Part shown: positions 1-34,264 of the stretch, piece by piece | Position numbering within the stretch: the first letter of the stretch is position 1 | How the letters are laid out: each line of letters starts with the position of its first letter | Source of the DNA: Oscillospiraceae bacterium | GTDB taxonomy: Bacteria > Bacillota > Clostridia > Oscillospirales > CAG-272 | Length of the DNA stretch: 34,264 nt | Reading direction: 5' to 3' | NCBI GenBank assembly: GCA_015064415.1 | Contig: SVSG01000025.1 | Location: 1 to 34,264 of the forward strand | Program-made: the position numbers and the translations under genes | Notes under the pieces: generated by a model | What the model saw: the letters and a program-made list of their open reading frames with translations, nothing else | Databases searched by the model: none | What the model was told of the DNA's origin: nothing

Positions 1-82
1 ACTTGATCTGCAGACCGTTTCCGTACGTCATAGTGTTCAGCTTGCCGTTGTTGGGGTTGATGACAGATATATCTTCATACGA
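1..82 (-). pseudogene. Rhs/YD-repeat protein fragment, runs off the left edge
   Basis: Read on the minus strand, positions 82 to 1 encode an open segment containing NPNNGKLNTMTYGNGLQIK, the typical wording of a YD-repeat in Rhs proteins (a TYGNG core followed by the place where a YxYD repeat would start). No start codon or ribosome binding site precedes it. Upstream on the same strand lies a terminator hairpin at 88-121. The segment corresponds to the part of Rhs just before the VRYVYDDIDRI stretch that opens the larger Rhs ORF at 3345. It therefore looks like the beginning of a second, downstream Rhs copy, either displaced or tandem. Whether it continues as an intact gene outside the window cannot be seen. 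Confidence 0.6.
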
Positions 83-87
83 GAAAA

Positions 88-128
88 CCGAGCAAGGTTT
101 AAATCAATAAACCTTGCTCGGCCTTTTT
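88..128. terminator. Terminator hairpin, copy 1 of a repeated element
   Basis: A perfect 13-bp stem is formed by CCGAGCAAGGTTT (88-100) and AAACCTTGCTCGG (109-121), with loop aaatcaat. On the plus strand it is followed by a T-run (124-128). On the minus strand it is followed by TTTTC. It lies downstream of the minus-strand toxin/immunity pair. The same hairpin, with the same loop, recurs at 7590-7623. Confidence 0.75.
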
Positions 129-196
129 ATTGGTTGTGTTTGGGTTATCCTTTCGGATGTGTTTTTGCTGTGGTGAACCGCATGCTTTTTTCAAGC

Positions 197-222
197 GGCA
201 GGGAGAGCGTACCCTCCCTGCC
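197..222. repeat. Inverted repeat (hairpin) downstream of the immunity gene
   Basis: GGCAGGGAG (197-205) pairs with CTCCCTGCC (214-222) around an 8-nt loop. Neither side carries a T-tract, so it is not an obvious intrinsic terminator. It may stabilise the 3' end of the minus-strand transcript. Confidence 0.4.
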
Positions 223-275
223 GAGGGTTATTGAGGACGGAGTGGTTGTTATGTACCAGCAAACATCGCGTTTGG

Positions 276-752
276 TCACCCAAACACAGACTTGTCAGGA
301 ATATTCCTGAAACCTTTATCAACAAATAGACAATACCGATTATCTTTTACATCCGTTTCATGAGTATAAATAACACTCCAACTAAATGTATCGTCGAACA
401 CATATACATCTTCTGGCAAGTCACCCTTAAATGTTTCCGCCCAAGCATCTGCGTAAAGAACCTTTGTTTTAGGAAACTTCCAGTAATTAGGGATAAGGAT
501 TCTATCACATGAATGTATATCCCACATAATGAAAATTTTTTGTTTTTCTTGTAGAAATTGCTCGGCTTTATTTTCTAAAATGACACTTGGGTTCAGTAGA
601 CAATCCCAAAGATAACCGGTATAACATAACCCGTCACTAAACATTGTTTTTGATTCAATGTTTTCTTTATAATAGGTCGAAACAGTATCTACAAAATTTT
701 TTATATAATTACAACGCAAAGCATCTGATTTTTTTGAATCTAATACGACCAT
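276..752 (-). CDS. Probable immunity protein for the Rhs toxin
   Basis: This 158-aa soluble protein lies directly downstream of the Rhs toxin end, with 13 nt between the Rhs stop and its ATG. The frame extends upstream to a TTG at 773, but the ATG at 752 is preferred because GAGGAAGGG sits just before it. There is no signal peptide or membrane segment, as expected for a cytoplasmic immunity protein. Its C-terminal half contains EDVYVFDDTFSWSVIYTHET, a wording that recalls DUF4275-like proteins (from memory, unverified). By the known architecture of polymorphic-toxin loci (toxin tip, then immunity gene), it probably neutralises the C-terminal domain of the Rhs protein. The function is inferred mainly from position. 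Confidence 0.65.
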   Translation of the reverse strand: MVVLDSKKSDALRCNYIKNFVDTVSTYYKENIESKTMFSDGLCYTGYLWDCLLNPSVILENKAEQFLQEKQKIFIMWDIHSCDRILIPNYWKFPKTKVLYADAWAETFKGDLPEDVYVFDDTFSWSVIYTHETDVKDNRYCLFVDKGFRNIPDKSVFG

Positions 753-765
753 TTTTTCCCTTCCT

Positions 766-3345
766 CTACTCAAATATTTTGATAGTACCTTTTACCCCGG
801 TACTTGTTACATAATTGATATGTGGATAATTATGAGGATTAGGAAATTGATGAGCGCCCTCTATTCTCAAGGCTGTTCCACCAGATTGATTAATTAGCTG
901 CATAGCTTGAGCTTTGGACGGAATGCCTCCATTTAAAGAAGTGATTGTACCACCTTTACCAACAGTTGAAACATTTTCTCTCCATGTTTTATCACCAACC
1001 CAACCTTTTCCGCCAACTCCCCTTGACGAAGAATTACCTCCACAAGTATTGTGTACGAGCACAGTGCTCTTTCCAACATAATACGTGTGAAAATCCGCAA
1101 CCTCAAAGTTATAAACCGTAATTGGTGCTTCAAGGATTTCGTGTTGTACTTGTTCTACAACAACATATTCACCGTTTAGCAATACCAGAATATCTCCAGC
1201 ACGCAACCGGCAAGCGGCAATCCAACCTTTGACAGGCGAATAAAACGGATGCTCGGTAGTGCAAACGATTTCTTCGCCATTGACGGTAATATACATTAAT
1301 TCGTCGGCTTGATTTACAAAAGTACGAACAACAGTCTTTAATTTGGTCTCGCCAGTTTGTTCGTTCATTGCCCAAACCATATCACCGGGTTGAATATGTT
1401 CTATGGCTTTTTCACCTTCGTCTGTTTGAATAGGCGTGCCCGCAACAAAACAAATGTCGAAATTACCGCCACTCGCTAAATATGTCATTCCCATAGAGGT
1501 TACCGTGACAGCTGCGCTCTTGGTAGCATTATAGGCTTCTTCCCCTACCACGTTCTTAATCACATTTTCGCCGGTAAAAGATTCTATAACCTCAGAAGCT
1601 CCTATCGCCGCTGTTGTTATGGATGCGGTAGTGATTGCCGAGGCAGCCCAAGCACCCAATGTGCATAAAGGTGCCGTTGCAGTCCCCGCTGTTAAAATTG
1701 TTGCAGCTGCCACTCCTACTCCAATAAAAGTAAGCAATGCGCCTTTAACAAGCATATCCCAATCAGGCCAGTTCCCCATTGAATCAATCATATTCACAGG
1801 ATTATTGAAACAATACGCGAACATATTATAGCCCTGTATTGAACCATTAACCCCAGCAATTATGCCATCCACATTAATAAACCGCCCGATTTCAGGGTCA
1901 TAATAGCGGCTTTGCAGATAGTACAACCCTGTTTCCACATCGTAGTAGTACCCACGGTAGCGGAAGGGGTTAAAGAATTCTAAAATCGCGTCCTCGGTGG
2001 CGGAAATTCCTTCGGTAGCGGACACAGTGCAGTTGCCCCATGCATCATAGGTATATGTACCGATTTTAACGCCCTCTGCAGAATAAATCGCCGTGATGTC
2101 GCCTTGCAAGTTGGTGTCGTAGAAGTAATAATCATAGACACCCTCGGCATACGAGCTTTCGCGATATCCAAAGCCAAGCAAGGCACCGTTTTCGTTGTAT
2201 AGGTACAACATCACGTTGCCGTTCCAACGCTCGGCTATGATCTGACTGCCGCTCAGAATATACTCATGCGTGACCCCGTTTACCGTCTTGCTTGTGCGAA
2301 TGCCGTCAGCATTATAAGTAAAGCTTAATGCATTGCCGGTGCTCGTATAGCTTTGCAACTTTCTACCCTGCCACGTTAAGCTTGCGCCTTTCCATTGCAA
2401 GGGATTGCCAATGGTGTCATAGGTGATCGCATAACCATTCCAGTTGGTCAACAGGTCTTCCCACGTGGCATCATTATAGGTATACGTATAGGCCTCTTGC
2501 TGTGCTCCAAGGCCGCCCGCAACGTACGCATATCCTTTTTTGGTTAAGATATTGCCGCCGTCATCATAAGTATACACATACGTTTTGCCCAACACCACGT
2601 TGTCCTCGCGGATCAACTGACCCAGATCGTCGTAGGTGTACTGATACAATAGCGTATTGCTGCCGTCCTTGATATGTGTGATGTTACCGTTTGCATCGTA
2701 CGTATAGCGGTATTGAGTAACCGTGCTGCTACTTTCCGTCGCACCTACCGTAACGCCATACGATGACACGCGCACAGACTCGTTGTTTCCGTTCGTACAG
2801 TAATTATAAAGCACTTCACGGTAAAAGGATGCATCGCCTTCCACTTGGACGTTTGTTGTGTGATATTGGAGGCGTCCAAACGAATCGTATCTACGGTCAA
2901 TCTGCGCCCTTAACCCTTTGCTTGCATCCAAGCTGTTGGCTTGGTCGCGCATGACCATTTGTGTCAAACCGCCCCACTTGTTCTCACTGTTTTCGTAAGA
3001 ATACGAATATCTGTAAGACACCTCCTCGGTATGCGTGGTGGTGCCACACAAATAATCAAAAGAGTAGTACGCGTTCGTGGGACGAGAGCGCTCGTCATAG
3101 TACACCGTCGTGCCGTAAAGATTATGATAGTACTCCGTTTCGTAGGTATAGGATTGCAACAAATTGCCCACACCGTCGTAGCGGTAAACCGTTGCTTCAT
3201 CGTTTACGTGATCGGTAACACTATGCAGCCGCCCACCGGCATCATAGCGATAGCTATATACCGTTTCAAATGCGCCGCTCTCACCTATATTATACTGTAT
3301 TTCCGCAATTCTGTCAATATCATCGTAGACATACCTCACCTGCAA
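766..3345 (-). CDS. Rhs/YD-repeat core with HINT domain and C-terminal toxin, lacking a normal N-terminus
   Basis: An 859-codon open frame. YD repeats fill residues 1 to about 455 (YRYDGVGNL, YTYDANGNI, YTYDDLGQL). The conserved Rhs core end lies at about 457-488 (LYYLQSRYYDPEIGRF). A hydrophobic stretch follows at about 530-590. A pre-toxin HINT domain spans residues 632-766: it starts with CFVAGTPIQTDEG (nucleophile Cys632), has TTEHPFY inside and ends in VHN. The last 93 residues are the toxin tip, ending with HQFPNPHNYPHINY and GVKGTIKIFE. A small His-rich nuclease-like domain is my guess; a BECR-type RNase is possible but unproven. The frame opens at a TTG with no ribosome binding site, right at a frameshifted junction with an Rhs N-terminal remnant (3346-3723). 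As read here the gene is therefore broken or translated only from inside. HINT normally releases the toxin by self-cleavage (family knowledge). Confidence 0.85.
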   Translation of the reverse strand: MQVRYVYDDIDRIAEIQYNIGESGAFETVYSYRYDAGGRLHSVTDHVNDEATVYRYDGVGNLLQSYTYETEYYHNLYGTTVYYDERSRPTNAYYSFDYLCGTTTHTEEVSYRYSYSYENSENKWGGLTQMVMRDQANSLDASKGLRAQIDRRYDSFGRLQYHTTNVQVEGDASFYREVLYNYCTNGNNESVRVSSYGVTVGATESSSTVTQYRYTYDANGNITHIKDGSNTLLYQYTYDDLGQLIREDNVVLGKTYVYTYDDGGNILTKKGYAYVAGGLGAQQEAYTYTYNDATWEDLLTNWNGYAITYDTIGNPLQWKGASLTWQGRKLQSYTSTGNALSFTYNADGIRTSKTVNGVTHEYILSGSQIIAERWNGNVMLYLYNENGALLGFGYRESSYAEGVYDYYFYDTNLQGDITAIYSAEGVKIGTYTYDAWGNCTVSATEGISATEDAILEFFNPFRYRGYYYDVETGLYYLQSRYYDPEIGRFINVDGIIAGVNGSIQGYNMFAYCFNNPVNMIDSMGNWPDWDMLVKGALLTFIGVGVAAATILTAGTATAPLCTLGAWAASAITTASITTAAIGASEVIESFTGENVIKNVVGEEAYNATKSAAVTVTSMGMTYLASGGNFDICFVAGTPIQTDEGEKAIEHIQPGDMVWAMNEQTGETKLKTVVRTFVNQADELMYITVNGEEIVCTTEHPFYSPVKGWIAACRLRAGDILVLLNGEYVVVEQVQHEILEAPITVYNFEVADFHTYYVGKSTVLVHNTCGGNSSSRGVGGKGWVGDKTWRENVSTVGKGGTITSLNGGIPSKAQAMQLINQSGGTALRIEGAHQFPNPHNYPHINYVTSTGVKGTIKIFE
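3289..3317 (-). promoter_or_regulatory. Consensus sigma-A promoter inside the Rhs coding sequence
   Basis: On the minus strand, TTGACA (3317-3312) and TATAAT (3294-3289) are separated by exactly 17 nt, a perfect consensus promoter. It lies inside codons for DIDRIAEIQYNIGE, near the 5' end of the surviving Rhs ORF. If used, it would drive the Rhs core, toxin and immunity gene independently of the ruined N-terminus. The -10 and its downstream bases (TATAATATAGGTGA) also occur at the promoters near 9190 and 9879. Confidence 0.5.
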
Positions 3346-3723
3346 GCGAGGTGTTATAATACAGCGTGGGCGTGTAGCCGAACAGCGCGTCTGTGGTTGT
3401 CAGCGTCGGCACCGCAAAGGTCAGGTGCCCCGTCGCGTAATTGATCGCACCACTCCCCGCAAAGCCCGCATCCTGCGCGGCATAGGACCAATAATCCTCC
3501 AGACCTTTGATCTCCTCGTATACGATGGTCAGCAAGGGCTGTTGGCTTGCCACCGGTGCCGTAGAGGTGGCAAAGGAGGCGCCACCGTTCAAGGTCGCGC
3601 TTTGCGGCCCAAGCACAGGCCGTAGTTCTGACCGTTATACCACTTTTGCACGATGGAGGTCGCGGTATACCGATACACTACGGAAAGTCCCTTGATACCA
3701 AGATTGTTGAAAATTTTTTTCAT
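3346..3723 (-). pseudogene. Decayed N-terminal part of the Rhs protein
   Basis: A genuine-looking start exists at ATG 3723 with AAGGAG upstream, giving MKKIFNNLGIKGLSV and then SIVQKWYNGQNYGL, which resembles the end of a DNRLRE-type domain. That frame stops soon after. Reading continues in another frame as LGPQSATLNGGASFAT and later INYATGHLTFAVPTL, a normal Rhs N-terminal sequence. The switch near 3615 is explained by loss of one G (GGCCTGTGCTTGGG where GGCCTGGTGCTTGGG would read NYGLVLG). A second lesion at about 3335-3345 joins LYYNTSLAG out of frame to YVYDDIDR, consistent with an internal deletion. Two lesions argue for decay rather than one sequencing error. Confidence 0.7.
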
Positions 3724-3854
3724 TTGATGTTCTCCTTCCTTTTGTGCAATATGTGTTTTCCTTCTCTTTCTTATCGACCCATTGGCGTTTTCTCCTTTCT
3801 GTTTCGTTTTTGGTCACACCTATGAATAGAGCAATTTACACACAATTCTTTTCA

Positions 3855-3883
3855 TAAAACCCCTCCACGGCAGCGCGGAGGGG
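3855..3883 (-). terminator. Intrinsic terminator of the XRE/DUF6514 unit
   Basis: On the minus strand, CCCCTCC (3883-3877) pairs with GGAGGGG (3866-3860) and is followed by TTTTAT. It lies about 80 nt after the end of the 3964-4206 gene. The rest of 3724-3960 is AT-rich leader of the Rhs remnant, with no gene seen. Confidence 0.65.
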
Positions 3884-3963
3884 AAAGCAGTAAAGCTTGT
3901 GCTTGGACCGTCCTTTCCTCTGTTTTACTGATAATTTCTTCCTCTCACTGCTTTTACGTCTCT

Positions 3964-4206
3964 TTATTCAGCCAGAAAATCCTCAACTACGTCCTTTAAG
4001 TGGAGCTCCGAGAGCCCCAATTGATTACAGCAGAAAACAAGCTTCTCCAGTTTTTGTTTGTCAGAAGTAATATCATTCACCGATGCAAGAACGGTGGCAG
4101 TCCCGTTCTGCTCGGCCTCGGCGTAAGCCGCAATTCCATAAGCAACGCGGTTTTGACCATGCAACGCGTACTTTTCTTCCACAATACCGTATGTAACACT
4201 TTTCAC
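3964..4206 (-). CDS. Small DUF6514-like protein
   Basis: An 80-aa protein starting at a GTG that overlaps the stop of the upstream regulator gene (GTGA, 4-nt overlap), with AAAGGAG ahead, so the two are translationally coupled. The sequence MKSVTYGIVEEKY, then RVAYGIAAY and finally LHLKDVVEDFLAE matches my memory of DUF6514, a small protein family common in Clostridia with no known function. It has no membrane segment. Its pairing with an XRE-type regulator suggests a role as partner or effector of that regulator, but nothing in the sequence shows a mechanism. Confidence 0.7.
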   Translation of the reverse strand: MKSVTYGIVEEKYALHGQNRVAYGIAAYAEAEQNGTATVLASVNDITSDKQKLEKLVFCCNQLGLSELHLKDVVEDFLAE

Positions 4207-4538
4207 AGCAGTTGCATCTCCTTTTCGTATTTTTGCTCAAACCGCACGCTCACGTGTGCAAGAAAAACACTCGGCTCCTTCTGCATTGCCAACAGCAACA
4301 CCGCAGTTAATGTGCCGCACATGGTTCTTCCCGTTTCTATATCGGAGTACGAGCTCTCGCTCATTTCCAAACTTTTTGCCATTTCCCTTTGCTTGAGGTG
4401 CAAACGATCTCGTGTGACAATGGCCAGTACACGCAGCTCCTCCTTCAAGATCTCTTCCTTTTCGTGTCTCATCTTAATATTTGCCAAGCACAAACGAAGA
4501 AATTCTATCACCGCATTTTCCTGTTTGAAATCGGGCAT
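4203..4538 (-). CDS. XRE-type helix-turn-helix regulator
   Basis: About 111 residues from the ATG at 4538. An open frame reaches up to 4658, and an alternative ATG lies at 4472. None of the starts has a strong ribosome binding site, so the N-terminus is uncertain. The middle reads RLHLKQREMAKSLEMSESSY followed by SDIETGRTM, the standard XRE/Cro HTH layout (helix, turn, recognition helix, then the SxIExG motif). The protein is short and has no sensor domain apart from a charged C-terminal tail (FEQKYEKEMQLL). It is transcribed away from the sigma-factor gene, whose promoter overlaps its upstream region. Control of its own promoter or of the neighbouring sigma operon is plausible but inferred only from position. 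Confidence 0.75.
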   Translation of the reverse strand: MPDFKQENAVIEFLRLCLANIKMRHEKEEILKEELRVLAIVTRDRLHLKQREMAKSLEMSESSYSDIETGRTMCGTLTAVLLLAMQKEPSVFLAHVSVRFEQKYEKEMQLL

Positions 4539-4622
4539 ACCTATGATTCGACACAAAGCTTCCCTTTTCTCAGATTTCTTCACTACATAACAGCAAAAAA
4601 GCGCCCCTTTGTTACACCCGTG

Positions 4623-4651
4623 TTGAAAAATTACCCGATCTGTGATATAAT
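4623..4651 (+). promoter_or_regulatory. Sigma-A promoter of the ECF sigma-factor operon
   Basis: TTGAAA (4623-4628) and TATAAT (4646-4651) are separated by 17 nt. The sigma-factor ATG lies 62 nt downstream of the -10, with CGGAG before it. The promoter lies within the upstream part of the divergent XRE reading frame. Confidence 0.8.
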
Positions 4652-4713
4652 TTTGCATTGAATCACGGGGGGCATTTTCACCGATCGCTCCCCATTATCA
4701 AACGGAGATTGTA

Positions 4714-5259
4714 ATGAAAGACGAAGAATTTGATCGAACAGAGCTAACAAAAGAACAAGCGTTCAAGCTGTTATATCCTTTGGCAATCATCTATTTCCGC
4801 GACCGCATCTACGGCTGTGAGGATGATTTTGAAGATCTGGCTTCCGACGTAATGGTTGATTTGTTCACCAAATGGGACGAGCTTGAAACACACACGCTTC
4901 GTGGGTTGCGCGTATGGCTATATCGGGCAGTCCGCTTTGCAGCATTGAATTTCATAAAACGGCAGGATGCGCAACCACTGATCGCCAACATTGAATATGC
5001 CATGCGAGAAAATCCGGAGTTGGAATACGAAAACTTTGCAGCACCGCCACCCGATGTGATTGCCGATGAAGAATTCAAACGGCAAATGCGAGCGATCAAA
5101 CAGCTGTTACCGCCGCAGGATTTTCAGCTGCTTGACCTACGCCTCAAGGGGCACAGCCCGCCCGAGGTTGCCAAGATATTGGGGTTGAACGAGGGCACGG
5201 AACGCACCAGATTTTGCCGCATTCGCAAGCTGTTGCAAGAAAAACTGAAAAAATATTAA
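4714..5259 (+). CDS. ECF-type RNA polymerase sigma factor
   Basis: A 181-aa sigma-70 family protein of group 4 (ECF) size. Region 2 lies at about residues 15-85, with DDFEDLASDVMVDLFTKW (the motif that contacts core RNA polymerase and the -10) and then VWLYRAVRFAALNFIKR. Region 4 lies at about 125-180, with LLPPQDFQLLDLRLKGHSPP and VAKILGLNEGTERTRFCRIR, a HTH binding the -35. There is no extra domain. A DUF4367-like membrane protein follows and probably acts as its anti-sigma factor. A normal sigma-A promoter lies upstream, and an ECF-like promoter lies downstream at about 5277-5300. Confidence 0.9.
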   Translation: MKDEEFDRTELTKEQAFKLLYPLAIIYFRDRIYGCEDDFEDLASDVMVDLFTKWDELETHTLRGLRVWLYRAVRFAALNFIKRQDAQPLIANIEYAMRENPELEYENFAAPPPDVIADEEFKRQMRAIKQLLPPQDFQLLDLRLKGHSPPEVAKILGLNEGTERTRFCRIRKLLQEKLKKY

Positions 5260-5276
5260 AAAATTTCGACAAAAGC

Positions 5277-5300
5277 TGTAACAAAACTACATCATGCGTC
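5277..5300 (+). promoter_or_regulatory. Possible ECF-sigma promoter before the anti-sigma gene
   Basis: TGTAAC (5277-5282) and CGTC (5297-5300) followed by TGTTATATAGTGG resemble an ECF-type -35 (AAC core) and -10 (CGTC). The 14-nt gap is shorter than the usual 16-17 nt, so this is tentative. The location, after the sigma gene and before its partner gene, suits autoregulation. Confidence 0.4.
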
Positions 5301-5371
5301 TGTTATATAGTGGGGAGGTTAAATACTCACTATAGAGGACGCTCTATACTGAGATAAGGAGTGAAAATCTT

Positions 5372-6241
5372 ATGACATCAAATCCGATGATCACAAAAGA
5401 TGACTTGCGCAAAATTCACTTATACTGTTATGAGGACGTTCAGGAGTTTTTAGCCATTCACCGTTCGCTGGAGGAAGAGCTGCAAAAAGCGGACGAGGAA
5501 ATGGATATGGATCTGGTTGAGGAAAGTCTTGCCTACATTGAGCAGGTGATGAACAATGACACCGTGCTTGAGGAAGGAACGCTGGATGCCAAGTACCAAG
5601 AGGTACTGGCAAAAGCTTCTCAAAAGCAGGACGTGCAACCCACACGGATCGTGAAAAGAAGCAAAAAACGCGCTGTACGCAAATTCTTCTTTATTCTGGC
5701 GGCCGCCATAACCGTACTGTTCACCACCTTGACCATCGCCGCAAGAATATGCGGCTACAAAAACGCTTGGGAGTTCGTATATCAAAAAGCAATTGAACTA
5801 AGGTGCTTTGATACAGAAGATAGTTTCGAGGAAGAAGGCATTACGTTGATCGGCAACGGCGAGATTGAGACCTTTTCCTCCTTCGAGGAGTTTCTTGAAA
5901 AGGAAAACTTGGATGTCCTCTATCCGCAACCGTTACCGGAGGGGTTGAAAATAGACACTATCACAAAGTATTGTTTTGAGGATGGTAGTTGCAATTACAC
6001 TATTCGATTCAATAACAACCAAATTTTTATGACGCTTAAAAACTATTCTTCCGTTGATCTTAATTCACTTGATTATGCTGAATCTTATATCTATCAAGAG
6101 AAAACATTTTATATTAAGCAAGAGCCCCTTGGCTTTTATCAAGCAATCTGCCATTATGAAAATTTTGAGTATACGATCAACTGCGCAGATTACGATACCC
6201 TCATAGCAATCATACACAGCATGAAAGGACCAAAAGCATGA
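5372..6241 (+). CDS. Single-pass membrane anti-sigma-like protein, DUF4367-like
   Basis: A 289-aa protein with an AAGGAG ribosome binding site. Residues 1-100 are cytoplasmic, acidic and helical (FLAIHRSLEEELQKADEE) and end in a basic stop (KRSKKRAVRK). One membrane helix spans about 104-126. The outer domain (127-289) contains LPQPLPEGLKI-like wording (YPQPLPEGLKIDTITKYCFE), typical of DUF4367 outer domains found next to ECF sigma factors. It most likely holds the sigma factor at the membrane through its inner part and senses an envelope signal through the outer part. It lacks an HxxxCxxC zinc anti-sigma motif, so the way it binds sigma is not visible. Confidence 0.75.
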   Translation: MTSNPMITKDDLRKIHLYCYEDVQEFLAIHRSLEEELQKADEEMDMDLVEESLAYIEQVMNNDTVLEEGTLDAKYQEVLAKASQKQDVQPTRIVKRSKKRAVRKFFFILAAAITVLFTTLTIAARICGYKNAWEFVYQKAIELRCFDTEDSFEEEGITLIGNGEIETFSSFEEFLEKENLDVLYPQPLPEGLKIDTITKYCFEDGSCNYTIRFNNNQIFMTLKNYSSVDLNSLDYAESYIYQEKTFYIKQEPLGFYQAICHYENFEYTINCADYDTLIAIIHSMKGPKA

Positions 6242-6633
6242 GAAAAATATTTGTTTGCTTGTTGACATTTTTGCTCATTACCACCTTCGCACTTTCTGCC
6301 TTTGCGGAAAACACGGAAATTTATACTTACGAAATCGATAACGTCACCGTCATTTTTGACGAAACCAGCCCCTTCGATGCCGCTACGCGTGAAGCCGTGG
6401 CGTATACGCTGGTATACGGTGATGACGGCGTCGCTGCCTGCGGTATCCTCTGCACCCTGTTCGGTCACGATTATATCACGTCCGGTGCCACCACCATCAC
6501 CCATTGTGCCGCGCCGGATCAGCCTCGTTGCTTACAGGAATTTTTTACTGTGCAGGCCTGCGAAGACTGCGATCATGTCATCGTGGAGCGAACTGGCTTT
6601 ATGTACATCACCTGCTGCCCCAACGACGCTTGA
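6238..6633 (+). CDS. Small secreted cysteine-rich protein
   Basis: A 131-aa protein with a clear signal peptide (residues 1-23, cleavage after AFA). The ATG overlaps the stop of the anti-sigma gene (ATGA), so translation is coupled. The mature part has eight cysteines: ACGILC, one each in THC and RC, a CEDC pair, and a terminal CC. This suggests disulphides or metal binding outside the membrane. I do not recognise the family. Being third in a sigma/anti-sigma operon, it may be the ligand or modulator sensed by the outer domain of the anti-sigma protein, or an envelope-stress effector. This is inference from context only. Confidence 0.75.
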   Translation: MRKIFVCLLTFLLITTFALSAFAENTEIYTYEIDNVTVIFDETSPFDAATREAVAYTLVYGDDGVAACGILCTLFGHDYITSGATTITHCAAPDQPRCLQEFFTVQACEDCDHVIVERTGFMYITCCPNDA

Positions 6634-6692
6634 TTTCTTCCCCCCTTCCAACACTCCGCCTCAATTTTAAGCGCAAGCTGCCGACGGGCAAA

Positions 6693-6750
6693 AAACCCGA
6701 CAGATTCAAGTCATTGCATATTGCATGACCCGCGATTTGTCGGGTTTCTT
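6693..6750 (+). terminator. Terminator of the sigma operon
   Basis: AAACCCGACA (6693-6702) pairs with TGTCGGGTTT (6738-6747). The 35-nt loop has its own small inverted repeat (TGCATATTGCA). The stem is followed by CTTCTTC, a T-rich run. The long loop makes this moderate. Confidence 0.55.
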
Positions 6751-6759
6751 CTTCATTTG

Positions 6760-6788
6760 TTGACAAATTTCTCCCAAATCGGTATAAT
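6760..6788 (+). promoter_or_regulatory. Consensus sigma-A promoter
   Basis: TTGACA (6760-6765) and TATAAT (6783-6788) with a 17-nt spacer, a perfect consensus. It is placed 38 nt upstream of the ATG at 6827. Confidence 0.85.
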
Positions 6789-6826
6789 AATATCGACCGA
6801 TTTCATCATTGTTAAGGAGCTCTACT

Positions 6827-7444
6827 ATGTTAAAAAGCAAGAAATTTCTCATTCCCTTCATCGCTGTTGTGGCACTGATCTGCGTCTTCGGCATCATTTT
6901 GCTGATCGATTCCCTTTCCCCCGCCGTCTCGAAGGAAGAGTGGCAAAGCACGCCCGAGCTTGCGCTCAAGCGCGAGGTCGAATACGGCGCGGAAAACATC
7001 GGCACCGCCAAGACCGAGGATGTGCTTTCCGTTGCCTTGATGCTGGATAAATTGGAGTTTGCAGACACGAATACCCTGTATGCGATCTTCCTTTCCAAGG
7101 CCGATATTTTCACGATCGCCAAGCTCACAAAGGACGCCGCCACGGGCAAATGGAAATACCACAGCACACTTTTTTACGAAAAAGATCTTGCCAACTCCAC
7201 GTGCATCTACAACGCGCAAAATCCCGATCGCACTTTGACAAAAGACCACTTTAAGGATGCCGAAAATGGCTATATCCTTGGCCTCAAATTCCGCGACGGT
7301 GCCACCGTACGCGTGAACAATACACCCGCCAAAATGAAAACGTATGGCTTTCAGATAAACGGCACCGACTATTCCCTTGATCTTTGGTATGTGAGCGAAA
7401 ACATCCCTGAAGAAGACCTCTGTATCCAATACAAGTCGCGCTGA
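6827..7444 (+). CDS. Membrane-anchored protein of unknown function
   Basis: A 205-aa protein. The ATG at 6827 is chosen because AAGGAG lies 7 nt before it. One N-terminal membrane helix (about residues 7-27, IPFIAVVALICVFGIILLI) works as an uncleaved anchor, leaving about 175 residues outside. The outer part is a mixed, mostly beta-like sequence (TNTLYAIFLSKADIFTIAKL, YGFQINGTDYSLDLWYV) without any motif I recognise. It is a single-gene unit with its own perfect promoter and a shared bidirectional terminator downstream at 7590-7623. Strong constitutive expression is expected from the promoter. Confidence 0.75.
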   Translation: MLKSKKFLIPFIAVVALICVFGIILLIDSLSPAVSKEEWQSTPELALKREVEYGAENIGTAKTEDVLSVALMLDKLEFADTNTLYAIFLSKADIFTIAKLTKDAATGKWKYHSTLFYEKDLANSTCIYNAQNPDRTLTKDHFKDAENGYILGLKFRDGATVRVNNTPAKMKTYGFQINGTDYSLDLWYVSENIPEEDLCIQYKSR

Positions 7445-7582
7445 GTGAAGCGGTTATATCTCTGTTTCACGCCGGCATTTGGCGAAAATATGGGGCACAG
7501 TAGCCGAAAATTCCAACCTTTCCCCCTGTTTCGCGGAGCATTTTGTCAGGGAAACGGGCATACGGTCAAGGAATTTCGCAAC

Positions 7583-7628
7583 AAAAAGGCCGAGCAAGGT
7601 TTAAATCAATAAACCTTGCTCGGCCTTC
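7583..7628. terminator. Bidirectional terminator, copy 2 of the repeated hairpin
   Basis: CCGAGCAAGGTTT (7590-7602) and AAACCTTGCTCGG (7611-7623) with loop aaatcaat, identical to the hairpin at 88-121. T-runs lie on both sides (A-run 7583-7587 on plus, read as T on minus; CCTTCTT on plus). It serves the converging genes ending at 7444 and 7648. Confidence 0.85.
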
Positions 7629-7647
7629 TTTGCTGTGTTTGGATATA

Positions 7648-8403
7648 CTATGTCCAGTTGTTTGTTTTTTTAAATTCTACAAACGCGGTTTTATAGTCAA
7701 ATACATTTTCGGGAACCAAAAATTTCAGTTCTTTCAGTGATTCATTGTCACCTTCACCCAAGCCGACAAAATATATGTCTCCTCCGTCGCTCATTACATA
7801 TCCGTATATGATAAAGTCAGAATTGGCTGAATCGGTGGTTAAAAGGTGTACAAACAAGCTATAGTTCCCGCCTGTCAAATGAAATTCATCGATTATTCTG
7901 TTTTCGACGTCTTGTTCGTACGGAACGGCCGGTTTTTGTCTCGTTATTTCTTTTTTAATGCATTTATCATAATCAATTTCCCGATTCCAATCATTTGCGG
8001 CCTTTAATTGCTCAATTTCTTCCTTTTCAAATTCTTTAAGATTTGGCGTGTGTTTCTGCTCTTTGACGATATAATTCACGTCTTCATAATAAAACACTTC
8101 TTTTTCATTTGAGCTTTGGCAAATGATCAGTGCCGAAAATGAAATCCCCCCTCCGGCATAATACTTTTCATAATACGTGAAAATTGTTCTGCCGTACCTA
8201 TCTTCATCAAGGATTTCAATTTGCGAATCCGTATATCGATCGGCACTAAATGAATGGCCGTTATTCCACAAAACGCTGTTGATAGCTACCGTGTATAAAT
8301 CCAAATGATCTCCGGAATATCCTTCATAACCGCATCCGCTCAAAAAGCCGAGCGAAGCAAGCAATAGGAATACTGACAATAACAATACTAATGTTTTTTT
8401 CAT
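7648..8403 (-). CDS. Lipoprotein of unknown function
   Basis: A 251-aa protein. The ATG at 8403 is selected because AAGGAGGAG precedes it; the open frame extends further upstream without support. The signal peptide MKKTLVLLLSVFLLLASLGF ends in a LSGC lipobox, so Cys24 should be lipidated and the protein anchored outside the membrane. The mature part is acidic and mixed alpha/beta (YGRTIFTYYEKYYAGGGISF, NRIIDEFHLTGGNYSLFVHL). No enzyme motif is recognised. It ends 25 nt before the repeated hairpin terminator. The hairpin it shares with the Rhs toxin/immunity locus hints at common origin or exchange of this 3' region, but the protein itself does not resemble a toxin or immunity protein I know. 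Confidence 0.75.
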   Translation of the reverse strand: MKKTLVLLLSVFLLLASLGFLSGCGYEGYSGDHLDLYTVAINSVLWNNGHSFSADRYTDSQIEILDEDRYGRTIFTYYEKYYAGGGISFSALIICQSSNEKEVFYYEDVNYIVKEQKHTPNLKEFEKEEIEQLKAANDWNREIDYDKCIKKEITRQKPAVPYEQDVENRIIDEFHLTGGNYSLFVHLLTTDSANSDFIIYGYVMSDGGDIYFVGLGEGDNESLKELKFLVPENVFDYKTAFVEFKKTNNWT

Positions 8404-8455
8404 TTGTCTCCTCCTTGTACAGCTTGTTAATTTAAGACTGTTTGAGGTCATTTGT

Positions 8456-8671
8456 TTAATAAAACACATATTGAAATACATTATAAGTATTTCCAATCGG
8501 CAGGATTGATCTTGCGAAGTAGTTGCGCGCTTGATTCTTCTGCTCTTCTGAATATCCATCGGCTAAAGATGAATCACCCAACATGCTCGCGGACGTAAGA
8601 AACCGTTTGCTGTGCCGCACGCTTGTCCCAAACGGCAGAAAACCTGCCGAGGGGGATTCAAGATCCAACAT
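8456..8671 (-). other. Short uncharacterised open frame, possibly a gene remnant
   Basis: 71 codons from an ATG without a ribosome binding site. The frame stays open further upstream into the end of the neighbouring gene, which suggests the tail of a longer lost gene. The sequence (LGDSSLADGYSEEQKNQARN, then YFARSILPIGNTYNVFQYVF) reads like real protein, with a charged helix followed by an aromatic C-terminus. I do not recognise the family. It may be a cassette fragment left by recombination, or noncoding. Confidence 0.25.
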
Positions 8672-8687
8672 AGCGGCTGATTCTGTG

Positions 8688-9146
8688 CTATTGCTCGTTA
8701 TTGGAGCAATCGACCAACCGCATGAAACAATCCTTTAATGCTTGACGTCGTTTTTTTGGTTTTATAAAATTAAACACAAAGAGAATTGTGGCTGGGATTA
8801 AACCCGGAATCGCAGTTCTAAAAACAGGGATGAAAAGGCCTAAAAAGACTATAAACGCTACAAGACACGGCGCTGCAACGGTTAAAATTCTGCTTTCCCA
8901 AGTTCTCTTAAACGAATAACTGATTTCTCCCTTTTCATCAATATCTCCGCGCATAACTTCATCGTTCAATGACTGCCATGCTCGAGGATGCTTTTTAATG
9001 CGCAGAGAAAACGTCCACCTTCCCTCGTTTTGAGAGATTTCGCCGCAAATATCTCCCACTTCTGCTTCGGACGACTTCGCTTGTATAGTGCGTCTATAAC
9101 ATAAAACAAATAAATTCAAATCTTTTATGATTGCTTTTTTAGTCAA
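8688..9146 (-). CDS. Small membrane protein of unknown function
   Basis: The open frame begins with a GTG at 9185, but that codon lies at the expected transcription start of the promoter at 9190-9215. A TTG at 9146 (MTKKAIIKDLNL) with GGAAAGGTGG 9 nt ahead is therefore the better start, giving 152 aa. The first 85 residues look soluble and beta-rich (DICGEISQNEGRWTFSLRIK). Then two close hydrophobic segments (AAPCLVAFIVFLGLFIPVF and IPGLIPATILFVFNFI) form a membrane hairpin with a basic tail (KPKKRRQ). Family not recognised. Its promoter is a near copy of that of the next gene upstream (9228-9794). Confidence 0.65.
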   Translation of the reverse strand: MTKKAIIKDLNLFVLCYRRTIQAKSSEAEVGDICGEISQNEGRWTFSLRIKKHPRAWQSLNDEVMRGDIDEKGEISYSFKRTWESRILTVAAPCLVAFIVFLGLFIPVFRTAIPGLIPATILFVFNFIKPKKRRQALKDCFMRLVDCSNNEQ

Positions 9147-9183
9147 ACCATGACACCACCTTTCCACATCAGAAGAATCCCTC

Positions 9184-9218
9184 ACCTATATTATACCATA
9201 CATGAATTTCGTAAAGAA
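9184..9218 (-). promoter_or_regulatory. Extended -10 promoter, repeat copy
   Basis: On the minus strand TGGTATAAT (-10 at 9195-9190) is an extended -10. A TTTACG lies only 14 nt upstream, so recognition probably depends on the extended -10. The segment TATGGTATAATATAGGTGA is repeated at the promoter near 9879, where 3 more spacer nucleotides give the ideal 17. Confidence 0.6.
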
Positions 9219-9227
9219 TACCAAGGG

Positions 9228-9794
9228 TTATTCGGAACAACGCCCGGAAGCATCCTCTGCGTTTTTCTTCTTGCTTTTTTTGCGCTTCTTTGAAATATAA
9301 GTTGCAAAAGAAAGTACATATTGAGGCAATATGATGATGGATAACAAAAAAGTTGTCAAAATACCGAGAACGAGAAAAAGAACCGCTCTGCTTTGCATTT
9401 CTTCTATCGAACAATTCTCTTCTAAATACACCACTTCATTATCCGTAGATTGAATTGAAACACAAGTATAACGCCCTTTCGCAAAAATCGTTTTGTTCTT
9501 AGAATAACGAAAAGTCAAGGTGTTTTCTTTTTCAAATTCATGATTTGCGATAACTTCGGGATGAACTTCCAAAGTATGATTATTATCTAACAAGAAAACA
9601 TATGTCGTATTTCGAGCACAGCTTTCTTCAAAAAATGTGTATTGCCCCGTATATGTTAAAAACGAATCATCCCGATGATTTAATGTTGCAAAAATTTGAA
9701 TCGCCTCTATCCAAAAGCATATACTTATTGCAAAGAAAAGTAAGAGAGCGATGCATAATTTGACATCATATTTCTTCTTTTTTCGATGCTTCAT
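9228..9794 (-). CDS. Two-helix membrane protein of unknown function
   Basis: A 188-aa protein. A basic N-terminus (MKHRKKKKYDVK) is followed by a membrane helix at about 12-35. An extracytoplasmic beta-rich domain (about 40-135) contains YTGQYTFFEESC and TLTFRYSKNKTIFAKGRY. A second helix lies at about 138-165, and a lysine-rich tail (KKRKKSKKKN) faces the cytoplasm. GGAGG lies about 16 nt before the ATG, rather far, and a stop codon upstream excludes an earlier start. The gene has its own strong promoter. No family recognised. The topology is like that of small envelope immunity or sensor proteins, but there is no toxin next to it. Confidence 0.7.
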   Translation of the reverse strand: MKHRKKKKYDVKLCIALLLFFAISICFWIEAIQIFATLNHRDDSFLTYTGQYTFFEESCARNTTYVFLLDNNHTLEVHPEVIANHEFEKENTLTFRYSKNKTIFAKGRYTCVSIQSTDNEVVYLEENCSIEEMQSRAVLFLVLGILTTFLLSIIILPQYVLSFATYISKKRKKSKKKNAEDASGRCSE

Positions 9795-9872
9795 ATTGAT
9801 TCTTTATTGTCCTCCTTCCCGACCGGTCAGTTCGACTTACCAAGCACACACTCTCTGAGAGGCAAACCTTTC

Positions 9873-9910
9873 ACCTATATTATACCATACATGCACAATT
9901 TCGTCAAGAA
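9873..9910 (-). promoter_or_regulatory. Sigma-A promoter, repeat copy
   Basis: TTGACG (9907-9902), a 17-nt spacer, then TATAAT (9884-9879), with an extended TGG before the -10. It drives the 9228-9794 gene. It is nearly the same sequence as the promoter at 9184-9218 and shares TATAATATAGGTGA with the Rhs-internal promoter at 3289. Confidence 0.8.
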
Positions 9911-9913
9911 CGC

Positions 9914-9950
9914 GGGGAGGCACCGCGGCTGTAAGCCGCGGTGCCTCCCC
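9914..9950 (-). terminator. Strong hairpin terminating the metallophosphoesterase gene
   Basis: A perfect 16-bp stem, GGGGAGGCACCGCGGC (9914-9929) with its complement at 9935-9950, loop of 5 nt. On the minus strand it follows the stop at 9977. Its T-tract is weak (CGCGTTCTT), and the next promoter's -35 begins only 7 nt further on. Confidence 0.65.
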
Positions 9951-9976
9951 GTGTTTATCTTCCTTTTTACGGTGGC

Positions 9977-10759
9977 TTAGTCCTCCAGAACCACGCAGTT
10001 TACGTATCCGCTGTATGCGGTGCAGGCGTCCAGCGCAATGATTCCCTTCGCATAAAATGGGGAAAAATCCGCGTTTCTGCCATCCTCGCTGCCCTTGTGC
10101 TCGATCTTGGCGTGCCCATAGGAGGTGTGCCAATGCCCGCACACAACGGTTTTATCCGGCACACCGTAATGAGAGATGCAGGCGCATTCCATGCCGTTGA
10201 ACCATCTGGCCTTTTTCCACTCCTTGAGCGTCGCTTCGCGCCAATCGGGGCGGCAATGCAGCTCGCCGTCAAGATCGATCGCGGCGGGGGGCTCGTCATA
10301 GCACGGGATCCAGCCGTGGACAAAAACGTAATGCTCGGTCTCGAAAAAATTGACGGAGGCGGGGAGCAATTCGTGCCAGAAGTCGGTCTCCCGAAGCCGC
10401 CGTGCCACCTCCATGGGGTAACGCGCGGCAAGAGATTTGTCCAGACCGCTCAGCTGCACAGCCGTGTCCCAGGTGCCGTTCCACTCGTGGACCTCGCTCA
10501 CGGGGCGCCGATAGGCAATATCGGTCACCATCGCCTCCAAAAGATCCTCGTGATTTCCGCGGACGTAGATCAGCTTATCCTCCCGCAGCATTTGCATCAT
10601 GAACTCCTGCATCTGCAACGCCTGTGACCCGCGGTCCATCATGTCCCCGCACAAAACCAGCTTGTGCGGCTCCTTCTCCTCAAAAAAGCCCGCTTTCATA
10701 AGCGCTCTTTTCATGGCTGTATAAAAGCCGTGCACGTCCGAAATGACGTAGTATTTCAT
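9977..10759 (-). CDS. Calcineurin-like metallophosphoesterase (Ser/Thr phosphatase type)
   Basis: 260 aa from the ATG at 10759, chosen because AAAGGAG lies before it; an earlier in-frame codon at 10801 has no such support. Metal-binding motifs of the family are all visible: ISDVHG (D8, H10), GDMMDRG (38-44), YVRGNHED (GNH 68-70), FVHGW and CGHWHTSYGH near the C-terminus. The layout resembles the lambda phosphatase/PrpA branch, which dephosphorylates proteins or small phosphoesters with Mn2+ or Fe/Zn. The substrate cannot be told. It is a single-gene unit with a hairpin after its stop. There is no signal peptide, so it is cytoplasmic. Confidence 0.88.
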   Translation of the reverse strand: MKYYVISDVHGFYTAMKRALMKAGFFEEKEPHKLVLCGDMMDRGSQALQMQEFMMQMLREDKLIYVRGNHEDLLEAMVTDIAYRRPVSEVHEWNGTWDTAVQLSGLDKSLAARYPMEVARRLRETDFWHELLPASVNFFETEHYVFVHGWIPCYDEPPAAIDLDGELHCRPDWREATLKEWKKARWFNGMECACISHYGVPDKTVVCGHWHTSYGHAKIEHKGSEDGRNADFSPFYAKGIIALDACTAYSGYVNCVVLED

Positions 10760-10813
10760 CCTTTTACTCCTTTCTTCCATTCCCTGATCAAAAACACACA
10801 TACGCTCACCAAC

Positions 10814-10819
10814 ATTATA
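10814..10819 (-). promoter_or_regulatory. Likely -10 of the metallophosphoesterase gene
   Basis: TATAAT on the minus strand (10819-10814), 55 nt before the ATG at 10759. No good -35 lies at 16-18 nt, so the promoter call rests on the -10 and position only. Confidence 0.4.
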
Positions 10820-10869
10820 GCATCTCCGCCCGCAAAACGAAAGGGAAACAAGAAAAAATCTTCTTTGTA

Positions 10870-10898
10870 TTTACATTTTCCCTTTGATTTGATATAAT
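10870..10898 (+). promoter_or_regulatory. Sigma-A promoter of pepT
   Basis: TTTACA (10870-10875), 17-nt spacer, TATAAT (10893-10898). The pepT ATG is 34 nt downstream, with GAGGAAAG before it. Confidence 0.8.
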
Positions 10899-10932
10899 AT
10901 GGATAAATCCACCACGAAGCGAGGAAAGAACA

Positions 10933-12138
10933 ATGACAGTCAGCGAAAGATTTTTAAAATACGTTTCCTTCGGCACGAACTCCGACGAGAATTCGGAATC
11001 CTGCCCCTCTACCGAAAGTCAGCTTGTGCTTGGCAAATATCTTGCCGAGGAGCTTGAAAAAATCGGCCTTACCGAGGTCGTGCAGGACGCGGACGGCTAC
11101 GTTTACGGCGTGCTTGCCGCCACCAAGGGGCGGGAAAACGACCCCGCGATCGGCTTTATCGCACACATGGACACCAGCCCTGCCGTGAAGGGCGACGGCA
11201 TCAAGCCGCAGATCGTCCACTATGAGGGCGGGGATATTCCGCTCAGCGGCGGCGTCAGCATCCGCGTGAAGGATTTTCCGTCTCTTGAAAATTACGTGGG
11301 CTGTGACATCATCACCACGGACGGCACCACGCTGCTTGGCGCGGACGATAAGGCAGGCATTGCCGAGATCCTTACCGCGTGCGAGTATCTGGTCGCCCAC
11401 CCCGAGATCTCTCACGGCAGAATTGCCGTTGGCATCACGCCCGACGAGGAGATCGGCAGAGGGGCCGACAGATTCGACGTGAAGCGCTTTGCCTGCGACT
11501 GGGCCTACACCGTGGACGGCGGCGAGCTGGGCGAGATCGAGTACGAAAACTTCAACGCGGCCTCCGCCAAGATCACCGTGAACGGGGTCAACATCCACCC
11601 CGGAAGCGCGAAAAACAAGATGAAGAACGCCGCCCTGCTGGCGGCCGAGTTTGCCGCCATGATGCCCCGGGCGGAAACGCCCGCCCACACCGAGGGGTAC
11701 GAGGGCTTCTATCACCTTTGTGATATCGCGGGTGACGAAACGCTTGCCAAGCTCGCCTACATCGTGCGCGATCACTCGATGGAAAAATTCCTCGCGCGCA
11801 AGGCGTTTGTGCAAGATCTTGTCGATTACATGAACAAGGTCTACGGCGAGGGCACCTTTGTGGCCGAGATCAAGGACAGTTACTATAACATGCGCGAGAA
11901 GATCACGCCCCATATGCACATCATCGACAATGCCGTCAATGCGATGAAAGCCCACAACGTAGAGCCCATTATCGTACCGATCCGCGGCGGCACGGACGGC
12001 GCGCGCCTCTCCTTTGAGGGGCTGCCCTGCCCCAACCTTTCCACGGGCGGCGCCAACTTCCACGGCGTGCACGAGTTCATCCCGATCCGCTCCATGGAAA
12101 AGATGGTCGACGTCCTTGTCACCCTGATGAAAAATTAA
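10933..12138 (+). CDS. pepT: Peptidase T (tripeptide aminopeptidase)
   Basis: A 401-aa M20 family metallopeptidase, the usual length for PepT. It removes the N-terminal residue from tripeptides in the cytoplasm, using two zinc ions. Visible motifs: FIAHMDTSPA (H78, with D80 assisting), LLGADDKAGIAE (bridging Asp), ITPDEEIGRGAD (catalytic Glu followed by a metal ligand), TVDGGELGEIEYENFNAA, VNIHPGSAKNKM (dimerisation-domain histidine) and PIRGGTDGARLSF near the end. FHGVHEF gives the last metal-binding histidine. It is monocistronic, with a sigma-A promoter and a strong terminator. Nothing unusual is seen; it is probably a housekeeping peptide-recycling gene. Confidence 0.95.
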   Translation: MTVSERFLKYVSFGTNSDENSESCPSTESQLVLGKYLAEELEKIGLTEVVQDADGYVYGVLAATKGRENDPAIGFIAHMDTSPAVKGDGIKPQIVHYEGGDIPLSGGVSIRVKDFPSLENYVGCDIITTDGTTLLGADDKAGIAEILTACEYLVAHPEISHGRIAVGITPDEEIGRGADRFDVKRFACDWAYTVDGGELGEIEYENFNAASAKITVNGVNIHPGSAKNKMKNAALLAAEFAAMMPRAETPAHTEGYEGFYHLCDIAGDETLAKLAYIVRDHSMEKFLARKAFVQDLVDYMNKVYGEGTFVAEIKDSYYNMREKITPHMHIIDNAVNAMKAHNVEPIIVPIRGGTDGARLSFEGLPCPNLSTGGANFHGVHEFIPIRSMEKMVDVLVTLMKN

Positions 12139-12145
12139 AGCCCAA

Positions 12146-12187
12146 GGCCTTGGAAACATCACGTTTCCAAGGCCGTTTTCCTTTTTT
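12146..12187. terminator. Terminator between pepT and the six-gene operon
   Basis: GGCCTTGGAAA (12146-12156) and TTTCCAAGGCC (12164-12174) form an 11-bp stem with a 7-nt loop, followed by GTTTTCCTTTTTT on the plus strand. It serves pepT and may also stop the converging operon ending at 12206. Confidence 0.85.
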
Positions 12188-12205
12188 GCGGCAATAATGG
12201 GTGCG

Positions 12206-12883
12206 CTACGTCGCATCGGGGGGCACGCAGAAATAGTGGCGTGAGATCCGTTTGATATCATCTGACAGATCCCACGTGACGTCCATTTTCAAGATCTTGC
12301 CGTCCACCCGCACCAGATTCCACGCATGGTAGCCCCCCTCGCCCGTGCCCGCGTCGCGCACGTAGCCACAGCAATAGGTACAATCCACGCCCACCTCGCG
12401 CAGTAAGAATTGCGCAGCTCTGGCGATCCCCTCGCACACGCCTATGCGCTCAAAAAGCGGGCCGATCATGTTGTGATCCTCTCGCAGATACACGTCCTTT
12501 GCCACCGTTTTTTTGTTGTATCTTGTGCGCAGCGCCAAGAAATCGTGCACCTTGCGAATGGCGTCAGCGGGCTTGGAGCCGGCAAAGGGGATCGCCATTT
12601 GCCGCGCCTTTTGCAAATACTGCTTGGCGCGCTCTCTGGCTATCCAATAATGCAGATACACGACCGTCCGCGCCCCGTGAAATTCGGCCTTATACAAAAT
12701 GTAGCCCCAATCGACGTGGAAAAAGTGCGGGTTGTCATTTTTCACGGCCTCGACGATCACCTGCAGATTTCCCACCTGCCCGAATTCCACGCGGGGGTAA
12801 AATCTGCAAATGGCGGCGGCAAGCTTCCGATACACCGCCTGCCCCGCCCGCGACAGATTGCGATAATGATAATATCTGAGCAT
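12206..12883 (-). CDS. Transglutaminase-like cysteine protease-fold protein
   Basis: 225 aa from the ATG at 12883, with AAGGGGAG upstream. The ATG starts 1 nt after the stop of the phosphatase gene, so this is the last gene of the operon and is translationally coupled. The transglutaminase-core triad is visible: Cys150 in RIGVCEGIARAAQFLLRE, His186 in GGYHAWNLVRVDGK and Asp201 in KMDVTWDLS. The N-terminal half (residues 1-140) is helical and has no recognised domain. There is no signal peptide, so it acts inside the cell. The fold catalyses protein cleavage, cross-linking or deamidation. In this context it may be an effector that modifies a partner protein under control of the kinase/phosphatase pair (inference). 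Confidence 0.82.
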   Translation of the reverse strand: MLRYYHYRNLSRAGQAVYRKLAAAICRFYPRVEFGQVGNLQVIVEAVKNDNPHFFHVDWGYILYKAEFHGARTVVYLHYWIARERAKQYLQKARQMAIPFAGSKPADAIRKVHDFLALRTRYNKKTVAKDVYLREDHNMIGPLFERIGVCEGIARAAQFLLREVGVDCTYCCGYVRDAGTGEGGYHAWNLVRVDGKILKMDVTWDLSDDIKRISRHYFCVPPDAT

Positions 12884-12884
12884 C

Positions 12885-13862
12885 TCAGCTCCCCTTGCGC
12901 GCGCCCTTTTTCCCTCTCGGCGGGCGCAGCGCGTGCTTGGTGTGCAAGCAGAAGGATACGTCATCCTGCGTCACGCCGAATTGTGCGCGCTCCTCGATCC
13001 ACTGCTGTGCGCTTTTGGCGAAGGTATGCCCCCCGCCCTTGCGCAAAAGCTCCGCGATCTCCAGCATCTTGTCCGCAAACTCGGCGTCACCGAGGAACGC
13101 GTTGCGCAGGCCGTCGGTGGCCAGCAGAACAAACTCGGGCTGGAAGCGGTTGTCCTTGATCCTGCGTCCTGCGGTGATCGGCACAAGGACGGCGTGAAAA
13201 TTTCGTATCAGCGAAGAAAATCTGCCGCAAAGCGAGTCGGGATTGGTGTCGAACTGATCGGCGGAAGGCAACAACCACTCCACGCGCTTTCCGTTGACGG
13301 CAATGACGTCCCCGTCACCGATGCCAAGGGCGAAAACGAACTTGTCGCACACCACCGCGACGTTGAGGGTGGTGCCGTAAAACAGCGTGATCTTATAAAT
13401 ATCGTTCTCGCAGTCAAAGCGGTATTGGGCCAATTTCTGATACTCCCTTGCCGGCATCACCTCGTCTCTGACCTCGTAGATGACGCGCGAATAGCGCAAA
13501 AGCTCCTTGTATTTTTCGCAAAAGGCGGTGTCCTCGCCATGATGGATCTTATAATCGTCCAGAACGGCCTCAGTCCACGCGCACACGATGCGCTGAAAGA
13601 TCTGCTCTCTTGTATCGTTGAGCTCCTTGGCAAAATCCTGTATCGTTTCACAGCGCTCCCGCACCTCGCGGATGACCTTGTCCCCCACCCATACCGCAAG
13701 CTCTGCCCCACGGCGCGCGTATTTGCATTTCGCGTCTCCGTGTCCGTCGCTGCACGCCAGCAGGCAGAAATCGGCATATTCCTTGCAAAGGACGGCATCC
13801 TCTGAGGGCTTTCCCCTCATCTTTTTGTAATAACCCGTTGTGGTCTTGCTGAGTAACGGCAT
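12885..13862 (-). CDS. PP2C-type (PPM) protein phosphatase
   Basis: A 325-aa protein with the standard PPM metal-binding motifs: ACSDGHGDA (Asp39, DGHG), FYGTTLNVAVV, ALGIGDGDVIAV, LLATDGLRNAFL and FGVTQDDVSFCL. All metal aspartates appear intact, so an active Mn/Mg phosphoserine/threonine phosphatase is expected. A long helical insert (about residues 55-150) between the first motif and the GTT motif makes it larger than minimal PP2C proteins. The C-terminus is basic (PPRGKKGARKGS). GGAG precedes its ATG. It most likely reverses phosphorylation by the kinase encoded two genes upstream, as in TerY-P triads. It follows a perfect palindrome at 13889-13912. Confidence 0.88.
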   Translation of the reverse strand: MPLLSKTTTGYYKKMRGKPSEDAVLCKEYADFCLLACSDGHGDAKCKYARRGAELAVWVGDKVIREVRERCETIQDFAKELNDTREQIFQRIVCAWTEAVLDDYKIHHGEDTAFCEKYKELLRYSRVIYEVRDEVMPAREYQKLAQYRFDCENDIYKITLFYGTTLNVAVVCDKFVFALGIGDGDVIAVNGKRVEWLLPSADQFDTNPDSLCGRFSSLIRNFHAVLVPITAGRRIKDNRFQPEFVLLATDGLRNAFLGDAEFADKMLEIAELLRKGGGHTFAKSAQQWIEERAQFGVTQDDVSFCLHTKHALRPPRGKKGARKGS

Positions 13863-13888
13863 GTTGTTTCTCCTTTGCTATCATTTTT

Positions 13889-13912
13889 GGCAAGGCCCCG
13901 CGGGGCCTTGCC
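13889..13912. repeat. 24-nt perfect palindrome between VWA and phosphatase genes
   Basis: GGCAAGGCCCCG (13889-13900) is followed directly by its exact reverse complement (13901-13912). On the operon strand it is followed by AAAAATGATAG, not a T-run, so it is unlikely to be a full terminator. On the opposite strand the same element is followed by AATCGG. It may be an mRNA-stability or processing hairpin, or a protein-binding site. Confidence 0.7.
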
Positions 13913-13921
13913 AATCGGTGA

Positions 13922-15127
13922 TCAGTTCAGATCCTCGAACCAGTTGTCCAGCGTGGTGTCGAACTCCGTTTCAAAGATTGCGCCGTGCGGGCACTCGGCA
14001 AGACAAGCGCCACAGCCGCTGCAACGGTCGGGATCGATCATCACGCGGTTCCACTGCATCTCGATGGCCTTCTCGGGGCACTTGTCCATGCAAGCGCCAC
14101 ACTGCCCGTTCCGGCACTTATCGGTCTCGATCTGGTACATACGGCGCTCGCCGCCTGCCTTTTGGCCGGCATCGTCCTGCGCGTTTGCCGCGTCGTCCGC
14201 ATCAGCGGGTACGGGGGCGGGATCGGGCACGGGGTCTGCCTCGGGGAGTGCGTCAACGTCGTCGCGCTGCTCCTCCTCGGCTGCATCCAGCTGCTCCTGC
14301 TCGGCCTCGTCGCCGTCAAGATTCCCGTTTTCGATGTCTCTGGTGGTCTGGTTCTTGATGCTGGCGCGAGACACGAAGTTCAGCACGTCGGCGATCGACT
14401 CGCCATCCTCCACGCGATAGAAGCGGGAAAGCTCGCCCTCGGCACTGCCGCCGTCACAGAACTCGCGAAGCACGTCGGCATCGGCATCATCCCCCACCGC
14501 GATGGAATAGAACTCGTGATGAATGCCGCGCTCATACAAGGTACGCTTGCATTCGTCGATCTCCTTCTTGGTGCGCTCGAAGGGCACGAAGCAACCGTTT
14601 TCGTCGGTCGGCTGGCCGTCGCTCATCAAGATCACGATGACCGCCTTGTTGTAGCTCTTGCCCTTGCGCGCGGGGCGCTCGTCGATCAGATACTTGTGGT
14701 CGACGAAGGTAAGAAGGGTCTTGAGGGAGGCGCTGAGAACGGTGCATCCGCCCGCCTCAAAATTGACGACCTCCTCCTTTTTGTGGGCGATCGGCTCAAA
14801 GCGGGGATTTTGCGCCTGACCGTAGGAATCCAGATGAATGACCTGATAATAGATCGAGTGAAGGGGGTCCTTTTCATCCAGATCGATCAAGCTTTGCTTG
14901 GAACGCTTCCACCCCTCGTTGAGCTGCTCGATCTTGGGAACGGTGGATACCTCACCGCCCTCACCGAGCACGCTGGTGCGCTCGTTCATGCTGCCCGACA
15001 GGTCAAGAATGTAGACCACGTAGATCGGGGCACAGTTTTCGTTCACAACGCGCTCACCCACGCCGAATTCGCTGGTCTCGGCAAGCGACTTGCCTCTGCC
15101 GGAAAAACGCTGATTAGAGATGCTCAT
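13922..15127 (-). CDS. VWA (TerY-like) protein fused to a 2x[4Fe-4S] ferredoxin domain
   Basis: A 401-aa protein with three parts. (1) A von Willebrand A domain, residues about 33-265, with an intact MIDAS metal site: ILDLSGSMNE (D42, S44, S46), GGCTVLSA (T129) and VILMSDGQPTDE (D170). This fits TerY-type VWA proteins. (2) An acidic, Pro/Ala-rich linker, about 280-330. (3) A C-terminal dicluster ferredoxin: Cys338/343/346/350 followed by Pro (C-x4-C-x2-C-x3-C) and Cys369/372/375/379 followed by Pro (the classical C-x2-C-x2-C-x3-CP). There is no signal peptide. The ATG overlaps the stop of the kinase gene (ATGA). It probably acts as a metal-dependent protein-binding scaffold between kinase and phosphatase, with the Fe-S part giving redox or iron sensing. 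That last step is inference. Confidence 0.88.
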   Translation of the reverse strand: MSISNQRFSGRGKSLAETSEFGVGERVVNENCAPIYVVYILDLSGSMNERTSVLGEGGEVSTVPKIEQLNEGWKRSKQSLIDLDEKDPLHSIYYQVIHLDSYGQAQNPRFEPIAHKKEEVVNFEAGGCTVLSASLKTLLTFVDHKYLIDERPARKGKSYNKAVIVILMSDGQPTDENGCFVPFERTKKEIDECKRTLYERGIHHEFYSIAVGDDADADVLREFCDGGSAEGELSRFYRVEDGESIADVLNFVSRASIKNQTTRDIENGNLDGDEAEQEQLDAAEEEQRDDVDALPEADPVPDPAPVPADADDAANAQDDAGQKAGGERRMYQIETDKCRNGQCGACMDKCPEKAIEMQWNRVMIDPDRCSGCGACLAECPHGAIFETEFDTTLDNWFEDLN

Positions 15128-16452
15128 GATACTCTACCTCCTAAGAATTTTAATATGTGTTTGCCGACCGTAATGGTGGCATCCATGAAAATGGGAAGAA
15201 CGTCATTGCGGAAAAGCTCCTTTTCCAGCCCGTTTTGCAGCTTGACGGTAACGCTCTGATGGCCGATGCAAAGAAGGCCGTATTTGTTTTCGTGCTCCAG
15301 GGGCACCACGCGAAACAAAGGCGCGCTGTTCTGATCTCCGAACACCTCGCCCGTCCAGACCTCGGTGCCGTTGAACAAGCGCACGCCCGGCGCTTGCGAT
15401 TTCTCGCAAAAGATCTTGATGGGGGGCGACAGCTCCGCGCCGCAAACGTGACAGTTCTTGGCGGAGGTGCCGAAAAACTGCTCCTCGCCGCATTGCTTGC
15501 AAATGAAATGGTCCTCGTAAAGCTGCGTCAGAATATCCAGCCATTCCCGCGGCTCTACGCGCTTGCTGCCGTCAAACAATCCGTCCACGAAGGTGCGGTG
15601 CATGGCGTCCGCGAAGTACTTGGGGTACACCTTCATGCGCTCGATCACACGCTTGTCGGTTTCGGGGGGACGGTTCGAGGCATCCTTGCGATGGTAGACG
15701 TAAATGGGATTGATGGCAAAGGTGTAGGTGTCGATGTCGTTGTTGCAGGGCTCGTCGTACTTTTTGCCCCGCAGCGGATGGCCGGAGATCAGCGTCATCC
15801 AGATCATCACCGCCAGCGCGTACGCATCGCTGTACTTGCTGGGCAGGATCTCGCCGCGCATAACACGCGGCTCCATGAAGCCGACCGTACCTCTCACGAT
15901 CGGCTTGGAGCCACGGCCGACGGCCGTGTCGGTGTCCAGAATTTTGACCGTGAGGTCATTCATGTTCACCATGATGTTGTCGAATTTGACGTCCATCAGG
16001 GCAATGTCTGCCTCATACAGGATCATAATGGCCTCCACGATGTTGTAAAGGATCTCCAACTTCTGATGGAAGGGCAGCTCCATACGCACCTGATTGCCGT
16101 TGCCGTCATTCTTGCGGATGCCGTTGAAAAGCACGCTTGCCGAGGTGAAATGATCCCCGCCAACGTACTCCATAACGTAGCCGATCCGCTCCCCCACCTT
16201 CACCGTGAAAAGCGGGTGCACGAAGGCGGCGCTGGCCCTGCCGCGCTTTTGCAGATTGCCGATCTGGCGGCGGTGCATCAAGGGGTCGCCCGTGTGATAC
16301 AGCTTCATAGCGTAGGTCTCGCGACCCGCATGCACCTTATAGATGTCGCCCTGACCGCTGCCCTCGTGGATCAGGGTGTCCACGATGAACTCGCGTCTGC
16401 CGTCGTCGGAAAACACACGGCTGCCGGGCTTCAAACGAAACTTGTTGGTCAT
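15124..16452 (-). CDS. Ser/Thr-type protein kinase with zinc ribbon and possible FHA-like tail
   Basis: 442 aa from the ATG at 16452, selected because AAAGGAG precedes it and it lies 1 nt after the helicase stop. Kinase domain, about 20-310: glycine loop EGSGQGD (30-36), Lys50 (AMKLYH), catalytic loop LMDVKFDNIMV (D154, K156, N159; HRD reduced to LMD), DFG replaced by DTD (173-175), GFMEP as the APE equivalent, and SDAYALAVMIWMTLISGHP. A zinc ribbon follows: C318-x2-C321 and C334-x2-C337. The last 100 residues (GVRLFNGTEVWTG to KHILKFLGG) are beta-rich and might be an FHA-like fold, but the SxxH pattern is weak. It is probably active and cytoplasmic, phosphorylating operon partners. Confidence 0.87.
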   Translation of the reverse strand: MTNKFRLKPGSRVFSDDGRREFIVDTLIHEGSGQGDIYKVHAGRETYAMKLYHTGDPLMHRRQIGNLQKRGRASAAFVHPLFTVKVGERIGYVMEYVGGDHFTSASVLFNGIRKNDGNGNQVRMELPFHQKLEILYNIVEAIMILYEADIALMDVKFDNIMVNMNDLTVKILDTDTAVGRGSKPIVRGTVGFMEPRVMRGEILPSKYSDAYALAVMIWMTLISGHPLRGKKYDEPCNNDIDTYTFAINPIYVYHRKDASNRPPETDKRVIERMKVYPKYFADAMHRTFVDGLFDGSKRVEPREWLDILTQLYEDHFICKQCGEEQFFGTSAKNCHVCGAELSPPIKIFCEKSQAPGVRLFNGTEVWTGEVFGDQNSAPLFRVVPLEHENKYGLLCIGHQSVTVKLQNGLEKELFRNDVLPIFMDATITVGKHILKFLGGRVS

Positions 16453-16453
16453 A

Positions 16454-19400
16454 TCAAGCACTCTCCTTTGTCGCACGCATTTTTTCTGCCTCATCCAGCA
16501 GCATTCGGATCAGGCGCTGATTGTCCTCCTGCTCGCACCCCGCGCTGACGCGAAGCAGCTGCGCGAGAAGATAACAGCAGCGCTTTTCCCCAAGGTTTTT
16601 GTAAAGATAGTAGGCCTTTCGGGTAAGGGCCTCCAGCTTCTCCCCCTCCTCACGCAGTGCGACCCTGTGCACGTTCTGCGCCAGCTTGACAAGAAGCGCC
16701 TGCGTGTTTTGCTTATAGCAACCGTCGATGTAATCCTGCGAAGCCGTTTGGATATCCTCATCGCAAAGGGTGCGGCACACGCTCTCCACACCAAGCCCCA
16801 CCAGATCCGCAAAGCCGAGCTTCTGGATCTTGGGTTGTGCGACCTCCTCCTCGGCAAAGGAAAGCTCGGAGAGCTGTCTGCGCAGCGTGATCTCCTCCAG
16901 CGTGATCGGCATCGAGGGGCGCGAGCTGATCAGATAGTTCTCCTCCGCCACGCTGCCAAGGGGGCGATCGTTTTCGATCATGTGGGGCAGCTGCTTGCGG
17001 AACGCCTCCTTCTTCTCAAGCAGATAGATAAGGGAAAGGGGGAGCACGCGCCATCCCGCGCGCTCCAGCAGATTGATCTTGGTAAACAGCGTGTTGAGAC
17101 TGATACGGCGGTCGGGCAGCATAAAACCGACGGCGTACTTGCTCTCATCCCTCCCGTCGATCACGGCAATGTCCACCATCATCGTGCCGGAGCCGATCTT
17201 ACTGCGCACCTCACTGCCGCTCAGCGCCTCGGAAACCACCTTCGCCGCGTGCAGGTTCGGCTTATCCTGCGTTTCGTCCGTTTCGGCGGAGCCGGGCATG
17301 TAACCGGTCGCGGCATGCTCCAGATAGGTGTGCAGGCGCTTCAGACTGCGGTCGGTATTGCGGATCTCGTCATGACCGAACGCGTGAAAGACCACGTATT
17401 TTTCGCGGGAGCGGCTGAACATAACGTTCAGGCGGTTGTTGCCGCTTTGCTCGTTCTGCTCGCCCGCGTTGAAAAAGCCGGAAATGTTCTTTTGCAGGAC
17501 ACCCTTGACGTTGCGACGATCGTGCTCGATGGCGATGAGAATGACGTCCGCTTCTCTGCCCTGCGCATTTTCGATGGATCTGACCCATATGCCCTCCTCC
17601 TCGATGAGGTAGGGGGCCAGCACGTCGTTGCCCTCCATTGCGTCCAGCACCTTGTCATGGAACGCATCGTTGAGCGTGACCACGCCGATGCTTTTTTCGG
17701 GGGTCTCGGTCTTGATCTTCGCCGCGTATTCCGCGACCTCCAAGGCCACGGTGTCCGCGACCTCCTTGACGTGGCTTTCAAGGTACGGATACTCAGTCAC
17801 CATGCGGTCCTTGCCCTTGCGCAAGCGGGCACTGGCACGCGCACTTGCGGGATCAAAGGGTACGTGAACGCGGTGAAGCTTGGGGCCCAGATGCTCGGGC
17901 AGATGCTCCCAGTCGGTGTATACGGCAGGGATCATATTGAGCATATCGTTGTAGCAAAAATGGTTTGAGGTCTCGAACAGCTGCGGGACCTTGGAACGGT
18001 AATGGTACAAAAGGCGCGTACCGGGAACACCCTTGCCCTGCACGAGATGGAGCACCGACTTGTCGGTACGGGACATATCGAACTCGCCCTCCTCATCGTA
18101 GGCGTCCTCCCCTCTCGTGTGGAAAAAGCTGGTGATATCCAGCTGCATATTGTCGCCGAAAACAACCAGATTCTTGTCGCCGCACAAAAAGGGCAACACG
18201 TTGACGATCGGCACCTGAGAGGCCTCGTCAATGAGGAGCGTATCAAAGGAATTCATCTCATCCGTCATGTAATTGGCGGCCACCGTGGGCGTTGTGACGA
18301 TGATGGGGCAAAGCTTCATCACCGCACCCGCGTACTTCTTGAAAAAGTCCTTCACGCTCATTTTCGAGGTCTTGATCCGCTCAAGCAAGGGGATCAGCTC
18401 CTTGTCCTCGCGGACGGCCTCGGTGATCCGTTCGCTCAGCTGCTGGCGCATGAACGCCACGCAAAGCGAGCGGTACTTGGCATAGCACTCGGTCAGCTTG
18501 GCGTACTTGGCACGCAAAAAGACGTTGCCGAATTTGCCAAGCTCGTACTCCGCCACAAGCTCGTTTGCCAGAATGCGGGCCAGATTGGCGCGCGTGATCG
18601 CGGCAAAACGGTCATGCGGCAGACGGTTCTTGTTGATAAAGGAAACGATATCCACACCGCAACGGCGGACCTGCGCCACCAGATCCTGCAGCAGCTCGTC
18701 CACCTCCTCGTCTCCCGCGCTTCCGCTTTCCAGAAAGTCGGAAAACTCCTTGTCAGAGACCGCGTTGTTGATGTTTTCCTGCAGCTCGTCCAGCTTGCGG
18801 CACACAAGGCGAAAGCCGTCGCGCTCCACGTAAAGGTCGGAGACGTCCTCGCAGGCGTCCTCGGCGATCGCCTCACCGATCAGCTCGTAAAGGTTCATAT
18901 CGATGCTGGGGATCACGCTGTATACGGCGCGCTGATACCCGTCCAGCAGCTCCTCGATCTCGGCGGTCTCGCTGAGCAGGTCTCTGGCGCGGATGGGATC
19001 CACGTACACCCGCGCGGTGTTGCGGATCTTGTCCAGCTGCCCGATGATCTGGGACACTGTCATGCGGTTGTCAAGGATCAGGCAGAACTTGTCAAGCCCC
19101 ACGGACGCCGCATATTCGTTGATAAACACCTCGTTGGCCGCCGCCTTTTCCGACATCACGCAAAGCTTTTTGCCGTGGATGGCCAGATTGGCCGCAATGT
19201 TGACGGCGGTCTGGGATTTTCCCGTGCCTGCGGCGGCAGACACGTTCTGGCTGTGACCGTTCAGCACCTCGGCGATCACCTCGCGCTGGCTGTCATCGGC
19301 AAACAGCGGATAGATCGCATGGGGCGTGATCGGCTTTTTCGGGACCTCGTCGTATTCGATCTCCCCGCTGAAAAGCCGCATCAGGGGGGATCTTGCCAGC

Positions 19401-20242
19401 TGATCGACGTTCTTTTCGATCAACTGACAAATGCTTTCGTTGGTAGAGTCCAGCACGCAGATGTTGATGCTGTTGATATTCACCTCAACGTGCGGCATGT
19501 ACTTGGCGTTATCCTCGATCACGCGCAGCGCGCTGAGCATCTGCTTGCCGAAGGGCACCTCGTCGGGCACGTTCAGAAACAGCGGGAACCCGCGGCGCTT
19601 GAGCTCTCTTGCAAGCAGCCCATTGACCTTGACCGTGTCCGCCGTAATGAGAAAGCGCGGGCGCTCACGCGAGAGGGCATCCTCGGTAATGGGACAAAGC
19701 AGCAGGGGGGACACCGCCTTCTCGGCGGGCTTTGTATCCGTACCCTCCTCCTTGATCCACGTGACGGTGCCAACGGTCAGATACAAAATGTCCTTCGCCT
19801 TATCGCGGCGCGCTTCTCTCGATCTGCGGCTGATCTCCTTCCACGTGCGCGGAACGGTGGAGTCCTTGTTGTTACTGCGCGCAAAATAGCTGTATTGTGC
19901 GAGAGGGCCGTACTTCTGCACGTACTCGTACTGCGCGGACGTGAGCAGTACGCCCTCCTCCAGCTTGAAATGGACCTCCTTGCCCTCCCACACGGCGTTC
20001 TCACTGGAGGTGAAAACGTCTCCGGCGGTCACGGCGTCGCCCTCATAGCGCTCCGACGGGAGCTCGTCCTGCGTCAGCTCGATCTCATGCAGCTTTCTTT
20101 TGTCATCACAGCCGCACAGCGTTTCGGCGGTTTTGCCGCAAAGACACAAAGAGGTCTTGCTCATATGAATGAATTCAGTCGCACGCTGCTGCTGTCTGGC
20201 GGTTTGCGTGTAATACATAATGGCTTGTCTTGCGTCCATCAT
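16454..20242 (-). CDS. SF1 (UPF1/DNA2-like) helicase with degenerate nuclease-like C-terminus
   Basis: A 1262-aa protein. Residues 33-45 hold a CxC-x7-CxC cysteine cluster. RecA-like motifs: Walker A AAAGTGKSQ (336-344), motif Ia SEKAAANEV (364-372), Walker B LLIDEASQVP (669-678), motif III FGDNMQLD (695-702), YHYRS (746-750), motif V NAQGREAD (892-899) and motif VI NRLNVMFSRSREK (936-948). A 320-residue helical insert separates Ia and II, as in DUF4011-type helicases. Residues 1009-1075 read like the Vsr/MTES_1575 endonuclease fold (VDIAVIDGRDESKYAVGF, then ERAGWRVLPLSLIYLLE), but the usual E-C-D/G metal strand is GFMLPD. Nuclease activity is therefore probably lost or changed. The last 180 residues are helical. 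It starts with GGAGG before tandem ATGs. Expected to unwind or translocate on nucleic acid with ATP. Confidence 0.88.
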   Translation of the reverse strand: MMDARQAIMYYTQTARQQQRATEFIHMSKTSLCLCGKTAETLCGCDDKRKLHEIELTQDELPSERYEGDAVTAGDVFTSSENAVWEGKEVHFKLEEGVLLTSAQYEYVQKYGPLAQYSYFARSNNKDSTVPRTWKEISRRSREARRDKAKDILYLTVGTVTWIKEEGTDTKPAEKAVSPLLLCPITEDALSRERPRFLITADTVKVNGLLARELKRRGFPLFLNVPDEVPFGKQMLSALRVIEDNAKYMPHVEVNINSINICVLDSTNESICQLIEKNVDQLARSPLMRLFSGEIEYDEVPKKPITPHAIYPLFADDSQREVIAEVLNGHSQNVSAAAGTGKSQTAVNIAANLAIHGKKLCVMSEKAAANEVFINEYAASVGLDKFCLILDNRMTVSQIIGQLDKIRNTARVYVDPIRARDLLSETAEIEELLDGYQRAVYSVIPSIDMNLYELIGEAIAEDACEDVSDLYVERDGFRLVCRKLDELQENINNAVSDKEFSDFLESGSAGDEEVDELLQDLVAQVRRCGVDIVSFINKNRLPHDRFAAITRANLARILANELVAEYELGKFGNVFLRAKYAKLTECYAKYRSLCVAFMRQQLSERITEAVREDKELIPLLERIKTSKMSVKDFFKKYAGAVMKLCPIIVTTPTVAANYMTDEMNSFDTLLIDEASQVPIVNVLPFLCGDKNLVVFGDNMQLDITSFFHTRGEDAYDEEGEFDMSRTDKSVLHLVQGKGVPGTRLLYHYRSKVPQLFETSNHFCYNDMLNMIPAVYTDWEHLPEHLGPKLHRVHVPFDPASARASARLRKGKDRMVTEYPYLESHVKEVADTVALEVAEYAAKIKTETPEKSIGVVTLNDAFHDKVLDAMEGNDVLAPYLIEEEGIWVRSIENAQGREADVILIAIEHDRRNVKGVLQKNISGFFNAGEQNEQSGNNRLNVMFSRSREKYVVFHAFGHDEIRNTDRSLKRLHTYLEHAATGYMPGSAETDETQDKPNLHAAKVVSEALSGSEVRSKIGSGTMMVDIAVIDGRDESKYAVGFMLPDRRISLNTLFTKINLLERAGWRVLPLSLIYLLEKKEAFRKQLPHMIENDRPLGSVAEENYLISSRPSMPITLEEITLRRQLSELSFAEEEVAQPKIQKLGFADLVGLGVESVCRTLCDEDIQTASQDYIDGCYKQNTQALLVKLAQNVHRVALREEGEKLEALTRKAYYLYKNLGEKRCCYLLAQLLRVSAGCEQEDNQRLIRMLLDEAEKMRATKESA

Positions 20243-20274
20243 CCATCCTCCTTTTCTTCACGTCGATCCCACAC

Positions 20275-20922
20275 TCAGAACACGTCCTCCGAGAGGGAAT
20301 GCATGCTCTCCTCCTGCGCGTCCCGTGCGGGCTTTTCCGCGCTCTTTTCGGGCTCGTCCCTCTCCTCGCCGTCACACCAATCCATGTCCTCTACCTCCTC
20401 AAGATCGATCTCGTCCAGCAGACTTTCCAATTCCTCATGCCGTTTTTCCATCGTGCCCATCAGCAGCGGATCCTTCTCATCAAAATAACACCCGTGCGCA
20501 ATGCGGTCCAGGCGACGCTCTATTTTGTCGGATGCGGCGATCGCCATGTCCATCATATATTCCAGATCCTGCGCCGAAACGGGCTGCTGGATGCTTCCCG
20601 CCTCCACGTGCACCTTGACCTCGCCGCTTTCCTTATGAATATCCACGCGCGCGGGCCCGAACGGGGGCGTGTTCGCGTGCACGTACGCACACAGCATGGC
20701 GTAATAGGGCTTTTCGCAAATACATTGCGGATAAAGGTCCAGCGCAACGCGTCCTGTCTTTTCCTTCACGGTGTATATGGCAAAATAGCTTCTGTCGCAC
20801 GTGTGAAAATGGCAAAATCCCCCCGGGACCTCTCCGCGGAGCATGCCGTAATACGCTCGGTGCTCGCGGTCCAGATAACTCTGGATCGCATCAAGCGATT
20901 GCAGTACAAAAATTTCCGTCAT
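20275..20922 (-). CDS. First gene of the operon: small acidic protein, possibly YbjN-like
   Basis: A 215-aa protein with a strong AGGAGG ribosome binding site, 32 nt upstream of the helicase gene. Residues 1-150 have an alpha/beta layout: MTEIFVLQSLDAIQSYLDRE, then strand-rich FAIYTVKEKTGRVALDLYP and ARVDIHKESGEVKVHVEAGS, then a helix ending LDRIAHGCYF. This order recalls YbjN-like / type III chaperone-like folds, which act as adaptors (from memory, unverified). Residues 150-215 are a strongly acidic, probably disordered tail (LLDEIDLEEVEDMDW, many Glu). There is no signal peptide. Leading the operon, it could be an adaptor for the helicase or a substrate of the kinase (the tail has several Ser). 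Function unknown. Confidence 0.75.
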   Translation of the reverse strand: MTEIFVLQSLDAIQSYLDREHRAYYGMLRGEVPGGFCHFHTCDRSYFAIYTVKEKTGRVALDLYPQCICEKPYYAMLCAYVHANTPPFGPARVDIHKESGEVKVHVEAGSIQQPVSAQDLEYMMDMAIAASDKIERRLDRIAHGCYFDEKDPLLMGTMEKRHEELESLLDEIDLEEVEDMDWCDGEERDEPEKSAEKPARDAQEESMHSLSEDVF

Positions 20923-20945
20923 CTGTCAATACCTCCTTTTTTCGC

Positions 20946-20974
20946 ATTTTCAGTGTAGCACAAAATTCTGTCAA
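20946..20974 (-). promoter_or_regulatory. Likely promoter of the six-gene operon
   Basis: On the minus strand TTGACA (20974-20969), 17-nt spacer, GAAAAT (20951-20946). The -35 is perfect; the -10 matches consensus at 4 of 6 positions. It lies 24 nt before the first gene's ATG, leaving a very short leader. Weak basal activity or need for an activator is possible. Confidence 0.5.
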
Positions 20975-21140
20975 TTTCCTTGTTTTTTCCACGTATTATT
21001 TTCTGTATTTTTTCTGTAGTATTTTGTGATAAAAATTTTCTGTAACTCTTCTGCAAAAAATCTGTTTTTCTTATGTAAAACCGCTCTTTTTTCGACAAAA
21101 ACTTCTGTAAAACGGCGACCATCCCCCGCCAAAACAGACA

Positions 21141-21182
21141 AAAAGGCGCGTGCTTTTACCCAAAACGGTAAAAGCACACGCC
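21141..21182 (-). terminator. Terminator of the HAD phosphatase gene
   Basis: GGCGCGTGCTTTTACC (21145-21160) pairs with GGTAAAAGCACACGCC (21167-21182), loop of 6 nt, one mismatch. On the minus strand it is followed by TTTTTGTCTG. It separates the HAD gene from the downstream operon. The remaining 20975-21140 is AT-rich, with no gene seen. Confidence 0.85.
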
Positions 21183-21222
21183 CTCGCGCTGCATGCACGT
21201 ATTTCAAAACACGCCGATGCGA

Positions 21223-22434
21223 TTATTCGTTTTTGTCTGCGATCCACCGAAGGATCAGATCCGCGACCACCATCAGATCGTTCTGACCGACGATCGCAAC
21301 GCCGTCCGGCAAACGTCTGGAGCCCGCACCGATCACCCTGTCGCTCGGCTGTCCTGAGGGGTAAAAGATCTTCATCCCCGCCAGACGCATCGCCTTGAAG
21401 TCGTTGTCATCATCTCCGACGAACACCGCGTTCTCCAGTGCTACGCCATACTTCTTGCACATCCGCTTCAGCCCCTCGTTCTTGCCGGAGACGCCGCGCA
21501 CCTTGCCGTCATCGTCCCAATCGTAGGGGGTGGCTTCGATATCGCACAGAAGCTGCGTTTCCTCATCAAATTTCAGTCTGTTGATGTAGATGTTGTTGTC
21601 AAACAGGGTGGCGGCATCCGGGATCAGCGAGTACAGCACAACGTCCGCACCGCCCGAAATGATGCCGACGGCACAGCCCGCATTTTTCAGCTTTTCAACC
21701 GCCTCGCGGAAATTCTTGGTCAGCGAGCAATTCTTTTTCGTCGCATTCTGCGCAATTTCACGCGTCAGACCCGCCTGCTGCAGCTCCTCGAAATCATACT
21801 CGACCCATTCCGGATAAGAGATCTCGCCGTTTTCGAATTTTTTCTTATTGATCCTGCACATATCCGTGGAAAGACTTACCGCCTGATAGAGCAACGTCCA
21901 GGAATACTTGATCCCCTTGATCAGGGTGCCGTCCAGATCGAACACCACCAAACACCTGGGCTTTCCCTCGGCACAGGGGGTCTCCTTCGGTTTTTGTGCG
22001 CTTTGGCATTCAACGGCTTTTTCTGCCTCCTCGCCGCGCATGCGCAGCGTTTTGAACGTGTACGCAAGATCCAACGCCTGCCCGATCAATTCCAGGTACG
22101 GTCTTCCAAGCGCCAGCTCCGCTTGCCAGTTTTCAAGCAGACCGTATGCCTCGAAAAGCTTATCCGCGCCCCGCACGAACTCCTCTTTTGTCATATAAAC
22201 GTGGTATTTTTTTCTGTCGAGCAACGCCATCACCGCTTCCCTCAGCATACCGTACACCGTCAGATTTTTCGGCGCGGTTCTGGTCTTCCAGGAATAGATA
22301 CTGCTCTCCGTATAGAAGTTTTCATCCTCCGGGAATTTTCCGCTGATCTCCTTCGGCTTCAGCTGAAACGACGAGACCACAAAGGAAAACACCCGGGGAA
22401 ACAGTCTTTTGCTTGTTGCATTCTTTTCTTTCAT
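21223..22434 (-). CDS. HAD-superfamily phosphatase with extra N-terminal domain
   Basis: 403 aa from the ATG at 22434 (AAGGTGG upstream). The C-terminal half is a SerB/PSP-like HAD domain: motif I VVFDLDGTLI (D166, D168), motif II GIISGGADVV, a conserved Lys near GKNEGLKRM, and motif III FVGDDDNDFKAM. Cof-like features (a C2 cap) are not obvious; a helical cap lies between motifs I and II. The first 135 residues are not part of HAD: TESSIYSWKTRTAPKNLTVY looks like a HTH or recognition segment, followed by helices (ENWQAELALG). The fusion suggests a phosphatase tethered to a binding partner. It has its own promoter and terminator, so it is not in the operon that follows. Confidence 0.82.
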   Translation of the reverse strand: MKEKNATSKRLFPRVFSFVVSSFQLKPKEISGKFPEDENFYTESSIYSWKTRTAPKNLTVYGMLREAVMALLDRKKYHVYMTKEEFVRGADKLFEAYGLLENWQAELALGRPYLELIGQALDLAYTFKTLRMRGEEAEKAVECQSAQKPKETPCAEGKPRCLVVFDLDGTLIKGIKYSWTLLYQAVSLSTDMCRINKKKFENGEISYPEWVEYDFEELQQAGLTREIAQNATKKNCSLTKNFREAVEKLKNAGCAVGIISGGADVVLYSLIPDAATLFDNNIYINRLKFDEETQLLCDIEATPYDWDDDGKVRGVSGKNEGLKRMCKKYGVALENAVFVGDDDNDFKAMRLAGMKIFYPSGQPSDRVIGAGSRRLPDGVAIVGQNDLMVVADLILRWIADKNE

Positions 22435-22481
22435 TTGATCCACACCACCTTTTTCCAAAACTTCATTATATTACATTTTAC

Positions 22482-22510
22482 ATCATATCACCTTTCAGGG
22501 CATTTGTCAA
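22482..22510 (-). promoter_or_regulatory. Sigma-A promoter of the HAD gene
   Basis: TTGACA (22510-22505), 17-nt spacer, TATGAT (22487-22482). A second TATAAT occurs closer to the gene without a good -35. Confidence 0.75.
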
Positions 22511-23216
22511 TATTTTGTGACAGTTTTTTTGCGCGAAAAGCGACGAAAAAAGAGCGGTTTTTCGGGGTGGCAACCAAAAACAAAAGGGACCCGACGCGCT
22601 TTGTATTTATTTTTTTAATACAAACTCCTCTGCACCCACAGACACATATATACTTTCTTTATCAAAAAATAAGTTCTTTTTCGCTTTTTTCGCGTTTTTT
22701 CCTTCGCATTTTTCCAAAAAAGCGTGTTTTGGTGCACATTCTCGGCAGAGTCACCAAATCGGCTTATTTCCCGTAAAATGCAATAGGCAAGTGACAATGA
22801 CACAAAGAAATGCACCTGCCGCGTTTTCCTGCATATTTATTCCCACGCGGACAAAAAAGGCGGGATGCTTTCCCTTGGGAAGTACGCCAAAAATAACGAA
22901 AAAAGCCGATTTTCAGAGCTCCTTATATAATAAGGATAATTTTTTTCGTTTCACTTCTCGTTTTTCGCGCTTTTTCGCACGCGGCACGCCATACGGCCGT
23001 CCCTTTCCGCTCAAATCGCATACGGGGCATAATTATCCAATGCAGAAGGTTTTTTCCGCGCATGGATCTCGACATTTCTTCGATAAAATCAACGTCGATC
23101 ACCCCTAAAAACACCTGCTTTTCACGCAATTTTCAGGAAATGTGCACAATTTTTTACAAAAGAAATACGTTATTAAAAAAATTTTTAGTGATTATTAATA
23201 ATGTTTTGATTTTTTC
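22511..23216. other. Intergenic region with no recognised gene
   Basis: About 700 nt of AT-rich sequence between two outward-reading units. Small open frames here lack ribosome binding sites and protein-like composition. Short inverted repeats occur, such as TTTGTATT (22600-22607) with AATACAAA (22617-22624) and CCTTAT/ATAAGG at about 22921-22935. No RNA gene, CRISPR or transposase remnant was seen. Confidence 0.6.
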
Positions 23217-23245
23217 TTGCTTTTTCCATAAATTTGTATTATAAT
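23217..23245 (+). promoter_or_regulatory. Promoter of the giant LRR gene
   Basis: TTGCTT (23217-23222), 17-nt spacer, TATAAT (23240-23245). Transcription would start near 23252, leaving a leader of about 170 nt before the ATG at 23424. Confidence 0.7.
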
Positions 23246-23251
23246 ATTTAA

Positions 23252-23406
23252 TACCCACAGTCGGTGGTCTACACGGGTCGACATTCCGCCGCTTTACACG
23301 TTTCGGAAAATCGGGGCCTTCCATTCCCGCAACCGAAGACAGGCAGATGTCCGCGGCCCGCATTCTTATTTTATTTTGATTGTTTTATTTTGGGATCTTA
23401 CAAAGC
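23252..23406 (+). promoter_or_regulatory. Long, GC-rich structured 5' leader
   Basis: In contrast to its AT-rich surroundings, 23255-23362 is GC-rich and can fold as nested stems: GACAT (23280-23284) with ATGTC (23347-23351), TTCGG (23302-23306) with CCGAA (23333-23337), and CGGG (23312-23315) with CCCG (23326-23329). No T-run terminator follows. It fits no riboswitch consensus I know. Confidence 0.4.
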
Positions 23407-23423
23407 AAAAGGAGGAATTTTTT

Positions 23424-26400
23424 ATGAAACTCGCGCTCCCAAAAAACAAGTGGCTTCTCGCCTTTATCATCGCAGCTGTCGTCGCTGTTGCAGCGATCGT
23501 GGTTGCCATTGTGATCGGCGTGACGTCCGCCACCCCCGACGCACCCCCGTACGTTGAGGGCAATGAAGTCGGCGTATATTATTACGACGCCTTGGACCAG
23601 GAAGTGTTGCTGACGCTCAGCGGCGGCAATCTCTTCACCATTTCAGGCCCCCAGATCAACAAAACGGGTACCTACACCGTTGACGGGACCACCATCACCT
23701 TGGATTTCACCAAGGATGAGGACGGCACCGCAACGGCAAGCATCAACGGCGACACCGTGACGCTTGTTTACGACAACGCGACGATGTCCTTCCTCAAGAA
23801 GGTCAATTACACCGTCAGCTTCAACGTAAATGGCGGCAGCGAGATCACCGCCGTGACCGTGATCAACGGCAAAACGCTGGAAAAGCCCGCTGACCCCACC
23901 AAGGAAGATGCCATCTTCCTCGGCTGGTATGCAGATGAGGCGCTCACCACCCCCTACGCCTTCAACACCGCAACGGTGAAGGCCGACACCACCCTGTACG
24001 CCAAGTGGGTGGCAAAGACCGTGGGCGGCTCCGAGTACACCGTTGACTTCGACCTCGGCTACGAGGGCGGCGTGGCACCCGATGCCATCACCACCGTCGG
24101 CGGCAAGGTCTACGGTCTGACCGTACCGCAGCGCGAGGGCTACACCTTCGGCGGCTGGTGGATCAGCATGTACGAGGACGGCGCAAAGCTTTCCTTTGCC
24201 TGCACCGCTGACACCGTGCTCAAGGCAGACACCACGCTCTTTGCCGTGTGGTATGACAACGCCTCCACCAAGCTGAACGCCCCCGCCGTCAGCGTTGGCG
24301 CGAACGCCATCTCCTGGAACGCAGTGGAGGGCGCCGCCACCTACAAGCTGACCGTGATCGATCCCAACGGCGACACCGTGATCGACAATGAAACGGTCGG
24401 TACCACCACCAAGGCATTTGATTTTGCCGCAGCTGCAGCCGGTGAGTACAAGATCACCGTGGTCGCCGTTGCCAGCAACGAGGCAAACAATTCCGAGCCC
24501 GCAAACAGATACTTTGCCAACAAGGCGCTTGACCGCGTTTACAACTTCCGCGTGGAGAACGGCATTCTGGTCTTCGGCGCTGTCGAAAACGCACAGAAGT
24601 ACCTGATCACCATCGACTGCGGCAATGAAAACCACGTACATACCGCATTGGATAACGGTGCTTCCACTACCTATTACATGGCCAACTGCTCCATGCAGAA
24701 GGGCGGCATCCTGATCACCGTCACGGCCGTTGCAGACGGCTACGCCTCCACCACCTCCGAGGTCTTTGTTTACGAAAAGAACCTTGCCAAGGTTGAAGAG
24801 ATCGTATACGACGCCGAAAAGGATCAGTTTGTGTGGGATGCCATCCCCGGCACCGCAAACTACCGCGTGACCATCGCCGTTGACGGCAAGTCGTACGGCT
24901 TTGACAACGGCACCGCCACCTCCTTCTCTCTGGCCGGCTTTACCGGTGACATCGTCGTGACCGTCACCCCCGTGGCAGAGGGCTATAACTCCCCCAACCC
25001 CCAGACCGCATCCTGCAAGAAGACTGCTCCCGCCGCTCCCACGGGGCTTACCGCCGCGGGCACGGTGATCTCCTGGAATGCCGTAGAAGGCGCCACCTCC
25101 TATGAACTCAGCATCGGCACCCAGACCGTAACCGTCACCACCAATCAATTGGATCTTGCCGGCTCCACCCTGATCCTGACGCAGGGCGAGACCTACGCCG
25201 TCAAGGTGAAGGCCGTCAATGCAAGCGGTGAAAGCTCCTCTTACTGTGCAACCGTGTATATGGGCTACTTCGCCATGAATAAGGCCCCCGTCTACGCGAA
25301 GAACACCGTGACCTGGGCTCCCGTTCTCGGTGTTTCCCGGTATCAGGTGCGCGTCAACGGCGGCGAGATCGTGAACGTGACCAACGCCAACTCCCTCAAG
25401 GTTGCCCTCACCAAGGAGGGTGAGAACCTGATCGAGGTCAGATACGTCAGCGGCGACACCGCCTCCGACTGGGCATCCGTTACCGTGACCGCCTATGCGG
25501 TGGAATACGACACCCGCTCGATCGCATTCGGCACCTTCCTTGTGGAATATCTTGCCATAGGCGACGAGCTGACGCTGCCCAACGCCGGCTTCTCTCTGGA
25601 GGGCTACATCTTCTCCGGCTGGTACAACGCACCCAAGGGTGCTGCGGGCAACGGCAAGCTGTACCTCCCCGGCACGACCTTCACGGGCAACGCCTACACC
25701 GTTGTGTACGCCGAGTGGACCCCCAGAGAATACGCCCTCACCCTGAAGACCGAGGGCTTCAATATCACCAACATTGAAAACAACGCCATTGAGTATGCGA
25801 CCTACACCAAGCACTTCCAGCTGACGGTTCCCCACGTGGACGATGCCGGCATGTACTTCTTCGCCGGCTGGTACACAGGTCCCTCCGGCACGGGCATCAA
25901 GATCACCGATGAAAAGGGTGTATCCGTTGCCCCCTACCCCTTCACCAGAAACGTTGATCTGTATCCTTATTACAGCACCAACGCCCTGTCCTTCGAGCTT
26001 CAGGAGGACGGCACCTACGCCGTCAAGAAGGGCGACGCTATCGCAACCGTCACCAACCTTGTCATTCCCGTGACCTATAACGAGATCCCCGTTACCAAGA
26101 TCCTGGAAAGCGGCTTCAGCGGCTGCTCCACTCTGGTTACCATCAGCATTCCCGATACCATCACGCTTGTCGGTACCGGCGCACTCAACTCCTGCTCCAA
26201 GCTTGAGTATATCGACGTTTACGTTGCCAAGCCCGAGGAGGAAGGCCGGTACGAGACCTTCTATTCCTCCGACAACGGCGTGCTCTTGCGCCGCGACGTG
26301 GGCGACGTGGTCTACCTTGAGGTCGTTCCCAAGGCAATGACCGGCAGCTACACCATCTCCGGCAAGGTAGATAAGATCCTTACCAAGGCGTTCTCCGGCA

Positions 26401-29400
26401 CCAAGCTGACCAGTATCACCGTTCCTGCGAACGTGTCTGTCCTGCCCGCTTACGCCTTCTACAACTGCTCCTCCCTTGAGACGCTTGTGTTCGCCCCCGG
26501 CAGAACCACTCCTCTTGAGATGGAGAAGTACGCGATCTACGGCTGCAGCAACCTCAAATCCATCACCTTCCCCGCAAACCTGACCGCCGATTTCGCCTCT
26601 TTGAAGGCCACGTTGGACCTGTTCACTAACCTTCAGGCGATCAACGTGGAGGAAGGCGGCAGCGCCTTCGCCTCTCTCGGCGGTATGCTGACCAGTGCAG
26701 ATAAGCACACCATCCTTTACTGCCCGAGAGCGTATGCCGGCGCGCTGACCATCCCCAACGGTGTCACGGCCATTGGCGACAACGCCTTCTACTACTGCGA
26801 CGACATCACCTCCGTCACCATCCCCGTTTGGGTCACCTCCATCGGCTATCAGGCATTCTACTCCTGCGATTCGATCACCGAGATCGTATTTAAGGGCGCA
26901 AGAAGCGCTGACCTTCTGATCGGCGAGGCCTCGTTCAGCTACCTGAACGGTCTGGAAAAGATCACCTTCGAGGGCAACGGCACCGAAGAGCTTGATACCG
27001 GTAAGGTCACCATTGGCGAGAGAGCCTTCACCGTGGTTCAGTCCTATGCAAAATTGCACACGGTTGAGATCGGTGCGGGCGTCAACATCGCCGAGATCGG
27101 CGTGGATGCCTTTATCCGCCAGGCAAAGCTGAAGAGCTTTAACATCGCTGACGGTGCACACATCGGTATCATCGGTGAGGGTGCATTTGAACAATGTCTG
27201 TCTCTTGTCTCCTTCACAGTTCCCGCAACCACGCAAAAGATCAGCGAATATGCATTCCTTGGTTGCGAGTCACTTGCCCTGCTGACCTTCAGATCCGAGG
27301 GGGCAACCTCGCTTGAGATTGCAGACTTCGCCTTCCAGAACTGCACGGCTCTGGCAACCATCACGCTTCCCGACCACCTGGAGGAGTTCAGATCCACCGC
27401 ATTTGACGGCTGCAACGCCCTCAAGTCCATTCTGGTCAACGAAACCAACGAAAACTATGTCAACGACGCAAACGGTGTACTTTACAAAAAGACGACCGAT
27501 GCCGAGGACAACGTAGTACTGACCGAGCTTCTCTTCTTCCCCAAGGGTCTGGTAAAAGATTCGAACGGTGTTGTCAACACCCTTCCCGAGACCCTGACTG
27601 TGATCGGCGGCTCTGCCTTCGCAGACAACAACTTCCTTACAAGCATCGCCATCCCCGCGGGTGTTACCAAGATCGACACCGCCGCATTCCAGAACTGTGA
27701 GAACCTCGTTACCGTCACCTTCCTTGGCGCACAAAATACAGAGGCAGAGATCGCACTTGTGATCGGCACCAACGCCTTCACAAACTGCGTTGCCTTGACC
27801 AAGGATTTCGCCCTTCCCGCCTACACCACCACGATCGGTGCCAACGCCTTTGAGGGCTGCACCTTCACCGAATTCGTGATCCCCGAGGACGTTACGGTCA
27901 TCGAATCCGCCGCATTCTATAAGTGTGCCGCGCTGGAAAAGGTCACCTTCAACTGCACGGGCTCGCTTGCGCTGCCCTATGAGAAGTCCAGCCGTTACGG
28001 CGGTGCGTTCTCCGGCTGTTCCTCGCTGAAGTCCATCGAGCTGCCCGCAGGCACCACCATCATCGGTAACTACACCTTCGCTGACTGTACCTCGCTCACC
28101 AGCGTAAGCATCGGCACCGTCACCACCTCGGTCGGTGCAAACGGCGAAACGGTCTATACCACCAACGCAGTTGTCGAAAGCTTCGGCACCGGCGCCTTCT
28201 ACTTCTGCCCGAACCTGACCACCGTCATCATTCCCAAGAGTGTGAAGATCATCGGCAACCTTACGTTCAAGAACGACACGAAGGCACCCGGTAAGCTTCA
28301 GAACGTGATCTTTGAGCAATTCGGCACCGAGCCCTTGGAGATCGGCACCGACACCTTCAGCAACAACCCCGAGCTGACCTCTATCACCTTCCCTGCAAGA
28401 ACCAAAACGCTTGCAAACCTTTCCTTCAATGCCAGTGGCCCCGCAGGCGTGTCCTTCAAGTACGTGAACGGTAAGTTTGTGAACGGCTCGACCTCGACGT
28501 TCAAAATGACCTCTACCTTTGTCACCGTAAACGGTATGTTTGCCAATAACACGGCGCTTGCCAAGATCAACATCGGCAACGACACCGTGGAGGGTGTAAC
28601 CCCCTACTTCTCCTCGATCGACGGTGTGCTTTACACTGCCGACCAGACCACGCTGATCTGGTGTCCCTTCGCCAACACCGGCGTGCAGGGTGCGGACGGC
28701 GAGCCCACGTATGAGATCGTGATCCCCACGTCCGTTACTACGGTTCTGGGTTACGCCTTCAAGGAGCAAAAAACGCTGAAAACCGTTACCTTTGCAGAAT
28801 TTGAAAAGGGTAGCGCCAACTACGGCAAGCAGCTCCTGACGCTCGCACCTGTCACCGGCAAAAACGGCGAGACCTATGCTGTGTTCGGTGGTGAGGTCAC
28901 CTCGATCACCACGATCAATCTGCCCTCTCACCTGAATACGATCAACGGCTCTGTATTCGCCGTAGAGAAGACCTTTGACGTTGTAGTCACGATCAACTTC
29001 AACCCGGATTCCAAGGTTGAGCTTGGCAAATACGCCTTCCGCCTTGCCAAGGTCACGGCACTGACGATCCCGTATGTCAGCAAGATGGACACGTACGCTT
29101 TCACCGATTGCCAGCAAATGGAAACGCTTTCCGTAACCTTTGCAAGCACCATCAAAAAGGTCTATGACTACACCTTCCAGAACTGCTACGCACTGACCTC
29201 CTTCGTGATCCCCGATCACTTTACCGAGATCGGCACGTATGCCTTCCAGAACAACGAGGCGCTTCGTGAGATCATCATTCCCAACAGCGTCACCAAGATC
29301 GGCAACAGCGCCTTCACCGGCTCCGGTCTTACCGCTGTCACCATTTCGCACAAGGTAACCACCTTTGGTACCAGCGTATTCACCAACTGCGATTCCCTGG

Positions 29401-32400
29401 AGACTGTAACGTTTGCACTCAATGCCTCCGGTACCAGCTCCATCAAAAAGATCCCTAACTCTACCTTTGAAAAATGTACGGCTCTTACCACCATCAACCT
29501 CACGGATCTGGCGCTGACCGATATCGGTAGCAAGGCATTCCATACTTGTAGCGCACTTCCCGAGATCGACTTCACAAAGCTCACCACTTTGAAGACCATC
29601 GGTACCACCGCATTCAGCAACACGACCTTTGAGCACGTGGATCTTTCCAAAACTCAGCTCACCAAGGTGGACACCTCCTTCAACAACATCGCAACCCTCA
29701 AGACCTTTGTGTTCCCCGCAAAAACCGCTTCTGTGGTTGCCGGGGCCTTCACAAATAACGACGCTCTGGAAACGGTGACCCTGTCCCCGAGCTTCACGGG
29801 TGCTATGTTCTGTCCTTCCGCAACCACCTTCATCTTCACGAGCGCTCAGCCCGACATCATCATCCCTGAGGATAACAAGAACCTTGTTCTGGGCGTGGAC
29901 GGCGTGATCTACGACCCCAGCTATCAGACCGTTTATCTGGCTAAGTTTAATGCTGACCTGAGCAATTACACCATTCCTGGTTCGGTCATGAAGATCTCCT
30001 CCTACGCCTTCGCATACAACCAGACTCTCGATAGCTTTACCATCCCCCAGAATATTGCCGAGATCAGCGCGTATGCGTTCGCTTACTCCTCTCTCAAATC
30101 CGTCACGATCCCCGCATCCGTGACCACCATCGGCAACTACGCCTTCTATGACACGGATCTTGCAACCGTTGTGTTCGAAAACGAGCACGAGAGCAAGCTG
30201 AAATCGCTTGGTGCCTTCGCCTTTGGCGCAACCAAGCTGGTCGAGGTCTCCTTGCCCGATAACCTTTCCGATATGAAGAACTCGATCTTCATCGACTGCA
30301 CCGAGCTGAAGAAGGTCACCCTCAGCGCCGGCCTCAAGGAGCTTCAGGGCTTCGTATTCGGTCGCTGCTACGCCCTGGAGGAGATCATCTTCCAGGAGGG
30401 TCTTGAAACCATGCAGTACCTCTTCTGCAGCAGTGACGGTCTGGAGGAATCCAACCAAGTGGTTTCCGTTACCCTGCCCTCTACCCTCAAGACGATGAAG
30501 ACCAACGCCTTCAACGGCTTCAGAAACCTGAAGACCGTGACCTTTGCAGAAGGCAGCCAGCTGGAGACCATTGATTACAAGGGCTTCTACAACTGCGAAT
30601 CGCTGGAGTCCATCAACCTGCCCGCAACCCTCAAGACACTGGGCTACTCCGTATTCTTCAACTGTCGTTCGCTCAAGTCCATCGATCTTGCCGAGACCGA
30701 CATCACCGTGATCCAGAAGCACACCTTCTTCAACACGGAAAACCTTGCAACCCTGACCCTTCCCAAGAATCTGGAAGAGATCCAGCTCTTCGCGTTCTAC
30801 AACACCGGTGTGGTGGATCTTGTCATCCCCGCATCCGTGACCACGTTCGGCAACTCCGCATTCGAGAACGCCAAGTCGTTGAAGACCCTGACCTTCTCGC
30901 CCATCAGCTTGATCGCCGAGCTTGGCAGCACCGACGAAGGCGAGCTTTCCAACGTCTTCAAGGGCACCACAAGTCTGGAGACCGTGGCGCTTCCCAACTT
31001 CCTGGATGCCATCGGCAACCACGCGTTTGAAAACAGCTCTGTCCACACCGTTACGCTGGCGGATCCCGAAGGATTTGCCGAGCTGCAAATTGTCGGCGAC
31101 TACGCCTTTGCAAACTGCCCGAACCTCAAGGGCTTTGACTACCTGCAAAACGTAACCGCCATCGGCGAGTGTGCATTCCTCAATGACGTCAACTTGGAAC
31201 TCGCTACGATCTATGACGGTCTGGAGACCCTTGGCGGTCTTGCCTTTGGCTTCTGCACGAAGCTGAATGTTGGCTACATCCCCGCAACGGTCACACAGCT
31301 TGGCGGCAACCCCTTCGCAGGTCTTTCCGCTGACAAGATCACAGTTGATGCAAACAGCGAGCTCTTTGTGACCGAAATCGATGCCAACGGCGCGCTTACC
31401 ATCACCAACCTTTCCAAGACTGCCATCTACGGCGTGTTCGGTGCCACCGGCGCGTATACGCTGGGTGAAGACGTCACCGTTCTTGGCGCAGGTGCCTTTG
31501 CAGGCAACGCCATCACCGAGATCACCGTTCCCGCACGCGTGGGTACGATCGGAACCGGTATGTTTATGAACTGTAAGGACCTCACCACCGTCACCATTGA
31601 GGACGGCATCACCGAGATCGGTGCTTACGCCTTCTTTGGTTCGGGTCTCACCACCGTGGAGATCCCCGCTACCGTCAAGACCATCGGCGATTATGCCTTC
31701 GCATACTGCGCCGCCATCGACAACGTCACGGTGCCTGCCACCACAACAACTCTGGGCAACTACGCGTTTGCGTACTGCACGGCACTTTCCAACTTTGCAT
31801 TTGAGGAGAATACTACATCCACCTACCAGGAGATGGGTACCCACTTCTTCTATAACTGCCCCAACATCACCGAGGTACACCTGCCTACCAAGCTGTCCCT
31901 TATGACGGAAGAAGTGAAGCACTACGGCTACACATCCACCGGTTATAACAAGGATACCATTCCCGGTTACACCTTTGCCGGCACCGGCATTGTCGATGCT
32001 GTGATTCCCAAGGAGATCAAGTACTACTTCACACCCGGTATATTTGCGAACTGTGTGAATCTGGAAAAGATCATCATGGAGGAAGAAAAGAGCTTCAGCA
32101 AGCCGAACAGCGCTCCCTTCGCTACGTTCGGTAACTGGCTGGAGGGCTGCGACAAGTTCCAGGGTATGTACATCGACACCTTCATTGCATCAACGACCAC
32201 CTCGGACACCACGCTTGCTTACACCGTTGAGCTTGCCCACTACTCCGGCTTTGGTGTGCTGCACGTCGCTACCATCACCGCGGAGAACACGGCGCCTCTT
32301 GGTACCTACGCACGCTTCGAGTACGCAGATGAGAACCTTTCCGTCTACTTCGACGGCAACACCTACGAGGAGATCATCGAGTATATGCAGGGCGTCGCAA

Positions 32401-32540
32401 GAGATTGGACCTGCAAGATCTACGACAAGGACGGCAATCAGCTGTTCTGCACCGGTACCACCGGTAACATTGCCTACGTACTGGATGCGCAAGGCAACGT
32501 CATCTGGGGCGAAAAGCCCGCAGAGGACGCGGCACAGTAA
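23424..32540 (+). CDS. Giant membrane-anchored BspA-type leucine-rich-repeat surface protein
   Basis: 3038 aa from the ATG at 23424 (AAAAGGAGG upstream). Domains: an N-terminal membrane helix (about 10-33, LLAFIIAAVVAVAAIVVAIV) with basic residues before it, so the bulk is outside. Two InlB B-repeat (Listeria-Bacteroides) units follow at about 128-280 (GWYADEALTTPYAF, TTLYAKW), then several FN3-like segments (about 285-690; ISWNAVEGAATYKL and ISWNAVEGATSYEL), then two more InlB-like units (about 694-850). A very long array of LRR_5/BspA repeats runs from about 876 to 2900, with units such as VTSIGYQAFYSCDSITEIVF and VTTIGNYAFYDTDLATVVF. There is no LPXTG or dockerin; attachment is by the N-terminal helix only. 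Such proteins bind host, mucin or other bacteria (family knowledge). Partner unknown. Confidence 0.93.
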   Translation: MKLALPKNKWLLAFIIAAVVAVAAIVVAIVIGVTSATPDAPPYVEGNEVGVYYYDALDQEVLLTLSGGNLFTISGPQINKTGTYTVDGTTITLDFTKDEDGTATASINGDTVTLVYDNATMSFLKKVNYTVSFNVNGGSEITAVTVINGKTLEKPADPTKEDAIFLGWYADEALTTPYAFNTATVKADTTLYAKWVAKTVGGSEYTVDFDLGYEGGVAPDAITTVGGKVYGLTVPQREGYTFGGWWISMYEDGAKLSFACTADTVLKADTTLFAVWYDNASTKLNAPAVSVGANAISWNAVEGAATYKLTVIDPNGDTVIDNETVGTTTKAFDFAAAAAGEYKITVVAVASNEANNSEPANRYFANKALDRVYNFRVENGILVFGAVENAQKYLITIDCGNENHVHTALDNGASTTYYMANCSMQKGGILITVTAVADGYASTTSEVFVYEKNLAKVEEIVYDAEKDQFVWDAIPGTANYRVTIAVDGKSYGFDNGTATSFSLAGFTGDIVVTVTPVAEGYNSPNPQTASCKKTAPAAPTGLTAAGTVISWNAVEGATSYELSIGTQTVTVTTNQLDLAGSTLILTQGETYAVKVKAVNASGESSSYCATVYMGYFAMNKAPVYAKNTVTWAPVLGVSRYQVRVNGGEIVNVTNANSLKVALTKEGENLIEVRYVSGDTASDWASVTVTAYAVEYDTRSIAFGTFLVEYLAIGDELTLPNAGFSLEGYIFSGWYNAPKGAAGNGKLYLPGTTFTGNAYTVVYAEWTPREYALTLKTEGFNITNIENNAIEYATYTKHFQLTVPHVDDAGMYFFAGWYTGPSGTGIKITDEKGVSVAPYPFTRNVDLYPYYSTNALSFELQEDGTYAVKKGDAIATVTNLVIPVTYNEIPVTKILESGFSGCSTLVTISIPDTITLVGTGALNSCSKLEYIDVYVAKPEEEGRYETFYSSDNGVLLRRDVGDVVYLEVVPKAMTGSYTISGKVDKILTKAFSGTKLTSITVPANVSVLPAYAFYNCSSLETLVFAPGRTTPLEMEKYAIYGCSNLKSITFPANLTADFASLKATLDLFTNLQAINVEEGGSAFASLGGMLTSADKHTILYCPRAYAGALTIPNGVTAIGDNAFYYCDDITSVTIPVWVTSIGYQAFYSCDSITEIVFKGARSADLLIGEASFSYLNGLEKITFEGNGTEELDTGKVTIGERAFTVVQSYAKLHTVEIGAGVNIAEIGVDAFIRQAKLKSFNIADGAHIGIIGEGAFEQCLSLVSFTVPATTQKISEYAFLGCESLALLTFRSEGATSLEIADFAFQNCTALATITLPDHLEEFRSTAFDGCNALKSILVNETNENYVNDANGVLYKKTTDAEDNVVLTELLFFPKGLVKDSNGVVNTLPETLTVIGGSAFADNNFLTSIAIPAGVTKIDTAAFQNCENLVTVTFLGAQNTEAEIALVIGTNAFTNCVALTKDFALPAYTTTIGANAFEGCTFTEFVIPEDVTVIESAAFYKCAALEKVTFNCTGSLALPYEKSSRYGGAFSGCSSLKSIELPAGTTIIGNYTFADCTSLTSVSIGTVTTSVGANGETVYTTNAVVESFGTGAFYFCPNLTTVIIPKSVKIIGNLTFKNDTKAPGKLQNVIFEQFGTEPLEIGTDTFSNNPELTSITFPARTKTLANLSFNASGPAGVSFKYVNGKFVNGSTSTFKMTSTFVTVNGMFANNTALAKINIGNDTVEGVTPYFSSIDGVLYTADQTTLIWCPFANTGVQGADGEPTYEIVIPTSVTTVLGYAFKEQKTLKTVTFAEFEKGSANYGKQLLTLAPVTGKNGETYAVFGGEVTSITTINLPSHLNTINGSVFAVEKTFDVVVTINFNPDSKVELGKYAFRLAKVTALTIPYVSKMDTYAFTDCQQMETLSVTFASTIKKVYDYTFQNCYALTSFVIPDHFTEIGTYAFQNNEALREIIIPNSVTKIGNSAFTGSGLTAVTISHKVTTFGTSVFTNCDSLETVTFALNASGTSSIKKIPNSTFEKCTALTTINLTDLALTDIGSKAFHTCSALPEIDFTKLTTLKTIGTTAFSNTTFEHVDLSKTQLTKVDTSFNNIATLKTFVFPAKTASVVAGAFTNNDALETVTLSPSFTGAMFCPSATTFIFTSAQPDIIIPEDNKNLVLGVDGVIYDPSYQTVYLAKFNADLSNYTIPGSVMKISSYAFAYNQTLDSFTIPQNIAEISAYAFAYSSLKSVTIPASVTTIGNYAFYDTDLATVVFENEHESKLKSLGAFAFGATKLVEVSLPDNLSDMKNSIFIDCTELKKVTLSAGLKELQGFVFGRCYALEEIIFQEGLETMQYLFCSSDGLEESNQVVSVTLPSTLKTMKTNAFNGFRNLKTVTFAEGSQLETIDYKGFYNCESLESINLPATLKTLGYSVFFNCRSLKSIDLAETDITVIQKHTFFNTENLATLTLPKNLEEIQLFAFYNTGVVDLVIPASVTTFGNSAFENAKSLKTLTFSPISLIAELGSTDEGELSNVFKGTTSLETVALPNFLDAIGNHAFENSSVHTVTLADPEGFAELQIVGDYAFANCPNLKGFDYLQNVTAIGECAFLNDVNLELATIYDGLETLGGLAFGFCTKLNVGYIPATVTQLGGNPFAGLSADKITVDANSELFVTEIDANGALTITNLSKTAIYGVFGATGAYTLGEDVTVLGAGAFAGNAITEITVPARVGTIGTGMFMNCKDLTTVTIEDGITEIGAYAFFGSGLTTVEIPATVKTIGDYAFAYCAAIDNVTVPATTTTLGNYAFAYCTALSNFAFEENTTSTYQEMGTHFFYNCPNITEVHLPTKLSLMTEEVKHYGYTSTGYNKDTIPGYTFAGTGIVDAVIPKEIKYYFTPGIFANCVNLEKIIMEEEKSFSKPNSAPFATFGNWLEGCDKFQGMYIDTFIASTTTSDTTLAYTVELAHYSGFGVLHVATITAENTAPLGTYARFEYADENLSVYFDGNTYEEIIEYMQGVARDWTCKIYDKDGNQLFCTGTTGNIAYVLDAQGNVIWGEKPAEDAAQ

Positions 32541-32573
32541 CGCAAATATCAGATTACTGATGTATTCCCAATG

Positions 32574-32616
32574 GGGATGGGCGGCAAAACCGCCCATCCC
32601 TTAACGAGCTTTTTGG
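32574..32616 (+). terminator. Hairpin after the giant gene
   Basis: GGGATGGGCGG (32574-32584) and CCGCCCATCCC (32590-32600), 5-nt loop, followed 9 nt later by a T-run (TTTTT, 32611-32615). It is probably a terminator or attenuator between the giant gene and the next membrane protein gene. Confidence 0.65.
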
Positions 32617-32651
32617 ACACCCGCAAAACAGACCCATTTTTGGAGAAAATT

Positions 32652-33707
32652 ATGAGCAAAAACAAGTATTTTGAAAAGCAACGCTCCAAGCTGCAGCTGG
32701 AGGCGGTCTTAAAATCGCTTCTTTGCGGCCTTGCCGTTGGTTGCGGTGCAAACTTTATCTCGGCACTTGCCACGTGGTTTGCCCCCTTCAACGGACTTTG
32801 GCTCTCTCTTGGCGTGTTGCTTGTCGCAACCGCCGTTGCGACCCTGCTCTTCTATTTCAAGCGCTTCCGCCCCACCGACATGACCAATGCAAGACGCATT
32901 GACCGTCTCGGCCTTGAGGAGCGTTTGATCACCATGGTAGAGCTGGAGGACAACGATTCCTATATCGCACAGCTGCAGCGTGAGGACGCCAAGCAAGCGC
33001 TGGAGAGTGTGGAAAGCCAAAGCATTCAACTGAAAATTCCCCGCGCCCTTGTACTGACGGCCGCCGGCTGCGCGCTGTTCGCGTGTGCCATGATGACGGT
33101 GACCGTGCTGTCCGGCACCGGTCTTTTGCCCGACGGCAATCAGATCCTCGACTCCTTTATCGAGGAGCAGATGGCCGAGTACGTGACGATCTCCTACGTC
33201 ATCGACGAGGGCGGCATCATTGAGGGCGACGAGGATCAGATCATCATCAAGGGCACCAACGCCACCACCATCACCGCCGTGGCCGATGACGGCTACGTGT
33301 TCAAGGAATGGAGCGACGGCAGCACCGACCCCACCAGATCCGACGTAAAGGTTATGGAGGATCTCACCTTTACCGCCATCTTCACCGAAATGGAAGAGGG
33401 TGACGAGGGAGAGGGCGAGGGTGACGGCGAGGGAGAGGGTGACGAGCCCCAGGATACCCCCTCCGATCCCTCTGACGAGAGTCAGGAGGGCGAGGGCGGC
33501 TCCGGCGACCCCGGCGATCCCAACGACAGCTCCAGCTCCGGCGGCGGCGCCTACGACCCCAATAACCAGATCATCAACGGCGAGACCTATTACCGTGAGG
33601 TGCTGGAATCCTATCAGGACGACGCCGGCGAGCGCGTTCAGGATAAGAACAGCGGCCTTTCCGACGCGGAAAAGGCCCTCATCGAAAAATATCTCGGCAT
33701 CGTCTGA
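32652..33707 (+). CDS. Membrane protein with InlB-like domain and acidic tail
   Basis: 351 aa from the ATG at 32652 (TGGAG upstream). Membrane segments lie at about 22-44, 50-69 and 131-153. A charged stretch sits between them (RRIDRLGLEERLITMVELED), a wording seen in membrane proteins encoded near MoxR ATPases. Residues 179-246 form a divergent InlB B-repeat domain (VADDGYVFKEWSDGSTDPTR, DLTFTAIF). A low-complexity acidic/Gly/Ser tract follows (about 247-310, EGEGEGDGEGEGDE), then a short charged C-terminus (DAEKALIEKYLGIV). The InlB domain is shared with the giant protein upstream. With the following MoxR gene it probably belongs to a membrane-protein maturation or surface-assembly cluster. 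Confidence 0.75.
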   Translation: MSKNKYFEKQRSKLQLEAVLKSLLCGLAVGCGANFISALATWFAPFNGLWLSLGVLLVATAVATLLFYFKRFRPTDMTNARRIDRLGLEERLITMVELEDNDSYIAQLQREDAKQALESVESQSIQLKIPRALVLTAAGCALFACAMMTVTVLSGTGLLPDGNQILDSFIEEQMAEYVTISYVIDEGGIIEGDEDQIIIKGTNATTITAVADDGYVFKEWSDGSTDPTRSDVKVMEDLTFTAIFTEMEEGDEGEGEGDGEGEGDEPQDTPSDPSDESQEGEGGSGDPGDPNDSSSSGGGAYDPNNQIINGETYYREVLESYQDDAGERVQDKNSGLSDAEKALIEKYLGIV

Positions 33708-33717
33708 TGCACAAGTT

Positions 33718-33865
33718 CCCCCCGCGCGCTTTGCGCGGGGGTGCATCTCTGCGATAGACTCCTGTATCACCAAAACGCGAATTTTGGTGATACAGGGCTC
33801 TATTGCGTTTGTTGAAGCGGTGATTTTGAAAAGATCACCGCTCTCGCACACGCGCGCGGCGCGCG
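33718..33865. repeat. Cluster of four hairpins in the intergenic region
   Basis: Four inverted repeats in a row: CCCCCGCGC/GCGCGGGGG (33719-33727/33733-33741); a perfect 15-bp stem CCTGTATCACCAAAA (33761-33775) with its complement (33782-33796); GCGGTGAT/ATCACCGC (33817-33824/33834-33841); and CACGCGCGC/GCGCGCGTG (about 33848-33866). None has a proper T-tract. It looks like a dispersed intergenic repeat element rather than a gene. Confidence 0.6.
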
Positions 33866-33933
33866 TGCGCGTATGGACTTGCTTTAGAGTCACTTATTCC
33901 ACGTAAAACTTTATTGACATGAGGTAAAAAGCA

Positions 33934-34264
33934 ATGGTAACAGAAGCAAACATTCAAAAGTTCAGCACGCAGTGCAAAAATATTTTTGAGCAGATCGGCC
34001 GTGACGTGATCGGCCAGAAGGAAGTTATCGAGGGCGCCGTGATCGCCATGATCGCAGGCGGTAACGTACTGCTTGAGGGTGTGCCCGGCGTTGGTAAGAC
34101 GCGTCTGGTGCGTTCTCTCGGCCGCGTATTCGACCTCCCCTTCGCCAGAATCCAGTTCACCCCCGACCTGATGCCCGCCGACGTGACGGGTACCAACATC
34201 ATCGTCAAGGACGAGAAGGGCAACTCCAACTTCCAGTTCCAGCCCGGCCCCATTTTCTCGAACA
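33934..34264 (+). CDS. MoxR-family AAA+ ATPase, cut by the window end
   Basis: The ATG at 33934 has GAGG 9 nt before it, and the frame is open to the window end (110 codons). The sequence contains DVIGQKEVIEGAVIAMIAGG, then VLLEGVPGVGKTRLVRSLGR (Walker A GVPGVGKT), then ARIQFTPDLMPADVTGTNII and FQFQPGPIFSN, the standard opening of MoxR ATPases. These act as chaperones that insert metal ions or assemble VWA-containing complexes, usually together with a DUF58 protein and membrane proteins encoded downstream (family knowledge). The rest of the gene, with Walker B, lies beyond the window. Confidence 0.92.
   Translation, partial: MVTEANIQKFSTQCKNIFEQIGRDVIGQKEVIEGAVIAMIAGGNVLLEGVPGVGKTRLVRSLGRVFDLPFARIQFTPDLMPADVTGTNIIVKDEKGNSNFQFQPGPIFSN

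Follow-up and report, generated by a model that had tools for sequence, protein, structure and literature searches.

The window analyzed here, 34,264 nucleotides in length, is a complete contig of an Oscillospiraceae genome (2.25 Mb, 81% complete). Six open reading frames (ORFs), all open and intact, occupy its minus strand from 12,206 to 20,922 and encode, in reading order, an orphan small protein (the "adaptor"), an SF1 helicase, a Ser/Thr kinase, a VWA-ferredoxin protein, a PP2C phosphatase, and a transglutaminase-like enzyme. As noted in the preliminary description, the genes nearly touch: with starts as implied there, the intergenic gaps from adaptor to transglutaminase are 32, 1, −4, 59, and 1 nt. 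The longest mechanically called ORFs of the kinase and transglutaminase start farther upstream, at 16,494 and 12,964, respectively. A purine-rich, ribosome-binding-like sequence precedes all six starts and is weakest for the transglutaminase.

A promoter-like site lies 5′ of the adaptor (20,946–20,974, minus strand). This is a consensus match and not evidence of function, the region holding nine such sites against 4.7 expected from shuffling. A terminator-like 12-bp hairpin (12,146–12,174), among the two strongest, separates the end of the operon from the convergent pepT gene, and a strong hairpin is also present at the other end (21,185–21,142); hairpin matches are likewise not evidence of function (16 found, 13.2 expected). 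The promoter-like site before the adaptor, together with strong hairpins at both ends, makes it plausible that the six genes form a single transcription unit.

A Pfam scan of the neighboring window proteins found no named defense system near the operon. Among 18 scanned window ORFs, a set that leaves out a 3054-aa ORF, there is no match to the TerB, TerC, or TerD families, with linkage limited by the contig ends; nor is there a match to McrB, McrC/DUF2357, or HEPN among these 18, although, the window being the whole 34-kb contig, such genes might lie beyond it. Large minus-strand ORFs at 23,643–31,922 were considered as AddAB, a reading we rejected: Pfam assigns them to no family, and the 3054-aa plus-strand ORF occupies the opposite strand there.

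The four core genes and their orthologues

A single scan of a genome collection, with a three-kinase alignment and two kinase patterns, gave 49 kinase loci. The best of these, L110, lies on a 9.2-kb contig of an uncultured Clostridia bacterium and carries genes for a helicase, kinase, VWA-ferredoxin, and PP2C that match the window in order and strand, with identities of 55.2%, 62.4%, 47.2%, and 55.1%, respectively. The L110 gaps are 3, −4, and 144 nt, such that the 4-nt kinase-VWA overlap is common to both species. With four of its six genes found side by side in another species as well, the cluster is not just an accident of a single assembly. Codon differences between the two loci are 2- to 2.6-fold more frequent at third positions (0.55–0.67) than at second positions (0.22–0.32), and the four core genes appear to evolve as under purifying selection.

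The remaining two genes were not seen in this conserved neighborhood. The L110 contig extends just 412 nt upstream of the operon, and no adaptor is found there. On the downstream side, the operon is followed by an unrelated ORF whose start resembles that of a lipoprotein. No transglutaminase lies beside the operon, and the one match in the L110 genome is a 996-aa ORF elsewhere. Co-conservation is therefore supported for the helicase, kinase, VWA-ferredoxin, and PP2C, and the earlier idea that all six genes constitute one system is not supported.

The helicase (16,454–20,242, minus strand; 1262 aa) is assigned to the DUF4011/MTES_1575 (Hhe, ProA) family from NCBIfam matches, a motif alignment, and its L110 orthologue. 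Pfam recognizes AAA_11, AAA_12, and a partial DUF4011. The NCBIfam matches to ProA (5.7e-85) and Hhe (8.8e-56) are best over the helicase half and lie below the curated cut-offs (286 versus 1500 bits and 189 versus 2000 bits, respectively), and the PADLOC matches are to PDC-S37 and Hhe. We aligned the window and L110 helicases with eight relatives, comprising Hhe, three plasmid DUF3320 proteins, and four others. The SF1 motifs GTGKS, DEASQ, GDNMQL, HYRS, the QG motif, and NRLNV...SRSR are all intact, in agreement with the original assignment to SF1, and the protein belongs to a defense family (Hhe, ProA).

The C-terminal nuclease-like domain spans about residues 985–1085. Here the ECD motif, found in five of the eight other aligned relatives, is replaced by FMLPD in the window and FLLPD in L110. 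Both proteins have also lost the arginine-rich motif, along with a DW tail that all eight relatives possess. We take the ECD, arginine-rich, and DW motif residues of the MTES_1575 domain to be catalytic. The acidic residue of the ECD motif is also missing in three of the eight relatives, so the change at this position alone is no proof of a dead nuclease. Pfam MTES_1575 matches neither the window nor the L110 helicase and is found in all three plasmid relatives scanned. Judged by its motifs, the nuclease domain looks decayed, and nuclease activity has probably been lost.

The helicase is otherwise rare. A two-row profile (1e-35) searched against 398 genomes of the phylum matched only its own genome, and a two-row alignment found no relatives among viral contigs. 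When the single protein was searched against 291 genomes of the class at 1e-10, weaker relatives turned up in 31, its own included. The 13 such loci examined encode helicases of 606–1930 aa, six of them of 1270–1290 aa and from small genomes of one family; we rejected orthology, as none of the 13 has a kinase, VWA, PP2C, or transglutaminase match (phmmer, 1e-3).

The kinase (15,124–16,452, minus strand; 442 aa; Pkinase, 3.2e-13) is of the TerY-P type, with a C-terminal zinc ribbon and a further domain. Residues K50, D154, and D173 are invariant in an alignment of six kinases, as are C318, C321, C334, and C337, the four cysteines from which the ribbon is deduced (Pfam DZR reaches just E 0.046). 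PADLOC gives weak matches to MkoA and MkoC, and its matches to the kinase may reflect general kinase similarity and no more. A tree of 56 kinases joins the window and L110 sequences as a pair (100/100 support) on a long branch apart from the 54 others; 19 of the tree kinases form one mostly Lachnospiraceae clade. The PP2C phosphatase (12,885–13,862, minus strand; 325 aa; PP2C_2, 9e-16) retains the DGHG, GDG, DG, and DD motifs, which are invariant across five aligned sequences. Searching viral contigs with the kinase alignment identified six that carry kinase relatives, on none of which is there a helicase or transglutaminase match; scans of viral contigs with single operon proteins found no relatives.

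The remaining core protein (13,922–15,127, minus strand; 401 aa) comprises a TerY-like VWA domain, a low-complexity linker, and a two-cluster ferredoxin. The Pfam VWA match (7.5e-4, 20.2 bits) is below the Pfam cut-off of 23.8, and two stretches match Fer4. Residues D42, S44, S46, T129, and D170, which we take to be the metal site of the VWA domain, are invariant relative to two plasmid TerY-type VWAs (Rhodoferax and Klebsiella) and kept in L110. This assignment follows in part the excerpted text of PMC11090510. The ferredoxin cysteines are arranged as C-x4-C-x2-C-x3-CP and C-x2-C-x2-C-x3-CP, and all eight are kept in L110, supporting the suspected Fe-S domain on the VWA protein. A cysteine-pattern search of 119 VWA ORFs from 174 loci, a set that includes L110 and duplicates, found such motifs only in the L110 gene (entered twice; own-window copies excluded). 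Strong VWA matches across 394 genomes of the order are confined to the genome itself, with two weak ones at 1.5e-4 and 1.7e-4, and a VWA-ferredoxin profile searched across 58 relatives of L110 matched only the L110 genome. A two-row VWA-ferredoxin alignment found no relatives among viral contigs, and a phage collection gave no VWA match. The most natural reading of this conserved ferredoxin is as an input for redox state or Fe-S integrity; it could instead be structural or an electron carrier.

Taken together, the kept VWA residues, the PP2C aspartates, the zinc-ribbon kinase, and the adjacency of the three genes on one strand, also in L110, substantiate the TerY-P triad named in the preliminary description.

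The distribution of the operon is patchy, which fits a mobile system. The neighboring pepT gene is present in 3 of 21 genomes of the genus. In the nearest other pepT genome, the pepT DNA is 79% identical, the similarity stops at window position 12,139, and no operon genes are found in the 35 kb around pepT. The G+C content of the operon (0.576) falls within the range seen at four other loci from the same genome (0.56–0.59), so composition does not indicate a recent foreign origin.

The adaptor and the transglutaminase

The adaptor (20,275–20,922, minus strand; 215 aa) has an acidic C-terminal tail and no match in Pfam, PADLOC, NCBIfam, or PHROGs. A tblastn search of the collected loci recovered the adaptor itself and one chance-level match (E 0.035), and its predicted model (mean pLDDT 39.9) is unusable for fold.

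The transglutaminase-like thiol enzyme (12,206–12,883, minus strand; 225 aa; Transglut_core, 3.5e-11) has a C150-H186-D201 triad, invariant in all ten aligned transglutaminases. Its predicted model (pLDDT 86.7) is closest to the solved fold of S. pyogenes TglA (9crn; TM-score 0.76 by query length), and in this model the Cys-His-Asp triad sits in a transglutaminase-like superfamily fold.

Of the 49 kinase loci (809 kb), 9 contain a homologue of this enzyme, in every case on the strand of the triad. Seven lie within 90 nt of a kinase or PP2C ORF and two at greater distances (1.6 and 3.6 kb), and the window order of kinase, VWA, PP2C, and transglutaminase is also found in L117, L143, and L150. 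By comparison, 30 control loci (547 kb) hold a single transglutaminase; these controls include VWA-centered loci, and the sole match (L050) is near a TerY-like VWA. The 49 loci are not independent, since they come from one scan with two patterns and 19 of the kinases fall in one mostly Lachnospiraceae clade. Mapped onto the kinase tree, the transglutaminase label changes seven times, with at least five changes forced by well-supported branches, which indicates several gains or losses of the pairing.

The reverse association does not hold. The family is common, with members in 162 of 291 genomes of the class (1e-12), and the triad is present at none of the 40 loci that carry the best-matching class transglutaminases (the 41 best matches of the class search after the window's own is set aside), some of these loci being cut by contig ends. 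In a quick tree of 51 transglutaminases, the nine linked copies and six unlinked ones form one weakly supported group, and clustering of the linked label as strong as this was seen in 0 of 500 shuffles. The window enzyme stands apart from this group on a long branch with weak support, and its placement is unsure. Within the nine genomes with linked copies, the linked copy is the best match of the window enzyme in eight and the second best in one (places matched by hand); in a wider set, unlinked copies score equally well. Both the reciprocal loci and the tree led us to reject a family specific to TerY-P. Transglutaminases near TerY-P triads are thus recurrent, not obligate. We found no mention of this proximity in the literature searched, which did not extend to the founding TerY-P paper; the excerpted text of PMC3710099 names both TerY and transglutaminase, in separate contexts.

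Comparison with known systems

The triad is typical in having all three proteins, their motif residues, adjacent genes, and the zinc-ribbon cysteines of the kinase. It differs from other TerY-P triads in that the VWA domain is fused to a ferredoxin, the window and L110 kinases occupy a long branch, and no Ter-family match is present in the scanned ORFs. In a Klebsiella plasmid, a TerY-type VWA, PP2C, and kinase lie within a tellurium-resistance cluster, and in the excerpts of PMC7159879, zinc-ribbon kinase, PP2C, and vWA genes are linked to GTPase systems.

The helicase family provides a second set of comparisons. The helicase core, partial DUF4011, and nuclease-domain remnant are shared with Hhe and ProA, but the window protein is shorter (1262 aa versus 1893 aa for the compared Hhe), has lost the nuclease motifs, scores far below the cut-offs, and is encoded with the triad. 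Mokosh, a kinase and helicase defense system, shares the pairing of these two activities and the weak MkoA and MkoC matches, whereas the window, set against the Mokosh layout, has separate genes with PP2C and VWA in addition. Giant MTES_1575-type proteins join HEPN, transglutaminase, SF1 helicase, Vsr nuclease, and wHTH domains (PMC3710099, excerpts). They thus unite in one protein a transglutaminase and an SF1 helicase with a Vsr-type domain; the window has separate genes, no HEPN match, a nuclease domain that looks decayed, and the added triad. At L156, from an uncultured proteobacterium, an Hhe-like helicase ORF of 2201 aa lies near a PP2C-kinase pair in divergent orientation. This helicase carries the acidic and arginine motif residues in the alignment, and no VWA match was seen at the locus.

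A precedent for the triad with a helicase is CoCoNuT types II and III-A, which, in the excerpts of PMC11090510, comprise TerY-P, the SF1 helicase CnuH, the HEPN protein CnuE, and McrB- and McrC-like proteins. The triad beside an SF1 helicase is common to both, in contrast to McrB, McrC/DUF2357, and HEPN, for which the scanned window ORFs have no match. A Rhodoferax plasmid locus (VWA-PP2C-kinase-helicase-unnamed-ATPase-DUF2357) fits the CoCoNuT type by gene names, and its helicase has weak similarity to that of the window (BLASTP, 2e-6).

No description of the full six-gene set was found in the literature, although an earlier mention in the founding TerY-P paper is possible, and the excerpts of PMC12839542, PMC12458937, and PMC10250203 contain nothing on this gene combination. 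The initial view that no named system has the full set therefore stands, with the qualification that TerY-P with an SF1 helicase is already known from CoCoNuTs (PMC11090510, excerpts). What is new here is a DUF4011-type helicase as TerY-P partner, together with the VWA-ferredoxin. The operon thus seems to be an uncommon version of an established family of bacterial stress or defense systems.

A proposed phosphorylation switch coupled to a helicase

We give roughly even credence to a model in which a TerY-P phosphorylation switch is wired to a defense-type SF1 helicase and serves an anti-phage or nucleic-acid-stress purpose. The system is the helicase plus the triad, with the transglutaminase and adaptor as accessories, given that neither was seen around the L110 operon (where the contig ends 412 nt upstream), the reciprocal loci that lack the triad, and the ungrouped window transglutaminase. 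From the kept motifs of the kinase, PP2C, and VWA, we expect some partner protein to be reversibly phosphorylated, the helicase being the constant partner, and the kinase and PP2C would together determine whether the helicase or the VWA protein is phosphorylated. Metal-dependent protein binding would be the task of the VWA domain, and through its ferredoxin part the switch would respond to redox state or to the integrity of the Fe-S clusters. The helicase would engage foreign or damaged nucleic acid, presumably as a sensor or translocase and not a cutter, since its own nuclease domain looks decayed. Where present, the transglutaminase-like enzyme may be an optional accessory effector, cleaving or modifying a protein after the switch has been triggered.

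This model is consistent with the order and strand of the core, kept with its 4-nt overlap in L110 at 47.2%–62.4% identity, and with the intact motifs of the kinase, PP2C, VWA, transglutaminase, and helicase alongside nuclease motifs lost in both orthologues. It is also consistent with a helicase nearest to anti-phage families, a patchy distribution, and an operon that is not found beside the pepT of a relative, and it has parallels in the CoCoNuT pairing of TerY-P and helicase (PMC11090510, excerpts) and in L156. Weighing against it, the core is found in two species only, one of them on a 9.2-kb contig, and L110 has no clear effector, its nuclease domain being decayed in appearance and a transglutaminase partner lacking. 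TerY-P modules also occur in tellurite-resistance clusters, the neighboring window proteins include no named defense system by Pfam, the kinase PADLOC matches may be general similarity, and the ferredoxin might carry electrons or have a structural role.

A redox or metal stress response is a doubtful but possible alternative, in which oxygen, metal, or reactive species are the signal for the ferredoxin-VWA protein and the helicase works in nucleic-acid repair instead of defense. The triad within the Klebsiella tellurium-resistance cluster, the ferredoxin cysteines intact in both species, and the hypothesis of TerY-P as a metal-sensing switch (PMC11090510, excerpts) are in line with this, but the 18 scanned ORFs (3054-aa ORF left out) match no TerB, TerC, or TerD, and the anti-phage affinity of the helicase and the patchy distribution favor defense over general stress. 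An obligate six-gene system with the transglutaminase as main effector is quite unlikely. Although the tight spacing, the excess of same-strand transglutaminases at kinase loci over controls, and the gene order shared with L117, L143, and L150 speak for it, the L110 operon has no such neighbor and the L110 genome only a 996-aa ORF match elsewhere, the triad is missing from all 40 reciprocal loci (some cut by contig ends), the window enzyme falls outside the linked group with its placement unsure, and the adaptor has no homologue. Finally, defense genes tend to cluster in islands, and the TerY-P module and helicase might share a mobile island, as the patchy distribution would allow, with no joint function; this adjacency of convenience is very unlikely, as order, strand, and near-zero helicase-to-VWA spacing are the same in two species at 47%–62% identity and their kinases pair at 100/100, apart from 54 others.

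Returning to the TerY-P switch on a helicase, we also propose, as a rather unlikely and more specific version, that it is Fe-S gated: the ferredoxin would read redox state or cluster damage during infection, and the kinase and PP2C would then license a nuclease-dead helicase of the DUF4011 type to mark foreign nucleic acid and bring in exchangeable effectors, such as the transglutaminase-like enzyme. The recurrence of transglutaminase-like enzymes by TerY-P triads suggests an effector class for such switches. The variant described here, with its ferredoxin and a helicase of an anti-phage family, offers a small testable system for the input of the triad, the substrate of the kinase, and nuclease-free helicase action. 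If true, the Fe-S-gated switch would link protein phosphorylation to redox state in a form of prokaryotic immunity.

Surroundings of the operon and a second VWA protein

Towards its left end, where the GC content is lower, the contig carries a minus-strand gene (window 766-3345) for an RHS-repeat protein of 859 aa with a PT-HINT pretoxin domain. To the right of the operon lies a plus-strand open frame of 3054 aa (window 23376-32540), opposite which run two minus-strand open frames of 1197 and 1550 aa; a Pfam scan of these two minus-strand frames matched no family. Elsewhere in the same genome (G000), a second VWA protein is encoded on the minus strand of contig C7 (C7:47816-48397; locus L059) and matches the TerY-type profile with an E value of 3.4e-20. 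The 16.9 kb read around it contained no kinase match and no PP2C match.

A layout common to 15 loci

Fifteen loci (L118, L119, L121, L123-L126, L128, L129, L132, L136, L138, L140, L151 and L157), most of them under the name Lachnospiraceae, have in common the layout VWA, kinase, a protein of 390-398 aa, a protein of 237-241 aa and PP2C, with flanking ORFs of similar sizes. In some of them, the 237-241-aa protein is itself VWA-like.

Helicase and transglutaminase neighbors in other genomes

In an uncultured proteobacterium (L156:2009-11392), a helicase ORF of 2201 aa resembling the anti-phage Hhe family lies close to a divergently oriented PP2C-kinase pair. In a Planctomycetia TerY-P cluster, an HSP70-like protein (L115:10210-11703) lies between PP2C and transglutaminase. 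At L148:184-9158, in a Fusicatenibacter MAG, a cluster starting with transglutaminase-kinase and ending with PP2C has a TIR-Sel1 protein upstream. Another locus (L150:511-11762) runs from an FtsK/SpoIIIE-type ATPase and small ORFs through kinase-VWA-PP2C-transglutaminase to an LRR protein. This ATPase is reminiscent of the FtsK-like ATPase extension reported for CoCoNuTs (PMC11090510), a group in which TerY-P together with an SF1 helicase is described.
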